A stretch of DNA of 64,000 bases. It comes from Pseudophaeobacter arcticus DSM 23566 (GTDB lineage: Bacteria > Pseudomonadota > Alphaproteobacteria > Rhodobacterales > Rhodobacteraceae). A model generated the notes under the pieces. The model was not told the origin of the DNA. It worked only from the letters and a program-made list of their open reading frames with translations, and searched no databases. The stretch is taken from the NCBI RefSeq assembly GCF_000473205.1, contig NZ_KI421507.1:593934-657933 (forward strand), given 5' to 3'. Position 1 is the first letter of the stretch, and each line of letters starts with the position of its first letter. Positions 1 through 64,000 of this stretch are shown in pieces. Both the position numbers and the translations under genes were made by a program.

Positions 1-253
1 GCCAGCGCGCGTCACCTAATCTTTGGCCAAAAGAGCGCTTTCAGGCTGAACCTGCTGTGCCAGGCAGGACCGCTGCTGTGCGGACCTCGACCTGGATTGG
101 GGGCCAGACGCCGGGTTCCGGCGTGAGAGCTGCGCTGTGGCATGGAAGAGAGCCTTAGGGAAATTTAACGGCGGCTCCGGGCTTGGCACTTGCGAAGGGG
201 GCTGGCGTGATTATGCTGCAGGTAAATAAAAGGTGCCGCAGTGCAGAAAAGCC
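1..253. other. Upstream region, no gene assigned
   Basis: No convincing complete gene was seen here. A short open stretch ending in TAA at about 17-19 could be the tail of a gene entering from the left, but it is too short to identify. In related genomes glyS commonly lies upstream of the dikinase gene, so a glyS tail is possible; this is inference only. The rest is the leader of the dikinase gene. Confidence 0.3.
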
Positions 254-2812
254 ATGTCTGAGATCCCGCTTGCCACGTTGATCACCGCCACCGCCCCCAT
301 TGAGGCGGCAAATCATGGTGGGCGTGCCAAATGCCTGCAGCGTCTGGTGCGGCTGGATCTTCCGGTTCCCCGCACTGTGGCCCTGTCTTTTGCTGCGGTG
401 CAGAAGGCAGCTGCGGGCGAGCTGCCGGATATTGGCGCCATTCTGGCGGAGTTTTCGGAGGATGCGCTGCTCTGCGTGCGGCCCTCGTCTGAGGTGCCCG
501 ATTGGGGGGGACCGGGGGCGATCCTGAATATCGGCATGAACGATGCCCGCTATCTGTCCTTGAGCGAGGTCTTGGGGCAGGCGGCGGCCGCTTCGTTGTA
601 CCTGCGGTTTGTGCAGTCCTATGCGGTGCATGTGGCGCGGCTGGATCCGGATGTTTTTGATGATGTCGAAGACGGCGGGCCGGATGCGCTGCGCGAAATC
701 CTGCAGGCCTATGAGGCAGAGACGGACGAGGTTTTCCCACAGGATCCTGGCGAACAGCTGGCGGCGGTGCTGCGCTCGATGGCACGGGCCTGGGAGGGCA
801 CTTCGGCGCGGCTGTTGCGCCAGGCCAAGGGGGCACCGGCTGATGCCGGTCTGGGGCTGGTGGTGCAAGAGATGATCCCTGGTCTGGGGCAGGGGGAATG
901 TGGATCTGGGGTATTGCAGCTGGTGGATTCCGATACTGGCCTGCCGCAGTTGACGGGGCGCTATCTGAGCCAAAGCCAGGGGCGCGAAGCCCTGGGGGCG
1001 GGCACTGAGGCATTGTTCCTGGAAAAAGATGCACGGGGGCCCTCGTTGGAGGAGCTGGCGCCGGAGGCCTTTGCCTCGATCAAGGCGGATGCGGCATTGA
1101 TGCGGGAGCGTCTGCGCGAAGAAATGCAGGTGGAATTTGTCATCCAGAACGGCGAGCTGCATATCCTTGATGGGGTGCGGGTGCTGCGCTCATCACGGGC
1201 GGCGGTGCGGATCGCGGTGGCGCTGGCGCAGGATGGGATCATCCCCCCACATGAGGCTGTCATGCGGGTGGATGCCCATGTGCTGAGCGAGCTGTTGCAC
1301 CGACAGGTTGCCCCCAGCGCGGTGCGGGATGTGATCGGGTCGGGCATTGCTGCCAGCCCGGGTGCCGCTACCGGACAGCTGGTGTTTACGGCGGCTGATG
1401 CGCAGTCCAGCGCCGCACGCGGTGAGCCCTGCGTTTTGGTCCGCCGGGAAACCTCGCCCGATGATGTGCGCGGCATGCATGCGGCGGTGGCGGTTCTGAC
1501 CGGCAAGGGCGGTATGACCAGCCATGCGGCGGTGATCGGACGTGGCCTTGGCCTGCCCAGCATTGTCGGGGCGTCGAACATGACCTTTGATGCCAGCAAG
1601 AAACAACTGATTTCCGCCAGTGGCCAAGTCTTTCACGCCGGCGATATCGTGACCATTGATGGCAGCCGCGGAGAGGTTCTGTCGGGCAAGCCCGAGATGC
1701 TGGAGGCGGCGGAGGATGATGCCTTTCAGGCCTTGCTGGCCTGGGCGGATGAGGCCCGTGACATTGGTATTCGCGCCAATGCCGATACGCCGGCAGATGC
1801 CCTAACGGCGCGTAAATTCAATGCCCAGGGCATTGGGCTGTGCCGGACCGAGCACATGTTCTTTGATCCCGGTCGCCTGACGGTGATGCGCGAGATGATC
1901 TTTGCCGATACCTCCAGCGGTCGGGCCGCAGTTCTGGCGCGGCTGTTGCCGATGCAGCGTGAGGATTTTCTGGAGCTGTTCCGCATCATGGAAGGGTTAC
2001 CGGTCTGCATCCGCCTGTTTGACCCGCCGCTGCATGAATTCCTGCCGACCAGTAAAACGGGCCAGCGCGAGCTGTCTGAGGCCTTGGATATTCCGGTGAG
2101 CGATGTCACCCGACGGGTCGAGGAAATGGCGGAGTATAACCCAATGCTGGGTCTGCGCGGGGTGCGTCTGGGCGTCACCGTGCCGGAGATCTATGACATG
2201 CAGGCGCGGGCGATTTTTGAAGCCACGCTTTTGGCCTCAAAAGATGGGGCTGCGGTGGTGCCGGAGGTGATGATCCCACTGGTCTCAGCCAAGCGCGAAG
2301 TCGAGCTGGTCAAGGCGCGCATTGATGCGGTTGCCGCCGCGGTTGCCGCCGAACAGGGCGAAAGCTTTGACTACCGTCTTGGGGTTATGGTGGAAACACC
2401 GCGGGCAGCATTGCGCGCGGATGAAATCGCTCCGCATACCTCATTCCTCAGCTTCGGGACCAACGATCTTACGCAGATGACCTATGGATTGTCGCGCGAT
2501 GATGCGGGCCGGTTTATGTCCAATTACGTGCAGCAGGGCGTCTTTCCCGAAGATCCCTTCCATGTGCTGGACGTTGACGGGGTAGGGGAGCTGTTGAAGC
2601 TTGGGGTGCAGCGTGGGCGCAGTACCAATCCCGAGGTCACCCTGTCGATCTGTGGCGAGCATGGCGGCAACCCCGAATCGATTGCTTTTTGCCGTGAGGC
2701 TGGCTTTGATTACGTGTCCTGTTCGCCCTTTCGGGTTCCGGTGGTGCGATTGGCTGCGGCGCAGCTGGCGATTGGCGAGAAAACAGGCGCAGTTTCTCCA
2801 ACATACACATAA
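254..2812 (+). CDS. ppdK: Pyruvate phosphate dikinase-like protein (divergent N-terminus)
   Basis: The protein has 852 aa from ATG 254; a GTG at 233 in the same frame is an alternative. It would interconvert pyruvate + ATP + Pi with PEP + AMP + PPi in the cytoplasm. The swivelling phosphohistidine domain is clear (GGMTSHAAVIGRGLG, His about 424). So is the PEP/pyruvate-binding barrel, with GIGLCRTEHMFF and the C-terminal SICGEHGGNPES carrying the catalytic Cys, followed by DYVSCSPFRVPVVRLAAAQ. The N-terminal ATP-grasp part is less typical. Where the family has VRSGAR...MPGMMDT this protein reads VRPSSEVPDWGGPGAILN, so nucleotide-binding arginines may differ. It could be a specialised dikinase paralogue. 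Family membership is firm; activity with ATP and pyruvate is an assumption. Confidence 0.75.
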   Translation: MSEIPLATLITATAPIEAANHGGRAKCLQRLVRLDLPVPRTVALSFAAVQKAAAGELPDIGAILAEFSEDALLCVRPSSEVPDWGGPGAILNIGMNDARYLSLSEVLGQAAAASLYLRFVQSYAVHVARLDPDVFDDVEDGGPDALREILQAYEAETDEVFPQDPGEQLAAVLRSMARAWEGTSARLLRQAKGAPADAGLGLVVQEMIPGLGQGECGSGVLQLVDSDTGLPQLTGRYLSQSQGREALGAGTEALFLEKDARGPSLEELAPEAFASIKADAALMRERLREEMQVEFVIQNGELHILDGVRVLRSSRAAVRIAVALAQDGIIPPHEAVMRVDAHVLSELLHRQVAPSAVRDVIGSGIAASPGAATGQLVFTAADAQSSAARGEPCVLVRRETSPDDVRGMHAAVAVLTGKGGMTSHAAVIGRGLGLPSIVGASNMTFDASKKQLISASGQVFHAGDIVTIDGSRGEVLSGKPEMLEAAEDDAFQALLAWADEARDIGIRANADTPADALTARKFNAQGIGLCRTEHMFFDPGRLTVMREMIFADTSSGRAAVLARLLPMQREDFLELFRIMEGLPVCIRLFDPPLHEFLPTSKTGQRELSEALDIPVSDVTRRVEEMAEYNPMLGLRGVRLGVTVPEIYDMQARAIFEATLLASKDGAAVVPEVMIPLVSAKREVELVKARIDAVAAAVAAEQGESFDYRLGVMVETPRAALRADEIAPHTSFLSFGTNDLTQMTYGLSRDDAGRFMSNYVQQGVFPEDPFHVLDVDGVGELLKLGVQRGRSTNPEVTLSICGEHGGNPESIAFCREAGFDYVSCSPFRVPVVRLAAAQLAIGEKTGAVSPTYT

Positions 2813-2990
2813 AATTAGGAAAAATTGGCTTTTTCCAACCCCGGCACAGGCAGATCTGTGACCGGGCCTTTGGGCGTTTGGGGGGGCTGAAAGCCCCAGA
2901 ACTGGACGTTTTGCCGGAATGTGGTTAAAGGGGGCGACCGCATTGGACTGGGGAGGCCATGCGCAAGTGGACAAATTGAGGATCCCTGAC

Positions 2991-3638
2991 ATGAAATTCC
3001 TGACCTTGGCTGCCCTAGTGGTCGCAACAACAATGATGGGACAAATGGCTAAGGCCGATACCGGCTTGGGCGCCTTGTTCAAGCGCGAGCAATCAACCCT
3101 GAATTCGGTACCCGGCTCCCGTCTGTCGGGGTTTCTTGGGTTCAAAATTCGCCCCAAGACAACTTCGCCTGCGGATATTTCCTTTACCAAGGATTGGCTG
3201 GATGAGCAGCCCGTTGCCACTGGCGATGAGAATTTCGCCTGCCTGGCAGAGGCGCTTTATTTCGAAGCGCGCGGTGAAACCGTCAAGGGTCAGTTTGCAG
3301 TGGCTGAGGTGATCATGAACCGGGTGAAAAGCGCTCAGTTTCCCAACTCCCTGTGCGGGGTGATCAATCAGGGAACCGGGCGGCGCTATCAGTGCCAGTT
3401 CACCTATACCTGTGATGGCCACGAAGAGGTGATCCGGGAGAAAAATGCCTATGTGCGTGGCGCCAAGGTTGCGCGCTTGGTGGTCGACGGGGCAGCGCCT
3501 GACCTCACCCAGGGGGCAACCTACTATCATACCAATGCAGTGCGTCCCCGTTGGAGCCGCAGCTTCACCAAAACCACCCGCATTGGTGTGCATCTGTTCT
3601 ACCGCGATGACCGGTATCGCACCGCCTCTAGCGAGTGA
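2991..3638 (+). CDS. SleB-family cell wall hydrolase
   Basis: The protein is 215 aa from ATG 2991, which follows GAGGA by 8 nt; the longer in-frame start at 2919 lacks a comparable site. An N-terminal hydrophobic segment (MKFLTLAALVVATTMMG) is a signal peptide, so the enzyme acts in the periplasm. Residues about 78-200 match the SleB/hydrolase_2 domain: CLAEALYFEARGE contains the conserved catalytic Glu, followed by VAEVIMNRV and CQFTYTCDG. The family comprises lytic transglycosylases or amidases that cut peptidoglycan. In non-sporulating proteobacteria the role is likely wall turnover. It stands alone between the dikinase and the folate genes. Confidence 0.85.
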   Translation: MKFLTLAALVVATTMMGQMAKADTGLGALFKREQSTLNSVPGSRLSGFLGFKIRPKTTSPADISFTKDWLDEQPVATGDENFACLAEALYFEARGETVKGQFAVAEVIMNRVKSAQFPNSLCGVINQGTGRRYQCQFTYTCDGHEEVIREKNAYVRGAKVARLVVDGAAPDLTQGATYYHTNAVRPRWSRSFTKTTRIGVHLFYRDDRYRTASSE

Positions 3639-3915
3639 TCCCTCCCAGAGAGGCCTAATGACCCGGTACTTTGATGACCCAATACTCTGATCCTTGGGCT
3701 GCCGATTTTGCTTTGAGCCCAGCCATCTCCTGGCGGGTGGAGCCTGAAATCACCGGGAGCTAGAAGTCCGATTTTGGCCCAAGCGAAGCCCCGCCGCGCC
3801 GCATTCGGGGCCTAGTCGGACGTAAGCGGGCCTGTTAAGGCTCGGGCCAAGGCGTAAACTACGGTCTACGCGTTGAATGACGTTCTACTTCTTGCCAGCC
3901 AAAGGCCCGTTTCAC

Positions 3916-4836
3916 ATGTCTTCAGAAGTTCGCCTCGCCTTTGAACATCCTTCCGAACGCGCCGCTGCGACGGCCAGACCTGGTCCTTTGGATCGGATCT
4001 CCCTGCGCGATCATATGGTTGAGGTCGAAATTGGCGCCTTTCAGGCCGAACGGGGCAATACCCAGCGGATCAGCTTTAATGTCGTGGTTGAGGTGACGCC
4101 GCTGCCTGCGGATCTGGACGACGATGTGGACCGCATCCTGTCCTATGACAAGGTGACCGAAGCCATCGCCTATGAACTGGCGGCAGAACGGCTTAATCTT
4201 TTGGAAACACTGGCGGAGCGGGTTGCGGAGCGGATCTTGCATGAACCCCAGGCGGTGCGGGTTTTTGTACGTATCGAAAAACTGGATCGCGGACCCGGCG
4301 CCCTGGGGGTGGAAATTGCCCGCTCAAAAGATCAGGTCAGCCACAGCGTCGAGGAGGATGAACCACCGCATCCTCGATTGATGTATCTGTCAAACGCCGC
4401 GATCGACAGCGCAAACTTCAAAACCTGGATCGACCAGATGGAAAGCCGACAGCGACCGCTGATTCTCTGTGTTGGAGCGCATCCGCTGGAGGTGCCCAAA
4501 ACCGGCCATAAAATGACTCAGCGTCGAATTGATTTGCTTTCTATCGAACAAAATGCCTGGCGCCTGGCCGCCAAAGATGACCGCTGCGTGGTGGTTGCCA
4601 CCAGGACCGAGCTTGATTGGGCCATGAAAAATGGCCAAATCTGCGTCTGGGCGCCGTCAAAGATTGTGTTGGACGCGGTGGATGGCCCGTCGGAGGCACC
4701 TTCTGAATCGGTTGCATTGGCAGCCTGGTTTGCGGCAACCTTTGAAGCGGGCGAGATGATTGTTATTGGCGCTGAGTCTCCTGAAAGCCCGCAGGTACCG
4801 CTGCGCGTCGTCAATGTGGAGCAAACCCAGTTGTGA
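3916..4836 (+). CDS. folB: Dihydroneopterin aldolase with C-terminal kinase-like extension
   Basis: The chosen start is ATG 3916, with AAAGG about 10 nt upstream; ATG 3877 is a weaker alternative. It encodes 306 aa, whereas FolB is normally about 120 aa. Residues about 25-140 are the FolB fold: LRDHMVEVEIGAF, ILSYDKVTEAI, LLETLAERVAERIL and VRIEKLDRGPGALGVEI. This enzyme converts dihydroneopterin to 6-hydroxymethyl-dihydropterin in folate synthesis. The remaining 160 residues are an extra domain ending in SESVALAAWFAATFEAGEMI, which recalls the C-terminal segment of small amino-acid-kinase-type proteins, but I see no clear nucleotide-binding glycine loop. The stop codon overlaps the start of folP (TGATG), so the two are translationally coupled. 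Confidence 0.85.
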   Translation: MSSEVRLAFEHPSERAAATARPGPLDRISLRDHMVEVEIGAFQAERGNTQRISFNVVVEVTPLPADLDDDVDRILSYDKVTEAIAYELAAERLNLLETLAERVAERILHEPQAVRVFVRIEKLDRGPGALGVEIARSKDQVSHSVEEDEPPHPRLMYLSNAAIDSANFKTWIDQMESRQRPLILCVGAHPLEVPKTGHKMTQRRIDLLSIEQNAWRLAAKDDRCVVVATRTELDWAMKNGQICVWAPSKIVLDAVDGPSEAPSESVALAAWFAATFEAGEMIVIGAESPESPQVPLRVVNVEQTQL

Positions 4837-5828
4837 TGTATTACCGGCCTCTGGTACGGCATGGAGAGACACGACCCGAAGGCGCGCTGACGCTTGCAGG
4901 CGGCTCGCTTTGGTTTTCAGAAGTAGAATTGCTGAGCCGCGAGGCGCCGCCCCGGATCGTACCCGTTGGTCTGATCCCGACTGAGGTGCGCCATCGGCTG
5001 ACCTTCCGCCGTGCGGCCATTGCGGGCCTTGATATGACCCGCCCCAAAATCATGGGTATCCTGAACGTCACCCCGGACAGTTTTTCCGATGGGGGGCGCC
5101 ATATTGGTGTTGAGGCCGGTGTGGAGGCGGCGCAGCATATGGTGGCTGCCGGTGCTCATATGCTTGATATCGGCGGTGAATCCACCCGCCCAGGCGCGTC
5201 TTTTGTGCCCGAAGAGGAAGAAATCGCCCGCACCGTTCCGGTGATTGCCGGTATTCGCGCGACATCTGAAGTGCCGATCTCGATTGATACCCGGAAAGCG
5301 GCGGTCGCGATGGAGGCTTTGGAGGCCGGGGCGCAGCTGGTCAATGATGTTTCGGGCTTTACCTATGATGCGGCCTTGGCGCCGCTGGCGGCCCAGGCAG
5401 GCGCCCCGGTCTGCGTGATGCATTCCCAGGGGGATCCTGAAACCATGCAGAACGATCCGAGATATGATCACGTCCTGCTGGATGTCTATGACTACCTGGA
5501 AAAACAGGTGGACCGGCTCGAGGCGACGGGGATATTGCGCGATCAGATCGTGGTTGATCCCGGCATTGGATTTGGCAAAACTCAGGCGCATAATATTTCC
5601 CTTATCAAGGGGTTGAGCCTGTTTCACGGGTTGGGATGCCCGATCTTGCTGGGCGTCTCCCGCAAGCGCTTTATCGGCGATATCGGGCAGGAGCCGCAGG
5701 CAGACAAGCGCGCACCGGGTTCGATTGCCATTGCCTTGGCCGGTGTGGCCAAAGGGGTGCAGATGCTTCGGGTACATGACGTGGCAGAAACCGCTCAGGC
5801 CCTGCGGCTGTGGCAGGCAACCCGCTAG
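4836..5828 (+). CDS. folP: Dihydropteroate synthase
   Basis: The enzyme condenses p-aminobenzoate with hydroxymethyl-dihydropterin pyrophosphate, the step blocked by sulfonamides. The protein is 330 aa. About 65 residues precede the TIM-barrel core, which starts at KIMGILNVTPDSFSDGG. Other signatures are DIGGESTRPGA, ISIDTRKAAVA, LVNDVSGF and VVDPGIGFGKT. ATG 4836 overlaps the folB stop; an adjacent GTG at 4833 is equally possible. In many Rhodobacterales glmM follows folP, but here the next gene is on the opposite strand. Confidence 0.93.
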   Translation: MYYRPLVRHGETRPEGALTLAGGSLWFSEVELLSREAPPRIVPVGLIPTEVRHRLTFRRAAIAGLDMTRPKIMGILNVTPDSFSDGGRHIGVEAGVEAAQHMVAAGAHMLDIGGESTRPGASFVPEEEEIARTVPVIAGIRATSEVPISIDTRKAAVAMEALEAGAQLVNDVSGFTYDAALAPLAAQAGAPVCVMHSQGDPETMQNDPRYDHVLLDVYDYLEKQVDRLEATGILRDQIVVDPGIGFGKTQAHNISLIKGLSLFHGLGCPILLGVSRKRFIGDIGQEPQADKRAPGSIAIALAGVAKGVQMLRVHDVAETAQALRLWQATR

Positions 5829-5835
5829 AAGGGGC

Positions 5836-5895
5836 CTGGCGACTTGGGATCTGGTGACTGGGGGTCTGGTGACTGGGGGCCTGGAGGCTATGGGC
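5836..5895 (+). repeat. 15-bp tandem repeat, about 4 copies
   Basis: Four consecutive 15-bp units starting CTGG (5836, 5851, 5866, 5881) lie between the convergent ends of folP and an EamA gene. Units 2 and 3 differ at one base (CTGGTGACTGGGGGT/C); units 1 and 4 are more diverged. A degenerate fifth copy may start at 5896. I see no T-rich terminator here. Confidence 0.8.
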
Positions 5896-5901
5896 CTGGC
5901 C

Positions 5902-6813
5902 CTAGGCCTGCCGGGATCTGTTGAACAGCCGGGTCAGGGCGCCCCATTGGCTGATGCACAGGCCAGTCAGGATCAGCGCCATGGCCAGCAGCATTGAAGC
6001 AGGCAGCGCTTCATTCAGGAAGATTGCGCCCAGCAGCACCGCCCAGACCGGCACCTGATAGTTGGTGAGGGTCATAAAGGTCGGCCCGGCCTCGCGCACC
6101 ACGATCACCCGGAGCAGATTTGCCGCTGCCGTTGGGATCAGTCCGAGCAGAGCGATGAGTGCAAGCGTCTGATGGTCGGGCATTGCCGGTGCACCTTCGA
6201 CGACCCAGGCCACGGGCAGGATGATGACACTGCCAATGAGCAACAGAACTGCCGCCAGACCAACCGGATCCACCGGCGGCAGGCGGCGGGTCAGGATAGA
6301 GCTGACAGCATAGCAGCCAGCGGCTGATACGCAGGCAAGGCGCCCCCAAAGCTCCAGGTCTGAATGGTTGCTGGCAAAGGCCTTGCCGCCGATCAAAATC
6401 GCGACGCCGATAAAGCCAATGACAAATCCGACCAGGCGGCGCAGCACCATTTGCTCTCCGGGAATGAAGAGATGCGCCAGGGGCAGGACAAGCAGCGGGA
6501 TTGCCGCCATGCTCAGGCCGGTAAACCCGGCAGAGACATGTTGTTGCCCCCAGTTGATCAGCATAAAGGGCAGGGCTGTGCTGAAGGCGCCAATAATCAA
6601 CACCGCTGACCAGTTGGTCGCTCCCCTGAACAGGAGAAAGCCACGCCAGGCCCAGACCACACCAAGCAAACCAGCGGCAAATCCGATCCGCCCGGCAGCA
6701 AGCCAGAATGGGGTAATCCCGTCCAGTGCAAGTTTGATCAGCGGAAAGGTCCCGCCCCAGACAAACCCAAGCGTGGCAATCATCAGCCAGTATTTCCCCA
6801 TTTGATCCGGCAT
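5902..6813 (-). CDS. EamA/DMT-superfamily permease
   Basis: This is a ten-helix drug/metabolite transporter-type inner-membrane protein. From ATG 6813 (complement) it has 303 aa; an AGGAG lies about 10 nt upstream on that strand, whereas a longer frame to 6858 has no better site. Two EamA repeats are visible; the first begins GKYWLMIATLGFVWGGTFPLIKLAL and is followed by repeated hydrophobic segments. It is a paralogue of the next gene: compare LGFVIGFIGVAILIGGKAFAS here with LGFAIGFSGVLTLIGFKAFAS there, and both have TNYQVPVWAVLLGA or a close variant. The substrate is unknown; family members export amino acids or metabolites. Confidence 0.85.
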   Translation of the reverse strand: MPDQMGKYWLMIATLGFVWGGTFPLIKLALDGITPFWLAAGRIGFAAGLLGVVWAWRGFLLFRGATNWSAVLIIGAFSTALPFMLINWGQQHVSAGFTGLSMAAIPLLVLPLAHLFIPGEQMVLRRLVGFVIGFIGVAILIGGKAFASNHSDLELWGRLACVSAAGCYAVSSILTRRLPPVDPVGLAAVLLLIGSVIILPVAWVVEGAPAMPDHQTLALIALLGLIPTAAANLLRVIVVREAGPTFMTLTNYQVPVWAVLLGAIFLNEALPASMLLAMALILTGLCISQWGALTRLFNRSRQA

Positions 6814-6905
6814 AGATGTCGCGCTCCTGTCTGATCCGCAAAAGATGGCTTTTTGCATCTGGGGTCAATTGCAATTGCTTCGGGCTGGGCCGATGTTTTA
6901 TCGGG

Positions 6906-7820
6906 TCAGGGGCGCTGACGATGGACCGGAGTACGACTGATCAAAAGCCCCACCAGTATCAGGACCAGCGCTGCAAAGAGCTGCGGCGGCAGGGTCTCAT
7001 TGAGCAAAAGCGCGCCAAAAAACACCGACCAGACCGGAACTTGGTAGTTTACGGTGGACAGGACGCTGGGGCCGGCACTGCGCGCCACCTGAACCAGAAG
7101 CACCTGTGCCAGTGCGGTCGGCACCAGCCCGAGGTACAGCACCGCCAAAAGCGAGCGCCCCGCTGGCAGGCTGGGCGGCAGACCTTCTTGCCACAGCGCT
7201 GTTGGGACAATCATCACCGCGCCGCAGCTAAGCGCCGCAGCGGAGAGAGCGAGCATATTCACGCTGGGACAAAGCCGGGTGATGATCGAGCCGATGGCAT
7301 AGCAGAGCGCTGCCGCGAGACAGGCCAGTCGTGCCAGGGATTCAAAATCACTACCGGCGGACGCAAAAGCCTTGAACCCGATAAGGGTCAAAACGCCGCT
7401 AAAGCCGATGGCAAAGCCCAGCACACGGCGCAGGGTCATGCGCTCGCCGGGCACCAGCAAATGCGCCAGCGGCAGCACAAAGAGCGGCACCACGGCCATA
7501 CAGACCCCGGCAAAGCCACTGGCCACGTAGGTCTGCCCCCAGCTGAGCAGGGAAAAGGGCAGCGCATTGCTAAAGAACCCCATCCCCAGCGCGGCAAGCC
7601 AAACAGTCCGGCCGTGACGGGTGTTCAGCGAGGGCAGCTCAATGCGCATCATGGCAGTGATGAGCAACAGTGCGCTGGCGCCTAACGTGATCCGCGTCGC
7701 GGCAATTGTCATCGGCCCGAAACCTTCCAGTGCGATGGACACCGCCATGAAAGAAGACCCCCAGATCAGGCCGAGGCAGATCAGCTTGATCAGGGTAATG
7801 GCGCCGGGGGTGTTGCTCAT
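6906..7820 (-). CDS. EamA/DMT-superfamily permease, paralogue of its neighbour
   Basis: The protein has 304 aa, about ten predicted transmembrane helices and two EamA domains. It starts at complement ATG 7820 with AGGAG 6-10 nt upstream. Conserved pieces include LGLIWGSSFMAVSIALEG, GERMTLRRVLGFAIGF and TVNYQVPVWSVFFGALLLNE. The gene precedes its paralogue in the same direction with about 90 bp between them, consistent with a tandem duplication and possibly one transcript. Substrate unknown. Confidence 0.87.
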   Translation of the reverse strand: MSNTPGAITLIKLICLGLIWGSSFMAVSIALEGFGPMTIAATRITLGASALLLITAMMRIELPSLNTRHGRTVWLAALGMGFFSNALPFSLLSWGQTYVASGFAGVCMAVVPLFVLPLAHLLVPGERMTLRRVLGFAIGFSGVLTLIGFKAFASAGSDFESLARLACLAAALCYAIGSIITRLCPSVNMLALSAAALSCGAVMIVPTALWQEGLPPSLPAGRSLLAVLYLGLVPTALAQVLLVQVARSAGPSVLSTVNYQVPVWSVFFGALLLNETLPPQLFAALVLILVGLLISRTPVHRQRP

Positions 7821-7926
7821 CTGATGTCTCCTGTTGCGCTGGGGTTACCACCCAAGAACAGGCGGGACCATACATTCGGATCCGGTTGCATAGGTTGTTA
7901 ATGACCCAAAAGACACCGAAACAATA

Positions 7927-7954
7927 GGGGCGTCCCAATTGCTTGGAACGCCCC
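7927..7954 (-). terminator. Intrinsic terminator of ilvC
   Basis: The inverted repeat GGGGCGTCC / GGAACGCCCC (one bulged base) has a 9-nt loop. On the minus strand it is followed by TATTGTTT, fitting a Rho-independent terminator 36 nt after the ilvC stop. Confidence 0.75.
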
Positions 7955-7989
7955 AATGAGAATAGGCTGCGGCCTTCGCCGCGGGCGCC

Positions 7990-9045
<1,056 letters not shown>

Positions 9046-9122
9046 TCATAGGGCGCGCGCTGGGATATGCACCGCTACTTTTGGCAATAGTTTTGGTATT
9101 TTTGCAGTAGTCATTCGTCCAT

Positions 9123-9599
9123 ATGGTCATTATTGATGAAATCATGCTTGATGATCTGGATCGGCGCATATTGCGCCATATGCAAAGCGACCCGGGGCAA
9201 TCGATTCCGGATCTGGCCGAACGCCTGGGGCTGACACCGTCACGCTTGTCGCGGCGGCTGGAAAAACTCCGCGAGGGGGGTATTCTGCTGGGCAGCCGGG
9301 CGATGATCGACTGGCGCGCCCTTGGATATTCGGTGGAGGTCTCGCTGCGGGTCACCCTGGACAAGACCAACCCGCGCGCCTTTGACGAATTCATTGCTCA
9401 GGCACGTGAAATCCCCGAGGTACTGGAGATCCAGACCTTTCTGGGCCAGGTTGATGTGCGGCTTTCGGTGATTGCGCGCGACATGGGGCATTATCAACAG
9501 ATCTACCGCAGTGCCATTCTGACCCTGCCGCATATCGCAGATATCGAAGCCCTGATGCATGTGGCCCGGATCAAGAGCAACGAAAGCCTGCCGCTGTGA
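9123..9599 (+). CDS. Lrp/AsnC-family transcriptional regulator
   Basis: The protein has 158 aa: an N-terminal winged HTH (LDDLDRRILRHMQSDPG, then LAERLGLTPSRLSRRLEKL), then a RAM/AsnC effector domain. ATG 9123 is used; ATG 9144 (MLDDLDRR) is an alternative closer to the usual family start, and neither has a strong ribosome site. Its position divergent to ilvC suggests it senses an amino acid and regulates ilvC or the adjacent genes. The start of the next Lrp gene overlaps its stop (GTGA), so the two are co-translated. Confidence 0.9.
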   Translation: MVIIDEIMLDDLDRRILRHMQSDPGQSIPDLAERLGLTPSRLSRRLEKLREGGILLGSRAMIDWRALGYSVEVSLRVTLDKTNPRAFDEFIAQAREIPEVLEIQTFLGQVDVRLSVIARDMGHYQQIYRSAILTLPHIADIEALMHVARIKSNESLPL

Positions 9600-10054
9600 C
9601 AGATCTGGATGAAATCGACCTTGGCCTGTTGCGGGCGCTTAGCCAGGATGCCAGTCAATCTGCCGGGGCGCTGGGGCGGGCGCTTGGGCTCAGCCAGCCG
9701 GCCACCTGGCGACGGATCAAACGGCTGCAAGAGCTTGGCATTCTGTTGGGGCGGAGGCTGGAGCTGGACCGGGAAAAGCTGGGCTTTGGCGTCACCGTGT
9801 TCCTGGGCGTCAAACTGGGCACCAAAGGCCGCGTCAGTCTTGAAGATTTTGAACGCGCCGTCTGCGCCATCCCTGAAGTCCAGACCGTGGAACATGTGCT
9901 GGGGCTTTATGACTACCGGCTGCGGGTCACCGCCCGTGATATTGCCGATTTTGAACGGGTGCTGCGCCGCCGGGTCATGCTTTTGCCGGGGGTCGGCTCT
10001 GTGGATGCCAATGTTTTGCTGAGCGAAGAACGCCGCCCCGGCCCATTGGGTTAG
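9596..10054 (+). CDS. Lrp/AsnC-family transcriptional regulator, second of a pair
   Basis: The protein has 152 aa from GTG 9596, overlapping the previous stop by 4 nt. HTH residues include LDEIDLGLLRALSQDAS and LGLSQPATWRRIKRLQELG, followed by the AsnC ligand-binding region (VQTVEHVLGLYDYRLRV). The two paralogues share layout but little exact sequence. Adjacent overlapping Lrp genes may form hetero-oligomers, as known for some Lrp pairs (for example AhbA/AhbB, which are relatives); that is inference here. Confidence 0.9.
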   Translation: MTDLDEIDLGLLRALSQDASQSAGALGRALGLSQPATWRRIKRLQELGILLGRRLELDREKLGFGVTVFLGVKLGTKGRVSLEDFERAVCAIPEVQTVEHVLGLYDYRLRVTARDIADFERVLRRRVMLLPGVGSVDANVLLSEERRPGPLG

Positions 10055-10208
10055 CTCGCTTTGGAGCTCCGCCCGCTTTGTCTGGGGAATTTGAAACAGC
10101 TTTTGCAGAGCGCCGGGTTTCCGCCCGGGGCGAAATTCAGTATGTCGTCAAATAGACTGCCCAGTGCATCGTTTGCCGGGCACCCCCGCAAACAGATCGG
10201 AGACAGCA

Positions 10209-11333
10209 ATGGCGCTTTTGGAAACCGTGGACCCACAGGGGCTCGATGAATTCTCGGTGGTCTTCACCGATCGGTCGCTCAACCATATGTCAAAGGCGTT
10301 TCAGCAGGTGATGCTCGACATCAATGCCCTGCTGAAAGAGGTCTATCAGGCAGATGCCGTGGCATTGGTGCCCGGCGGCGGCACCTATGCAATGGAGGCC
10401 GTGGCGCGTCAGTTTGCCAGGGGACAAGAGGTTCTGGTGGTGCGCAATGGCTGGTTCTCCTATCGCTGGAGCCAGATCTTTGAAACCAGCGGACTGACCG
10501 CTTCTGCAACCGTGATGAAGGCGCGCCGCTCCGGTAATGAGGCGCAGTCGCCCTTTGCCCCCGCGCCGATTGCAGAGGTCACCGCGGCGATCCACGAGCG
10601 CAAGCCAGCAATTGTCTTTGCCCCGCATGTCGAGACCGCCGCTGGAGTGATCCTGCCTGACGATTACATCACCGCGATGGCAGCCGCGGCGCATGAGGTT
10701 GGCGCGCTGATGGTGCTCGACTGTATCGCATCCGGCTGTGCCTGGGTTGATATGGCTGCCACCGGCGTGGATGTCCTGATCTCGGCGCCGCAAAAAGGCT
10801 GGAGCGCCTCTCCCTCTGCCGGTCTGGTGATGTTTTCACAACAAGCGCTTGCGCGGCTGGAGGAGACCACATCCGACAGCTTTGCTCTGAACCTGAAACA
10901 ATGGCGTGCCATCATGCAGGCCTACGAGGACGGTGGTCACGCCTATCATGCCACCATGCCCACGGATGCGCTGCGCGCCTTTCGCGATACCATGTTGGAA
11001 ACCAAAGACTACGGCTTTGAAACACTGCGCCAGGCCCAGTGGCAACTTGGCAATGGGGTGCGGGCGATGCTGGCTGCAAAGGGGGTCACCTCGGTGGCCG
11101 CCGAAGGCTTTGGCGCGCCGGGGGTTGTGGTCAGCTACACCGCGGATCCTGAGGTGCAAAACGGCAAAAAATTTGCCGCCCTTGGCATGCAGATCGCCGC
11201 AGGCGTGCCGCTGCAATGTGATGAACCCGCCGAGTTTTGCACCTTCCGCCTGGGACTGTTTGGTCTCGACAAGCTCTACGATGTAGAGGCGACGCTTGCC
11301 CGTCTGCAAAAGGCGGTAGATCAGGTGCTCTGA
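10209..11333 (+). CDS. Class V PLP aminotransferase (alanine/serine-glyoxylate type)
   Basis: The protein has 374 aa from ATG 10209, with GGAGA 6-10 nt upstream; the longer frame from 10164 has no such site. Fold-type I motifs: LVPGGGTYAMEAVA (cofactor phosphate site), ALMVLDCIASGCAW with the Asp that contacts the PLP nitrogen, and SAPQKGW where Lys 196 would form the Schiff base. Relatives transfer amino groups from alanine or serine to glyoxylate, or act on phosphonates. The substrate cannot be fixed from sequence. It follows the two Lrp genes in the same direction, so it may be their target. Confidence 0.85.
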   Translation: MALLETVDPQGLDEFSVVFTDRSLNHMSKAFQQVMLDINALLKEVYQADAVALVPGGGTYAMEAVARQFARGQEVLVVRNGWFSYRWSQIFETSGLTASATVMKARRSGNEAQSPFAPAPIAEVTAAIHERKPAIVFAPHVETAAGVILPDDYITAMAAAAHEVGALMVLDCIASGCAWVDMAATGVDVLISAPQKGWSASPSAGLVMFSQQALARLEETTSDSFALNLKQWRAIMQAYEDGGHAYHATMPTDALRAFRDTMLETKDYGFETLRQAQWQLGNGVRAMLAAKGVTSVAAEGFGAPGVVVSYTADPEVQNGKKFAALGMQIAAGVPLQCDEPAEFCTFRLGLFGLDKLYDVEATLARLQKAVDQVL

Positions 11334-11419
11334 GCCGGGGCGACTTTGAGGGACGGGCTGGCCAGTTGCTTTCTCGGGCCGCCCATTTCATCTTGCCTTA
11401 AATACCTTCGCCGAAGGCA

Positions 11420-11446
11420 CCGGTTTTCCCAATTTGGGAAAACCGG
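11420..11446. terminator. Bidirectional hairpin terminator
   Basis: Perfect 11-bp arms CCGGTTTTCCC / GGGAAAACCGG flank a 5-nt loop, between the convergent ends of the aminotransferase and the UbiH-type gene. A smaller inverted repeat (CCTTCG/CGAAGG, 11405-11417) sits just to the left. The A/T-rich stem can serve both strands. Confidence 0.75.
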
Positions 11447-11449
11447 CTT

Positions 11450-12646
11450 CTATTTCACCCCCAGCCCCATTTGCATCAGGGTCCGGCGCACAGGCGCCAT
11501 GGAATAGAGCGCGTTGAGGCCAAAGGCGCGCAGGTCCCGCAGGGGGCGGGCCTCGATCATCGAGCTGCGGTTGAGCAGGTCAATGCCCTTCACCCGCAGC
11601 ATGATCTCATTGTGACGCGCCTTGTGATAGGCGCTCAGCATCTGTGCGTCTCCCAGCCCCTCGGGGCGGGTCTCGGCCAGCTCCAGCAGCACCCGCAGAT
11701 CCCCCAGCGACATATTCAAGCCCTGAGCGCCAATTGGCGGCACCACATGGGCGGCTTCGGCCATCAGCGCCAGGCGCTGACCATCCAGCCGCGCGGCGGA
11801 TTGGCTGATGATCGGCCAGATACTGCGGCGCGAGGCCAGCGTCAGGTCACCAAACAGCCCACAGCTGCGCCGGGTCATCTCGGCCTCAAACAGCTCCGGC
11901 GCCTGCGCCAGCAGCTCTTCGGCGCGGGGCCCCCGTTCCATCCAGACCACCGCAGAGGAGGGTTTGCCCTGATAATCCGGCAGCGGGACCAGGGTGAAAG
12001 GGCCGCCAGAGCGGTGGATCTCGGTGGAGACATTGTCGTGGGGCACCGGATGGGTGACGGCAAAGGCCAGCGCCTTTTGCCCATAGCGGGTGGTTTTTAC
12101 CGGAATGCCAGCCGCCGCGCGCATTGGCGAAGAGCGCCCATCGCAGGCGACCACCAGCTTGGCGCGCAGCTGATCGCCATCGCTCAGCGTGACGCGGGCC
12201 TCATGTGTCCGGGTAAACAGCGATTTGGTGCCAGTGCCAGCGCGAAACTCCACATTGGGAAGTTCTGCAATCCGGGTCAGGATTTCGCGCCGCAGCAACC
12301 AGTTGGGCAGGTTCCAGCCAAAGGGCTTTTCCGAGATATCGGCAGCGTTGAAATCTTTGATCACCCGCGGTTCCGGCTCGGCGCCGCCCGCATCGACAAT
12401 GCGCATGATCTGCAAGGGCGCGGCATGATCCGCCAGGCGTTCCCAAAGGCCAAAGCGCTGCAACAGCTCCTGCGCCGGTTGCAAAAAGGCAGTGGTGCGC
12501 AGATCAGAGCCCGCAGCATCGCGTGTTGTCACCGGCGGGGTTGGATCAACACAGACCACCTTGAACCCGGCGGCCCCAAATGTTGCCGCTGCCGTCAGTC
12601 CGGCGACACCGCCACCAGAAACCAGAATGTCACATGTTTCAGCCAT
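11450..12646 (-). CDS. UbiH/UbiF/COQ6-family FAD monooxygenase
   Basis: This is a flavoprotein hydroxylase (398 aa), most likely acting on the aromatic ring of ubiquinone precursors. The N-terminal FAD site is CDILVSGGGVAGLTAAATFG. The second motif is LVVACDGRSSPMR, with the DG signature of this family. The third FAD motif is LALMAEAAHVVPPIGAQGLNM, where the usual GDAAH is AEAAH. Which ring position it modifies cannot be told from sequence. The C-terminus reads MAPVRRTLMQMGLG, as is typical of the family. Confidence 0.88.
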   Translation of the reverse strand: MAETCDILVSGGGVAGLTAAATFGAAGFKVVCVDPTPPVTTRDAAGSDLRTTAFLQPAQELLQRFGLWERLADHAAPLQIMRIVDAGGAEPEPRVIKDFNAADISEKPFGWNLPNWLLRREILTRIAELPNVEFRAGTGTKSLFTRTHEARVTLSDGDQLRAKLVVACDGRSSPMRAAAGIPVKTTRYGQKALAFAVTHPVPHDNVSTEIHRSGGPFTLVPLPDYQGKPSSAVVWMERGPRAEELLAQAPELFEAEMTRRSCGLFGDLTLASRRSIWPIISQSAARLDGQRLALMAEAAHVVPPIGAQGLNMSLGDLRVLLELAETRPEGLGDAQMLSAYHKARHNEIMLRVKGIDLLNRSSMIEARPLRDLRAFGLNALYSMAPVRRTLMQMGLGVK

Positions 12647-12761
12647 TGCCCTGCCTTTCGTCTCTCTTCCTCAGATAGGCCCGAGGCCAGGGCAATGACA
12701 AGCGGCATGTGGTCCCAGTGTCGACCTTGGGCCAAGACCTGCTGCCAGCCGTGCCTGGCTG

Positions 12762-13013
12762 CTACCCGCGCGAAATGGCGATGATCAGGGTAAACATCAC
12801 CGGCACAAGCGCCACTGCAGGCAGGTAGAGACCGGGAATGCCAAACAACAGGATTGAGCTGCCCCAAAGGCAGATCAGAATGGCCAGGGCATAGTAGAAA
12901 TTCTCTTCCTCACCATAGGCCACCTCTTTTGAAATCCGCCCCAGCAGGGGAACAGCAAAGAGAAAACGTTGCCACAGAGACAGGCGGTCAGGGAGGGTAT
13001 AGGCAAGTGCCAT
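12762..13013 (-). CDS. Small conserved membrane protein
   Basis: The protein has 83 aa from complement ATG 13013, with AAAGGAT 6-12 nt upstream on that strand. Two hydrophobic segments, about residues 41-60 and 62-80, follow a basic/aromatic N-terminus (LSLWQRFLFAVPLLGRISKE). I do not recognise a named family or function. The good ribosome site, sensible start and lack of an overlapping gene support a real gene. Confidence 0.7.
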   Translation of the reverse strand: MALAYTLPDRLSLWQRFLFAVPLLGRISKEVAYGEEENFYYALAILICLWGSSILLFGIPGLYLPAVALVPVMFTLIIAISRG

Positions 13014-13147
13014 GCGCGCGATCCTTTTAGGGTTGGTATCGCGGCAGATGTAGGGCTTTTGCGGGCAGGTTTTGAGACCAGTTTGCCGGTCGTTTGCGGG
13101 TTTTCCTGCGACAGAGTGTCCGTCCTGATGGCGCAGGCCGGGCCCGC

Positions 13148-13804
13148 CTAAAGGATCTTGGCGAGAAACCCGGTCAGATCATCGGTGTGATGGTGAATAT
13201 GGCTGCGATCCTCCGCCTGACCCAGCGCCTCTGGGGCCACATGGACAGTGCGCATCCCCATGGCATGGGGCGCAGAAAGATTGCGGGGGTCGTCCTCAAA
13301 CATGGCAGCGGTTTCAGAGTGAATGCCGGCCTTGTCAAACACCATGTCAAAGGCGGCGCGTTCGGGTTTGGGGCGGTAGTCAGCATGTTCAACCCCAAAG
13401 ATCCCGTCAAACAGCCCCGATAGCCCGCGTGCGGCCAACACCCGTTTGGCATAGGGGGCGCTGCCATTGGTGTAGACGATACGCTTGCCTGGCAGGGCCT
13501 TGATGCAGGCCGCCAGTTCCGGGTCTTTTGGCAGATGATCCATCGAAATGTCATGGACTGCCTCAAGATAGGGGACAGGGTCCATGTTATGTTCGCGCAT
13601 CAGACCTGCCAGGGTGGTGCCGTGCTCGCGCCAATAGCTGCTGCGCAGATGGTCTGCTTCCGCTTTGTCGACCCCCAGCTCTGTCATGACATAGTTGGTC
13701 ATCTTGACCTCAATCTGATCAAACAGCCGGGCTGAGGGGTGATACAGTGTGTTGTCCAGGTCAAAGACCCAGTGGCGCACATGAGAGAAAGATTTTTTGA
13801 CCAT
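13148..13804 (-). CDS. HAD-family pyrimidine 5'-nucleotidase
   Basis: The protein has 218 aa. HAD motif I is WVFDLDNTLYHPS (nucleophile and acid/base Asp), motif II is RIVYTNGSA, motif III Lys is in YRPKPERAAFD, and motif IV is MFEDDPRNL. This matches the SDT1/YjjG-like subgroup that dephosphorylates pyrimidine nucleoside monophosphates. The predicted role is nucleotide turnover in the cytoplasm. It is divergent from the GntR regulator gene. Confidence 0.88.
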   Translation of the reverse strand: MVKKSFSHVRHWVFDLDNTLYHPSARLFDQIEVKMTNYVMTELGVDKAEADHLRSSYWREHGTTLAGLMREHNMDPVPYLEAVHDISMDHLPKDPELAACIKALPGKRIVYTNGSAPYAKRVLAARGLSGLFDGIFGVEHADYRPKPERAAFDMVFDKAGIHSETAAMFEDDPRNLSAPHAMGMRTVHVAPEALGQAEDRSHIHHHTDDLTGFLAKIL

Positions 13805-13973
13805 GGGGAGGACCTAGGCAGACTGGATTTGTTTTGCAATGAGGATTTGACGTTGAAAGGATCAATTTGCCTTGGCTTCTTTTGTCGCATTCTTAGCCTA
13901 AGTTATGGCAAAGGCTTGATTGCCCGGGCGTGAGCTGTAGGAATACACCCCTACCATTTGAATGGGACAGCAG

Positions 13974-14627
13974 ATGAACCAGAGCCGCAACACCCAGAAA
14001 GACGCCTATTCCCTCATTCTGGAAGCCATTGATGTAGGGGTCTACAAACCGGGTGATCGCCTGGTGGAAAGCGATCTTGCGGAACGGCTTGGGGTGTCGC
14101 GCACACCGATCCGCGAGGCGCTGCAGCGGTTGGAGACCCAGTCGCTGCTGGAGCGGGACGGGCGATCACTGATCGTGGCCTCGCTGGATCACAATCAGAT
14201 GGCTGAGCTTTATATGGTGCGCCGCGAGTTGGAGGGCCTGGCGGCCGGTCTGGCCGCGCGTCATGCCACCGAAGAAGAGGTGCGGGTGCTGAAAGACATG
14301 GTGCGCGAGGATGACGCGCTGGTGGATAAACCCGCAGATCTGGCCAAGGCCAACCGCCGCTTTCACGAACAGATCCATCTCGCCTCTCATAACCGCTATC
14401 TGGTGCAGCAGCTTAATCTGGTACATCGCTCCATGGCGCTTATGGCCACCACCTCTCTGGCGGCAGAGGGGCGGGGGGAGATCGCCCAGGCGGAACACAA
14501 AAAGATTGTTGCCGCGATCGAAGCCCGCGATGAAAAGGCCGCGGGTCAGGCGCTGAAGGATCATATCTCGGTGGCCTTTATGACGCGGCTGAAACAGGAT
14601 GCCGGAGACCGCGGGCAGGGGCGCTAG
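13974..14627 (+). CDS. GntR-family regulator, FCD (FadR-type) subgroup
   Basis: ATG 13974 follows a GGGA site; an in-frame ATG at 13962 lacks one. The protein has 217 aa. The winged HTH spans about residues 10-70 (GDRLVESDLAERLGVSRTPIREALQRLE, quoted in part), typical of GntR. The helical FCD domain follows (ELYMVRRELEGLAAGLAA; NRRFHEQIHLASHNRYL, with the metal-site His). FCD regulators usually respond to organic acids. The effector and targets are not evident; the adjacent glycosyltransferase is convergent. Confidence 0.9.
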   Translation: MNQSRNTQKDAYSLILEAIDVGVYKPGDRLVESDLAERLGVSRTPIREALQRLETQSLLERDGRSLIVASLDHNQMAELYMVRRELEGLAAGLAARHATEEEVRVLKDMVREDDALVDKPADLAKANRRFHEQIHLASHNRYLVQQLNLVHRSMALMATTSLAAEGRGEIAQAEHKKIVAAIEARDEKAAGQALKDHISVAFMTRLKQDAGDRGQGR

Positions 14628-14671
14628 CAGCCCCCTCTTAAGCTCTGAGCCAGAAGGGCTGATGCGGCAGG

Positions 14672-16834
14672 CTACAGCTCTGCCTGCTGCTGTATTTGGT
14701 TCTGAGGCGGCAGGTGTTCTTGCGCATTGCTGTCCGGGGGATGCATGCCGTGGCTGGTTTTGTCCCAGAAGAATGGATTGTAAAGCAGCTCATAGAGTGC
14801 CTTGTAGACCGCTACCGGTCCCATCAAATAGTACAGCGGTAAGAGGGGCACCCAGAGCGCCAGCTGGGGGCGGCCGGAGGTAAAGGCGCCAAATACGGCA
14901 ATGCCCATGCCCAGAGCCTCAAAGAATATCAGGGACGACACGCCAAGCAACAGCAGCTGATCCGGTAGCACCGCTGCGCTGGGATGCGGCAGGCCCAGGA
15001 TCACCAACCAGTAGGTCCACAGGAACGGAGCCAGCAGAAACTGGCCGATGGTGCCAAGGAAAAAGGCCTGAAAACCCAGAAAACCACGCCAGCCAAGCGC
15101 CTGGGCCAGATGCAGGGGCCGCCGCATATGGACCAGATAGGTGGCCATGAACCCTTTGAGCCAGCGAGAGCGTTGACGCACCCAGGCTGGAATATGGCAA
15201 CTGGCTTCCTCATAGGTGGCGGTGGTGAGCATCTGGGTGCGATAGCCGGCGCGATAGAGGCGGACGCCAAGATCGGCGTCTTCGGTGACATTATGCGCAT
15301 CCCACCCGCCCAGTTCGTCCAGCACCGTGCGGCGCACAAACATGGTGGTTCCCCCCAAGGGCACCACCAGACCAAGCCGGGCAATGCCTGGCAAAACGAT
15401 GCGAAACCAACTGGCATACTCTAGGGTGAAGCAGCGTGAGATCAAATTGGCGCGCGGATTATAATAATCCAGAACGCCTTGAAAACAGGCCACGTCTGGT
15501 GAAGCGGCGGCAAAGGCCGCAGCGACTTTCTGCAATTGATCCGGCTGCGGTGCGTCTTCGGCATCCCAGACCCCGACGATATCACCTTGGCAAAAATTCA
15601 GAGCATAGTTCATCGCCCGCGGCTTGGTGCGCAGCTCTCCCCAGGCGGGGACCTCTAGGGCTGAAATCCACGGTGGCAGGGTCGCCTTTGAGATGGTTTT
15701 CTGGGTCAGCGTGTCGCCTTCTTCCAAAACCAGCAGAACCTCCATCCGGTCCTGCGGATAGGTGAGGCGCGACAGGCGTTTGAGCAGGGCCGAGCTGATG
15801 GCCGCCTCTTTGTAAAGTGGCACCAGGACCGAGATCTTCGGCAGGGGCTCCAGATCCGGTTTCTCAGGCCTGAGCAGCGATGGTACGCTGCTGTGCCGCT
15901 TTGGCAGAAGATGCGCGACAAGACCGCAGAGCTTTAGCCCGGTGAACAGCAGTAGAAACAACAGCGCAGCGCCGCAGCAGAGCGAAAAGATCTCGAGCGG
16001 GAAAACCGCCGCAAGGCAGAAAAAAGAGCTGACTGGCAGCAGTTGTTTCAATCGTTTGGACTGCTGGAACAGGGTTCTGCTGCTGAGTTCGGGGGGGATG
16101 CTGCTGCTGGCGCGTCGGGCCATGGCGGTTTTGAAATGTGCCTGCAACAGAGGCAAGATCTGTGCCGCTGGGGCCAGAACGGGGATAAAGGGGCCAAACA
16201 ACACGGTCAGGGTCTGTTTTTGGCTTTCCGCCTCTTCGGCGGAGGCAAAGGCAATGGCGATGGCATCCCCGAGTTGTACCCATGGGATTGCACAGTGACG
16301 CAGCCAGAAACTGGCAGGCATCCGGTTCAACAAGGGTGCGCTGGGCTGGTGCTTGCTGAGGTCAATAGACCGCAGGGCAAGGGCCTCGGCACGGAAGACC
16401 CCATTCACCGCAGCAGAGTAGGCGGTGGCGCTGTGGTTTGCCGCCTGTTCCCCTGGGGCGCGGTGGTGTTCCTGGCCCTTGCGCAGAGCCTGCCCTGGAT
16501 ATCCCGGACGCCCTGGCTGCTCTAGCGTCCTGGATCCCATAGGGAGCAGGGGGCTGGGCTGCGGCCCCGGTGGTGGTACCTGCCGCTTTACAGAGCCTGC
16601 CCCAAGCGATCCGGTGACGGGGTTTGGGAAGGTGGGCAACAGGTCCCGGCGGCTGCGATGTTGGGCCTGCTGATAGATCTGCCGCGCGCTGACAGGCTCA
16701 GTCTCCCTTTTGGGATCAAGAGCAGAGGAGCCTGCCCCTGACTGTGGCCCCCAGACAGGACGGCGAAGGCGCCTAAAACCGCGAGACTGCAAACCGCGCA
16801 TATGATCACTCAAAACAAAAAACCCCAGATGCAT
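14672..16834 (-). CDS. Membrane GT2 glycosyltransferase (cellulose-synthase-like)
   Basis: The protein has 720 aa. A Pro/Gln/Arg-rich, probably disordered N-terminus (about 1-150) is followed by a region (170-260) like the N-terminal module of GspE/MshE-linked glycosyltransferases. Two transmembrane helices follow near 295-325, then the GT-A domain (KISVLVPLYKEAA; WDAEDAPQPDQL; NVTEDADLGVRLYRAGY; RQRSRWLKG, the Q-x-x-R-W motif). Four C-terminal membrane helices complete it. This layout suggests processive polymer synthesis at the inner membrane, probably an exopolysaccharide. It stands alone, so the polymer cannot be named. Confidence 0.85.
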   Translation of the reverse strand: MHLGFFVLSDHMRGLQSRGFRRLRRPVWGPQSGAGSSALDPKRETEPVSARQIYQQAQHRSRRDLLPTFPNPVTGSLGAGSVKRQVPPPGPQPSPLLPMGSRTLEQPGRPGYPGQALRKGQEHHRAPGEQAANHSATAYSAAVNGVFRAEALALRSIDLSKHQPSAPLLNRMPASFWLRHCAIPWVQLGDAIAIAFASAEEAESQKQTLTVLFGPFIPVLAPAAQILPLLQAHFKTAMARRASSSIPPELSSRTLFQQSKRLKQLLPVSSFFCLAAVFPLEIFSLCCGAALLFLLLFTGLKLCGLVAHLLPKRHSSVPSLLRPEKPDLEPLPKISVLVPLYKEAAISSALLKRLSRLTYPQDRMEVLLVLEEGDTLTQKTISKATLPPWISALEVPAWGELRTKPRAMNYALNFCQGDIVGVWDAEDAPQPDQLQKVAAAFAAASPDVACFQGVLDYYNPRANLISRCFTLEYASWFRIVLPGIARLGLVVPLGGTTMFVRRTVLDELGGWDAHNVTEDADLGVRLYRAGYRTQMLTTATYEEASCHIPAWVRQRSRWLKGFMATYLVHMRRPLHLAQALGWRGFLGFQAFFLGTIGQFLLAPFLWTYWLVILGLPHPSAAVLPDQLLLLGVSSLIFFEALGMGIAVFGAFTSGRPQLALWVPLLPLYYLMGPVAVYKALYELLYNPFFWDKTSHGMHPPDSNAQEHLPPQNQIQQQAEL

Positions 16835-16921
16835 TATGCACCTGAGGCTGCAGAGGGTCGCTTAATAGCGTGTTAACCACAATGTCCGCGTGACGGTTTT
16901 AACCGACAATTGATCGCTGCT

Positions 16922-18085
16922 TTACGAAGCTTTTCGCGTGGCCATGGCCTCGGCAAAACGTTCGAACAGATAGAAGCTATCCTGCGGGCCGGGGCTTGCT
17001 TCGGGGTGATGCTGCACGGAATAGACCGGGCGGCCCACCATGCGGATGCCGCAGTTGGATCCGTCAAACAGCGAGATATGGGTCTCTTCGACACCCTCGG
17101 GCAGGCTTTGGGCATCAACAGCAAACCCGTGGTTCATCGAGGTGATCTCAACCTTGCCGGTGGATTTCTCTTTCACCGGGTGGTTGGCACCGTGGTGACC
17201 GTGGTTCATCTTGACGGTTTTGCCGCCAAGCGCCAGCGCCAGCATCTGGTGGCCAAGGCAGATGCCAAAGACCGGCAGGTCTGTATCCGCCAGAATGCTT
17301 TTGATCATCGGCACGGCATATTCACCAGTGGCGGCAGGGTCACCGGGTCCATTGGACAAAAACACACCGTCGGGACTATGGGCCAGAACCTCTTCGGCGG
17401 TTGCGGTTGCTGGCAGAACGGTAACATCGCAGCCAGCCGAGGCCAGGCAGCGCAGAATGTTGCGTTTGGCACCATAGTCGATGGCGACCACCTTATGCAC
17501 CGGGTTTTCCTGACGGGAAAAACCCTCGGGCCAGGCCCAACGCATCTCGTCCCAGCGGTAGCTTTGAGCGCAGGTGACCTCTTTGGCCAGGTCCATACCT
17601 TCGAGCCCGGCCCAGGCGCGGGCTTCGGCAACCAGCGCCTCGATGTCAAAATTGCCCTCGGGATCATGCGCCAGCGCCACATGGGGCGCCCCCAGCTGCC
17701 GGATGGCGCGGGTCAGGCGGCGGGTATCAATGCCGCCAATGGCGATACGGCCGGTCCGGGTGAGCCAGCTTGTCAACTCTTCGGTGGAGCGCCAGTTGGA
17801 GGCCAGCGTCGGATCCCACTTTACCACCATGCCGGCAGCAACCGGATCTGCGGTTTCGTCATCCTCGGGAGTGACGCCGGTATTGCCGATATGGGGGAAG
17901 GTGAAGGTCACGATTTGCCCGGCATAGGACGGGTCTGTCATGATCTCCTGGTAGCCGGTCATCGCGGTGTTGAAACACAGCTCGGCGACGCAGCGACCGG
18001 TGGCGCCAAACCCGGCTCCATAAAAGACGGTGCCATCGGCTAGCGCCAGACATGCGGTTGGCTTGGACGGTGCAGTATCGGCCAT
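16922..18085 (-). CDS. carA: Carbamoyl-phosphate synthase small (glutaminase) subunit
   Basis: The protein has 387 aa from complement ATG 18085, with AGGAGAG about 10 nt upstream; the frame extends to 18115 without a better site. It releases ammonia from glutamine and channels it to CarB for arginine and pyrimidine synthesis. The N-terminal domain has GTVFYGAGFGATG and FNTAMTGYQEI. The class I glutaminase domain has the nucleophilic Cys in FGICLGHQMLALALG, plus LSNGPGDPA and SVQHHPEASPGP. carB is not in this window. Confidence 0.97.
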   Translation of the reverse strand: MADTAPSKPTACLALADGTVFYGAGFGATGRCVAELCFNTAMTGYQEIMTDPSYAGQIVTFTFPHIGNTGVTPEDDETADPVAAGMVVKWDPTLASNWRSTEELTSWLTRTGRIAIGGIDTRRLTRAIRQLGAPHVALAHDPEGNFDIEALVAEARAWAGLEGMDLAKEVTCAQSYRWDEMRWAWPEGFSRQENPVHKVVAIDYGAKRNILRCLASAGCDVTVLPATATAEEVLAHSPDGVFLSNGPGDPAATGEYAVPMIKSILADTDLPVFGICLGHQMLALALGGKTVKMNHGHHGANHPVKEKSTGKVEITSMNHGFAVDAQSLPEGVEETHISLFDGSNCGIRMVGRPVYSVQHHPEASPGPQDSFYLFERFAEAMATRKAS

Positions 18086-18305
18086 GACAGAGACTCTCCT
18101 GAGGGTGAAATTCATCGGCTTTTAGGGCCGGGCGGGCATGGGGTCAAGCCTAGCAGACAGAGCGGGGGTACAAGAAACACGCGGCAATTGCCCATGGGGG
18201 AGCCGTTCGCTGCCCTCGCGTCGCCTGAAACGGCCAGACGCTTGAACTGAGCGGGCCGATTGGATAGAGGTGCCAATTCCGGTTTCCTCTGGATGGATAA
18301 AAACG

Positions 18306-18779
18306 ATGGATACGCAAACCCTGGTCAATCAGGCTCTGAAACAGGCGATGAAAGACAAGGAGGCCCAGCGGATAAGCACGCTGCGCCTGATCAACGCTGC
18401 AATCAAAGACAAGGAAATCGCAGCCCGCGGTGGGGATGCAGAGACCAGCATCGGCGACGACGAAGTCTTGGCGATCCTTGGAAAAATGACCAAGCAGCGC
18501 AACGAGAGTGCCCGCGCCTATGAAGAGGCCAGCCGTCTGGATCTGGCCGAACGGGAACTGGAAGAAATTGCCATAATCCAGGAATTCCTGCCCAAACAGC
18601 TCGACGACGACGAGGTCCGCGCCGCAGTCAAGGCGGCAGTGACCGAAAGTGGTGCCACATCGATTCGCGACATGGGCAAGGTGATGGGGGCGTTGAAAGC
18701 CAAATTCACCGGCCAGATGGATTTTGGCAAGGTCGGCCCCATGGTCAAGGACGAGCTGTGCAAGGACGGCGGCTGCTGA
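18306..18779 (+). CDS. GatB/YqeY domain protein
   Basis: The protein has 157 aa from ATG 18306. It is the stand-alone YqeY type related to the helical tail of GatB, the tRNA-dependent amidotransferase subunit. Typical features: LRLINAAIKDKEIAARG, ILGKMTKQRNESARAYEEA, EEIAIIQEFLPKQLDDDEV and MGKVMGALKAKFTGQMDFG. Its role is not well settled; it may help tRNA or amidotransferase function. It lies divergent to carA. Confidence 0.9.
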   Translation: MDTQTLVNQALKQAMKDKEAQRISTLRLINAAIKDKEIAARGGDAETSIGDDEVLAILGKMTKQRNESARAYEEASRLDLAERELEEIAIIQEFLPKQLDDDEVRAAVKAAVTESGATSIRDMGKVMGALKAKFTGQMDFGKVGPMVKDELCKDGGC

Positions 18780-18813
18780 GGCTGCGATGACTATTAAGGT
18801 GACGTGTCAAAAG

Positions 18814-18843
18814 GGATCCGCAGCGCGGGTCCTTCTTTGTTTT
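18814..18843 (+). terminator. Intrinsic terminator of the YqeY gene
   Basis: An 8-bp stem GGATCCGC / GCGGGTCC (one G-U pair in RNA) has a 3-nt loop and is followed by TTCTTTGTTTT. It starts 35 nt after the YqeY stop codon. Confidence 0.75.
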
Positions 18844-18984
18844 GGCGGCGCTCCGCTTTCAGCCCATTCCACCTGATACTGCAAGTTCCAAGAATGTCTG
18901 CAATAGGACGCTCTCTGGCGAAGCGGCGCAATCATCGGCTGCATTTGCAAATGCCACTGTTAGGTAAACCACCCGGCAATCAAT

Positions 18985-19416
18985 TTAATCATTGCTGGGC
19001 CTGTTTCGATGCGCTTTGGCAGCAGTCTTTTTCTTGGTCAGTGCAACGCGCATGATCCGCTTGAACCGAGGGCAATCCATATGATTTTCTGCAGTGCATT
19101 TTACGATATGGCGAAGTCCATCTCTTAAACTGGTCAGCTCTTTGATCGTCGCATCAAGTGCGTCTGCCTTTGCAACCAGGACATTGCGTTCCAGGTTGGG
19201 GGTGCCGTCTGTTCCAATCATCTCCTTAATCTCCAGCAGCGAAAATCCCGCAGTTCGTGCCAGAGCAATAAGGGAAATACGCGCCTTTACTTCATTCTCG
19301 TAAAGACGCTTCAAACCCCGTCGTCCCACTGAACGGATCAGGCCAACGTCTTCATAATAGCGAAGTTTTGAAGCTGAAAACCCGCTTAAACGGGAGAGTT
19401 CTGAAATATCTAGCAT
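18985..19416 (-). CDS. MerR-family transcriptional regulator
   Basis: The protein has 143 aa. The N-terminal MerR HTH is clear: LDISELSRLSGFSASKLRYYEDVGLI, quoted in part, then GLKRLYENEVKARISLIALAR. A coiled coil follows, then a short C-terminal effector segment with Cys-Thr-Ala-Glu-Asn-His-Met-Asp-Cys-Pro. Two Cys and a His there could bind metal, but it lacks the four-Cys cluster of SoxR. The gene is divergent from a DUF2938 gene, and a typical MerR promoter with a 19-bp spacer lies between them. A basic, Lys-rich tail ends the protein. Confidence 0.9.
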   Translation of the reverse strand: MLDISELSRLSGFSASKLRYYEDVGLIRSVGRRGLKRLYENEVKARISLIALARTAGFSLLEIKEMIGTDGTPNLERNVLVAKADALDATIKELTSLRDGLRHIVKCTAENHMDCPRFKRIMRVALTKKKTAAKAHRNRPSND

Positions 19417-19420
19417 GACC

Positions 19421-19451
19421 TTGACCTCAAGTTGGCTTGAAGTTGTATGTT
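19421..19451 (+). promoter_or_regulatory. MerR-type promoter with 19-bp spacer and dyad operator
   Basis: A -35 TTGACC (19421-19426) and a -10 TATGTT (19446-19451) are separated by exactly 19 bp, the long spacer typical of MerR-activated promoters. The spacer carries the imperfect dyad CTCAAG-TTGG-CTTGAA, close to the CCTCAAGTTAACTTGAGG consensus I recall for SoxR-type boxes. It drives the DUF2938 gene 45 nt downstream and overlaps the start of the divergent regulator, so it should also autoregulate it. Confidence 0.75.
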
Positions 19452-19495
19452 GTATCCCTCGTACAAAACATCAACAAAAACTGAGGCCTTTAACT

Positions 19496-19987
19496 ATGGC
19501 GACACATATTTTTCTGAACGCGGCTCTCATTGGGGTTGGCGCAACTGCTTTCATGGATTTGATCGCACTTGCTCAGAAACACGTTCTGTCTCAACAGCCG
19601 CTCAACTATGCGATGGTCGGACGCTGGTTCGGCCATATGATCCGGGGGAAATTCGTACATCGTCCCATTTCGGCGAGCCGGCCAATTCCATTCGAACGGG
19701 TCACCGGTTGGAGTTCACATTATCTGATTGGCATTTTGTTCGCTCTCGCATTTCTTGCCCTTGTTGGTGACGGCTGGCTAAAAGCCCCCAGTTTGTTGCC
19801 AGCATTAGCGTTTGGTGCATTGACGGTTCTGGCGCCCTTTCTCGTAGTTCAACCGGGTATGGGGGCTGGGTTGTTTGCGCGGAACCTGCCCAACCCGAAC
19901 GTCGCGCGCCTCAAAAGCGGATTTGCACATCTCAGTTTCGGGATAGGTCTGTGGGCTGCGGCTTGTTGCGCATCCGCATTTTCCTGA
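19496..19987 (+). CDS. DUF2938 membrane protein
   Basis: The protein has 163 aa from ATG 19496, 9 nt after TGAGG; the frame is open from 19415 but earlier starts would lie inside the promoter. Four hydrophobic segments are visible (NAALIGVGATAFMDLIALAQ; YLIGILFALAFLALVGD; LLPALAFGALTVLAPFLVVQ; LSFGIGLWAAACCASAF). The conserved VVQPGMGAGLFARNLPNP fits DUF2938. The function is unknown; control by a MerR activator suggests a stress-responsive membrane protein. Confidence 0.8.
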   Translation: MATHIFLNAALIGVGATAFMDLIALAQKHVLSQQPLNYAMVGRWFGHMIRGKFVHRPISASRPIPFERVTGWSSHYLIGILFALAFLALVGDGWLKAPSLLPALAFGALTVLAPFLVVQPGMGAGLFARNLPNPNVARLKSGFAHLSFGIGLWAAACCASAFS

Positions 19988-20302
19988 CATCAAACGGAGA
20001 AAACAGCGCAGCTGGCCCCAGGACATGGAGAAAGCTGACGGCGCCTAAGTCCAAAAACCGCCACCCGTATTCCGATTTTGCGTGTAACTGCAGCAGATGG
20101 CGGCAATGAGCCCAAAATGCCGAATGCTGCGCGCGCCACGCGTTGGAGCAATGGTACGCAAAGCCGACATTTCCGTCAGAACGGTTGCTCAGAACCGTGT
20201 TCTTTCACCTGCCGACGCGGAGGGCTACAAGCTATGGGTTGGAAGGCAGATATTCGCTCGCATTCCGAGGGAAGCCAAATACCCTGTGGGAGGCCCAAAG
20301 AG
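19988..20302 (+). other. Intergenic region without a supported gene
   Basis: All six frames are open in places here, but none shows a domain, a good start or a plausible composition. The in-frame extension upstream of the GFA gene (to 20078) is Arg/Ser-rich and looks non-coding. The GFA ribosome site GGGAGG lies at 20288-20293. Confidence 0.4.
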
Positions 20303-20710
20303 GTGAAACAAAAAACAAAGGGCGCGTGCCTTTGCGGCGGCATCACATTCGAGATCGACGGCGTGTTCGAATATTTTTTCCTGTGCCATTGCTCGCGTTG
20401 CCGCAAGGATACCGGCTCGGCCCATGCGTCCAATATCTTTGCGCCCGGCGGCAAGGTCTCCTGGCTTTCGGGCCAGGCTCTGGTCCGCTCATTCCGGCTG
20501 CCGGGCACCCGGCACGGCAAGAGCTTCTGCGCGACCTGCGGCTCGGCGCTGCCGGACCTGCAGATGGATGGAACCCTGCTCGTTGTACCTGCAGGCTGTT
20601 TGGACACGCCGCCTGATATCCGGCCCCAAGCCCGTATCTCGTGGGAGAGTCGGGCCTGTTGGGATGACGGCCTTAGCGACCTTCCCAAGGTGGAGGGCCT
20701 TCCGGGATAG
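20303..20710 (+). CDS. GFA-family (S-hydroxymethylglutathione synthase-like) zinc protein
   Basis: The start is GTG 20303, about 10 nt after GGGAGG, giving 135 aa, the usual length. A far longer frame starts at 20078, but its first 75 residues do not belong to the family. The zinc motifs are complete: CLCGGITFEI, CHCSRCRKDTGS and SFCATCGSALP. Gfa binds glutathione and was proposed to speed formaldehyde capture; most family members are uncharacterised. It stands alone. Confidence 0.88.
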   Translation: MKQKTKGACLCGGITFEIDGVFEYFFLCHCSRCRKDTGSAHASNIFAPGGKVSWLSGQALVRSFRLPGTRHGKSFCATCGSALPDLQMDGTLLVVPAGCLDTPPDIRPQARISWESRACWDDGLSDLPKVEGLPG

Positions 20711-20866
20711 ATGCAATTGGACCTTAACAGCCGTCGTCGGGTAGCCATATTGCAGTCGGCAGGACGCGGCGATAGCCAAGGACCGGTCATTGGCGCAAAC
20801 GCTGTGAATTCACATTTTGCCCGCAGAGCTATCGCAGAACTATCTTTGGCTGCTACGCCCCAGCAC

Positions 20867-21355
20867 TCAAAGAACCTGTAACAGTTCATCATAAAGCGCC
20901 TGTCTTTCGTCCTCGGACAGGAAGGCGCCGATCTCTACCTCGCGGCCGCCTCCGCGCAGGGTGACGTAGTTGGGCACCGGACCACCCAAAGGGTGGAGCT
21001 CTACCGTTACCCAGAAGCGGTTGCACTGCCAGCTTTGCTGGGTGCCATTGGCATTGCGTCGCTCTAGCCGGGCCTCATGGGTATCAAGCGTCAGGACCTC
21101 GATCACCTGCGCATCGCGCCGGTTGCGGTCCAGTGCATATTTCAGGCCAAACAGCGCCAGCAGCAAAAACGGCAGCAGCCCCCAGAACACAACGGATCCG
21201 GCAAAGGCCAGCAGTGGCAGGGCGATCAGCAGGGCTGTCACCCCAATGAAACGCGCGTAGCCCTGCGGCGGCAGCGATTGATGCGGCCACAGATGCATTT
21301 CGCAGGGAGACATGGGGTCTGATGCGGAGGGTGGGGTGATCCAGGAATAGGGCAT
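20867..21355 (-). CDS. DUF2244 membrane protein next to ctaD
   Basis: The protein has 162 aa. Two adjacent membrane helices (about residues 35-70) are followed by a cytoplasmic domain with VIEVLTLDTHEARLERR and FWVTVELHP, matching DUF2244. This family recurs beside cytochrome oxidase genes in alphaproteobacteria, so a role in oxidase assembly is plausible but unproven. It lies downstream of ctaD in the same direction, with a terminator between them. Confidence 0.85.
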   Translation of the reverse strand: MPYSWITPPSASDPMSPCEMHLWPHQSLPPQGYARFIGVTALLIALPLLAFAGSVVFWGLLPFLLLALFGLKYALDRNRRDAQVIEVLTLDTHEARLERRNANGTQQSWQCNRFWVTVELHPLGGPVPNYVTLRGGGREVEIGAFLSEDERQALYDELLQVL

Positions 21356-21458
21356 GGGTGGTCTTTGGCACTGGGCGGCGGTGGGGGAGTTTTGCGTATT
21401 TAGATATGTTGGAGACAGCTTTTCAAGCGGTCAAATCGGCAGGCGTTTCCGGAAATGA

Positions 21459-21492
21459 AAAAGGCCCCGAAGCTGCTGCTGCGGGGCCTTTT
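21459..21492 (-). terminator. Strong intrinsic terminator of ctaD
   Basis: Perfect 11-bp arms AAAAGGCCCCG / CGGGGCCTTTT surround a 12-nt loop. On the minus strand the hairpin ends in a T run. It starts 20 nt after the ctaD stop. Confidence 0.9.
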
Positions 21493-21511
21493 GTTTAGCG
21501 AACACCAAACC

Positions 21512-23185
21512 TTAGTGAGAGTGGGATTTGTCCCAGTCTTCCTGCTTTGGCAGGATCTCGAAGGTATGCTCTGGTGGGGGGCAGGGCAGGGTCCATTCGA
21601 GAGTGTCGGCGTATTCATTCCAATAGTTGTTCTGGGTGATGCGTGCGCCGCGCAGCAGCGAATAGATCACCACACCAAAGAACAGAATGAAGGATGCAAA
21701 GGACAGGAAGGCGCCATAGGACGAGATCTTGTTCCAGTAGGCAAAGCCTTCAGGATAGTCGATGTAACGACGGGGCATGCCCTGACGACCCAGGAAGTGC
21801 TGGGGGAAGAAGGTCAGGTTGGCACCGATGAAGAACATCCAGAAGTGAATCTGCGCGCCCAGCTCGTTGTACTGACGCCCGGTTATCTTACCAAAGTAGA
21901 AGTAGACACCCGAGAAGATCGCAAAAACGGCGCCCAGGCTCATCACGTAGTGGAAGTGAGCAACCACATAATAGGTGTCGTGATAGGCGCGGTCGATGGA
22001 GGCCTGCGACAGAACCACCCCTGTGACACCACCAACGGTGAACAGGAAGAGAAAGCCAAAGGCAAACATCATTGGCGCTTTGAACTCGATGGAGCCGCCC
22101 CACATGGTGGCGATCCAGGAGAACACCTTAACGCCCGTGGGCACCGCGATAACCATGGTGGCCAGCATGAAATAGGCCTGTTGGTTCAGCGACATGCCAA
22201 CGGTGTACATGTGGTGCGCCCAAACAACGAAGCCCAGAACACCAATGGCGATGATCGCCCAGACCATGGGCAGATAGCCAAAGACCGGCTTGCGCGAGAA
22301 GGTGGCAATCACATGGGAGATGATACCAAAGCCCGGCAGGATCACGATGTAGACTTCGGGATGCCCAAAGAACCACAGGATGTGCTGATACAGGATTGGA
22401 TCGCCGCCACCGGCAGGATCAAAGAAGGTGAAGCCAAAGTTGCGGTCCATCAAGAGCATGGTGATGGCGCCGGCAAGAACCGGCAGCGACAGCAGGATCA
22501 GCCAGGAGGTGACAAAGATCGACCAGCTGAACAGCGGCACCTTGAACAGGGTCATGCCGGGGGCACGCATGTTCAGGAAGGTGGTGATCATGTTGATCGC
22601 GCCCAGGATCGAAGAGGCCCCAGAGACGTGCACAGCAAAGATCGCCAGATCCATCGAATAGCCGCCTTCATTGACCGACAGTGGCGGGTACAGAACCCAG
22701 CCCACACCGGAGCCCAGCTGACCATTGCCGCCGGGCGACAGAACCGAAGCAACCGCCAGCGAAGTACCGGCGACATAAAGCCAGAAGCTGAGGTTGTTCA
22801 TCCGCGGGAAGGCCATATCCGGCGCGCCGATCTGCAGTGGCATGAAGTAGTTGCCAAAACCGCCGAACAGCGCCGGAATCACCACAAAGAACATCATCAA
22901 GATGCCGTGGGCAGTGATCAACACATTCCAGAGATGACCGTTCGGAGTACATTCGCTGGAGGCATCCGCAAAGAAGCGGGCACCTTCTGCACACATGTAC
23001 TGAACGCCGGGATCCATCAGTTCCAGCCGCATATAAACGGTGAACCCGACAGAGATGAAACCTACAAGCGCCGAAACGATGAGGTAGAGAATGCCGATAT
23101 CCTTATGGTTCGTGCTCATGAACCAGCGGGTAAAAAATCCGCGCTCGTCTTCGTGGCCGTGACCATGAATGGCTGCGTCCGCCAT
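21512..23185 (-). CDS. ctaD: aa3-type cytochrome c oxidase subunit I
   Basis: The start is complement ATG 23185, preceded by GGAGGCACCTA; the frame runs to 23248 without better support. It has 557 aa and about twelve transmembrane helices. It is the catalytic subunit reducing O2 at the heme a3-CuB centre and pumping protons. Visible: [13 protein letters not shown], the low-spin heme His in [11 protein letters not shown], the Tyr-linked CuB motif [23 protein letters not shown] (CuB His pair) and [13 protein letters not shown] (heme ligands). A perfect FNR-type box lies 107 bp upstream. The other subunit genes are not in this window. Confidence 0.97.
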
Positions 23186-23291
23186 TAGGTGCCTCCTGTT
23201 GCATAACTTCTTGGCCCCAGGAAACACTCCGGGTGGCCGTAGACTCATATGCGGTTTTAGTGCGCCGTGTGGTGGCCTTCAATGGCGGAGT

Positions 23292-23305
23292 TTGATCTGG
23301 ATCAA
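23292..23305. promoter_or_regulatory. FNR/FnrL-type binding site
   Basis: TTGATCTGGATCAA is a perfect match to the FNR consensus TTGAT-N4-ATCAA. It sits 107 bp upstream of the ctaD start and about 234 bp upstream of the HIT gene. In Rhodobacterales FnrL commonly represses the aa3 oxidase when oxygen is low, so ctaD is the likelier target. Confidence 0.8.
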
Positions 23306-23538
23306 GATTAATTGTCGCGGGCACTTGTTTTTTCCGCAGTTTTTCCCAGCTTCAACAGGTTTTGCGCGGATCCGGCGGGTCTTTTCTTGGGGTTTTGCTG
23401 CCTCAGGTGGGCGAGGGGTCGTTTGGCCTGCCAAAGTTCAATGGCTTGACCGTGGGGGGCATGCACCGCAAAACCCCAGTGAAGACCTGTGCAGAACAGT
23501 GCGAAACAGAACAGTGCAACCCGAAGGAGGCCAGCTCA

Positions 23539-23964
23539 ATGACTGCCTATGATCCCGAAAACATCTTTGCCAAAATCCTGCGCGGAGAAATCCCGTCGGC
23601 GCGCGTTTACGAGGATGAGCACACCCTGGCATTTATGGATATTATGCCCCGCGCTGATGGCCATCTGTTGGTGATCCCCAAAACCCCCTGCCGCAATGTC
23701 CTGGACGCCAGCCCGGAACAACTGGCTGCGGTAATGCAAACGGTGCAGAAACTGGGCAAAGCCGTGCTCAAGGCCTTTTCGGCGGATGGGGTCACCCTGC
23801 AGCAGTTTAATGAGGCGGCCGGCGGGCAAGAGGTCTTTCATCTGCATTTTCACATTCTGCCGCGCCACGAGGGAGACAAACTGCGCCCCCCTGGAATTAT
23901 GGCCGAGCGTGACGTCATCGAAGCCCATGCTGCCCAAATCCGGGAAGCGGTCGCGACCCTGTAG
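23539..23964 (+). CDS. HIT-family nucleotide hydrolase
   Basis: The protein has 141 aa from ATG 23539, 8 nt after AAGGAGG; the open frame to 23362 lacks family sequence. It is a histidine-triad protein with the catalytic VFHLHFHILPRH (His 101, 103, 105) and the N-terminal IFAKILRGEIPS and HLLVIPKTPCRN. Relatives cleave AMP-linked phosphoramidates or adenylated compounds, probably for nucleotide repair. A terminator follows at 24119. Confidence 0.93.
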   Translation: MTAYDPENIFAKILRGEIPSARVYEDEHTLAFMDIMPRADGHLLVIPKTPCRNVLDASPEQLAAVMQTVQKLGKAVLKAFSADGVTLQQFNEAAGGQEVFHLHFHILPRHEGDKLRPPGIMAERDVIEAHAAQIREAVATL

Positions 23965-24118
23965 GCTTGGACCAATTGGCCTGGTGGGCTGGGTCTCCCG
24001 ATCTGCGCCCCCTCCAACCTGCCCCAACGCCCCGGCACTGTTGGCGCGGTTCTGAAAGCCTGACCCTGAAGGCAAGGGCCAGAACGACAGGGTGTTGGCG
24101 GTGGGGATCGGGTGGGTT

Positions 24119-24143
24119 TTCGGTGGTATCACCGAATTTTTTT
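24119..24143 (+). terminator. Intrinsic terminator downstream of the HIT gene
   Basis: A 7-bp stem TTCGGTG / CACCGAA with loop GTAT is followed by seven T residues. It ends transcription from the HIT gene about 155 bp after its stop. Confidence 0.85.
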
Positions 24144-24467
24144 AAGGTCTCTGCTTTGCAATTATATCGAGATTTCTTGCAGCGCAGAGTTGATTATATA
24201 TTTTTGCTGCGTAGTATTTCTCAAATTGAAACTACAGTTTCTTGAAATTTGGGCCAGTGAGGGCTGGCATCGAATTACAGGTGGGTGTGGTGCTTTTGAG
24301 GCCGCTGACCGGATGCGGTGCGGATCTGTGGTTCGGATAGATTTACCTCGTTTCAGGGCGGCGCGCCGCGTGCGAACGTCAATGGGGTGAAGCGCATGGC
24401 AGTATTTTGCAGCTGCTGAAGATCTCGGGGTAGCACCTGATTGGTGTGTTTGTATTGGGTGAGGTGT
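24144..24467 (+). other. AT-rich intergenic leader
   Basis: This stretch between the HIT terminator and the next gene is clearly more AT-rich than its surroundings, especially 24150-24250 (TTATATCGAG, GATTATATATTTTT). No gene is supported. It probably holds the promoter of the LuxR/hydrolase fusion and may be a recently acquired segment. Confidence 0.4.
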
Positions 24468-26228
24468 GTGACCGATTTTCAGCCAAATTTTCTACCCTCC
24501 AGAGAACAAATTGTTGCGGCTATTTATGAAACTGTCTTGCGGTCTCAGCTTTTCGACAGGTTCAGTGCCGCGCAACAATCTGACTCCTTTGCGGTTGAAA
24601 AACCTATGTCAGGTGGGCCCAATCCGGTTTTTGAAGCGCCGGAACTGCAGGCTCATTTTGCCCGCGCTTTGGAAATTCTTGAACAGCAATGGGTTCAGAT
24701 GAGTCGACCAAACCCGGTGAAGGTCTGGAAGAACCCTGCGGTCCCCGGCTGGGAGGATAATACAGTCAGAGAAGATGATATCTGGATCCTGGTGACCCTC
24801 GAGGGAGAGCTGTTGCAAACGCCGGAGCCGCAGGCCAGAGAACCGGATCTGCGCGAGAGCGCAAAACAGGAGTTACTGTGCTGGGTGACGCGCGCCCAGC
24901 ATGTCGACGGAACCTGGCAGGGGTTTGTAGACCGGATTGGATCGCAGGATTTTTCCTGGCAGGACATTTTGGTTCTTGAAACACCGGTGAGAAACAAGAC
25001 GCTCCTGTGTCGCCCGGTTTGGGTTGGCGCAGAAGGCGCAGAAGGTGGGGCAGGCGGGGGGCCTGTGGCGATATCGGTTGAGCTGGTGGATGTGTGTTGG
25101 CCCGGCAGTGCCAATAGCTTTATCGCCGAGACTTTTGGGCTCAACGCGCGCGAGGTCCATAACCTGCGGAGCTTGGCGCTTGGCCAGGAACAGGATCTGG
25201 CGCAGGTGGAGGATCGGGCAAGGATTGCTGCCAAGGCAGGCGCGCCTGGTCCTGCGGACCTTGTGCGTCTTGTTGGATTTTTATTGCAAGAACATGCGAG
25301 CGATATGGCAATTGCGCGTGGCGAACGCCTGCCGGAAAGTCTGGAATTCCGCGACAGCCTTGGGCGTGTAACCCAGTGTTTCAGGCTGGGGGCCGAGACC
25401 GGCCAGCCGGTGATATTTGTGCATGGCATGCTGGATGGGATCGCCGGGGTGCAGCAAATGCAGCCGCTGCTGCGAACCGGGGGCTTTCGGGTCTATGCCC
25501 CTCTGCGCGGGGGCTATGGGGGCTCACACCCGCCACCAGAGAAGCACCAGCAGCTAGACGCCTTTGTGGCGCAGATTGAGGCGCTTATTGATCAGGAAAA
25601 CCTGCGTCGCCCGCTACTTTTGGGGCATCGCAGTGGCGTCATCTTTGCCCGGGCTGCGGCGCTGCGGTTGCGGGGCCGGGTGGGTGGTCTTTTGGGGGTT
25701 GCTCCGGCCCCCCCGCTCCCCCAGGCCCGCGACTACCGCCGCAATCACCGCGCCTTGGCGCTCTGTGCCCGGTTTGTGCCGCCCCTTGTGCCGCTGGTTC
25801 TCAAGGGGTGGAGCAGATCTGTTCAGCAACAGGGAGCTTCAGTTCTGGTGCGCAACCAGGCGCGAGCGGGCAGCAAGGGCTGGGAACAGATCCGGGGGAA
25901 GAAGCTTGAATCGCTGCTCTCGTTGAGCCTGTCTATGATCATGGAGCAGGGCGGGGCGGGGCTTCTGGCCGACCTGAAGCTGGTGCCAGATGACTGGCGT
26001 GATCAAATGATCGGTCATGCCGAGCAGACGGTTTATCTGTGTGGTGCAGAGGAGGCCCTGGTGCGGCAAAATGGCCTATACCCGCAGGTGCTGGGTGCCG
26101 AGAAGATCCAGCTCCGCGTCTGTTCCGGTGCGGGGGATGTCCTGCTTTATGTCTGCCCAGAGCTGGTACTTGCGGCGCTTGAAGATTTGTCTTCGGTTCC
26201 AAACCCAGAGTTCAGCCAGGTTGGTTGA
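24468..26228 (+). CDS. LuxR-like HTH fused to a pseudo-alpha/beta-hydrolase
   Basis: The protein has about 586 aa from GTG 24468 (GAGG just upstream; TTG 24441 is an alternative). Residues 1-210 are an unassigned, possibly PAS-like sensor region. Residues about 217-275 (FIAETFGLNAREVHNLRSLALG and onward) resemble a degraded LuxR HTH. The rest is an alpha/beta hydrolase: VIFVHGMLDGIAG is the oxyanion segment. The nucleophile elbow reads GHRSG, with Arg 388 in place of Ser. The usual catalytic His in GxGH is Asp 557 (SGAGDVLLY). Hydrolysis is therefore unlikely, and a ligand-binding regulator is more plausible. A missed family variant remains possible. Confidence 0.7.
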   Translation: MTDFQPNFLPSREQIVAAIYETVLRSQLFDRFSAAQQSDSFAVEKPMSGGPNPVFEAPELQAHFARALEILEQQWVQMSRPNPVKVWKNPAVPGWEDNTVREDDIWILVTLEGELLQTPEPQAREPDLRESAKQELLCWVTRAQHVDGTWQGFVDRIGSQDFSWQDILVLETPVRNKTLLCRPVWVGAEGAEGGAGGGPVAISVELVDVCWPGSANSFIAETFGLNAREVHNLRSLALGQEQDLAQVEDRARIAAKAGAPGPADLVRLVGFLLQEHASDMAIARGERLPESLEFRDSLGRVTQCFRLGAETGQPVIFVHGMLDGIAGVQQMQPLLRTGGFRVYAPLRGGYGGSHPPPEKHQQLDAFVAQIEALIDQENLRRPLLLGHRSGVIFARAAALRLRGRVGGLLGVAPAPPLPQARDYRRNHRALALCARFVPPLVPLVLKGWSRSVQQQGASVLVRNQARAGSKGWEQIRGKKLESLLSLSLSMIMEQGGAGLLADLKLVPDDWRDQMIGHAEQTVYLCGAEEALVRQNGLYPQVLGAEKIQLRVCSGAGDVLLYVCPELVLAALEDLSSVPNPEFSQVG

Positions 26229-26342
26229 CGGCCTCCGTGCCGAATTTGCTACAGGCTAAGTGCCTAACCCTGCCGGATAGCGGAGCGCGGGGGGGGGCGT
26301 CTGCTTGTGCTTGCATTGGCAGGGCGACAATGGGCCTGCGGG

Positions 26343-27002
26343 TCACTCGATCTCTGCGGCGAAGATCTCGTAAAAGCTGCGTTTAAGGGCGACATCTACG
26401 TCAGAGAGGGTGACGGGAAGGCCGAGATCTACCAGGCTGGTCACCCCATGTTCCAGAATGCCACAGGGCACAATACCGCCAAAATGGTCCAGGTCGGGTT
26501 CAACATTGACCGAAATGCCATGGAAGCTCACCCATTTTCGCAGTCTGATGCCGATGGCGGCGATTTTGTCTTCGCTGAGGCCACCATCCGCGCGCCGCGG
26601 TTTGTCTGGCCGTTCCACCCAAACGCCAACACGTCCCGGCCGGATATGGCCGGTGAGGTTGAATTCGGCCAGGGCCAAAATCACCCAGGCCTCCAGCTCT
26701 TGCACAAAGCGGCGCACGTCATGGCCGCGTTTGGCCACGTTCAGCATGACATAAACTACACGCTGGCCAGGACCATGATAGGTATATTGGCCACCCCGCT
26801 TTGACGGGTAGACCGGAAAGCGATCCGGGTCGGTCAGATCTTCGATCTTGGCAGAGGTGCCCGCCGTATAAAGCGGTGGATGTTCCAACAGCCAGATACA
26901 TTCCTCCGCTTCGCCTGCGGCAATAGCGGCGGCGCGGTTTTCCATAAAGGAAACAGCGCTGTCATAGTCGACCAGATTGTCAGACGTGACCCATTCTACC
27001 AT
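26343..27002 (-). CDS. lipB: Octanoyl-[acyl carrier protein]:protein octanoyltransferase
   Basis: LipB moves octanoate from ACP to lipoyl domains, the first step of lipoate synthesis. The protein has 219 aa from complement ATG 27002. Visible motifs: [26 protein letters not shown] (substrate pocket), [18 protein letters not shown] with the catalytic Lys, and [13 protein letters not shown] with the catalytic Cys. It is divergent from the caspase-like gene. Confidence 0.96.
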
Positions 27003-27128
27003 CAAAGATCTCGCCGATTGGATAAGGCAATGAGCCTTAGAAGTGTTTTTTTGTCGAAATGACTCGTGCCTAGGGCACTAGCTGGGATATGACTATCTCA
27101 TACTGCTTGTTTTATAAAGGGGAGTGAC

Positions 27129-28916
27129 ATGTTTTCAAGGTCACTAAAGTCTGCTTTGATTGCAGCGATGTTCACAACGTCATCTGTTGGGCCAGTATTT
27201 GCAGACAATTTGGGTGCGGCACTTCTTGGCGGCCTGATTGGGGGCGCAATTGTCAGCGGTGCCAATCGTAACAATCGCACCAACCGCACGACCACAACGC
27301 GCCGTACAGGCAATTCTGCCGCCCGGACGCAGAACCGCGAAACCCAGACTTCGCTGAATTATTTCGGTTTTCCCGCTGGTTCCCCTGATGGCGTGATGGG
27401 GCGCAAATCGCGCGCAGCGATCAGCCAGTATCAGGCCTATCTGGGCTATCCGTCGACAGGCCAATTGACAGAATATGAGCGCGGCTTTTTGAACTCGGCG
27501 CGTCAGCGGGCCCTGGCCAGCGGGTTTCAGGCGACGCAGCAGGCGAGCGCACATCCCGATGGTTCCAAGATCCTGCTGAAGATCTACCTGAATGAACAGT
27601 TGCAACAACAGCAGGTGCCGCAGCAGGCGGTTCCCGTCCAGCAGCTGAACGGCATGCCGGCCACCACGATGGTTGGGGTTCCGCAGCAATATGGCCAGCA
27701 GATCCCACCGCAGGGAACCTACGCCGGTCAGGCTCCGGTGACGATGCAAACATATGGCGTGCAGCCACAGGTGAATGGACAGCAGATATTCAGGCAGGGT
27801 CAGCCGGTGCAGGGTCAGCCTGTGCAGGGTCAGGCGATGCAGGGCTATGGCGGTCAGGTCAATCAGGGGCAGGTCTACCAGGGCCAGGTTCTACAGGGCC
27901 AAACCTATCAGGGGCAGCAGGTCTTCCAAGGGCAGGTTTATCAGGGGCAGCCAATTCCGGGCCAAACCGTGCAGGGTCAGCCAATTCCGGGCCAAACCGT
28001 GCAGGGCCAGCCTGTGCAGGGCCAAAACGTGCAGGGGCAGCCGTTCCAGGGGCAGGTTTACCAAGGGCAGCAGCCACAGCAACCCGCAGGCGTGGCTGTT
28101 GCCGCCCTCAGCTCGCCAGCGGCGGCGGTGACTGCAGCTGTGGCCCAGTCAGAGCCACACCAACAGGTCTATGCCGCCCCCCAAACGCAGCGCCGTGCTC
28201 TGGTGATCGGTGTGGACGGATATGAGAACCTGGAATCTTTGCAAAAAGCCCGGAACGACGCTTCGGCGGTCAGCAGCGCGCTGGTCGACCTCGGGTTTGA
28301 TGTGCTGACGCTCTATGATGCCAGCCGTCGTGAGATCAACAGCGCCGTGTCAACCCTGGCTGGCCAGATTGAACCGGGCGATGAGGTTTTGTTCTATTTT
28401 GCCGGACATGGCATCGAGGTGGACGGGCGAAACTATCTGCTGCCGTCAGACGTGCCGGTGGTGAACTACGGCGATGAGAGCTTCCTCACCGGAGAGAGCA
28501 TCCCTGCAGGCCGCATTCTGGAGACCTTCCAGCGCAGGGGCGCGCGAACAACCGTGATGGTTCTTGATGCCTGCCGCAATAACCCGTTCTCGCAGGATGG
28601 CAAAAGATCAGTCGGCGGTGCCCGTGGATTGGTACGTATGGAGCCACCAGAAGGCGCTTTCATCCTCTATTCCGCCGGGGCTGGTCAAACAGCTTTGGAT
28701 CGGTTGTCAGATGACGACAATAACCCAAATTCGGTCTTCACCCGCGCCCTGCTGCCGCGTCTGCAGGAAAAGGGAATGTCGCTGCATGATCTCGCAAAGC
28801 AGGTTCGCCGTGATGTCCAGCACTTGGCAGCCACAGTGAACCATGAACAATTCCCAGCCTATTACGACCAGATGTCTGGCGAAATGTTCTTGTCGTCACA
28901 GGTGGCCGATCAATAG
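27129..28916 (+). CDS. Secreted caspase-like (C14/orthocaspase) protein with Gln-Gly repeats
   Basis: The protein has 595 aa with a GGGGAG site just upstream. Parts in order: a signal peptide (to about FADN, residue 27); a Gly-rich hydrophobic stretch; a peptidoglycan-binding-like repeat (FGFPAGSPDGVMGRKSRAAI, about 80-100); a Gln-rich linker with QGQ-type repeats (about 220-318); and a caspase domain from about 355. The domain has RRALVIGVDGYENL, the catalytic His 427 in FYFAGHG, and Cys 482 in VLDACRNNPF. Both dyad residues are present, so it may be an active Arg/Lys-type protease. Export suggests a role in the envelope rather than in cytoplasmic death. Confidence 0.87.
   Translation: MFSRSLKSALIAAMFTTSSVGPVFADNLGAALLGGLIGGAIVSGANRNNRTNRTTTTRRTGNSAARTQNRETQTSLNYFGFPAGSPDGVMGRKSRAAISQYQAYLGYPSTGQLTEYERGFLNSARQRALASGFQATQQASAHPDGSKILLKIYLNEQLQQQQVPQQAVPVQQLNGMPATTMVGVPQQYGQQIPPQGTYAGQAPVTMQTYGVQPQVNGQQIFRQGQPVQGQPVQGQAMQGYGGQVNQGQVYQGQVLQGQTYQGQQVFQGQVYQGQPIPGQTVQGQPIPGQTVQGQPVQGQNVQGQPFQGQVYQGQQPQQPAGVAVAALSSPAAAVTAAVAQSEPHQQVYAAPQTQRRALVIGVDGYENLESLQKARNDASAVSSALVDLGFDVLTLYDASRREINSAVSTLAGQIEPGDEVLFYFAGHGIEVDGRNYLLPSDVPVVNYGDESFLTGESIPAGRILETFQRRGARTTVMVLDACRNNPFSQDGKRSVGGARGLVRMEPPEGAFILYSAGAGQTALDRLSDDDNNPNSVFTRALLPRLQEKGMSLHDLAKQVRRDVQHLAATVNHEQFPAYYDQMSGEMFLSSQVADQ
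27791..28080 (+). repeat. Coding tandem repeats for QGQ-x-x-QGQ units
   Basis: About 290 bp of degenerate repeats encode units such as QGQPVQGQ, QGQVYQGQ and IPGQTVQGQP inside the caspase-like gene. The longest near-identical repeat is a unit around CCAATTCCGGGCCAAACCGTGCAGGG, present twice in tandem (about 27950-28010; only described in part). Such DNA can change length by slippage in steps that keep the frame. Confidence 0.85.
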
Positions 28917-28947
28917 CGATATTCTCCTGACTGGGGATCCTGTCAGC

Positions 28948-28974
28948 GGGGGAGTGGAGCAGATCCACTCCCCC
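28948..28974 (+). terminator. Hairpin downstream of the caspase-like gene
   Basis: Perfect 11-bp arms GGGGGAGTGGA / TCCACTCCCCC flank a 5-nt loop 31 nt after the stop. There is no T run, so it may act with Rho or as an mRNA 3' stabiliser. Confidence 0.6.
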
Positions 28975-29103
28975 GAACTGTGTTTGAAATTGGGGAATCC
29001 GGACGGATTTTGCAGCCCTGGTGTGAAATCCTAATTTCTTTGATTTTGCCTCTTCACTTCTCGTCATGGCTCGTCTAATACCCCCACACCAAGCCTAGAC
29101 AGT

Positions 29104-29190
29104 GCGGTCGTGGCGGAATTGGTAGACGCGCAGCGTTGAGGTCGCTGTGGGGTAACACCCGTGGAAGTTCGAGTCTTCTCGACCGCACCA
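29104..29190 (+). tRNA. tRNA-Leu(GAG)
   Basis: The acceptor arms GCGGTCG / CGACCGC pair perfectly and the CCA end is encoded (87 nt in all). The anticodon stem CAGCG/CGCTG encloses loop TTGAGGT, giving anticodon GAG. The long variable arm (GTGGGGTAACACCCGTG region) is expected for a class II leucine tRNA, and TTCGAGT marks the T loop. The 3' end borders mobile-element debris, suggesting use as an integration site. Confidence 0.96.
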
Positions 29191-29246
29191 TTATCCAAAG
29201 TTAAGAATTGCTTTCCCTTAGTTTTTTCGACTCGGGAGAAAGTAAC

Positions 29247-29327
29247 TTGGGACATATCAAGCACACATTCGAACGCAAAGGCAGGTTTTACTACAATCGT
29301 AGAACGCCAAAGATCGCATCTCGCCGT
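29247..29327 (+). pseudogene. Fragment of a tyrosine integrase N-terminus
   Basis: After GGGAGA (29234-29239), a TTG start opens a frame reading LGHIKHTFERKGRFYYNRRT, then PKIA. This resembles the start of phage/island integrases (xxHTFxRxGxFYYNRRxP). Similarity stops after about 27 codons and the catalytic domain is absent. It lies 57 nt after tRNA-Leu in the usual orientation of an island integrase. This is a judgment on a short stretch. Confidence 0.5.
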
Positions 29328-29444
29328 CAGATGCCCTCCAGGGGGCAAGTCCAAAGTCTGAAGTACGTCATACACATACGCCCAAACCCCATGAGGCGCC
29401 TTAAGGCAGCCGGTAGTGAACGTTCCCTGCCTTTGGTAGGTTTT

Positions 29445-29648
29445 GGAATACGCACCTGCATCCCAGGCTGCAAACAGCGCAAGGCAACTGTTCGATACGA
29501 CAAGCGCTGCTACAAACACCGGAACCGCATCGAGATCATGTTCGGGAGGCTGAAAGATTGGCGGCGCGTGGCGACCCGCTATGATCGCTGTCCCAAGGTC
29601 TTCCTCTCAGCCATCGCACTCGCAGCTACGGTCATCTTCTGGGTATGA
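29445..29648 (+). pseudogene. C-terminal remnant of an IS5-type transposase
   Basis: The last 67 codons encode IRTCIPGCKQRKATV, then YDKRCYKHRNRIEIMFGRLK, DWRRVATRYDRCPKVFLS and AIALAATVIFWV before the stop. This is the conserved C-terminus of IS5/DDE_Tnp_1 transposases, with the catalytic Glu in RNRIE. The rest of the gene and a recognisable 5' end are missing, so it cannot move itself. Confidence 0.85.
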
Positions 29649-29919
29649 ACCCTCCCCCTAAAGCACCGCTGCCCCTCCAAAATTGCTCAGAGTTTAGATA
29701 AAAATTTCTTCAAGGTATTTTTTGCTGTGGGTCTCCCGCTTGCTTGGGAATCAACGGATTCAGATTTGAATTATCTAAAATTTTACGTTATGCGCTCTAT
29801 TGGTGTGTTTGATTTGGGAAAAATCTATCCCCGTTTATAACGGGTTGGTCAGACAAAAACTTGACAAAAAACTGAACAACCTGTCTCGTGAATGTGAAAC
29901 GTTTCGCGAGTTTTCCACC

Positions 29920-32061
29920 ATGACCTTGGTCAAAAGCCGATTGCTGATTGCTGGTTCTGTTGCAGTGATCTTTGCATTGTCAGCAATTTTCCTGGCGAGC
30001 AGAGTGATTGAGCTGGATAGAGCTCTCTATGTATTGCCGAGGCAGGTTATACAACTTGAGCGGGCTCTTGGGTATGATGGGTTTATTCACAATTTCAAAA
30101 ATGGGGTTCTCCGTCAGGATGAGAACTACTTTGATAAAGCTGAAGACGACTATGAAGAAATAGTCTCCGCTCTCAAAAGGACAGGCGCCACCGCGCGATC
30201 GGTAGGGCTGCAGGCCGATCTTGCCTCTCTGGAAGCGACATTGTCAGACTACAGAGCGATGATAGACAAGGCCAGGCAACTTCAGCTGACTGGAAAGTCT
30301 GCCGTTGAAGTCGATACTCAGATACGTCTGTCGGACATTGATGCGGCGAAGAACATACGAGCCTTCGAGCTCCAACTGATCAATGCAATGCAGGGACGCA
30401 GATGGCTCTTTGTTGCTGTAGGAGTTGCGTGCTTCAGCGCCTTCGTGCTCACATTGCTGGCATTAACACTGACGCAGGTTCGACTTCGGCACATCGCTGA
30501 AAAGTCACGCGTAAAGGTTCGTGAGAGTGAGGCGGCCCTGCTGCAAGCTGAGCGGATTGCAAGATTAGGTCACTGGAAGGTGCTAAAAAATGGCGCCCTG
30601 CAAACCTCAAAATCAATGCAAGAAATTCTAGCTCTCTCAAGTTCCGATGCTCCAGATACGCTGGAGAAATTCTTTGCTCTATTGCCTGACGCGGACAAGG
30701 TAATGCTGGAAAGCAAGATATCTAAATCCGTTCACCTGCGGAAACCATATACCTGTTTTCACAAAATAAAGATTGCAGAGGGACCGGATCTTTTTGTTGC
30801 AAATACCGGAGAGCCCGTGATCGACGATCAGGGCAATATATATGGTTTTGTTGGCGTTCTTCAGGATATCTCAAGAACGATTGATCTGGAGAGCGAGCTT
30901 CGGCAATCTCAGAAAATGGAGGCTGTTGGGAATTTGGCCGGTGGAATGGCGCATGATTTTAATAATATTCTCGCAGTCATTCTCGGCAATCTTGAGCTGA
31001 TGGAAATAGAGGAAAAGGCAGAGAGCCATTCAGGCTATCGAGCAAACGCGATCCAGGCTGCAAAACGGGGTGCTGAGATCACGAAGAACGTGCTGAGCTT
31101 TGCGAGAAAATCACACCTGGATCCCAAGATTTTGGACGGGAACTCCGTTGTCAGAGAAGTGCTGACTTGGGCAGAACGCCTGCTTCCCGCCAACATAGAA
31201 ATTCAAACATCTCTCCTTGGGTCGATTTGGCCATTTTTGGCGGATGATGCTCTCACCAAGAGCGCACTTCTCAACCTTCTACTGAACGCAAGAGACGCGA
31301 TGCCTGATGGTGGTCGCCTGACGATTGAAACAGCAAACGTTCGACTGGATAATGAATATTTGGATGACAGGAATGAACACATCAAGCCAGGCAGATATGT
31401 CATGTTGGCCATCTCAGATACTGGGACCGGTATAGACCCCCAACATCTCAACGAGATCTTCGAACCGTTCTTTTCAACCAAGCAGGTTGGAAAAGGCTCC
31501 GGCCTCGGGCTCTCCATGGTGCATGGGTTCATGAAACAATCTGGTGGCGCTGTACGCGTTTATTCCGAACTCGGCTCTGGCACGACATTCAAATTGTATT
31601 TCAAGGCGACCCGTCAAGACAGCTCCTTTGACGCTCTGCCAGTGAGGAAAGCCCGTTCTGTCCGTTCAGATGACGCCAAGGTCCTGCTCGTGGAAGACAA
31701 CGCTGCGCTGTTACAGCCACTCGAAGAAATATTGACGGAAGCCGGATACACTGTGACCACGGCGAGAAGTGGAGATGAGGCATTTGCCACTTGGACCGCC
31801 CTGCGAGACTTTGACGTTGTGATCACTGACATCGTAATGCCCGGACAGCTCCAGGGAACACATCTTGCCAGGGAGATCCGGGAGGCTGATCCAATTGTCC
31901 CATTTGTCTTTATGTCCGGTTACGCCAGTGAGGCAATGATCCACGGCAATGGTCTGCAGCCAGAGGACTGTCGATTGATGAAGCCAGTTGGCAGGTCTGA
32001 CCTGCTGGCAGCCATCGACTCGATCCTGGAGGGCAGGCGGGAAAAAGTAACACCAGGTTGA
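29920..32061 (+). CDS. Membrane hybrid sensor histidine kinase with receiver domain
   Basis: The protein has 713 aa from ATG 29920 (the frame is open to 29800). Two membrane helices (about 8-28 and 170-190) flank a helical periplasmic sensor (about 140 aa). A PAS-like domain follows (LQAERIARLGHWKV; DQGNIYGFVGVLQDISR). The HisKA box is GNLAGGMAHDFNNIL (His 345), then the HATPase with NLLLNARDAMP, ISDTGTGID and GSGLGLSMVHGF. The C-terminal receiver has Asp 637 in VVITDIVMPG. Base composition is clearly lower in GC than its neighbours, which with the adjacent integrase debris suggests transfer. It might regulate the RiPP operon downstream, but nothing shows this. Confidence 0.9.
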   Translation: MTLVKSRLLIAGSVAVIFALSAIFLASRVIELDRALYVLPRQVIQLERALGYDGFIHNFKNGVLRQDENYFDKAEDDYEEIVSALKRTGATARSVGLQADLASLEATLSDYRAMIDKARQLQLTGKSAVEVDTQIRLSDIDAAKNIRAFELQLINAMQGRRWLFVAVGVACFSAFVLTLLALTLTQVRLRHIAEKSRVKVRESEAALLQAERIARLGHWKVLKNGALQTSKSMQEILALSSSDAPDTLEKFFALLPDADKVMLESKISKSVHLRKPYTCFHKIKIAEGPDLFVANTGEPVIDDQGNIYGFVGVLQDISRTIDLESELRQSQKMEAVGNLAGGMAHDFNNILAVILGNLELMEIEEKAESHSGYRANAIQAAKRGAEITKNVLSFARKSHLDPKILDGNSVVREVLTWAERLLPANIEIQTSLLGSIWPFLADDALTKSALLNLLLNARDAMPDGGRLTIETANVRLDNEYLDDRNEHIKPGRYVMLAISDTGTGIDPQHLNEIFEPFFSTKQVGKGSGLGLSMVHGFMKQSGGAVRVYSELGSGTTFKLYFKATRQDSSFDALPVRKARSVRSDDAKVLLVEDNAALLQPLEEILTEAGYTVTTARSGDEAFATWTALRDFDVVITDIVMPGQLQGTHLAREIREADPIVPFVFMSGYASEAMIHGNGLQPEDCRLMKPVGRSDLLAAIDSILEGRREKVTPG

Positions 32062-32503
32062 ACAACTGAACCATGACAAACTCAGGTATGTTTGCCCCTC
32101 GACAATGAGGGCGGCAAGATCTGGCTTTTTGGTAAGGCAAATGCATTCCAGCGCAACCCTCGCAGACCATCTGCACCGACGGCCAGGCACCCTCTGCGCC
32201 AAGGCCCGTCAAATAGCAAAACACAGCACAATAGCCTGTGCGCCAGTTTGCTGGATATAGGTTTGCCCAAAGGGTGGCACGAGGCCGGGGTATTCGGCCA
32301 CCCGGTGGACGGAACGTGTGGTCCTCGCTGCAACCGCCCTCGCTGCAACTGCCCTGTGTTGGCTATATGTGGCCTGTACCCGGCAGGCTGTCCAGTTTTG
32401 CAGGACCGGCATCCATCACTGATTAAACTTATCGCAAGGTAACGAGGCCTAGGGTGAGCTGAAACCTCATGAATTTAAAAGCCAACAGCTTTGAAGGCCA
32501 GAC
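32062..32503 (+). other. 442-bp region upstream of the RiPP operon
   Basis: No supported gene. Short frames exist but lack starts or domains. A small direct repeat (CCTCGCTGCAACCG/CCTCGCTGCAACTG, about 32325-32352) is visible. The end of this region probably holds the promoter for the export genes; GAAGG at about 32493 is the ribosome site of the first gene. Confidence 0.4.
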
Positions 32504-33850
32504 ATGCTATCGGACAAGATTAGAAGGTCCGCCCTCAAAAAGGCGCGGTCACCTGAGCAATTGGACGCAATGTTGACCGTGGTTCCCCCCCTTGGGTGGT
32601 TGGCCTCTCTGCTTCTTGTCGCAAGCGTTTTTGCATTTTTGATTTGGGCTTTGGTTGCGACTGCTCCAGTCAAGGTTGACGGCAGCGGCATTCTTTTGAC
32701 GGAGGGGGAAATTGTCGCGGCGCGGGCACAGGGGACCGGCATCGTGGTCGTGCAACCGGTCAAGGTTGGTGACCGGGTGCAAGCGGGCGATTTGCTTGCA
32801 CGCCTGGAAAATTTCAAGATGCAAGAAGGCATTTCGCAGGCCAAGGCCGCTTTGGCCCGGGGCGAAACCATGCTTGCGCAAATCCGCGAGGTGCACCAAA
32901 AATTTGTGGCTTCGCTAGAGGCGGAACTCGCGGATGCCGAGACCTTCCACCAGGACCGGACCAGCAATTTTCGCGACCGCATTGTGAGATTGGCCAAACT
33001 CAGACAAGAGCGTCAGGTGCTTTTTGACAAGGGCTTGATCGTCGAGCAAAAATTGCTGGAGACCCTTCAGGCTCTGGAAGACGCCCGTCAGAACCTCAGC
33101 GCGGCGCAGTTCGACTTTTCTTCAACCCGCACCACGGCGTTGGCAGATATCCATGAATCCCAATCCAATCTTGCCGCCCATGAAAACCAAATACTCACGG
33201 ATCGTGAAAGGCTGAAAGAGCTGCAAGCAGACTATCAGCGCATTGTCGAGATCCGGGCCGCGGCCGCAGGCATTGTGACGGAAAGCACCAAAAGCATCGG
33301 TGATCAGGTCAGCGCCAATGACATCCTCTTTGAAATCCTGCCAGAGGCGGTTGCCGCACCCGCAGGTCAGCCAGCGACCCCTGCATTGCTGGCGGTTCTC
33401 TATGTGGACGCCAGCAATGCAGCCAGGCTGGAGCCGGGTGGCGCAGTTCAGGTGGTGCCTGCATCCGTTGAACTGGAACGCGATGGATTTATTCATGGTC
33501 AGATCATTGAGGCCTCGGTTCTGCCAGCGACGCAGGCGCAGCTGTTAAAGCGTTTGCAGAACCCGGATTTGGTTGCGGCACTGTCGGCAAATGGGCCGGT
33601 TCGGGAGGTTTTGGTAACCCTTGCAGGCGATGCGCGCACGGCCAGCGGGCTTGCCTGGTCCACCCAGGACGGGCCTGCGTTTCGGATCCATCCGGGCACT
33701 TTGACGACGGCCAGTTTTGTGGTCGACCGCAAGCGTATTGCAAGCTTTGTGTTTCCCAAACTGGATGCGCTTCTGCCCGCTCTGGCAGGACGTGGCCCGC
33801 CCCCAGAAACAGTCTCGGTTGCGCAGCCCAAAGCCCGGATTGGGGGCTGA
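32504..33850 (+). CDS. HlyD-like NHLP-type secretion adaptor
   Basis: The protein has 448 aa. One membrane helix (about 30-52: WLASLLLVASVFAFLIWALV) precedes a periplasmic part with a biotinyl-lipoyl-like hairpin (GTGIVVVQPVKVGDRVQAGDLLARL, quoted in part) and a long coiled coil (about 110-245). A beta-rich membrane-fusion region follows. It resembles the adaptor of NHLP (nitrile-hydratase leader peptide) bacteriocin exporters and would link the two ABC proteins encoded next across the periplasm. It is 3 nt from the following gene and heads the operon. Confidence 0.85.
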   Translation: MLSDKIRRSALKKARSPEQLDAMLTVVPPLGWLASLLLVASVFAFLIWALVATAPVKVDGSGILLTEGEIVAARAQGTGIVVVQPVKVGDRVQAGDLLARLENFKMQEGISQAKAALARGETMLAQIREVHQKFVASLEAELADAETFHQDRTSNFRDRIVRLAKLRQERQVLFDKGLIVEQKLLETLQALEDARQNLSAAQFDFSSTRTTALADIHESQSNLAAHENQILTDRERLKELQADYQRIVEIRAAAAGIVTESTKSIGDQVSANDILFEILPEAVAAPAGQPATPALLAVLYVDASNAARLEPGGAVQVVPASVELERDGFIHGQIIEASVLPATQAQLLKRLQNPDLVAALSANGPVREVLVTLAGDARTASGLAWSTQDGPAFRIHPGTLTTASFVVDRKRIASFVFPKLDALLPALAGRGPPPETVSVAQPKARIGG

Positions 33851-33853
33851 GCC

Positions 33854-35998
33854 ATGAAGGGTGCCAAAACTCCCACGATCCTGCAGATCGAAGCCGAAGA
33901 ATGTGGCGCGGCCTCGCTCGCCATGGTCTTGGCCTTTCATGGCCGCCATATTCCGCTTGAGGACCTGCGGATTGAATGCGGCGTCTCCCGTGATGGGGCC
34001 ACCGCAGCCAATGTGTTGAAGGGCGCGCGCCGACATGGGCTAACGGCCAGCGCCAAACGGCTTGAGCTGCCGCGCCTTGCCGAAATTCCCCTGCCTGCGA
34101 TCATCTTTGTGAATATGAACCATTTTGTGGTGCTGGAAGCCGTTTCGGCGCAGCGGTATCGCATTAATGATCCCGCAGCCGGGCGGCGCATTGTTGAGCA
34201 TGAGGCGTTCGACGAGATGTTCACGGGCATCACCCTGTTGCTGGAACCGGGAGAGGCGTTTGAACGCAGACCAGGCCCACCCGGGAAGCTGTCTTCGCTG
34301 CTTGGGTATCTGGAATGGGACCGCACTGCGACCCAGCTTATCCTGCTCTGTGGGATCACCCTGATCGTGCCTGGGCTGGCTATTCCCGCTTTCAGCAAGG
34401 CCTTTGTCGACGATATTTTGATGGATGGGCAGGACGACTGGCTATTCTGGTTTGCAGTCATGATGCTGGCGGTGATTGTCCTTCAGACGGGGCTGATGGC
34501 CCTGCGCAGTTTGCTGAGCGCCAAACTGGAAGCAAAACTGGCCCTGTCGCTGAATGCCAGGCTTGCCTGGCGCTTACTGCGGTTGCCCCTTCCTTTCTTT
34601 CAGCAAAGGTTTTCAGGGGCGCTGGCCGGGCGGGGGCAGATGGCCGCACGGGTGGCGCAACTGGCCGGGAAAAGCCTGGTTGCGGCGACGTTGGAGGGGA
34701 TCACCCTGATCTTCTTTCTCGCGGTCATGGCGCTTTACAGCCTCAAAATGGCGGCGGCAGTGGGCGTTTTGGTTCTGGGCAGCGGCGTGCTGATCCTGGT
34801 GGTGCAGCAGCGCATGGATCAGCTTTCGATCAAGACAATGATCGAATTCATGAAGCTGACCGGCAAGACCATGGTGGGGGTGCAGACGATTGAAAGCATC
34901 AAGTCCTCGGGCACCGAAGGCAAATATTTTGAAGGCTGGGCCGGTACCCATGCCAATGTGGTGAACGGACAGGCCGAGCTGACCCTTCGGCAATCGGTGT
35001 TGCAGGTCACGCCGGGGTTTGTGTCCTTCTTTGGCAAGGCCCTGACCCTGGTGATCGGTGGGCTTGAGGTCATGGCCGGGGAGCTGACGGTGGGATCCCT
35101 GGTGGCCTTCCAGGCCTTGCTCGCGGCGATGGACAGGCCGTTTCAGGGGCTGATGGCCAATGTACAAGAGCTGCAACAAGTGCAGGGACCACTGAACCAG
35201 CTCAGGGATATTACCGGCAGCGCGGAGGCGGGTGAGTTTTCGCAGCGGCGCAACCAGGTGGGGCCAGGGGAGGCATCGCGGTTAAACGGAGCTATCTCAT
35301 TGTCAGATGTGAGTTTTGGCTACAGCCGCTTGTCACCGCCTTTGATTGCCAACCTTGATCTTGAGGTCGCCCCGGGACAACGTATTGCCCTTGTCGGCGG
35401 CTCGGGGAGCGGCAAATCAACCCTGGCCAAGCTGATTACAGGCGCCTATTCGACCTGGTCCGGCCACATCGCCTTTGAGGGGACTTCGATCGAAGATCTG
35501 CCACGCGCGGTCTTGCGGAACTCCCTTGCCGTTGTTGACCAGAATATCGTCCTTTTTGAAGGCAGCTTTGGCGACAACATCCGCCTGTGGGATGAAACCA
35601 TTTCCGACGAGCAGGTGATCGCTGCGGCGCAGGCGGCTGAAATCCATGCGTTCATTGCCGGTACTGAAAACGGTTACGACACGCAGGTCGAAGAAGGCGG
35701 GCGCAATATGAGCGGTGGCCAGCGCCAGCGGCTCGAGATCGCCCGGGCGCTGGCGCGCGATGGCTCCATCCTGGTTCTGGATGAGGCCACAAGTGCCCTA
35801 GACCCCATCGTCGAGGCAAAGGTGATGCAAAATATTGCCCGGCTGGGGATCACCTGTGTGATCGTGGCCCACAGGTTGTCGACCATTCGTGATTGCGATC
35901 AGATTCTGGTGTTGGATCATGGCAGTGTTGTGCAACGGGGAACGCACCAAGGCCTGCGCGATGTGGAGGGTCCCTATCAGAGGATGATCGCCGCATGA
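33854..35998 (+). CDS. Peptidase-containing ABC exporter for a double-glycine peptide
   Basis: The protein has 714 aa. An N-terminal C39 peptidase (1-135) has the catalytic Cys 17 in EAEECGAASLAM, His 90 in NMNHFVVLE and Asp 106 in INDPAAGRR; all three are intact. Six membrane helices follow (about 155-430). The ATPase has Walker A GGSGSGKST, signature MSGGQRQR and Walker B ILVLDEATS. It should cut the precursor leader after the double glycine while exporting the core. It overlaps the next gene by 4 nt (ATGA). Confidence 0.95.
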   Translation: MKGAKTPTILQIEAEECGAASLAMVLAFHGRHIPLEDLRIECGVSRDGATAANVLKGARRHGLTASAKRLELPRLAEIPLPAIIFVNMNHFVVLEAVSAQRYRINDPAAGRRIVEHEAFDEMFTGITLLLEPGEAFERRPGPPGKLSSLLGYLEWDRTATQLILLCGITLIVPGLAIPAFSKAFVDDILMDGQDDWLFWFAVMMLAVIVLQTGLMALRSLLSAKLEAKLALSLNARLAWRLLRLPLPFFQQRFSGALAGRGQMAARVAQLAGKSLVAATLEGITLIFFLAVMALYSLKMAAAVGVLVLGSGVLILVVQQRMDQLSIKTMIEFMKLTGKTMVGVQTIESIKSSGTEGKYFEGWAGTHANVVNGQAELTLRQSVLQVTPGFVSFFGKALTLVIGGLEVMAGELTVGSLVAFQALLAAMDRPFQGLMANVQELQQVQGPLNQLRDITGSAEAGEFSQRRNQVGPGEASRLNGAISLSDVSFGYSRLSPPLIANLDLEVAPGQRIALVGGSGSGKSTLAKLITGAYSTWSGHIAFEGTSIEDLPRAVLRNSLAVVDQNIVLFEGSFGDNIRLWDETISDEQVIAAAQAAEIHAFIAGTENGYDTQVEEGGRNMSGGQRQRLEIARALARDGSILVLDEATSALDPIVEAKVMQNIARLGITCVIVAHRLSTIRDCDQILVLDHGSVVQRGTHQGLRDVEGPYQRMIAA

Positions 35999-38793
35999 GC
36001 GCACAGCCCCAAGCCGCTGCACAGCGCCCGCTGCACAGGGCCGATCAGGACATGGTGGCGTACGACGACGGCGCGCATGTCTCTTTGCAGGGGGCAAACC
36101 GGTGTTTCCTGATCAAAAACGGGCGTCTGGATCTCGCCATAGTCTGCGGTGACCAGTCACAGGTCATAGCAGAGATGGTTGAGGGCGAGATCATTCTCGG
36201 TCTGGAGGGCAGGATTGGGCTGTCTGGTCGGGCGCGCGGCGATCTGCGGCTGTGCCCGATAGAGCTGTCTGTCTATTGCAGCCCGGATGCAGATCCCGAG
36301 CAAAGACTGCACCGCGCGCTGAGCCTTGATATCTGGCTGGCGCGTCTCAACAATATTGCGCAGGAATATCAGCAGGGGAGGGCGCCGACAGATCAGGCTG
36401 TGGTGGCGCAGGGCATTACTTGGGTCAAAGGCCCAGATGGCGCAGAGGCGCTCCCGAGACCACATTTTCCACAAGATGGCAGTCCAAACTCTGTGTTTGC
36501 CCGCGATACCGAGGCTCTTTTGGCAAGGCCCAGGGCCGCCGCTGCCATTGCGGCGGCCAATGGGCACCTGGCGCAGGCCATTGCCGCCGGGGGCCAAAGC
36601 AAAAGTGAGGCCTTGATCCGGCGGCGCGCGCAGCAGGTAACACAGGACGCAGCCCGCCTGGACCGTGCTTTTGGACAGCTGAGCGCGTCCCTGTCGGCGA
36701 CAGGGGCAGCAGCACAGCAGGGAGATAGCGGTGCTCAGGCGGCAGCTGGGTTCAGCCAGATTGCGCATCTCGCCAAGCGGGTAGGCCTGGGCCTGTCTGC
36801 GGTTGACAATTCCAAGGGTCTGACCGGACGGGACTATATTTGCGCCCTGTGCGAGGCCAACAACATTCGCTACCGCTCAATCACGCTGACGGAAAAATGG
36901 TGGCGCAAGGACTGCGGTGACTTTGTCGCATTTGATGGCGACGGGCAGGTTCTCACGGTTATGCGAGAGACCAGATCCTATGTAGTGCAGGATGCCAATG
37001 GGGAGAAACGGCGTTTTTGTCCCGAGATGGCAGCGACTTGGGAGGGGCAGGGGCTGTTTCTCTATTGGCCGCTTCCAGATCAGCCCGTCACTGGCTGGGA
37101 TTTGATCGGGCGGGTGTTTCGCATCTGCGCCTCGGATCTTTGGACCGTCTTTGCGGTCAGCCTGGCCATGAGCCTCTTGGCACTGGTGCTGCCAATTGGT
37201 GCGGGCATTCTGGTTGGCAAAATCATTCCGCAGGAAAGTCAGGCGCTTTTGGTGCAGCTTGGCGTGATCCTTGCCCTGGTTGCGATGGTGCAATTTGCCA
37301 TCGGCATTATTTCCCAGATTGCGGCAGCCAGGATTGAAACCCGCGCGACGCTTTGGATCCAGGGATCCGTCATGGACCGGATATTACGCCTGCCCACCGG
37401 GTTCTTTCGCAGCTACTCATCGGGGGAGCTGACCCAGCGCGCCCTGGCGATCAGCCGATTGGAGCGGCTGGTGACCAATGGCATGATTACCGGCGTCCTG
37501 TCGGGACTGTTTTCGTTCCTGAGCTTTGGCTTGATGTTTCATTTTGCCCCCGGACTTGTGCTGCCCGCGCTCGGGGCAGCAGCCGTTTTTATCACCATTG
37601 CCGCCTTTCTGGGCCGGGCAGAAACAGCTGCCGCCCGCAGTCAGATTCTGACCAGCGGGCCCGTTATTGCCCGTATGATGGATATTGCGCAGGGCATTGA
37701 AAAACTGCGCTTTGCCGCCGCCGAGGCGCCTGCATTTGAACGCTGGACACAGGCCTTTCAGCTGCAACAATCGGCGGCCTACCGGGAAAAGCGTATGGCG
37801 GCATTGATGGAGACCTTTAGTGGCTCCTTCCTTGCGACGGCCACATTGATGGTCTTTGTGGTGATTGGACTGCGCGGCAGTGAAAATGAATTCTCCACGG
37901 CCAGTCTGGTCAGTTTTCTGACATGTTTTGCCAGCTTCATGACTGGGCTGGGCCATTTGACCCGCACGGCGACGCAGCTGGCAAGCTTTAAGCCGATCTA
38001 TGACTTTGCAGCCCCCATTCTGCAAGCTGTCCCCGAAAACAGTCAGGGCGGTACCGATCCCGGCGCGCTCCTGGGGGAGTTCTCGCTCACCAATCTGCGC
38101 TTTGCCTACAAAGACCAGGGGCCGATGATCCTGGATGGGCTAAGCCTGACAATCGGAGCTGGCGAATATGTGGCGCTGGTCGGGGACTCGGGCTGCGGGA
38201 AATCGACCCTGCTGCGGCTGCTTATGGGGTTTGAGACTCCAAAGTCAGGGTCTGTCAGCCTGGACAAAATCGACCTGCGAAATATCGACAAACGCTTGAT
38301 GCGGCGACAGTTTGGTGTGGTCATGCAGGATGCCAAACTGCTGCCTGGCTCAATCTATGACAATATCGTCGGCACCAATTTTGGCATGCCGATGGAGCAG
38401 GTGAGCAGGGCCATTCGTCAGGTGGGACTAGCAGACGACATTCAGCAGATGCCCATGGGGTTACAAACCGGGGTTGTTGAATCATCTGGTGGTCTGTCTG
38501 GTGGCCAGGTTCAGCGCATCATGCTGGCCCGCGCCATTGCTGCCAGCCCCAGGGTTCTGTTGCTGGATGAAGCGACAAGTGCTTTGGACAACCGGACACA
38601 GTCCATTGTGACCGAAACGCTGGACGGGATGACGGCGACGCGGATTGTCGTGGCGCATCGGCTGTCCACGGTGGTGAAAGCTGACAAGATCATCGTGCTG
38701 GATCATGGCCAGGTGGTAGAGGTCGGAGACTATGACAGCCTGATGGCGCTGGAGGGCAAATTTGCGTCCCTGGCACAGCGCCAGCTTGTCTGA
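35995..38793 (+). CDS. Second NHLP-type ABC exporter with long N-terminal region
   Basis: ATG 35995 overlaps the previous stop; the frame extends to 35893, inside the previous gene. The protein has 932 aa. A 370-residue N-terminus without C39 catalytic residues may be a degraded or substrate-binding part (Trp-rich TEKWWRKDCGDFVAF). A six-helix membrane domain (about 385-690) and ATPase follow, with GDSGCGKST, GGLSGGQVQRIML and VLLLDEATSALD. It pairs with the C39 exporter and HlyD adaptor, as in other NHLP export loci, where it is the companion permease/ATPase. Confidence 0.92.
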   Translation: MSAQPQAAAQRPLHRADQDMVAYDDGAHVSLQGANRCFLIKNGRLDLAIVCGDQSQVIAEMVEGEIILGLEGRIGLSGRARGDLRLCPIELSVYCSPDADPEQRLHRALSLDIWLARLNNIAQEYQQGRAPTDQAVVAQGITWVKGPDGAEALPRPHFPQDGSPNSVFARDTEALLARPRAAAAIAAANGHLAQAIAAGGQSKSEALIRRRAQQVTQDAARLDRAFGQLSASLSATGAAAQQGDSGAQAAAGFSQIAHLAKRVGLGLSAVDNSKGLTGRDYICALCEANNIRYRSITLTEKWWRKDCGDFVAFDGDGQVLTVMRETRSYVVQDANGEKRRFCPEMAATWEGQGLFLYWPLPDQPVTGWDLIGRVFRICASDLWTVFAVSLAMSLLALVLPIGAGILVGKIIPQESQALLVQLGVILALVAMVQFAIGIISQIAAARIETRATLWIQGSVMDRILRLPTGFFRSYSSGELTQRALAISRLERLVTNGMITGVLSGLFSFLSFGLMFHFAPGLVLPALGAAAVFITIAAFLGRAETAAARSQILTSGPVIARMMDIAQGIEKLRFAAAEAPAFERWTQAFQLQQSAAYREKRMAALMETFSGSFLATATLMVFVVIGLRGSENEFSTASLVSFLTCFASFMTGLGHLTRTATQLASFKPIYDFAAPILQAVPENSQGGTDPGALLGEFSLTNLRFAYKDQGPMILDGLSLTIGAGEYVALVGDSGCGKSTLLRLLMGFETPKSGSVSLDKIDLRNIDKRLMRRQFGVVMQDAKLLPGSIYDNIVGTNFGMPMEQVSRAIRQVGLADDIQQMPMGLQTGVVESSGGLSGGQVQRIMLARAIAASPRVLLLDEATSALDNRTQSIVTETLDGMTATRIVVAHRLSTVVKADKIIVLDHGQVVEVGDYDSLMALEGKFASLAQRQLV

Positions 38794-38987
38794 TTTTGGC
38801 ATTCTGCACGAAATAATTGCGCAGGATCCCTCAAAAAGCACGCATTCCAACAGGCCCTTTGAAACTAATTAACCCTTTTCATTTTATCGTCTCCTCACAA
38901 TACCATCGCGCCTTTTGCTCCGGTGGGCCTATTTGTCATGCCACCTTTGGGCAGGGACCTTTTAAAACTTCACGTAAGGAACTTATT

Positions 38988-39272
38988 ATGTCGAATTGGA
39001 CCGAAGAAGATCAACATACTGCCATCTCCGCTTTGATGGAGCGCTGCGCAAGTGATGCGAATTTCTATCAGAGCGCCCTTGCTGATCCTGCCGCAGCAAT
39101 CAAAACTGTGTCCGGCAAGGCTCTGCCCGAAGGTTTCAATCTGCGGCTGGTGGCCAATGAGGGCGCAGATCTGACTCTGGTCCTGCCCGACCCGGTGAGC
39201 GAAGACCTGTCCGATGCGGATCTGGAAGCTGTCGCTGGTGGTGGTCGCAGCTGCACCGTCACCATTATGTAA
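38988..39272 (+). CDS. Nitrile-hydratase-leader RiPP precursor peptide
   Basis: The protein has 94 aa from ATG 38988, 7 nt after AAGGA; the frame is open to 38817 but that part is not family-like. Residues 10-70 resemble nitrile hydratase alpha subunit leaders (FYQSALADPAAAIKTVSGKA; LPEGFNLRLVANEGADLTLV). The end of the leader is LSDADLEAVAGG. The likely core is GRSCTVTIM (86-94), or RSCTVTIM if cut after Gly 86. It has one Arg, one Cys, one Ser and two Thr. The single Arg suits the arginase-like gene two positions downstream. A 195-bp gap upstream may contain its own promoter. Confidence 0.9.
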   Translation: MSNWTEEDQHTAISALMERCASDANFYQSALADPAAAIKTVSGKALPEGFNLRLVANEGADLTLVLPDPVSEDLSDADLEAVAGGGRSCTVTIM

Positions 39273-39376
39273 TCCGCGACGGATCAAGCGCTCCGGCTGG
39301 CCGCGTCAGCGCCCGGCCGGATCACGCGCCGCGCCTCTGGCTGAGGCCGGCCCAGATTTTTCCTGAGGGTCGTTCT

Positions 39377-40357
39377 GTGACAGTCCCGTTTTCCACGCCT
39401 GCAGTGTCGCCCTGTCCGCCCTATAGTATTCAACCCATTGATCCTTGGCTGGCCCAATCGGCGGCGGCTGTGGTTTTTCCGCATTTTGCAAAACACCTGA
39501 ACGGTACAGATCCGGCAATCATCCGATTGGCGGCTGTCGCAGGCGCGGATAGCGCAACAAAAACGCGGGTTTTGGGAGCCGTTCTGGTTGAAATCGGCCA
39601 GGTTGAAATCGGCCAGGTTGATATCGCCAAGACCAGCGCCACGGTTCTGTCGCTGGCTGTGACCCCAGAGTTTCGTCGCAATGGCATCGCCAGGGCGTTG
39701 CTGGAACGGGCTTTGGAGCAGGCCAGAATACAGGGGGCCAAACGGGCCTGCCTGTCGTTTGTGTCCCGGATGCCCCAGGTCACCGCATTGAAAGCTTTGC
39801 TGCACAGTGCAGGCTGGTCGGAACCGGCCCCACGGATACTGTTTGCAGAAACGGCGCCGCTGCAGGTGTTGCAACAGGCCTGGGCGCAGCGGGTGCTGCA
39901 CCGGGGACCGCGCAATGCCACCGCCTTTGACTGGAGCGACCTGACGCCAGAAGACCGCAGCTATATTGAGGTTGAAACAGCAGCCGGGCGCTACCCGCAG
40001 GATGTGTCCCCTTTCTGGGATGAGGGCAATATCGCCCCGATCAGCCTGGGCCTGCGGGCTGCGGATGGGCGCGTGGTGGGCTGGCTGGCCTGCCATTTTG
40101 TACCGCAGCGGTCCGGCACCATCCGGTTTAGCCGCAGCTTTTGCCATGCGGATCCCGCCTTTCGCGGCAACGGCGCCTGGGTCATGGCAGCGGCGCTGGA
40201 GCGTCACGTAAACAGCAGCCTGCACCAAAGCCACCCGACTGTTCTTTTTGATGTGGATGCGCGCAACAAGGCGATGATGACTGTCTATAGACGCCGGATA
40301 GAGCCCTACATCGACACCTCATATCAAAGTTTTGTTGTGGCAAAGGATTTATGCTGA
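39377..40357 (+). CDS. Tandem GNAT acyltransferase of the RiPP operon
   Basis: The protein has 326 aa from GTG 39377 (GAGGG 8 nt upstream). Two GNAT domains are visible. The first has the CoA-pyrophosphate motif RRNGIARALLERAL (about 100-113). The second has AFRGNGAWVMAAALE (about 255-270) and DVDARNKAMMTVYRR. In selidamide-type RiPP loci, as I recall, GNAT maturases attach fatty acyl groups to ornithine or lysine side chains; here the substrate would be the modified Arg of the precursor. A 15-bp in-frame repeat (39587-39631) encodes VEIGQVEIGQVDI. The next gene overlaps it by 7 nt. Confidence 0.85.
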   Translation: MTVPFSTPAVSPCPPYSIQPIDPWLAQSAAAVVFPHFAKHLNGTDPAIIRLAAVAGADSATKTRVLGAVLVEIGQVEIGQVDIAKTSATVLSLAVTPEFRRNGIARALLERALEQARIQGAKRACLSFVSRMPQVTALKALLHSAGWSEPAPRILFAETAPLQVLQQAWAQRVLHRGPRNATAFDWSDLTPEDRSYIEVETAAGRYPQDVSPFWDEGNIAPISLGLRAADGRVVGWLACHFVPQRSGTIRFSRSFCHADPAFRGNGAWVMAAALERHVNSSLHQSHPTVLFDVDARNKAMMTVYRRRIEPYIDTSYQSFVVAKDLC

Positions 40358-41322
40358 CCATGGTGCACCAGCCCCCCCTTTCGCAGCAGACAGACAGGCC
40401 AAACCCCATCCCGGTGATCGGGTTTGAAGAGCACAACGAGGCCCTGATTGCGCTTGCCTGGGCGCGCGAGAATGCCCTGCTGGGCAAGCTGCCTGCGCGC
40501 CTTTTGCATGTAGATCAACATCAGGATCTGGTGGTGCCGCAGCTTAGCCGGACGATTGCCGATACGCCGCTGACGGTTGCGGCTATCAAGAACCTGGTGG
40601 AGACCGAGATCTCTATCGCGAGCTTCGTCTGGGCCGGGGTCTATCTGGGACTTCTGGATGAGATGTTCTGGCTTGCGCCCAAACCCGCCATTGCCGGCGC
40701 GCGGCCGCGCTCGGTCCTGCCCAGCAAGTACCTGTGGATTGCCACCACGGATACGCAGCGACGTGAGATGATTACGATGGTGCAGCGCCCCGAAGCCCGT
40801 GGCGTGGGCAATGACGACCGCAAATCTATGGCGTTGCATTTTGTCGATACCGAGACCCAGATCCCCGAACAGCCCGGCCCGGAGGCCGCTCCTTGGGTGC
40901 TGGGGATTGATCTGGATTATTTCTCCTGCAACAGCATGCCGGACAACGGGTTTCGCATCAGTGTCACCCAGGAAACCTACGAGCAGGTCTCAACCAACCG
41001 CCACCACCCGCTGCGCCTGTCGCCGTCGCACCGGATTGAGGCCCGTCACGATGAACAGGGCTACTGGCTGGAATATGACATGTTGCCCCCCCGCAGCGCT
41101 GATCCGCTTGTGCGCAGCACCACAGAGATCGAGGCCGAGGTCGACAGGCTGGCGGCGATGTTGTCGCGGCAAGCGCAGGCCCCCGCGTTGATCCTGATCG
41201 CCCGCTCACAGATCAGCGGATTTACCCCCCGCCACCAATGTGAATTCATCGAGGCGCGGGTCAAGGACATGCTGGCCTCGGTCTATCCCTGCACAATTCT
41301 GGAAGGATCCGACCTATGGTGA
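40351..41322 (+). CDS. UPF0489 protein, likely peptide arginase
   Basis: The protein has 323 aa from ATG 40351, with AAAGGA closely upstream. UPF0489 signatures are LLHVDQHQDLVVP (His 53, Asp 55, His 57, Asp 59) and LGIDLDYFSC (Asp 186, Asp 188). Asp-x-His-x-Asp plus a later Asp-x-Asp matches the Mn ligands of the arginase fold. OspR, the peptide arginase of landornamide biosynthesis, belongs to this family as I recall; it turns core Arg into ornithine. The precursor here has exactly one core Arg, so the same reaction is predicted. Confidence 0.85.
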   Translation: MLTMVHQPPLSQQTDRPNPIPVIGFEEHNEALIALAWARENALLGKLPARLLHVDQHQDLVVPQLSRTIADTPLTVAAIKNLVETEISIASFVWAGVYLGLLDEMFWLAPKPAIAGARPRSVLPSKYLWIATTDTQRREMITMVQRPEARGVGNDDRKSMALHFVDTETQIPEQPGPEAAPWVLGIDLDYFSCNSMPDNGFRISVTQETYEQVSTNRHHPLRLSPSHRIEARHDEQGYWLEYDMLPPRSADPLVRSTTEIEAEVDRLAAMLSRQAQAPALILIARSQISGFTPRHQCEFIEARVKDMLASVYPCTILEGSDLW

Positions 41323-42176
41323 GTGCTACTTCACCCAACCCGCAGGCGTCAGAGGCCAGCGCGCAGGGGCAAAGCATCGCGCGTCGCAATCGCCTTTCGG
41401 CCTCTGATTTGAACCGCGCCTTCCTCAGCCGTGGCAGCTCTCAGCCTGTGGTACTGACGGGATTAACCGATGGCTGGCCCGCGATGGAGCGCTGGAGCTT
41501 TGACCATTTTGCCAAAACCTATGGGGATGAGCGGGTCATCGTGACCGATTTTCTGGGCTCAAAGAACCTCCACAAGGTCGGCTTTGGCCGCTATCTGGAC
41601 TATGTGCGGGATCCTTCGCTGGATCTTCTGCCGGGCAAGCAGGCCAAGACCCCCTGGTATTCCCCCTATTGGTCACCTTTTGTGGATCACCCGGAGCTAG
41701 CAGCCGATTTTGATGTCTCTGAGGTGGTAGAGAACTGGATGCCGGATGCCAGCGCGATTGAGGCCTCTGACGGGTCCAGCGAGGCGCTGATGGCGCAGTG
41801 GGTGCTGCGCGGGTTTTCCTGGCTGTTCATCGGTCCGGCCGGGACCTATACGCCCCGGCATCTGGACACGCTGAACACCCATGCCTGGAACACCCAGATT
41901 TGCGGGCGCAAACGGTTTGATCTCTGGGCCCCAGGTCGCCCGGCACAGGACGAAACACCGGATCTTCAGGTGGTGCTTGAACCGGGCGAGACACTCATTA
42001 TTCCAATGGGGTGGGCCCATGCCGTGGGGGCGCTTGAGGCGTCGATCAGTCTCACCGGGAATTTCTTCAACGCCACCAATAGCGCTGCGTTTTTCCGCAC
42101 CATCTACACCCAGCCAGAGGTCTGGCAGGCCAAGGCGCGTCTTGTTCCGGCGCTAAAGGCGCAGCTGGCACCATGA
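41316..42176 (+). CDS. JmjC/cupin_8 Fe(II)/2-oxoglutarate hydroxylase
   Basis: The protein has 286 aa with GAAGG 8-12 nt before ATG 41316. It is a cupin-like (JmjC, asparaginyl/FIH-type) domain: PVVLTGLTDGWPAMERW; the iron facial triad His 182-x-Asp 184 in TPRHLDTLNTH and His 235 in IPMGWAHAVG; and a 2-oxoglutarate-binding region around RKRFDLWAPG. In this operon it likely hydroxylates the precursor, for example the ornithine made from Arg, but the target is inferred. It overlaps both neighbours by a few bases. Confidence 0.87.
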   Translation: MVSATSPNPQASEASAQGQSIARRNRLSASDLNRAFLSRGSSQPVVLTGLTDGWPAMERWSFDHFAKTYGDERVIVTDFLGSKNLHKVGFGRYLDYVRDPSLDLLPGKQAKTPWYSPYWSPFVDHPELAADFDVSEVVENWMPDASAIEASDGSSEALMAQWVLRGFSWLFIGPAGTYTPRHLDTLNTHAWNTQICGRKRFDLWAPGRPAQDETPDLQVVLEPGETLIIPMGWAHAVGALEASISLTGNFFNATNSAAFFRTIYTQPEVWQAKARLVPALKAQLAP

Positions 42177-45100
42177 CTGCGGCCCAGCCTGCAGGGATCT
42201 GCGACGGGGCTGTGGGCCTTGTGCAGCAGGTGGCGGAAATAGTCGCCCGCGCCCAGACCCTGGAAGAGCGGCTGGCCAGATCTGGGCTGTCGGATCAACC
42301 CTGGCCACAGCATCAGCAGGCCGAAATGGTCCAAAGCTGGCGGCAGATCTGCGGCCAGGGAGATCCGGGGGATTTCCGTAAACGCCTGGCGTGGTCCGGT
42401 CTCACCCCAGCGCGGCTGGAGGCCTATCTGGGTGATCCACCAGCCATCCCGCGCAGCCAGTGGCCGGATTGGGCAGAGGTGCTGCTCGATGTGTTATCGA
42501 CGCCCCGCGCTGATGCACGTGCCAGCGCAAATCCTGCCACCCATTCAGCCCATCCCTTTGCCGCGATTCTGGCAGGATTTTCCGGCTATGCCGCGCAGCA
42601 TTTGCAAACCGTCTATGATGATATCTCCAAGGCGCTGGGCTGCGACAGCCGTGCCCGCCTGCAAGATGGGCTGCTCCGCCGCCTATGCGATGTGGCCGTG
42701 CAGGCATTGATGGCCGAGTTTCAGATCTTTCGCAGGGCGCGGCTTGCCGGGACCATGGTGCTGCCGGGCGCGCATCAGGCCTATGATGCCTTTGTTACAT
42801 CCCTGCAGGATCGGGCGGGTTTGCTGGGGCTTTTTCAGAAATATCCTGTGCTTGCGCGGCTTCTGGCCACGGTCCTGCAACAATGGGTTGGATTTGTTCG
42901 CACATTCCGTGACCGACTGTTGGCCGATCTGCCGCTGCTGGAGCAGGCATTTGGCTTTGGCGGGTCTGCCCTGCTGGAACTGGCGGGCTCTGATCCGCAT
43001 CAGGGGGGCCAAGTCTGTGTGAAACTGGTGCCGCAGGCCGGGCCTGCTGTGTTCTACAAACCAAAACCGCTGCAGCCGGAGCTGGTGTTTGAAGCGTTCC
43101 AAGCACATCTGGCCGCGCTGCTTGGCCGTCCTATGCGCTGCCGTGGGGAGACCCTGGATCGCGGTCTGTACGGCTGGAGCAAGCAGGTCGTGCCCGCCGC
43201 CTGTCGCGATGCGGCAGAAGTAGCCTCTTTCTTTCGCGCCAGCGGGCATCTTTTGTTTGGCCAGTACCTGTTGGGTGGCGCGGATATTCACTGTGACAAC
43301 CTGATTGCGGCGGGGGCGGTGCCGGTCATCATTGATCAGGAATGTCTGATGACCAATTGGCCAGCACCCAGTGGTGATCAGGTCCCGGCAGGTGTTGCCG
43401 CTGTGCGTGCGATGGTTTTTGAAACCGTGGTGCGGACCTCTATGTTGCCGGAGTGGAATGACGCCATTGACGGGTGGCCGCTCGACATCAGCGCATTTGG
43501 CGGCACAGGTGGTCCCGAAAAACGAACGCCAGAGCTGATGGTTCTGCACATGAACTCGGACCTGATGCGGCTGGTGCGCAGGGTCACACCTGCTGAGCGG
43601 GGCATGGCCCATCTGCCCCGCTATGGCGGCAATATGATAGATCCGGCTGATCACGTTGATGATATTTTGCAAGGGTTTTCAGAAGCCTACCAAGCACTGC
43701 GCCGCGCGCCGGAATTGCCTGCCGGGCTGGTCAAAACCCTGCAGTCTGTGCGCGCCCGGGTGGTGTTGCGGCAGAGCCGCGCCTATGGCGAGCGGCTGAC
43801 ACGCCTGTGCGCGCCTGCCAATCTGCGCAATGGCTTTGCTGCGCAACTCTCCATGGAGAGCCTGTTTCAATCCCTTTTGCAGGACCCGGCCACGGCGGAC
43901 AGCCTGGTGCCCGTTGTCAAAAGCGAGTTTGCCCAACTGATGAAGATGGACGTGCCGGTGCTGCACGCCCAGGCCAATGGCCGCGCCATCCAGCTGCCAT
44001 GCAAAAGTGAGGTTCGGGAGGTATTTCCAGCCTCCGCCATGGAGACCCTCAAAGCGCGGATTGCCCGGTTGGGCGACAAGGACCTGGCGCTGCAAAGGCA
44101 AAAAATCCTCACCAGTTTTGCCTGTCACCAACGGTTGGGGGCGGATTGCTCGGCTTGGGTGCAACACAAAGGGCAACGCCCCCTGGCAAATGACATGCTG
44201 CCCGCCGCGGATCAGCCTTCAGCTGCAGTGCTTGAACGCATGGGGGATGATCTGCTGGCACAGGCCATTCGTGGCACGGAGGGCTCTCTTGCCTGGCATG
44301 CGCCAGTGTATAAGGAAAACATCGGCGCCTGGCGTATGTCCCCGCTGCGCGAGCGGGTGTTTGATGGCGCGCTTGGCATTGCCTTGTTCCTGGCGGCTCT
44401 GACGCGGCACAGCGGCAAGAAACACTATCTGCAAGCGGGGCTGAATGGGATTTCAAACCTGCTTGAGAGTGCAGATCGGGCCGCTACGGTGCGTATGCTG
44501 ATGGCCCCGGGGCTGGGCTGTGGCACCGGAGTGGGGTCGGCGATCTACGGTCTGGTGCAGCTTGCGCGGATCAGCGGCCAAGATCACCTGGCCGATGTGG
44601 CACGGGATGTTTTCTACCGGGTTGAGGATCTCCGCAGCGACGACACTCCCCGCACCGCAAAACAGGACTACGGCCTGTCTACCGGCCTGTCCGGCTATCT
44701 GAATGCCTGTTTGGTGTTGGACCAGCATCAACCCGGCGATGCCCGGGTGCTGCGGGCACTGCAGGACTGTGTGGCGCAGATTGCCGGGGCGGCGGTCCCT
44801 GATCAGGCGGGAGGCACCCATTGGCCCTCGCCTCATAGCCTGTCGCCTCATGGCCCTGGGCCGCATGGTTTTGCCCATGGCAGCGCAGGGGTCGCAACGG
44901 TGCTGCTGCGCGCGGCACGACACCTGCAGGACGAGCGGCTTCTGGACCTTGGCCGCCGTGGCCTCCGCTTTGCTCTGCGTCAGGAGCAGGAGGGGGATCT
45001 CAGCTGGAAAACCGGTGGCATGGGGCTTTGTATCGCGGTGCAGGAGGCCCTGACTGTATCGGATGCACAGGATTTGGATTTGCAGAACTGGCATGAGCGG

Positions 45101-45400
45101 CAGATGGGGGCTCTCAGCCATCACTCTGGGCTCGTGCTGGATGATCTGAGTTTTGGGGAGGCCGCCCGGGCTTCGGTCCTGCAGCGCAGCGTCGATATGT
45201 GCGCCCGCCCTGATTTGGCTGCGGATGTCAGGCGGGCCTATCGTCGGCTATGGGGTCGTGCGGACAAAGGGGGCTTTGAGTTCGGCTGGCCCGCGGGGGT
45301 AGCACTCCCCGGCTTTTTCCAAGGCACCGCCGGGATCGGATATCAGTTGTTGCGTCGTGACTTTGATGTGACGCTGCCGGATGTCTTTGCCTTCTCATAA
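42173..45400 (+). CDS. LanM-type lanthipeptide synthetase with degenerate cyclase zinc site
   Basis: The protein has 1075 aa, starting at ATG overlapping the previous stop. The N-terminal dehydratase (DUF4135) half looks active: VFYKPKPLQPE, GGADIHCDNLIAAGAVPVII and IDQECLM retain the catalytic Asp, His, Asn and Glu. The LanC-like half keeps GFAHGSAGVATVLLRAAR and PGFFQGTAGIGYQLL. But SWC-x-G reads SWKTGG (Lys 946) and the C-H-G motif reads SFG (993-995), so all three zinc ligands are missing. It can probably dehydrate Ser/Thr, but enzyme-driven thioether formation is doubtful. It ends the operon. Confidence 0.9.
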   Translation: MTAAQPAGICDGAVGLVQQVAEIVARAQTLEERLARSGLSDQPWPQHQQAEMVQSWRQICGQGDPGDFRKRLAWSGLTPARLEAYLGDPPAIPRSQWPDWAEVLLDVLSTPRADARASANPATHSAHPFAAILAGFSGYAAQHLQTVYDDISKALGCDSRARLQDGLLRRLCDVAVQALMAEFQIFRRARLAGTMVLPGAHQAYDAFVTSLQDRAGLLGLFQKYPVLARLLATVLQQWVGFVRTFRDRLLADLPLLEQAFGFGGSALLELAGSDPHQGGQVCVKLVPQAGPAVFYKPKPLQPELVFEAFQAHLAALLGRPMRCRGETLDRGLYGWSKQVVPAACRDAAEVASFFRASGHLLFGQYLLGGADIHCDNLIAAGAVPVIIDQECLMTNWPAPSGDQVPAGVAAVRAMVFETVVRTSMLPEWNDAIDGWPLDISAFGGTGGPEKRTPELMVLHMNSDLMRLVRRVTPAERGMAHLPRYGGNMIDPADHVDDILQGFSEAYQALRRAPELPAGLVKTLQSVRARVVLRQSRAYGERLTRLCAPANLRNGFAAQLSMESLFQSLLQDPATADSLVPVVKSEFAQLMKMDVPVLHAQANGRAIQLPCKSEVREVFPASAMETLKARIARLGDKDLALQRQKILTSFACHQRLGADCSAWVQHKGQRPLANDMLPAADQPSAAVLERMGDDLLAQAIRGTEGSLAWHAPVYKENIGAWRMSPLRERVFDGALGIALFLAALTRHSGKKHYLQAGLNGISNLLESADRAATVRMLMAPGLGCGTGVGSAIYGLVQLARISGQDHLADVARDVFYRVEDLRSDDTPRTAKQDYGLSTGLSGYLNACLVLDQHQPGDARVLRALQDCVAQIAGAAVPDQAGGTHWPSPHSLSPHGPGPHGFAHGSAGVATVLLRAARHLQDERLLDLGRRGLRFALRQEQEGDLSWKTGGMGLCIAVQEALTVSDAQDLDLQNWHERQMGALSHHSGLVLDDLSFGEAARASVLQRSVDMCARPDLAADVRRAYRRLWGRADKGGFEFGWPAGVALPGFFQGTAGIGYQLLRRDFDVTLPDVFAFS

Positions 45401-45454
45401 GGGGGGTGACGCCCTGAAATGATATGGCCTTCGGGATCTGTGCCAGAGTGCAGA

Positions 45455-47014
45455 TCACGAGATCTGACGCTGCTTTCCTTGCCAGAAGGGTTTGCGCAAC
45501 TCTGTTTTCAGCACTTTGTTTGCACCGGACAGGGGGAAGGGCTCGGTTCGGTATTCGATGCTGCGCGGGCATTTGTATCCGGCAATCAGCGTGTGACAGT
45601 GGGCTTGCAACTCTTCTGTGGTGACCTGTGCATCCGGGTGCAGGATGACAAGAGCATGCACGCTTTCCCCCCATTGATCGCTGGGAATGCCGATCACGGC
45701 ACTGGTGGCGACGGCAGGATGCTGGCCCAAAGCATTCTCAACTTCGGCAGAATAGACGTTTTCGCCGCCTGAGACGATCATATCCTTCACCCGGTCCACC
45801 AAGAAGACAAATCCGTCGTCATCCATATAGCCGGCATCCCCTGTCATGACCCAGCCATCAATGATGGTCTCTGCGGTCACTTCTGGTTTGTTCCAGTAGC
45901 CAAGCATGGTGATCGGGCCTTTGACCGCAATTTGACCGACATCGCCGCGGGCGACCTCTTGGTTGTGGTCATCAACAATGCGGATCTCGCAAACCCGCGT
46001 GGCGCGGCCCGCAGAGCGCAGCTTGCCCGCTTTGGGGCCTTCCAGCACATGGTATTCGGCGGGCAAAATGGTCGCAACCGGGCTGAGTTCGGTTTGGCCA
46101 AAGGCCTGTAGAAACGAGACATTGGGGAACTTTACAAAGGCGTCTTTCAGAACCGCCTCGGTGATGGGAGAGGCACCATAGGCGATCTGGCGCAAAGAGG
46201 AGATATCCGTCTGCGCCAGCTTGTCGCTTTGCAACACCATCTGCAACATCACCGGCACCAGCAGGACCTGGTCGGGGCGGTACTGTTCAATCGCTGCAAG
46301 AGTGCCCTCGGGGGTGAACATGGGGATGATGACATGGGTGCCCGCCATCAGGGTGATGGCACTGAACCACAGCAGATCGGCAATGTGGAACATCGGGGCA
46401 GCATGCAGATAGACCGTCCTGTCGTGCATGTTGATGTCATGGGCGTTTGCAACTGCCGCCACATAGAAATTTGTATGGGACAGCATCACGCCTTTGGGGA
46501 AACCGGTTGTGCCGCCGGTGTAAAAAACACCGGCCAGATCATCACCGCTGCGTTCTGTATCAGCAGCAGGCGCGGCGGCTGCGATCAGGTCTTCGTAGTT
46601 TTCCATGCCCTCTGGCGTCGTGTCGTCTCCGGCATAGATCAGCGTCTTTAGCCCGGCCACTTGCGGTTTCACCTCGGCGGCGAGATCCTTGAAAGTTGCG
46701 TCGCAGATCAGGATTTCGGCCCCGGCGTCGTTCAGGGCATAGGCACATTCGGCGGCGCTCCAGCGAATGTTCATCGGCATCATGGCGCCGCCACCCCAGA
46801 CCACGGCAAAATAATATTCGATGAACCGGTCCGAGTTCAGCGAGACCAAAGCCACCCGATCACCGGGCTTCATGCCAAGGCCCTGCAGGGCGCCAGCCAG
46901 GCGGGCAACGCGGTCCAGCATTTGGCTCCAGCTTTGCTGGCGGTCCTGGAATATTGTGGCAATCCCGTTGGGATTGATCTGGGCAGCGCGTTTGATCATC
47001 GAGGTGATCTGCAT
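45455..47014 (-). CDS. AMP-forming acyl-CoA synthetase
   Basis: The protein has 519 aa and activates a carboxylic acid to acyl-CoA via an acyl-AMP. Motifs: VFYTGGTTGFPKGVMLSH (P-loop), QAFGQTELSP, WVMTGDAGYMDDDG and the C-terminal hinge DRVKDMIVSGGENVYSAEVE. The catalytic Lys is in LSGANKVLKTELRK. Chain-length preference cannot be read. It is convergent with the RiPP operon and might supply acyl-CoA to its GNAT, or act with the carboxyltransferase gene next to it; both are inference. Confidence 0.9.
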   Translation of the reverse strand: MQITSMIKRAAQINPNGIATIFQDRQQSWSQMLDRVARLAGALQGLGMKPGDRVALVSLNSDRFIEYYFAVVWGGGAMMPMNIRWSAAECAYALNDAGAEILICDATFKDLAAEVKPQVAGLKTLIYAGDDTTPEGMENYEDLIAAAAPAADTERSGDDLAGVFYTGGTTGFPKGVMLSHTNFYVAAVANAHDINMHDRTVYLHAAPMFHIADLLWFSAITLMAGTHVIIPMFTPEGTLAAIEQYRPDQVLLVPVMLQMVLQSDKLAQTDISSLRQIAYGASPITEAVLKDAFVKFPNVSFLQAFGQTELSPVATILPAEYHVLEGPKAGKLRSAGRATRVCEIRIVDDHNQEVARGDVGQIAVKGPITMLGYWNKPEVTAETIIDGWVMTGDAGYMDDDGFVFLVDRVKDMIVSGGENVYSAEVENALGQHPAVATSAVIGIPSDQWGESVHALVILHPDAQVTTEELQAHCHTLIAGYKCPRSIEYRTEPFPLSGANKVLKTELRKPFWQGKQRQIS

Positions 47015-47220
47015 GTTGCGACCTCTCAGGTTGCTGTGAATTGAAAGGGCGGAACCCGGGGTTTCAGCCAGAGTTGATCATCAGATCCTCGCAAGTCAAC
47101 GCTTTTGGCTGATTGGATAATCCTGATTTTGATGTGACGGAACGTCCTTTGCACAGGGCGTCGGAACTGGCGCATGCTGAGGCGGAACCCTGGCAAGGAG
47201 CAGTGAGGGGCAAAGCCGAA

Positions 47221-47262
47221 GCGGCCAATCTGAAGCGGCCAATTTAAAGAGGCCAATCTAAA
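47221..47262 (+). repeat. 14-bp tandem repeat, three copies
   Basis: Three 14-bp units (GCGGCCAATCTGAA, GCGGCCAATTTAAA, GAGGCCAATCTAAA) run directly into the AGAGGA ribosome site of the carboxyltransferase gene. A fourth half unit seems to have become that site. Copy changes would alter the leader of this gene. Confidence 0.8.
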
Positions 47263-47272
47263 GAGGACAGAC

Positions 47273-49048
47273 GTGAAAACCATCAAAGCTGAAAACCCGG
47301 CCATCGTCTCTGAAATTCGCGTAGGGCTTGGGGATGAGATTGCCGCAGGCACTGTTTTGCTTGTGACGGAGCTGATGAAAATGCAGCACGAGATCCGCGC
47401 GGATGAAAGTGGCGTGGTCACGGCCCTGCATGTGTCACCGGGGGATGAGCTGCGCGGCGGGGAGCCGCTGGTGAGCCTTGAGCCGGGAGAGGTCTCTTTG
47501 CGGGTCGAGCAGGAGGAGCAGGGGCAGCGGCTGGAGTTTTCCGAATTTGAGGCGCGCATGGGGATGCTGACGGACAGCAGCAGACCACAGGCGGTTGCAA
47601 AGCGCCACCAAAGTGGAAGCCGGACCGCGCGCGAAAACATCGAGGATCTGTTCGATCCCGGCTCCTTTAGCGAATATGGTGCCCTGGCAGTGGCGGCTCA
47701 GCGCACAAAACGCCCGCTGGCCGAGCTGCAGTCACGTACCCAAGGCGATGGGATCATCTGTGGCACCGGCACAGTGAACGGGCGCGCTGTTGCGGCCATG
47801 GCTGTTGATTATATGGTGCTTGCGGGAACCCAGGGCTACAATCACCACCGAAAAATGGACCGTTTGATCGAACGCGCAGGGCGGGACAATCTGCCTATTG
47901 TGCTCTTTGCGGAAGGTGGCGGTGGGCGACCCAACGACTATGATATGGCGCCGATGATGGTGGCCGGGTTGAATGTGCCCTCGTTTCGCAATTTCGCCGC
48001 CCATAGGGGCCCCAAGATTGGCATCGTCTCGGGGCTGTGCTTTGCGGGGAATGCGGCACTGTTTGGCCTGTGCAATGTGCGAATTGCCACCCAGGACAGC
48101 TGGATCGGGATGGGCGGTCCGGCGATGATCGAAGGCGGCGGGTTGGGCAGTGTAACGCCACATGAGATTGGCCCCTCTGAGACGCAAAAGGCAAATGGTG
48201 TCATCGACCTGTTGCGCCAGAACGAGGCAGAGGCGGTTGCCGCCACCAAGGTGCTGTTGGGGCTGCCGTTTTTGCACAGCCCCCCGCAGGAGGAGGCGCC
48301 GGCCCTGGCCCTGCGCGACGTTGTTCCGGCTGACCGCACCCGGGCCTATGACATGCGCCAAGCGATCGAGGCTTTGACCGATGCGGGCAGTTTCCTGGAG
48401 CTGCGCCGGGATTTTGGCCAGGGCATGATCACCGGCTTTATGCGCATCAAGGGGCAGGCCTATGGGGTTCTGGCAAATAACCCGCTGCATATCGGCGGGG
48501 CTATTGATGCACCCGCAGGGGACAAGGGCGCGCGGTTTTTGCAACTTTGTGACGCCTGGGGGCTGCCGGTTGTGACCCTGTGCGACACGCCGGGCTTTAT
48601 GGTGGGGCCTGCGATCGAGGAGACCGGGCAGGTGGCCCATATTTCGCGCCTGTTCCTTGCAGGAGCGCATTTTGCCCAGCCGTTGGTGACCGTCATTCTG
48701 CGCAAGGCCTATGGTCTGGGGGCGATGGCGATGGCGGGTGGTGGTTTTGACCGACCGCATTATTGTTGCGCCTGGCCAACAGGTGAGGTGGGTGCCATGG
48801 GGTTGGAAGGGGCTGTGAAGCTGGGCCACCGCGACCATCTGGCCGCGATCTCGGATCCGGTTGCGCGCGAGGCAGAATACCAGCGCCTGGTTGCGGAACT
48901 CTACCAAAACGGCTCAGCCTTGAACGCCGCGAGCCTGCTTGAATTTGATGCGGTTATTGACCCGGCCCTGACGCGTGAGGAAATCGCGCGGGTTATCGCG
49001 GCGGCGGGACCAGGCTCCCCCAGCGAGCGCTATGTCGATGCCTGGTAA
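47273..49048 (+). CDS. Fused biotinyl-domain and acyl-CoA carboxyltransferase
   Basis: The protein has 591 aa from GTG 47273 (AGAGGA 6 nt upstream). Residues 1-75 are a biotinyl carrier domain with Lys 36 in TELMKMQHE. Residues about 115-591 are a carboxyltransferase of the propionyl/methylcrotonyl-CoA type: ENIEDLFDPGSFSEYG, the oxyanion-type GGGGRPNDYD, and TLCDTPGFMVGPAIEE in the second crotonase-like half. The expected biotin carboxylase is not nearby, and the carrier sits at the N-terminus rather than on the biotin carboxylase. It may take CO2 from a distant biotin carboxylase. The substrate is unknown. Confidence 0.85.
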   Translation: MKTIKAENPAIVSEIRVGLGDEIAAGTVLLVTELMKMQHEIRADESGVVTALHVSPGDELRGGEPLVSLEPGEVSLRVEQEEQGQRLEFSEFEARMGMLTDSSRPQAVAKRHQSGSRTARENIEDLFDPGSFSEYGALAVAAQRTKRPLAELQSRTQGDGIICGTGTVNGRAVAAMAVDYMVLAGTQGYNHHRKMDRLIERAGRDNLPIVLFAEGGGGRPNDYDMAPMMVAGLNVPSFRNFAAHRGPKIGIVSGLCFAGNAALFGLCNVRIATQDSWIGMGGPAMIEGGGLGSVTPHEIGPSETQKANGVIDLLRQNEAEAVAATKVLLGLPFLHSPPQEEAPALALRDVVPADRTRAYDMRQAIEALTDAGSFLELRRDFGQGMITGFMRIKGQAYGVLANNPLHIGGAIDAPAGDKGARFLQLCDAWGLPVVTLCDTPGFMVGPAIEETGQVAHISRLFLAGAHFAQPLVTVILRKAYGLGAMAMAGGGFDRPHYCCAWPTGEVGAMGLEGAVKLGHRDHLAAISDPVAREAEYQRLVAELYQNGSALNAASLLEFDAVIDPALTREEIARVIAAAGPGSPSERYVDAW

Positions 49049-49066
49049 GTCAGAAGGGAGACGCGC

Positions 49067-49489
49067 TCAGGCAATGTCACGCAGCAGCTGAACCAGTTGG
49101 GCGGTTTCGTCCTTGCCTAGCTGGTTCAGAATGGCGGCATCCTGTTGTTGAATTTCCTGCCGGATCTGCATCATGCGTTTGCGGCCCAAATCCGTGGGCA
49201 ACACATTGATCTGACGGTGATCACCCTGGGCAACCTGGCGGTGCACCAACCCGTCTGACACCATGCGATCCACCAGTTTGGTGAGCGTAGGCGGATTCAT
49301 CAAAACAATTTCGGCCAGCTGCCCCATGGTCAGCCGCGGGCCCTCATCCAGGGTTTCCAAAATACGCCAGGCTTCGATCTGAATCCCATGCCGACGCAGC
49401 CGTGCATTCAACGAGGTGGCGACCTTCCGGTGCGCCGCCGCCAAGGCATAGGACAGGTAGTTGTGAAGCGGGCTGATGCTGTTTTCCAT
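49067..49489 (-). CDS. MarR-family regulator
   Basis: The protein has 140 aa from complement ATG 49489; the longer frame adds 63 residues unlike the family. The winged HTH contains MGQLAEIVLMNPPTLTKLVDRMV and the wing QGDHRQINVLPTDLG. It is divergent from the sensor gene at 49602, and a repeated motif TTGA-TTGGAAA-TAA sits in this gap and again upstream of the flotillin-like gene. It is thus the likely controller of the amide-uptake operon. Confidence 0.9.
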   Translation of the reverse strand: MENSISPLHNYLSYALAAAHRKVATSLNARLRRHGIQIEAWRILETLDEGPRLTMGQLAEIVLMNPPTLTKLVDRMVSDGLVHRQVAQGDHRQINVLPTDLGRKRMMQIRQEIQQQDAAILNQLGKDETAQLVQLLRDIA

Positions 49490-49533
49490 AGGACTCACTT
49501 TGGTCTGACGGGGGTCTGACCTGGAGATTTTAG

Positions 49534-49550
49534 TTGACTTGGAAATTAAG
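49534..49550. promoter_or_regulatory. Putative MarR operator, copy 1
   Basis: TTGACTTGGAAATTAAG lies between the divergent marR and sensor genes. Fourteen of its 17 bases recur at 50767-50783. It is followed by TTCAA, giving an imperfect palindrome TTGACTT...AAGTTCAA. Assignment to the MarR regulator is inferred from position and repetition. Confidence 0.6.
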
Positions 49551-49601
49551 TTCAAATGAAATGTGGCAGTCCTCAATCCCTGTGGAAAGGGCGCTGTCGC
49601 C

Positions 49602-50735
49602 ATGACTTCCTTTACCAAGGCTCCAAAAATTCCAACGGAGTTGATTGAACTACAAGCCAACCCTTTGTCCCAAAACAAAGGCAGCTACCGAATTGCCCTG
49701 CTCATCCCCTTGTGCGGCTCTGCCGGGCTTTGGGCGCCCTCCTGTATCTCCAGTGCTCAGGTCGCGGTAGAAGAGCTGAACAAAAGCGGCGGTGTGGATG
49801 GGCGCAAGGTTCAGCTTATCATGATTGATGCGGCGATGGAGGCCAGCATTTCCATTGAAGAGATCGTCAATGATCTTATTGAACGGGGGTCGATAGATGC
49901 GATTGTTGGCATGCATATCAGTGCCATTCGCCAAAGGTTGAGCAAAGTGGTGCGACAGCGGATCCCCTATGTGTACACCCCGCTTTATGAAGGCGGCGAA
50001 AGCACCGCAGGTTTGTTTGCCATTGGGGAGACGCCAAAGGAACAGCTTGGGCCGTCGATGGAACTGATCCAAAACCAATACCGGCCCAAAAGCTGGGCGT
50101 TGATTGGCAATGATTACGTCTGGCCGCGGATTTCACATCTGTTTGCAAAGTCCAGACTGCGCGAGAACGCCATTGATCTCGCATATGAGAGATACGTGCC
50201 TTTTGGGTCACGCAACATGGCGCAATATGTGGCTGAAATTGCTGCCAGCTCAGCAGAGGCGGTGCTGATCTCATTGGTGGGCCAGGATGCGGTTGCCTTT
50301 AACCGGGCCTTTGGAAGCGCGGGTTTGCACAATCAAATGGTGCGGCTGTCCTGTGCGGTTGAGGAGAACGGCCTATTGGCCGCCGGGCCGCGCAACAGCA
50401 AACGTTTGTTTGTCGCTTCTTCCTATTTTGCAGCGCTGCCAACCGAGGCCAATGCGGCCTTTAAAGAGCTGTACTACGGGCTGCATGGGGATCAGGCTCC
50501 GGCGCTGAACGCCATTGGCCAGTCCACATATGAGGGCGTTCATTTTCTCGCCGGATTGATGCGGGGCCATGCCAATGTCTGGCGTGATCATTGTGTTACG
50601 GATGGCTTGCCGGTGATTCATCGCAGTGGCCGAAAAACCCTGTCTTCGAATAAAAGCCAGCGCCCGCCGGTCTATCTGGCGCGAGCGGATGGGCTCAAAT
50701 TTGAGGTCATAAAAGATCTGAAATCAATAGCTTAA
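49602..50735 (+). CDS. AmiC/branched-chain-type ligand-binding protein without signal peptide
   Basis: The protein has 377 aa from ATG 49602 (a longer frame starts at 49563). The type I periplasmic-binding fold is clear: RIALLIPLCGSAGLWAPSCI, SAQVAVEELNKSGGVDGRKV, YVYTPLYEGGES and QSTYEGVHFLAGLM. There is no signal peptide, so it should stay in the cytoplasm as Pseudomonas AmiC does, sensing an amide. It is probably a sensor rather than the uptake protein, since a second, exported binding protein is encoded at 52502. Its regulatory partner (AmiR) is not seen. Confidence 0.75.
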   Translation: MTSFTKAPKIPTELIELQANPLSQNKGSYRIALLIPLCGSAGLWAPSCISSAQVAVEELNKSGGVDGRKVQLIMIDAAMEASISIEEIVNDLIERGSIDAIVGMHISAIRQRLSKVVRQRIPYVYTPLYEGGESTAGLFAIGETPKEQLGPSMELIQNQYRPKSWALIGNDYVWPRISHLFAKSRLRENAIDLAYERYVPFGSRNMAQYVAEIAASSAEAVLISLVGQDAVAFNRAFGSAGLHNQMVRLSCAVEENGLLAAGPRNSKRLFVASSYFAALPTEANAAFKELYYGLHGDQAPALNAIGQSTYEGVHFLAGLMRGHANVWRDHCVTDGLPVIHRSGRKTLSSNKSQRPPVYLARADGLKFEVIKDLKSIA

Positions 50736-50740
50736 AGTTA

Positions 50741-50783
50741 TTTGGTTTCCATTTCAAATTTAATGCTTGAATTGGAAACTAAA
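50741..50783. promoter_or_regulatory. Putative MarR operators, copies 2 and 3 in inverted orientation
   Basis: The arms GTTTCCATTTCAA (50745-50757) and TTGAATTGGAAAC (50767-50779) form a 13-bp inverted repeat with one mismatch and a 9-bp spacer. Read outward, they give two copies of TTGA-WTGGAAAY-YAAR, the motif also found at 49534. The position just after the sensor stop and 77 bp before the flotillin-like gene suits an internal promoter. Confidence 0.65.
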
Positions 50784-50859
50784 ATCTCCCACGGTTTGAG
50801 CCATTCAAATCGTCGCCCCGTTTGGGGGCGGGACATGCGTAACGTCGGGGAGAACTACC

Positions 50860-52449
50860 GTGCTCTGGATTGCTTTGTTGGTGCCTGTGGCGCTGCTTGC
50901 CCTGGTTGGGATTTGGTTCCTGCATCGGTTCTACGCCAAGGCGACATTGGACAGCGCGCTGGTCAGAACCGGCTTTGGCGGTCGCCGGGTGATCACGGAC
51001 GGTGGCTGTATTGCGCTGCCCATCCTGCACCAGATGCAGAAGGTGTCGATGGGGGCGCTGAATTTCTCGATCAGCCGCCAGGGGCGTGAGGCCGTGCTGA
51101 CGCGGGATAGAATGCGGGCGGATGTGATCTTTGGCTTTGAGCTGCGGGTGTCGCCCACCGAAGAGGGGATTGCAACAGCAGCCCAGGCTCTGGGGCACCG
51201 GATTGCCCGCGGCGGCGACAGTATTCACGAGGTTCTGTCCGGGGCGCTGGTCAATGCCATTCAAAATGCGGCGGCTCTGCGCAGCCTGGAGCAGATACAC
51301 CTGGATCGCGGCGGCTTTGCCGAAGATGTTGCCACAGCCATTGACACCCAGGCAAAACAACTGGGGCTGACGCTTGTCTCAACCGCGCTGATCTCGATTG
51401 ACCAGAGCGATCAAAGCCAGCTGAACGAAAACAATGCCTTTAACGCGCAGGGGCTGCGACGGCTGGCCGAATTGGTCGCCGATCAGCGCAAAGAGCGCGT
51501 CCGTATCGAGACCGAAGCCGAAACCGCCGTGCGCGAAAGCCGTTTGGCGCAGCACCAGCGGCAGTTGCAGCTTCAGCGTCAGGAGCGCGAAGCCGAAATT
51601 GCCCAGCAAGAGCATTTCAGCAAGTTGGAGGCTGATGCCAAATCCCGCCAGATCCAGGCGCATGAGATTGCCAAACTGGCAAGCGAGACCGCACGGATTG
51701 AAAATGAGACCCGGGCCAAGGCGGCTCAGGTTGAACAGGATGAAATCCTTAGAAAATCTGAAATGGCGGCGATCCTCTCGCTGGAGGAAGCCAAGATTGC
51801 AAATGGCATTCATCTGGCCCGCAAACGCACCGAGGAGGCCGAGGCGAAAGCGGCGGAAGAACAGGCCCGGTCCTTGGTCATTCTTGCGGCGGAACAGGTG
51901 CAGGCGCAAAAAGAACGCGCCGTCGCCGAACGGGAACGCGATATTGCCCGCATCCATCAGGACAAAGAGCTTGAGCTGGAAGAGGCGCGGGTCAAGCGCG
52001 ATGTGGATACCCTGCTGGCCCGCGCCCAGGCGGAAAGCACGGCTGCCATAGGGGCTGCTGAGGCGGAAAAGGCCCGGATGCAGGCCGAAGCTGCGGGGCA
52101 TGTGGCGCTGAACTCAGCCGAAAACACCCTGAGCGAGGCGGTTATTCGCATGCGGCTTGAAGAGCGCAAGCTCGATCGCCTGCCAGAAATCATGACGCAG
52201 ATGATGAAGCCGGTAGAGAAGATCGACTCGATCAGGATCAACCAGATTTCGGGTGCCCCGGGTGGCTCGGGCGGCGGCGCCGAGGGCGTCGATAGTGCCT
52301 TTGGTGCCGCCATGGATCAGATCCTGGGCATGGCTGTCCGCCTGCCGGCCATGAAGCAGATGGGGGAAGACATCGGGCTGGATTTTGACGCCAACCTGGC
52401 GGGGCGCACCGCCGATTATGCCAACCGGATCAAACCAAAAACAGAATAA
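50860..52449 (+). CDS. Flotillin-like SPFH membrane protein
   Basis: The protein has 529 aa from GTG 50860, preceded by GGGGAGAA. A short N-terminal membrane anchor (LWIALLVPVALLALVGIWFL) is followed by an SPFH/band-7 domain (about 30-190: LVRTGFGGRRVITDGGCIALP; FGFELRVSPTEEGI). A long Glu/Ala/Arg-rich coiled coil (about 195-420) and a Gly-rich tail complete it. Flotillins organise membrane microdomains. Its place between an amide sensor and the amide importer suggests it scaffolds this transport system, which is inferred only from context. Confidence 0.88.
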   Translation: MLWIALLVPVALLALVGIWFLHRFYAKATLDSALVRTGFGGRRVITDGGCIALPILHQMQKVSMGALNFSISRQGREAVLTRDRMRADVIFGFELRVSPTEEGIATAAQALGHRIARGGDSIHEVLSGALVNAIQNAAALRSLEQIHLDRGGFAEDVATAIDTQAKQLGLTLVSTALISIDQSDQSQLNENNAFNAQGLRRLAELVADQRKERVRIETEAETAVRESRLAQHQRQLQLQRQEREAEIAQQEHFSKLEADAKSRQIQAHEIAKLASETARIENETRAKAAQVEQDEILRKSEMAAILSLEEAKIANGIHLARKRTEEAEAKAAEEQARSLVILAAEQVQAQKERAVAERERDIARIHQDKELELEEARVKRDVDTLLARAQAESTAAIGAAEAEKARMQAEAAGHVALNSAENTLSEAVIRMRLEERKLDRLPEIMTQMMKPVEKIDSIRINQISGAPGGSGGGAEGVDSAFGAAMDQILGMAVRLPAMKQMGEDIGLDFDANLAGRTADYANRIKPKTE

Positions 52450-52501
52450 CGCCAGGAAAACTGCGCGAATGCTTAGCCAGACAACACAGAGGGAACGGAA
52501 C

Positions 52502-53722
52502 ATGCCATTGAACAGACGCAGCTTTTTATCCGCAACAGCCGCTATGACCGGGACTGCACTGCTGCCGCAGGCTGTCCTGGCCGCAGATAAGATCAAACTG
52601 GGCTCGATCCTCGATACCTCGGGCATTTTTGACGCCTATGGCAAGCCGATGGATATGGCGATGCGCCTGGCCGTGGCAGAGATCAATGCCGCGGGCGGAT
52701 TGCTGGGGCGAGAGGTGGAAGTGGTGGCCTATGACACCCAGTCGGATATGGCGCTCTACTCGCAATATGGTCAGCAACTGACCCGGCAAGACCGGGTGGA
52801 TGTGGTCCATGGCGGCATTCTGTCTGCCTCGCGTGAGGCGATCCGCCAGACCATGCGCAAGACCAAGACACTGTATTTCTACAATGTTCTGTATGAAGGT
52901 GGGGTCTGTGACGGCAATATCTTCATCAACGGCGTCACCCCGGCGCAGCAGGTTGCGGCGTTGGTGCCCTATGCCATGGAAAAATCCGGTCCCAAGGTCT
53001 ATATCCTTGCCGCTGATTATAACTACGGCCAGATCACCGCCCGCTGGATCCAGAAATTTGTGGCTGACAACGGTGGCGAAACCGTTGGTGTTGATTTCTT
53101 CCCGCTGGATGTCAGCGATTTTGGCTCAACCATCGCCAAGATCCAGACGGTGGGCCCCGATCTGGTGATTGCGCCCCTGGTTGGCGGCGCGCATCTGTCC
53201 TTTTTCCGCCAATGGGCGGCGGCAGGGATGAAAGATCGCATTCCGCTGGCCTCCACCACCCTGGGGGTTGGCAACGAACATAAAGTTCTGACCCCGCAAG
53301 AGGGCGATGGCATTATGGTGGCGTATAACTACAGCCAGGAGCTGGCGACGCCTGCCAACACCGCCTTCAAGGAAAACTGGGCGGCGGCCTATGGCGACAG
53401 TGGCATGATCCACGAGATCGCAGTGTCCAACTATCAGGGGTTGTTGACCTGGGCCGCTGCGGTGCGGCAGGCGGGCTCGATTGAGCGGCAGGCGGTGATT
53501 GCCGCCCTGGAATCCGGGCTGTCGATCGAAGGACCGGCGGGCAAGATTACCATCGACCCCAAGACCCACCACGCGGTGCTGGATGTCCATATCATGGAGA
53601 TTGAAAACCAGGGCATGCGGGTGGTCAAAACCCTGCCGCAGCGCCAGCCGATTGACACCCAGTTGGTCTGTGATCTGCAGGCCAATCCGGGGGACAACAC
53701 CCAATACGAAATCCAGATCTGA
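52502..53722 (+). CDS. ABC transporter substrate-binding protein, urea/amide type
   Basis: The protein has 406 aa from ATG 52502 (GAGGGAACGG just upstream). The N-terminus MPLNRRSFLSATAAMTG with a cut near VLAADK is a twin-arginine-like signal, so it is periplasmic. The type I binding fold matches FmdD/UrtA: IKLGSILDTSGIFDAYGK, AVAEINAAGGLLGREVEVV, FYNVLYEGGVCDGN and AADYNYGQITARWIQKF. It delivers a small amide or urea-like compound to the permease encoded next. A 103-bp gap separates it from the permease gene. Confidence 0.9.
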   Translation: MPLNRRSFLSATAAMTGTALLPQAVLAADKIKLGSILDTSGIFDAYGKPMDMAMRLAVAEINAAGGLLGREVEVVAYDTQSDMALYSQYGQQLTRQDRVDVVHGGILSASREAIRQTMRKTKTLYFYNVLYEGGVCDGNIFINGVTPAQQVAALVPYAMEKSGPKVYILAADYNYGQITARWIQKFVADNGGETVGVDFFPLDVSDFGSTIAKIQTVGPDLVIAPLVGGAHLSFFRQWAAAGMKDRIPLASTTLGVGNEHKVLTPQEGDGIMVAYNYSQELATPANTAFKENWAAAYGDSGMIHEIAVSNYQGLLTWAAAVRQAGSIERQAVIAALESGLSIEGPAGKITIDPKTHHAVLDVHIMEIENQGMRVVKTLPQRQPIDTQLVCDLQANPGDNTQYEIQI

Positions 53723-53825
53723 CCCATTCCCGGATTTGACACGGAGCGGCCAGGGTCGCTCCGCATCCCCACGCCGGGGAACGGCTGTGCTGTGCCATAG
53801 GAAGACTGAAGGAAGACTGGAGCCG

Positions 53826-54692
53826 ATGGATCTCTCATTCGTCATTTTGATAGAAATGCTCTACGCGGTCTCTTCGCTGATCCTGATCAGCGCAGGCCTG
53901 GCCGTTGTGTTTGGCATGATGAAAGTGATCAACCTCGCGCATGGGGAATTCATGATGATGGGCGGCTATGCCACCATCACTGCGGTGAACCTGGGGGTGA
54001 ACATCTTTGTCGCCATGCTGGTGATTGCGCCGCTGACGGTTGGGCTGATTGGGCTGATTGTCGAACGTCTGGTGATCCGCCACCTCTATGGGCGGCTGGT
54101 GGATACCATGCTGGCGACCTGGGGGTTGAGCCTGTTTTTCATTGGGTTGGCCACCATGATTTTTGGCAATACCACGACGGGAATTTCCACGCCAATTCCC
54201 GGCTTTACGGTCGGAAACTACCAGATCAACGGCTACAACTTCTTTATCATCGTGGTCTCTGTGCTGCTGTTGATTGCCATGCGTGTGGTGCTTAAATCCA
54301 CCCGTGCCGGGCTGATCGCCCGCGGCGCGATGCAACAGGCGGATATGGCAGCGGCGCTTGGCTACAGCCCAAACCGCATCTACATGGCAACCTTCTTTTG
54401 CGGCTCGGCGCTCTCGGGTCTGGCCGGGGCGGTGCTGGCGCCGCTGGTTGGATTGGTGCCCACCTCGGGCGGCGCCTATATCGCCAAGGCCTTTATTACC
54501 GTCATCGCCGGAGGACCATCGCTTATTGCCGGGCTGTTTTCCGGTGCCGGCTTGTTTGGCGTGGTCAGCCAGGTCTTCACCTTCACCATCTCTCCGGTGA
54601 TGGGCGAGGTTGCCCTGCTGGTGGCCGCTGTCATCCTGCTTCGCCTTTTGCCGCAGGGCATCACCGGAAAATTCTTCAAAGGAAAACTGTGA
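53826..54692 (+). CDS. Branched-chain/urea-type ABC permease, LivH/UrtB subunit
   Basis: The protein has 288 aa from ATG 53826; the frame is open upstream to 53499, within the previous gene. It is an inner-membrane permease with about eight helices. Conserved family pieces: SAGLAVVFGMMKVINLAHGE, MMMGGYATITAV, TRAGLIARGAMQQADMAAAL and GGAYIAKAFITVIAGGPSL. Its stop overlaps the next start (TGATG). Confidence 0.92.
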   Translation: MDLSFVILIEMLYAVSSLILISAGLAVVFGMMKVINLAHGEFMMMGGYATITAVNLGVNIFVAMLVIAPLTVGLIGLIVERLVIRHLYGRLVDTMLATWGLSLFFIGLATMIFGNTTTGISTPIPGFTVGNYQINGYNFFIIVVSVLLLIAMRVVLKSTRAGLIARGAMQQADMAAALGYSPNRIYMATFFCGSALSGLAGAVLAPLVGLVPTSGGAYIAKAFITVIAGGPSLIAGLFSGAGLFGVVSQVFTFTISPVMGEVALLVAAVILLRLLPQGITGKFFKGKL

Positions 54693-55726
54693 TGTCCGCA
54701 AGTCTGCAAAAGGATCTTGCCTGCACGGTGGTCATCGCGGCGCTGTTGATCTGGCTGATGCCGATGCTGATCTCTCCCTATACGCTCACCGTGCTGATTA
54801 TCTACGGGATGCTGGGGTTGAGCCTGGGGCTGATCTGGGGGTTTGGCGGCATCCTGTGCTTTGGCCAAGCCGCGTATTTTGGTCTTGGCGCCTATACCTA
54901 TGCCATTGCTGCAATCAATCTTGGCGAGAGCACCCTGCCGATGCTTCTGGCGGTGCTGGTGCCGGCAGGGTTTGCGGCTCTGCTGGGGGGGCTGATGTTC
55001 TACGGTCGGCTGACGGATGTTTATCTGGGGGTCATCACCCTGGTGGTCACCTTGATCCTGTTCAAATTCATCAACTCGACAGCCGGGCCGCAGTATGTAA
55101 TCGGCACCGCCCGGCTGGGGGGCTTTAACGGTATTCCCGGATTTCAAACCCTGAACATTCCGGGGCAGCCTGAGGCCTATATCTGGGGAGATGCCTACTT
55201 CTATGTCTGCGCGGTGCTGCTGGCACTGGTGTTTGTTCTGGTCACGCTGCTGCTGCGTTCCAGCTTTGGCAGGATTGCGGTTGGCATTCGCGAGAATGAG
55301 ACCCGCATGTCGCTGATGGGCTATGATGTGCGGGCGCGCAAGACGATCCTGTTTGCCATCGGAGCCGCCATCGCCGGGCTGGCAGGCGCGCTGTTTGCCA
55401 ATTGGGGCGAAATTGTCACCCCCAGCCTGTTTTCCCTTGGTCAATCGGCCGAGATCATCATCTGGTGCATCGTTGGCGGGCTTGGCACCCGGCTTGGCCC
55501 GATCCTTGGCGCCGCTGGGCTGGCCTATCTCAAATTCCTTTTGGGCCAGCAGAGCCTCGTTGATAACACGCTGATCACCGGCCTTATTCTGGTGCTGTTT
55601 GTCCTGTTCCTGCCCCGCGGCCTGGTGCCCGCCATTGCCGATTTGTGGCAGGCACAGAAGGCAGCCCGCCGAGGCGCGCGGGGCCGGGGGCGCAGGCGAC
55701 AGGCCCCGCAGCGGGGAGCGGCTTAA
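54692..55726 (+). CDS. Branched-chain/urea-type ABC permease, LivM/UrtC subunit
   Basis: The protein has 344 aa. Features: YGMLGLSLGLIWGFGGILCF, GQAAYFGLGAYTYAIA, GRIAVGIRENETRMSLMGYD (the cytoplasmic EAA-like loop) and IWCIVGGLGTRLGPILGAAG. The C-terminus is basic (Arg-rich). It forms the channel with the LivH-type subunit. The stop overlaps the start of the ATPase gene by one base. Confidence 0.92.
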   Translation: MSASLQKDLACTVVIAALLIWLMPMLISPYTLTVLIIYGMLGLSLGLIWGFGGILCFGQAAYFGLGAYTYAIAAINLGESTLPMLLAVLVPAGFAALLGGLMFYGRLTDVYLGVITLVVTLILFKFINSTAGPQYVIGTARLGGFNGIPGFQTLNIPGQPEAYIWGDAYFYVCAVLLALVFVLVTLLLRSSFGRIAVGIRENETRMSLMGYDVRARKTILFAIGAAIAGLAGALFANWGEIVTPSLFSLGQSAEIIIWCIVGGLGTRLGPILGAAGLAYLKFLLGQQSLVDNTLITGLILVLFVLFLPRGLVPAIADLWQAQKAARRGARGRGRRRQAPQRGAA

Positions 55727-56442
55727 TGGCTGAAACAATTTTGGAAACTCACGGGCTGACCATGCGCTTTGGCGGGGTTGTTGCTGCCAATAACGTGGAC
55801 TTCAAATTACAGGCCCGCGAGCTGCGCTGCCTGATTGGTCCCAACGGCGCCGGGAAATCGACATTCTTCAAATGTGTCTCTGGATTGCAAACCCCGACAG
55901 AGGGCCAGGTCTATATGCGTGGGTTGGAAACTACCCGCTGGATGCCACATGAGATCGCCGCATTGGGGGTGGGGATCAAAACCCAAACGCCCAATGTTCT
56001 GGACGCGCTGAGCGTGTTTGAAAACATCTGGCTGGCGGCGCGCCGGTTTCATGTGCCGACTGAGGCGACGCAAAAAACGCAAGAAATCATTGAACGCCTG
56101 GCGCTGGGCGCCATCGCGCGAAAAGACCTGGGCCAATTGGCCCATGGAGAGCGGCAGCGGGTTGAGCTGGGGCTGGTGGCGGTGGGCGACCCCTGGCTGG
56201 TGCTGCTGGATGAACCCGCCGCCGGCATGAGCGCCGAGGATGTCGAACGGATGACCGGTATCATCCACGAGCTGAACAAGACCGCCGCCATCGTCATCGT
56301 CGAACATGACATGCAGTTCATTCGCTCAATCGCTGAGACGGTGACGGTTTTCCATCAGGGAGCGGTCCTGATGGAGGACCATGTGGACCAGGTTCTGTCT
56401 GACCCAACTGTGCGCAATGTCTATCTTGGAAAGAAGGCCTGA
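55726..56442 (+). CDS. Branched-chain/urea-type ABC ATPase, LivG/UrtD subunit
   Basis: The protein has 238 aa from ATG 55726. Walker A is IGPNGAGKSTFFKCVSG, the signature is LAHGERQRVELGL, Walker B is WLVLLDEPAAGMS and the switch His is in VIVEHDMQFIRS. The longer open frame to 55645 is in the previous gene. It works with the second ATPase, which here is fused to an amidase. Confidence 0.94.
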   Translation: MAETILETHGLTMRFGGVVAANNVDFKLQARELRCLIGPNGAGKSTFFKCVSGLQTPTEGQVYMRGLETTRWMPHEIAALGVGIKTQTPNVLDALSVFENIWLAARRFHVPTEATQKTQEIIERLALGAIARKDLGQLAHGERQRVELGLVAVGDPWLVLLDEPAAGMSAEDVERMTGIIHELNKTAAIVIVEHDMQFIRSIAETVTVFHQGAVLMEDHVDQVLSDPTVRNVYLGKKA

Positions 56443-56443
56443 T

Positions 56444-58801
56444 ATGGCGGATGAGCTTCCTGAAATTCTGTCCCTCAAAGGCCTGTCGGGCGGCTATGGC
56501 AAGGTGCCGATCCTGCATGGCATTGATGTCTCGGTTGCTGAAAATGAGGTGGTTGGCATCCTGGGCCACAACGGCATGGGCAAGACCACCCTGTTGAAAA
56601 CCATCATGGGGTTTTTACCCGCCAGCGCCGGCTCCGCCCGGTTCCATGACACCGATATCACCCGCCTGTCACCCTATGAACGCGCCGGGCTTGGCATTGG
56701 CTATGTGCCGCAGGGGCGCGGGATTTTTCCGCAGCTTTCGGTGCGGGACAATCTGCGTTTTGCCTGGCATGAATATGCCGGCGCCAGCGAAGACGAGGTG
56801 ATGCAGGCTGTGCTGTCAGACTTTCCGCGTCTGCGCCCGCTTTTGAACCGCGATGGCGGTGCGCTGTCCGGGGGGGAGCAGCAACTTCTGGCGCTGGCCC
56901 GCTGCCTGATGGGCGCGCCGGAATTTTTGCTGCTGGATGAACCCACCGAGGGTATTCAGCCCTCTATCATCGAAGAAATGGCCGAGACCCTGTTGCAGCT
57001 GCGCCAAAGCCGGGGGCTGTCGATTTTACTGGTTGAGCAGAATTTCGACTTTATCGCGGATCTGTCAGACCGGGTGCTGGTTCTTGAGCGGGGCCGGATT
57101 ACTGCGGAGCTGACCCAGAATGATCTGCTGGATCAAGCCAAAGTTGATCAGTTTCTGGGTTTTGGCGCCGCCAGATCAACCCGAGCTCAAAGCACATCCC
57201 AGCCCGGGGTGGCGCTCTCAAAATCTTCTGAAATTCAGGGGTCTGCGCGGCAAATGCCTGAACCGATGCCTGCAAATGTGGTGACCAATATGACTGTGAA
57301 ACGCCCCTCCTTGTCGCAGATGCGCGATATGGCCAACCGCTTTGATATGAGCCTGACGGATGCAGAACTGGCCGAGTACTCGCAGATTATGGAACCCTAT
57401 ATCCAGGCCTATGATCGTCTGGATGCGACGCCGGATCATCTGCCCGAAGTCAGATACCCGCGCGCGCCGGGGCATTTTCCCGATTTTGCAGAAAATCCGC
57501 TGAATGCCTGGTATGTCAAAACCGAGGTGCGTGGCGCCCCTGATGGACCCTTGCGGGGCAAGCGGGTCGCGCTCAAGGACACCATCTGCCTGGCTGGGGT
57601 GCCGATGATGAATGGCTCCTCGATCATGGAGGGCTATACGCCTGAGATCGACGCCACCATTGTTACCCGGATGCTGGACGCCGGCGCGGTGATCGCGGGC
57701 AAGGCCCATTGTGAAAACTTCTGCCTGTCCGGAGGATCGCATACCAATGCCAAGGGGCCGGTTCAAAACCCCTGGAAACACGGCTACATGGCAGGCGGCT
57801 CCTCCAGCGGCTCTGCGGCCCTGGTTGCATCCGGCGAAGTGGATATGGCCATCGCCGGGGATCAGGGCGGCTCAATTCGTATTCCGTCCTCCAACTGCGG
57901 TGTTTACGGGATGAAGCCCACCCATGGGCTTGTGCCCTATACCGGGGTGATGCCGGTCGAGCAGACCATCGACCATGTTGGCCCGGTGACCAACACGGTG
58001 GCAGATAATGCGCTGTTGCTGGAAGTCCTGGCCGGAGAGGACGGGCTGGACCCGCGCCAATATGCGCCGCAGACCTTTCGCTATACCGAGGCCCTGGGGC
58101 GCGGAGCGCAGGGGCTGCGGATTGGCATTCTTAAAGAAGGCATCCATCGCCCCGAAAGCGAGGCCGATGTTGACCAGAAAGTGCTCGCCGCAGCGGAGAG
58201 ATTTCGCCAACTCGGGGCGCGGGTGGACGAAGTTTCCATTCCCGAACACCACCTGGCGGTAGATTGCTGGACCGCGATCACCGTCGAGGGGCTGCAGGAT
58301 CACATGATGCGTGGCAATTCCGGCGGCACCAATTATCGCGGCTTGTTCCTGCCGTCGATGATGGACCACATGGCCCAATGGCGATCCCGCGCGGATGAGC
58401 TGTCGCATTCTCTCAAGGTCTGCATGTTCTTGGGCGAATTCTTTCAGGAACAATACCGGGGGCGGTTTTACGGCAAGGCACAGAACCTGATGCGCAAGGC
58501 GAACGAAAAATACGCCGAGGTGTTCAGGCAATATGACCTGTTGTTGATGCCCACAGTGCCGATGAAGCCACAGCAGATCCCCCCCGCCGATTGTTCGATC
58601 ACGCTGTATGTTCAGCGCGCCTTTGAGATGATTGGGAATACCGCGCCGTTCAACGGCGGCCTGCCGGCGATGAATGTGCCCTGTGGGCTCAGCGAGGGCC
58701 TGCCCATCGGCATGATGCTGGTGGGGCCAAAATTTGGTGAGTTGAAAATCTACCAAGCGGCCGATGCCTTTGAGCAGAGCGGCGACTGGCGCGCAATGTA
58801 A
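56444..58801 (+). CDS. ABC ATPase (LivF/UrtE-type) fused to an amidase
   Basis: The protein has 785 aa in one frame. Residues 1-240 are the ATPase: [51 protein letters not shown] and [14 protein letters not shown] polar linker (about 241-282) leads to a full amidase-signature enzyme with Lys 378 ([11 protein letters not shown]), Ser 453 ([10 protein letters not shown]) and Ser 477 ([11 protein letters not shown]). Spacing (75 and 24) equals the Lys-Ser-Ser spacing known in FAAH. It resembles amidases linked with nitrile hydratases. An internal ATG at 57290 (Met 283) could also start a free amidase. This fusion would hydrolyse an amide at the transporter. Confidence 0.88.
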
Positions 58802-58815
58802 AGGGGTCCAAAGCC

Positions 58816-60576
58816 ATGTCTATCCTCAACGAAAGCCTTGCCAGTCAGATCTCGGGCTGGTCCAACCCTCGGGACCTAGCCGAGGACACCTCGGCGCCGC
58901 GCAATGGGCTGTCCTATGTGCGGGGGCCAAGCACACCCAGCCTGGCCTATGTCACCATTCCCCAGCTGCTGCGGGACGCGGTGTCGCGGTTTGGCCCGCG
59001 TGAGGCAGTTGTATTTTGTGACCAGAATATCAGGCTGAGCTACTATGATTTGGACCGGGCCGTGGATGCGCTTGCCTCGGGGTTTCTGGCGCTGGGGCTG
59101 AACAAGGGCGATCGGGTCGGCATCTGGTCGCCAAACCGCTACGAATGGGTTCTGACCCAGTTTGCAACAGCCCGGGCGGGGTTGGTCCTGGTGAATATCA
59201 ATCCGGCCTACCGGTCGAGCGAGCTTGAATATGCCCTCAATACAGTGGGCTGCAAGGCGCTGGTGGCGGCCAGGTCCTTTAAAAGCTCTGACTATGACGG
59301 CATGATCCGCAGCCTGGCACCCGAGCTGGAACAGGCCTCCCCTGGGCGGCTACAGTCTGTCAGGCTGCCGCAGTTGCGCAGTGTGATCATTATGGAGGAG
59401 GCACCGGGCCCGGGCGTCTATTCGTTCAAGCAGTTGCAGGGCCTTGGCGGGCCTGCGCAGCACCTGCGCCTGATGCAGATAGATCAAACGCTCAACCCGG
59501 ATGATGCCATCAATATCCAGTTCACCTCGGGCACCACCGGCAGCCCAAAGGGGGCAACGCTGTCGCATTACAACGTGGTCAACAATGCGCGCTTTGTGAC
59601 CGACCGCATCACCCTGACCGAAACTGACCGACTGGCGATCCCGGTGCCGCTTTACCATTGTTTTGGCATGGTCATGGGGGTTCTTGGAGCTGTGAGCAAA
59701 GGTGCTACGATGGTGTTCCCGGGCGAAGCCTTTGAGGCAGAAAGCACCCTCAAGGCTGTGGCTGAGGAAAGATGCACTGCAGTCTACGGGGTGCCCACCA
59801 TGTTTGCGGCCATGCTGGATAGGCTGGAGAGCTCCCCGCGCGATCTGTCCTCGCTGCGCACCGGCATCATGGCCGGGGCGCTGTGCCCGGTTGAGATCAT
59901 GCAGCGGGTCACCTCCGAGATGAATATGAGCGAAGTCACGATCTGCTATGGCATGACGGAAACCTCGCCGGTGTCCTTTCAGAGCTTTGTTGACGACCCA
60001 ATCGGGAAACGCTGTGAAACCGTTGGTCGGGTGCATCCGCATCTGGAGGTGAAATGCGTCGATCAGAATGGACAGATTACGCCCGTCGGTGTCCAGGGAG
60101 AGCTGTGCACCCGTGGCTATTCGGTGATGAAGGGCTATTGGGGCAATGCCGACAAAACGGCAGAGAGCATCCGTGATGGCTGGATGCACACAGGTGACCT
60201 TGCGATACTGGATGCGCAGGGGTTTTGCACCATCACCGGTCGACTAAAAGACATGATTATCCGTGGTGGGGAAAACATCTACCCGAGCGAGATCGAGGCG
60301 TTTCTGACCCGCCTGCCCATGGCCCGCGAGGTTCAGGTTTTTGGGATACCTGATGAAAAATTCGGGGAAGAGGTCTGTGCCTGGGTTGTGGCCAAGGCCG
60401 GAGAAACGGTGAGCGAAGACCAGGTGCGCGACTTTTGTCAGGGGCAAATTGCCCATTTCAAAGTGCCCCGCCATATCCGGATCGTCGAAGAAATTCCGAT
60501 GACAATTACCGGCAAGCCGCAAAAATTTGTGATGCGGGAAAAAATGCTGGAATGGCTTGGCCAGTCCTCCCCTTGA
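58816..60576 (+). CDS. AMP-forming acyl-CoA synthetase of the amide operon
   Basis: The protein has 586 aa, starting 14 nt after the amidase fusion. Motifs: [43 protein letters not shown] and the hinge [20 protein letters not shown]. The catalytic Lys is in [15 protein letters not shown]. It resembles medium-chain/AcsF-type ligases. In context it would convert the acid released by the amidase to its CoA ester for catabolism. Confidence 0.92.
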
Positions 60577-60801
60577 TTGCGGTCCGTGTTCAGACAGCCC
60601 CAAACCGTGAGCGTCTCTGCGGGGGGCGCCATGGCTGCCAGCCGACAGAGGGTTTGCACCAGGGGGAAGAGTATCACCCAAAAGTTGTGTAAAAATATTT
60701 GACTAACTCTACCTCAGGTGGAACTGTGCAGCCATTGTACGGCCCAAAGCGCGGTGCAGGAGCCAGGACCAACGCATTATTTGATACATTGGGGTAGCTA
60801 T

Positions 60802-62622
60802 ATGAACATAGAGACGAATTTGAAACACGTGCAGGACATGCGCGAAACGTTTGATTTGTCGCAGGCCGAGGTCCTGATGGTTGCGGTCATCAATGCAGGG
60901 GTGCTTGGGGACAAGGACACATTAAAGGCCCGGTTGATCGCGGATCTACAGGCGGCGATCCAGGTCGAACTGGCAACCATTCCGCTGTATTTGTATAGCT
61001 ATTACTCGATCAATCGGACCAAACTGCAGGGCAAAGACCTGGAGGCTGCGCAGATTTTTGCCAATGAGGCGGGCGGCATCATCATGTCGGTTGCGGTTGA
61101 AGAGATGTTGCACATGTCTTTGTCCAGCAACATCTACTTTGCTTTGACAGGCCAGCCGCCGCAGCTCTACCAGGCGGCGCCACAAAGCTACCCGGCGCTC
61201 TTGCCGCATCATAATCCGGTGGTGCCGGAAGGCCCCGATCCACAGGCCAAGGGCGGGATCCCGCTGCGGCCCTTCTGTTCAGCTCAGCTGTGGCATTTCC
61301 TGCAGATTGAATATCCGCATAACCCTTATTTCAGTGAAATTCCTGTCGAGGCTTTGCCGGATCTGATAGGGAAACTGTCCCAGATGTCCGCCAAAGAGGC
61401 CCTGGCGTTTTTGAATGAACATGGCTGGCCGATGGATCAGAACTGGAATTCGATTGGCCAGTTCTATTCCTTTATTCGCTGCATTGTGGCCTCTGCCTAT
61501 TTTGACGATGCGGACTTTCAGGCGGGAAATCCCAAGCAGCAAATCCAACCCTATAACTATGCTCCCAATAATATCGACACCATCTATCCCAAACAGGCCT
61601 TTGACCCCTCAAAACCGGCGCCGTCCTCTCCAGGTGCTGGCTCCGGCTGTCCTGCGGGGCTTCCCGGTGCGGCAGAGGTCACTGTTTATGGCGATGCGGC
61701 GGATAGCTCTGATGCGCCGCTGCGTCCGGTTGAGGATCACAAGGGGCATAGGGTTACGGGCGCTTTTGAGCTGATGACAGTTTCCAGCCGCGAGGATGTC
61801 ATGCTGGCGCTGGAAACGATCTGTGAGCAGGGGGAGGGATATTCCGCCAAACCCGGCGGCAGCGAGGCAACCTGGGACGACCCTGACACAGAGGCGGAGC
61901 AGAGCCATTTTGACAAGTTCCTTGAGTTGCAGATGCAGTTTGAGGACTTTTCGCAGAGCCTGGAAAGCCTGCCGCCCTGGATGGAAGAACAGATCGACCT
62001 GCAGTGGCTGTCGGAAGCGGTGCAGGGCAAGGCGAACAAATGGAGCGCGGAGGGGCTCAAGGCCAAAGAGCTGCTGTTTGACTACCCGGACAATCCGACG
62101 CGCGCGGACTATGCCCATGATCCGGTGGCAACCGCGCTGAATGATTTTTGTAGCGGCTTGTTCCAGTACATGCTGATCCTGTCGGAAACCATCTACAAGA
62201 TCGAGCCAAACTATGTCGCGCCGGACCAGCCGGGGGCGGACAAGGTTTCAAAGGACGGCACAGTCCCGCACCAAAAGTATTTTTTCAACATTGCTTTGCA
62301 TCGCTCGATGATCTGGATCCTGGACAAATTCATCGCCCTGATGCGTGGTTACGAGGTGACCCTTGCGGATGGTCGGTCCGTCGCGTTGGCGCCCAGTTTT
62401 GACAACCTTGGCTTTGGACCGGCGGGGCAGGGGCTTGGCGCGCGCCAGGATGCCTTTGCCAATCTGGCGCAGCTTGGCGCCGAGGCGCTGCTTGCAACGG
62501 CGGGGAATAGTGCGCTCAACGGTGCTGTGGCGCCGCTTGTGGCGCTGACCATCAACAAAACATCCTCTGATGGCGAGGGCATGCACCTGCCTGATGTCAG
62601 CGCCTACTGGCCACAGCCCTAG
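60802..62622 (+). CDS. VioB-type ferritin-like protein
   Basis: The protein has 606 aa from ATG 60802 (GGGGTAG upstream; the frame opens at 60718). Residues about 50-270 match the ferritin-like PF12902 domain also found in VioB/RebD-type enzymes: AAIQVELATIPLYLYSYYSI and SVAVEEMLHMSLSSN, with Glu-x-x-His typical of diiron helices. The C-terminal half (about 430-600) is helical and unassigned (KYFFNIALHRSMIWILDKFI). VioB and RebD join indole-pyruvate imines; the reaction here is unknown. It precedes a Cys-rich protein and a DUF692 oxygenase. Confidence 0.8.
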   Translation: MNIETNLKHVQDMRETFDLSQAEVLMVAVINAGVLGDKDTLKARLIADLQAAIQVELATIPLYLYSYYSINRTKLQGKDLEAAQIFANEAGGIIMSVAVEEMLHMSLSSNIYFALTGQPPQLYQAAPQSYPALLPHHNPVVPEGPDPQAKGGIPLRPFCSAQLWHFLQIEYPHNPYFSEIPVEALPDLIGKLSQMSAKEALAFLNEHGWPMDQNWNSIGQFYSFIRCIVASAYFDDADFQAGNPKQQIQPYNYAPNNIDTIYPKQAFDPSKPAPSSPGAGSGCPAGLPGAAEVTVYGDAADSSDAPLRPVEDHKGHRVTGAFELMTVSSREDVMLALETICEQGEGYSAKPGGSEATWDDPDTEAEQSHFDKFLELQMQFEDFSQSLESLPPWMEEQIDLQWLSEAVQGKANKWSAEGLKAKELLFDYPDNPTRADYAHDPVATALNDFCSGLFQYMLILSETIYKIEPNYVAPDQPGADKVSKDGTVPHQKYFFNIALHRSMIWILDKFIALMRGYEVTLADGRSVALAPSFDNLGFGPAGQGLGARQDAFANLAQLGAEALLATAGNSALNGAVAPLVALTINKTSSDGEGMHLPDVSAYWPQP

Positions 62623-62720
62623 CGCGCAAACTGCGCCTGCAGCACAGCCCGTTCTGACCTGGAAAAGGTGCAAATGAACTGGCCCTCACGCCACTTGAAG
62701 ATGCCCGAAAGGACACAGCC

Positions 62721-63332
62721 ATGTCTGAGACAAAGCACAGCAACACCAAGACATCAAAGGCAGATCTGCCCGCCGTGGTGCCGCCGCCCTTTAACTGGAA
62801 AGACACCCCCTATGGGAAGGCAGGCGCGCCGCTGGAATTGCCGGAAGGTGCTGAATTACATGCCTGTCTGGGGCTGAACTCCTGCAAGGGGCAGGATCGC
62901 TACGGCATTCATGGACCCAATGGCAACAATCCAAACAGCTGTGCCGGGCAGGGGTTTTGCGCCACCACCGAAATCCATTCCTGCCATACCAATAACAACT
63001 GCGCCAATCAGGGGGGCTGTGGGCTGTATGGCTGGGGGCCCGATATGGACCAGCCTGGCCAGAACGACTGCCGCTCGATGGGGTCATGTGCGGCCCCGAT
63101 CAATGCCGAACGTTTTATCACCGAAGGTGACCACAAGGGGATGAGCGTCTGGACCCGCGCCCGCCAGGTGTTCGAGGCAGCCTACGAGCAAAAGCAATCG
63201 GGTGAAAAACTCGGGGCGGCGCCAGCGCCGTTTACCGATACCGGCCCGACGGAATCCTGGATCACGGAAAACTGCAACAGCTTTGCCGCCTGTGGCGCCA
63301 GTGGGCTCTCCGGGGGAGGCAGCTGTTCGTGA
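62721..63332 (+). CDS. Cys-rich protein, candidate substrate of the DUF692 enzyme
   Basis: The protein has 203 aa from ATG 62721 (AAAGGA 9-14 nt upstream). Twelve Cys: 49, 55, 74, 80, 88, 94, 100, 117, 123, 185, 191, 202. Most lie 6 residues apart in Gly/Asn-rich units such as ACLGLNSCKGQ, NSCAGQGFCAT, SCHTNNNC and NQGGCGLYG. No signal peptide is evident. A GTGA overlap couples it to the DUF692 gene. MNIO enzymes of the DUF692 family modify Cys in peptides, so this protein is the obvious substrate candidate. It is longer than usual RiPP precursors, and a metal-binding role is an alternative. Confidence 0.75.
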   Translation: MSETKHSNTKTSKADLPAVVPPPFNWKDTPYGKAGAPLELPEGAELHACLGLNSCKGQDRYGIHGPNGNNPNSCAGQGFCATTEIHSCHTNNNCANQGGCGLYGWGPDMDQPGQNDCRSMGSCAAPINAERFITEGDHKGMSVWTRARQVFEAAYEQKQSGEKLGAAPAPFTDTGPTESWITENCNSFAACGASGLSGGGSCS

Positions 63333-64000
63333 CAACACCGCCGACAGAGAGATTGGAACTGCCCAAGCTCGGCCTGGGGCTGGGGCTGCGAAACACCCAT
63401 TTTGACCATATCCTGACCACCTGGCCGGATGTGGACTGGTTCGAGGCCATCTCGGAGAACTTTATGGATTCCGGCGGGCGTCCGCGTCAGGTGATCCGCA
63501 AAGTGGCAGAGCGCTATCCGGTGGTGCTGCATGGGGTGTCGCTGTCAATTGGCAGCAGCGATCCTTTGAACATGGACTACCTGCAGCGGCTGAAACATCT
63601 GGCCCAAGAGCTGCAGCCGCAGTGGATCAGCGATCACCTGTGCTGGACCGGTGTCATGGGGCTGAACTCGCATGATCTGCTGCCGGTTCCGCTGACCGAG
63701 ACAACGCTGGACCACATCGCCGCCCGTGTGCACCGGGTGCAAGAGGTGCTGGATCGTCCGCTGATCCTGGAAAACCCCTCTACCTATCTGGATTTTCGTG
63801 AAAATACTCTGTCAGAGCCTGAATTCCTGCGTGCCCTCTGTGACCGCACCGATTGTGGTTTGCTCCTGGACGTCAACAATGTCTTTGTGAGCTGCTTTAA
63901 CACCGAAAGCGATCCGGTGGACTACTTTGACAGCTTCCCCTGGTCCCGCGTGGTGCAGATGCATCTGGCGGGGCATACGGATTGTGGCAGCCATTTGATT
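63329..64000 (+). CDS. DUF692 multinuclear non-heme iron oxygenase (MNIO), 5' part
   Basis: The gene starts at GTG 63329 (GGGGGAGG 10 nt upstream) and runs open for 224 codons to the window edge. Family motifs: GLGLGLRNTHFDHIL, WFEAISENFM, VVLHGVSLSIGSSDPLN, WISDHLCWTG, LILENPSTYL, LLLDVNNVFVSCFN and MHLAGHTDCG. The conserved His, Glu, Asp and Asn that bind two or three irons are present. Characterised relatives (MbnB, TglH) oxidise Cys residues in ribosomal peptides. It is co-translated with the Cys-rich gene. The remaining third of the protein, and any partner beyond it, is outside the window. Confidence 0.95.
   Translation, partial: MTTPPTERLELPKLGLGLGLRNTHFDHILTTWPDVDWFEAISENFMDSGGRPRQVIRKVAERYPVVLHGVSLSIGSSDPLNMDYLQRLKHLAQELQPQWISDHLCWTGVMGLNSHDLLPVPLTETTLDHIAARVHRVQEVLDRPLILENPSTYLDFRENTLSEPEFLRALCDRTDCGLLLDVNNVFVSCFNTESDPVDYFDSFPWSRVVQMHLAGHTDCGSHLI

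What the first reader, a model, noticed from the sequence alone, without database searches (positions are those of the whole stretch)
32504..45400. Complete RiPP pathway combining LanM, peptide arginase, GNAT and JmjC enzyme
Eight same-strand genes with overlaps encode an NHLP-type leader precursor, a C39 exporter, a second ABC exporter, an HlyD adaptor and four modifying enzymes. The set predicts an exported peptide carrying (hydroxy)ornithine, an acyl group and dehydrated residues. From memory, selidamides such as phaeornamide from an arctic Phaeobacter use a GNAT plus arginase logic, so this locus may be the same or a close variant rather than new. Gene identity is seen in the sequence; the product is inference.
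Basis: partly seen in the sequence, partly recalled or inferred. Interest (0 to 1): 0.9.

Follow-up and report, generated by a model that had tools for sequence, protein, structure and literature searches.

The report
The published phaeornamide lipopeptide gene cluster
This is the already described gene cluster with which an Arctic marine bacterium makes phaeornamide, a small ribosomal peptide carrying a fatty acid; the one unexpected detail is that its ring-forming enzyme seems to have lost the zinc site such enzymes normally need.

Summary
In detail: eight same-strand genes at 32504-45400 encode HlyD adaptor, C39 exporter, second ABC exporter, NHLP precursor, GNAT, peptide arginase, JmjC/Cupin_8 oxygenase and LanM. 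That strain's phaA/R/M/I/N/T1-T3 cluster makes phaeornamide: MeLan ring, 4-hydroxyornithine acylated with 3-hydroxydecanoate, leader cut at Gly-Gly-Gly (review PMC9505594). Strain, gene set and cut motif (AVAGGG|RSCTVTIM) agree. So this is the phaeornamide cluster itself: already known. The primary paper is not held and was not read.

One side result deserves a look. The LanC-like half of this LanM lacks all three zinc ligands (K946, S993, F994), which 16 of 16 aligned alphaproteobacterial comparators keep. The domain is under purifying selection (dN/dS 0.25-0.28) and is the only LanC-like match in the genome, yet a MeLan ring is reported. Either this is a metal-free class II cyclase, or the ring closes without cyclase chemistry.

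The parts
32504..33850 (+). HlyD-type periplasmic adaptor of an NHLP exporter (448 aa); one of phaT1-T3
   Evidence: TIGR03794 223.2 bits over cut-off 156.2; 79% identical in both relatives
33854..35998 (+). C39 peptidase/ABC exporter (714 aa), expected to cut the leader after Gly-Gly(-Gly); one of phaT1-T3
   Evidence: PF03412 and TIGR03796 865.8 bits over cut-off 853.3; candidate C39 catalytic motifs EECGAA, MNHF, NDPA present (motif roles recalled)
35995..38793 (+). second NHLP-type ABC exporter permease/ATPase (932 aa from ATG 35995); one of phaT1-T3
   Evidence: TIGR03797 704.1 bits, 5 bits under cut-off; ATGA overlap with the preceding stop; in L004 the ORF itself starts at the matching ATG
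38988..39272 (+). precursor PhaA, 94 aa: NHLP leader ending AVAGGG, core RSCTVTIM
   Evidence: TIGR03793 49.7 bits, 1.2 under cut-off; core identical in 3 of 3 genomes, dN/dS about 0.02 against the two relatives; GGG cut motif as reported for PhaA
39377..40357 (+). GNAT N-acyltransferase (326 aa), PhaN
   Evidence: PF00583 46.4 bits over cut-off 20.7; one Q/RxxGxG/A P-loop match, RRNGIA at residue 100
40351..41322 (+). OspR-type peptide arginase (323 aa), PhaR
   Evidence: PF12640 43.6 bits; matches OspR structure 8brp, E 2.5e-30 over residues 20-314; motifs EEHNEAL, DQHQD, LGIDLDYFSC against those listed in PMC12703449
41316..42176 (+). JmjC/Cupin_8 Fe(II)/2-oxoglutarate oxygenase (286 aa), PhaI, reported to hydroxylate the ornithine
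   Evidence: PF13621 58.3 bits; nearest solved relatives by sequence JMJD6 and JMJD5; HxD 182-184 and distal His 235 (roles recalled)
42173..45400 (+). class II lanthionine synthetase LanM (1075 aa), PhaM; cyclase half without zinc ligands
   Evidence: TIGR03897 489.7 bits over cut-off 304; DUF4135 224-598 and LANC_like 726-1062; K946/S993/F994 at ligand positions, G834 at the Asp position
44348..45358 (+). LanC-like cyclase domain of PhaM (residues 726-1062) lacking the canonical Zn site
   Evidence: AlphaFold2 model of residues 640-1075, mean pLDDT 83.8, matches LicM2, CylM, LanCL and NisC by Foldseek

Best explanation
This is the phaeornamide (selidamide) biosynthetic gene cluster of Pseudophaeobacter arcticus DSM 23566T. 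The NHLP precursor PhaA (core RSCTVTIM) is modified at Arg1: the peptide arginase makes ornithine, the JmjC oxygenase makes 4-hydroxyornithine, and the GNAT attaches a 3-hydroxydecanoyl chain. PhaM dehydrates a core Thr, and the Cys adds to it to give one MeLan ring. The C39 exporter cuts at Gly-Gly-Gly and exports the lipopeptide with the second ABC protein and the HlyD adaptor. Shown here: genes, order, conserved motifs, strain identity. Taken from the review: product structure and order of steps. Inferred: that Arg1 is the modified residue (it is the only Arg in the core) and which Thr forms the ring (Thr6 is likelier than the adjacent Thr4).
For: Genome size 5,049,234 in 6 contigs of 4,215,469; 279,892; 228,923; 203,324; 92,209; 29,417 against published 5,049,232 and 4,215,469; 279,891; 228,923; 203,324; 92,209; 29,416 (PMC3910698, passages read). 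That paper lists Phaar_00595 as a LanM homologue and Phaar_00590 among four exporter homologues, five locus numbers apart; this fits exporter 2 if the precursor is annotated, or exporter 1 if it is not. Cluster content and chemistry in PMC9505594, section 8 read: phaA NHLP, phaR OspR-like, phaM type II synthetase, phaI Fe/2OG hydroxylase, phaN GNAT, phaT1/T2/T3, Gly-Gly-Gly cut motif. All eight functions found at 32504-45400.
Against: The primary paper (recalled as Hubrich et al., PNAS 2022) is not held, so PhaA and the Pha enzymes were not compared letter by letter with the deposited sequences; identity rests on strain identity plus gene content. Only one LanM match was found in this genome, which leaves little room for another locus.
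Confidence: 0.97

Rival explanations
1. A close variant: same pathway type in another species, with a different core and product.
For: Such relatives exist: L004 (MAG contig CAJQNB010000062.1) and G401 carry the cluster at 78-93% protein identity outside the precursor.
Against: The window's own genome matches the type strain replicon by replicon, and even the two relatives have the identical core.
Confidence: 0.02
2. PhaM's cyclase half is a genuine metal-free cyclase, functionally like class III LanKC domains, and closes the MeLan ring enzymatically (a sub-hypothesis about one enzyme in the cluster).
For: Zn-ligand positions are K946/S993/F994, while 16 of 16 aligned comparators have C, C, C/H; His902 and Trp945 are kept. 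The domain is constrained (dN/dS 0.25-0.28 against the relatives, like the dehydratase half), keeps the LanC fold in the model, and is the only LanC-like match in the genome. A MeLan ring is reported, and E. coli-made phaeornamide carried the native fatty acid (PMC13060382). ThurKC cyclizes with S/F/D at these positions (PMC10604976).
Against: ThurKC needs Phe770 and Asp771; PhaM has no matching Asp, and its Phe sits one position later. The Asp141-equivalent is also lost (G834). Between the two close relatives alone the cyclase half is less constrained than the dehydratase half (dN/dS 0.32 vs 0.11, few changes), and they differ from the window at the second ligand (C vs S). Ring stereochemistry and cyclization without PhaM's second half are unknown to me.
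Confidence: 0.4
3. PhaM only dehydrates; Cys3 adds to the dehydrobutyrine without enzymatic catalysis, and the LanC-like half survives as a peptide-holding scaffold.
For: Loss of all three ligands and of the Asp position; one short ring with Cys upstream of Thr; weaker constraint on the cyclase half between the two close relatives (0.32 vs 0.11). PMC13060382 notes that non-enzymatic (methyl)lanthionine formation occurs and often loses stereochemical control.
Against: Addition to Dhb is slow (recalled), and against the window the cyclase half is constrained as strongly as the dehydratase half, though a scaffold would also be constrained.
Confidence: 0.45

Closest known systems
Phaeornamide cluster, Pseudophaeobacter arcticus DSM 23566 (selidamide)
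   Same: Strain, gene set (phaA/R/M/I/N/T1-T3), NHLP precursor, GGG cut motif
Cluster in uncultured Pseudophaeobacter MAG (L004, CAJQNB010000062.1; G402 has the arginase on a contig of the same length) and unnamed G401 (L042)
   Same: Same eight genes, same order, identical core RSCTVTIM, LanM lacking the first and third zinc ligands
   Different: 78-93% protein identity outside PhaA; second ligand still Cys; different left flank
Nostolysamides (NpuA/M/N, Nostoc punctiforme)
   Same: Class II synthetase plus GNAT acylating a side chain (PMC13060382, passages)
   Different: Nif11 leader, Lys acylated, C16 favoured; the passages name three genes, no arginase among them; NpuM keeps three Cys zinc ligands
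Kamptornamide (Kamptonema)
   Same: Selidamide with acylated ornithine (PMC12703449, passage)
   Different: Four ornithines, one carrying dodecanoic acid; cluster not compared here
Landornamide / OspR peptide arginase
   Same: Homologous arginase; structure 8brp matched at E 2.5e-30
   Different: Landornamide A carries two unmodified ornithines
ThurKC, class III metal-free lanthionine synthetase
   Same: LanC-like domain with the zinc ligands replaced (S726/F770/D771), including a Phe (PMC10604976, one section and passages)
   Different: Class III kinase/lyase architecture; PhaM is a DUF4135 class II enzyme and has K/S/F
CA_C0082 clostridial LanM-like proteins
   Same: LanM-like without zinc motif (PMC10301443, passages)
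   Different: Also lack dehydratase residues; C. acetobutylicum has no other known lanthipeptide genes; acts as an Agr effector

Membership tests
Selidamide (phaeornamide) cluster | GNAT acyltransferase next to a RiPP precursor | tested here: met
   PF00583 in P0005, 104 bases after the precursor
Selidamide (phaeornamide) cluster | peptide arginase of pfam12640 | tested here: met
   PF12640 over cut-off, 8brp match, three motifs. The narrower NF052474 model is matched at 178 bits, under its 350 cut-off
Selidamide (phaeornamide) cluster | Fe(II)/2OG hydroxylase (phaI) | tested here: met
   Cupin_8/JmjC with HxD...H
Selidamide (phaeornamide) cluster | source organism P. arcticus DSM 23566 | tested here: met
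   six of six replicon lengths agree within 1 base
Selidamide (phaeornamide) cluster | side-chain fatty acylation of (hydroxy)ornithine in the product | not testable with these tools
   reported in PMC9505594, no mass data here
Selidamide (phaeornamide) cluster | PhaA sequence identical to the published one | not testable with these tools
   primary paper not held
NHLP precursor (TIGR03793) | leader over the model cut-off | tested here: inconclusive
   49.7 bits, cut-off 50.9; the query was an ORF extended upstream of the likely start
Class II lanthionine synthetase (LanM) | DUF4135 dehydratase fused to LANC_like domain | tested here: met
   TIGR03897 489.7 over 304; PF13575 and PF05147 over cut-off
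Class II lanthionine synthetase (LanM) | zinc ligands Cys, Cys, Cys/His in the cyclase domain | tested here: not met
   K946, S993, F994; 16 of 16 aligned comparators have them, and LicM2, CylM and LanCL2 align there with WC and CHG
Class III lanthionine synthetase (LanKC) | lyase plus Ser/Thr kinase domains N-terminal to LanC | tested here: not met
   no kinase Pfam domain at E <= 0.001; NF038151 43.3 bits against cut-off 575

The most novel reading that the evidence does not exclude
PhaM is a metal-free class II lanthionine cyclase: a LanM that lost all zinc ligands and the catalytic Asp, yet closes the MeLan ring of a characterized natural product, a metal-free solution separate from class III LanKC enzymes.
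Probability: 0.4. Interest if true: 0.55.

Novelty: already known. Interest (0 to 1): 0.25.

Why it matters
As a cluster it adds nothing new beyond confirming that a reader recognised phaeornamide from raw DNA. [quoted passage not shown] A working class II enzyme without it would allow a direct test of what the metal is needed for and how a MeLan ring with an upstream Cys closes.

Tried and rejected
New RiPP class: rejected, see strain and gene match. Close variant in another species: rejected by replicon lengths. Plasmid or phage carriage: no match of the arginase (tblastn) or of window 32420-45425 (megablast) in 72,556 plasmid records, and no viral-contig match of the arginase patterns; these collections may leave out records of the own genome, but the cluster is on its 4.2 Mb contig. 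A separate LanC closing the ring in trans: only one LANC_like match in the genome at E<=1, PhaM itself. Wider spread: arginase query in 394 family genomes gave the own genome plus one 85-residue match at E 9e-4 with an internal stop, not counted as a relative; NF052474 in 390 order genomes gave 1, the own; the GNAT at E<=1e-8 in 398 phylum genomes gave 3, the own and two at 26 and 31% identity, not followed up. The genome-contig scan with the arginase gave one locus, L004.

Error made: I cut the precursor two bases too far right, so the 73-74% 'PhaA' values printed there come from a wrong frame and are void; the right frame (38988-39272) is used from then on. In one search the L042 LanM end was set without its stop codon; harmless to the counts.

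Rows dropped before the zinc-site count: one search lists 27 rows. One search used 11 distinct proteins that blastp with PhaM had returned. Still left out: the own gene (L016), duplicates or second pieces of the same genes (L033, L036, L038, L039), the dehydratase-side hits L029 and L037, the weak hits L030-L032, and L024 (246 aa, not aligned; by eye it reads WCHG and LYHG, so it may lack the second Cys). Five of the 16 come from one genus (L013, L014, L022, L034, L035), L017/L018 from another and L026/L027 from a third, so they are not independent. The added five weaken the Asp point: Asp in 11 of 16, Glu in 4, Pro in 1; His in 14 of 16.

Structure comparison with VIA-align was not available.

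Full report
Observation. ORF listing and translation confirm eight same-strand genes at 32504-45400. Family searches identify HlyD adaptor, C39 peptidase/ABC exporter, second ABC exporter, NHLP-type precursor, GNAT, PF12640 arginase, Cupin_8/JmjC oxygenase and LanM. Two starts need correcting: the second exporter begins at ATG 35995 in an ATGA overlap, and the precursor at 38988. The precursor reads 94 aa and ends AVAGGGRSCTVTIM. Three scores fall just or clearly under curated cut-offs: exporter 2 (704.1 vs 709.4), leader (49.7 vs 50.9) and the narrow arginase model NF052474 (178.1 vs 350).

Enzyme integrity. The arginase has EEHNEAL, DQHQD and LGIDLDYFSC, against the three motifs given for pfam12640 in PMC12703449 (passage; positions), and aligns with OspR structure 8brp over residues 20-314. 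The oxygenase has HxD 182-184 and His 235 (roles recalled), and its nearest solved relatives by sequence are JMJD6 and JMJD5. The GNAT has one match to the P-loop pattern Q/RxxGxG/A, in its N-terminal half (residue 100), in line with the tandem GNAT described for NpuN (PMC13060382, passage).

Identity. The window is G000:C6:593934-657933; G000 has 5,049,234 bases in 6 contigs, with lengths 4,215,469; 279,892; 228,923; 203,324; 92,209; 29,417. The genome paper of Phaeobacter (now Pseudophaeobacter) arcticus DSM 23566T gives 5,049,232 bp and 4,215,469; 279,891; 228,923; 203,324; 92,209; 29,416, and mentions LanM homologue Phaar_00595 and exporter homologue Phaar_00590 (PMC3910698, passages). The phaeornamide review describes, for this strain, these eight functions and a Gly-Gly-Gly cut motif in PhaA (PMC9505594, section 8 read). 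The genome gives one LanM match and one peptide arginase match. I conclude that the locus is the phaeornamide cluster. The primary paper is not held; its title and authorship are recalled.

Mechanism. From the review: arginase first, then hydroxylation, then acylation, with MeLan formation to some extent independent; cutting and release by PhaT. The core here has one Arg, one Cys and two Thr, which suits one acylated hydroxyornithine and one MeLan ring with Cys upstream of Thr; Thr6 is my inference.

Distribution. The arginase query finds 3 of 12 genus genomes: own, G401 and G402. G402's contig has the same length as that of MAG locus L004, 55,329, so I take them as the same record. In 394 family genomes only the own genome is a credible match; by NF052474, 1 of 390 order genomes. 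Between the window and the two relatives, PhaA is 97.9% identical with dN/dS about 0.02 and an identical core, while the other proteins are 78-93% identical with dN/dS 0.09-0.28. The peptide is thus conserved more strictly than its enzymes.

Site. In G399, where the arginase query found nothing, the tRNA-Leu gene (L053 13132-13283) is followed 480 bases later by the orthologue of the AMP-ligase gene that flanks the cluster on the right. In the window 16.3 kb lie between them: a hybrid histidine kinase and the cluster. In G401 the tRNA is 39 kb upstream of the cluster, with an 89% copy of the last 18 bases of the tRNA and the 77 bases after it in between. The cluster thus sits in a variable tRNA-side island. 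Four other cluster-less genomes (G394, G395, G397, G400) share only the AMP-ligase side with the window in the stretches fetched, and G395's stretch stops at a contig end, so the empty site rests on one genome.

The odd LanM. In the LanC-like half the three zinc-ligand positions are K946, S993 and F994, and the Asp position is G834; His902 and Trp945 are kept. Both relatives have K, C, F and G. Sixteen of 16 other alphaproteobacterial LanM or LanC-like proteins aligned have C, C, C/H (11 on the alignment, 5 more). The Asp position is less telling: D in 11, E in 4, P in 1 of 16; the His is kept in 14 of 16. These come from few genera, and one partial protein, L024, was not aligned and may lack the second Cys (see Tried and rejected). 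A profile of 14 sequences aligns the ligand columns with WC and CHG in LicM2, CylM and LanCL2. The model of residues 640-1075 (mean pLDDT 83.8) matches LicM2, CylM, LanCL, NisC and, more weakly, ThurKC by Foldseek. dN/dS of this half is 0.25-0.28 between the window and its relatives, like the dehydratase half at 0.28; between the two close relatives it is 0.32 against 0.11, from few changes, which speaks for weaker constraint there. No other LANC_like match exists in the genome at E <= 1. PMC10604976 states that class I, II and IV cyclases need the metal and that class III lacks it.

Is the zinc loss in print? Whether the primary paper remarks on PhaM's site I cannot tell. Searches 'LanM / zinc ligands / lack / cyclase domain' (5 papers), 'class II lanthipeptide / zinc-binding residues / lacks / LanC' (1), 'class II lanthipeptide synthetase / metal-independent / cyclization', any two (15 of 55 listed), and 'lanthipeptide / LanM / without zinc' (0) gave no paper that, from its listing or the passages I read, reports a product-making class II enzyme without zinc ligands. 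Of those listed I opened five, in passages or one section: PMC10604976, PMC10301443, PMC7268733, PMC13060382, PMC9934072. The open choice is between a metal-free cyclase and unassisted ring closure; I give 0.40 and 0.45.

Verdict. Already known as a cluster; interest 0.25, carried by the zinc-site detail.

Noticed in passing
window 44348-45358 (PhaM residues 726-1062): LanC-like half of the LanM lacks all three zinc ligands, yet is under purifying selection against its relatives and a MeLan product is reported.
   Followed up: yes
window 29104-45454: Cluster plus a hybrid histidine kinase (29800-32061; GC 0.50 at 30001-32000) occupy 16.3 kb between tRNA-Leu(gag) and an AMP-ligase gene; in cluster-less G399 480 bases separate the same two genes. 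In G401 an 89% copy of the tRNA 3' end and following bases lies between tRNA and cluster.
   Followed up: partly
window 49105-60645: About 11.5 kb absent at this place from both cluster-bearing relatives: a branched-chain-amino-acid-type ABC operon with Peripla_BP_6, BPD_transp_2, a flotillin-like gene and an AMP-binding enzyme.
   Followed up: no
window 56381-58801 +: 806-aa protein with an ABC ATPase domain (45-189) fused to an amidase domain (381-787), inside that operon; the pairing looks uncommon to me (recalled, not searched).
   Followed up: no
window 27129-28916 +: Caspase-like (Peptidase_C14) protein with a peptidoglycan-binding domain, just before the tRNA-Leu gene.
   Followed up: no
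window 39377-40357, GNAT residues 72-83: The GNAT has an EIGQVEIGQVDI stretch, a short in-frame repeat, where the two relatives have a 10-residue gap.
   Followed up: no
L024 (246-aa frame): A partial alphaproteobacterial LanC-like protein that reads WCHG and LYHG, so by eye it may lack the second zinc Cys.
   Followed up: no
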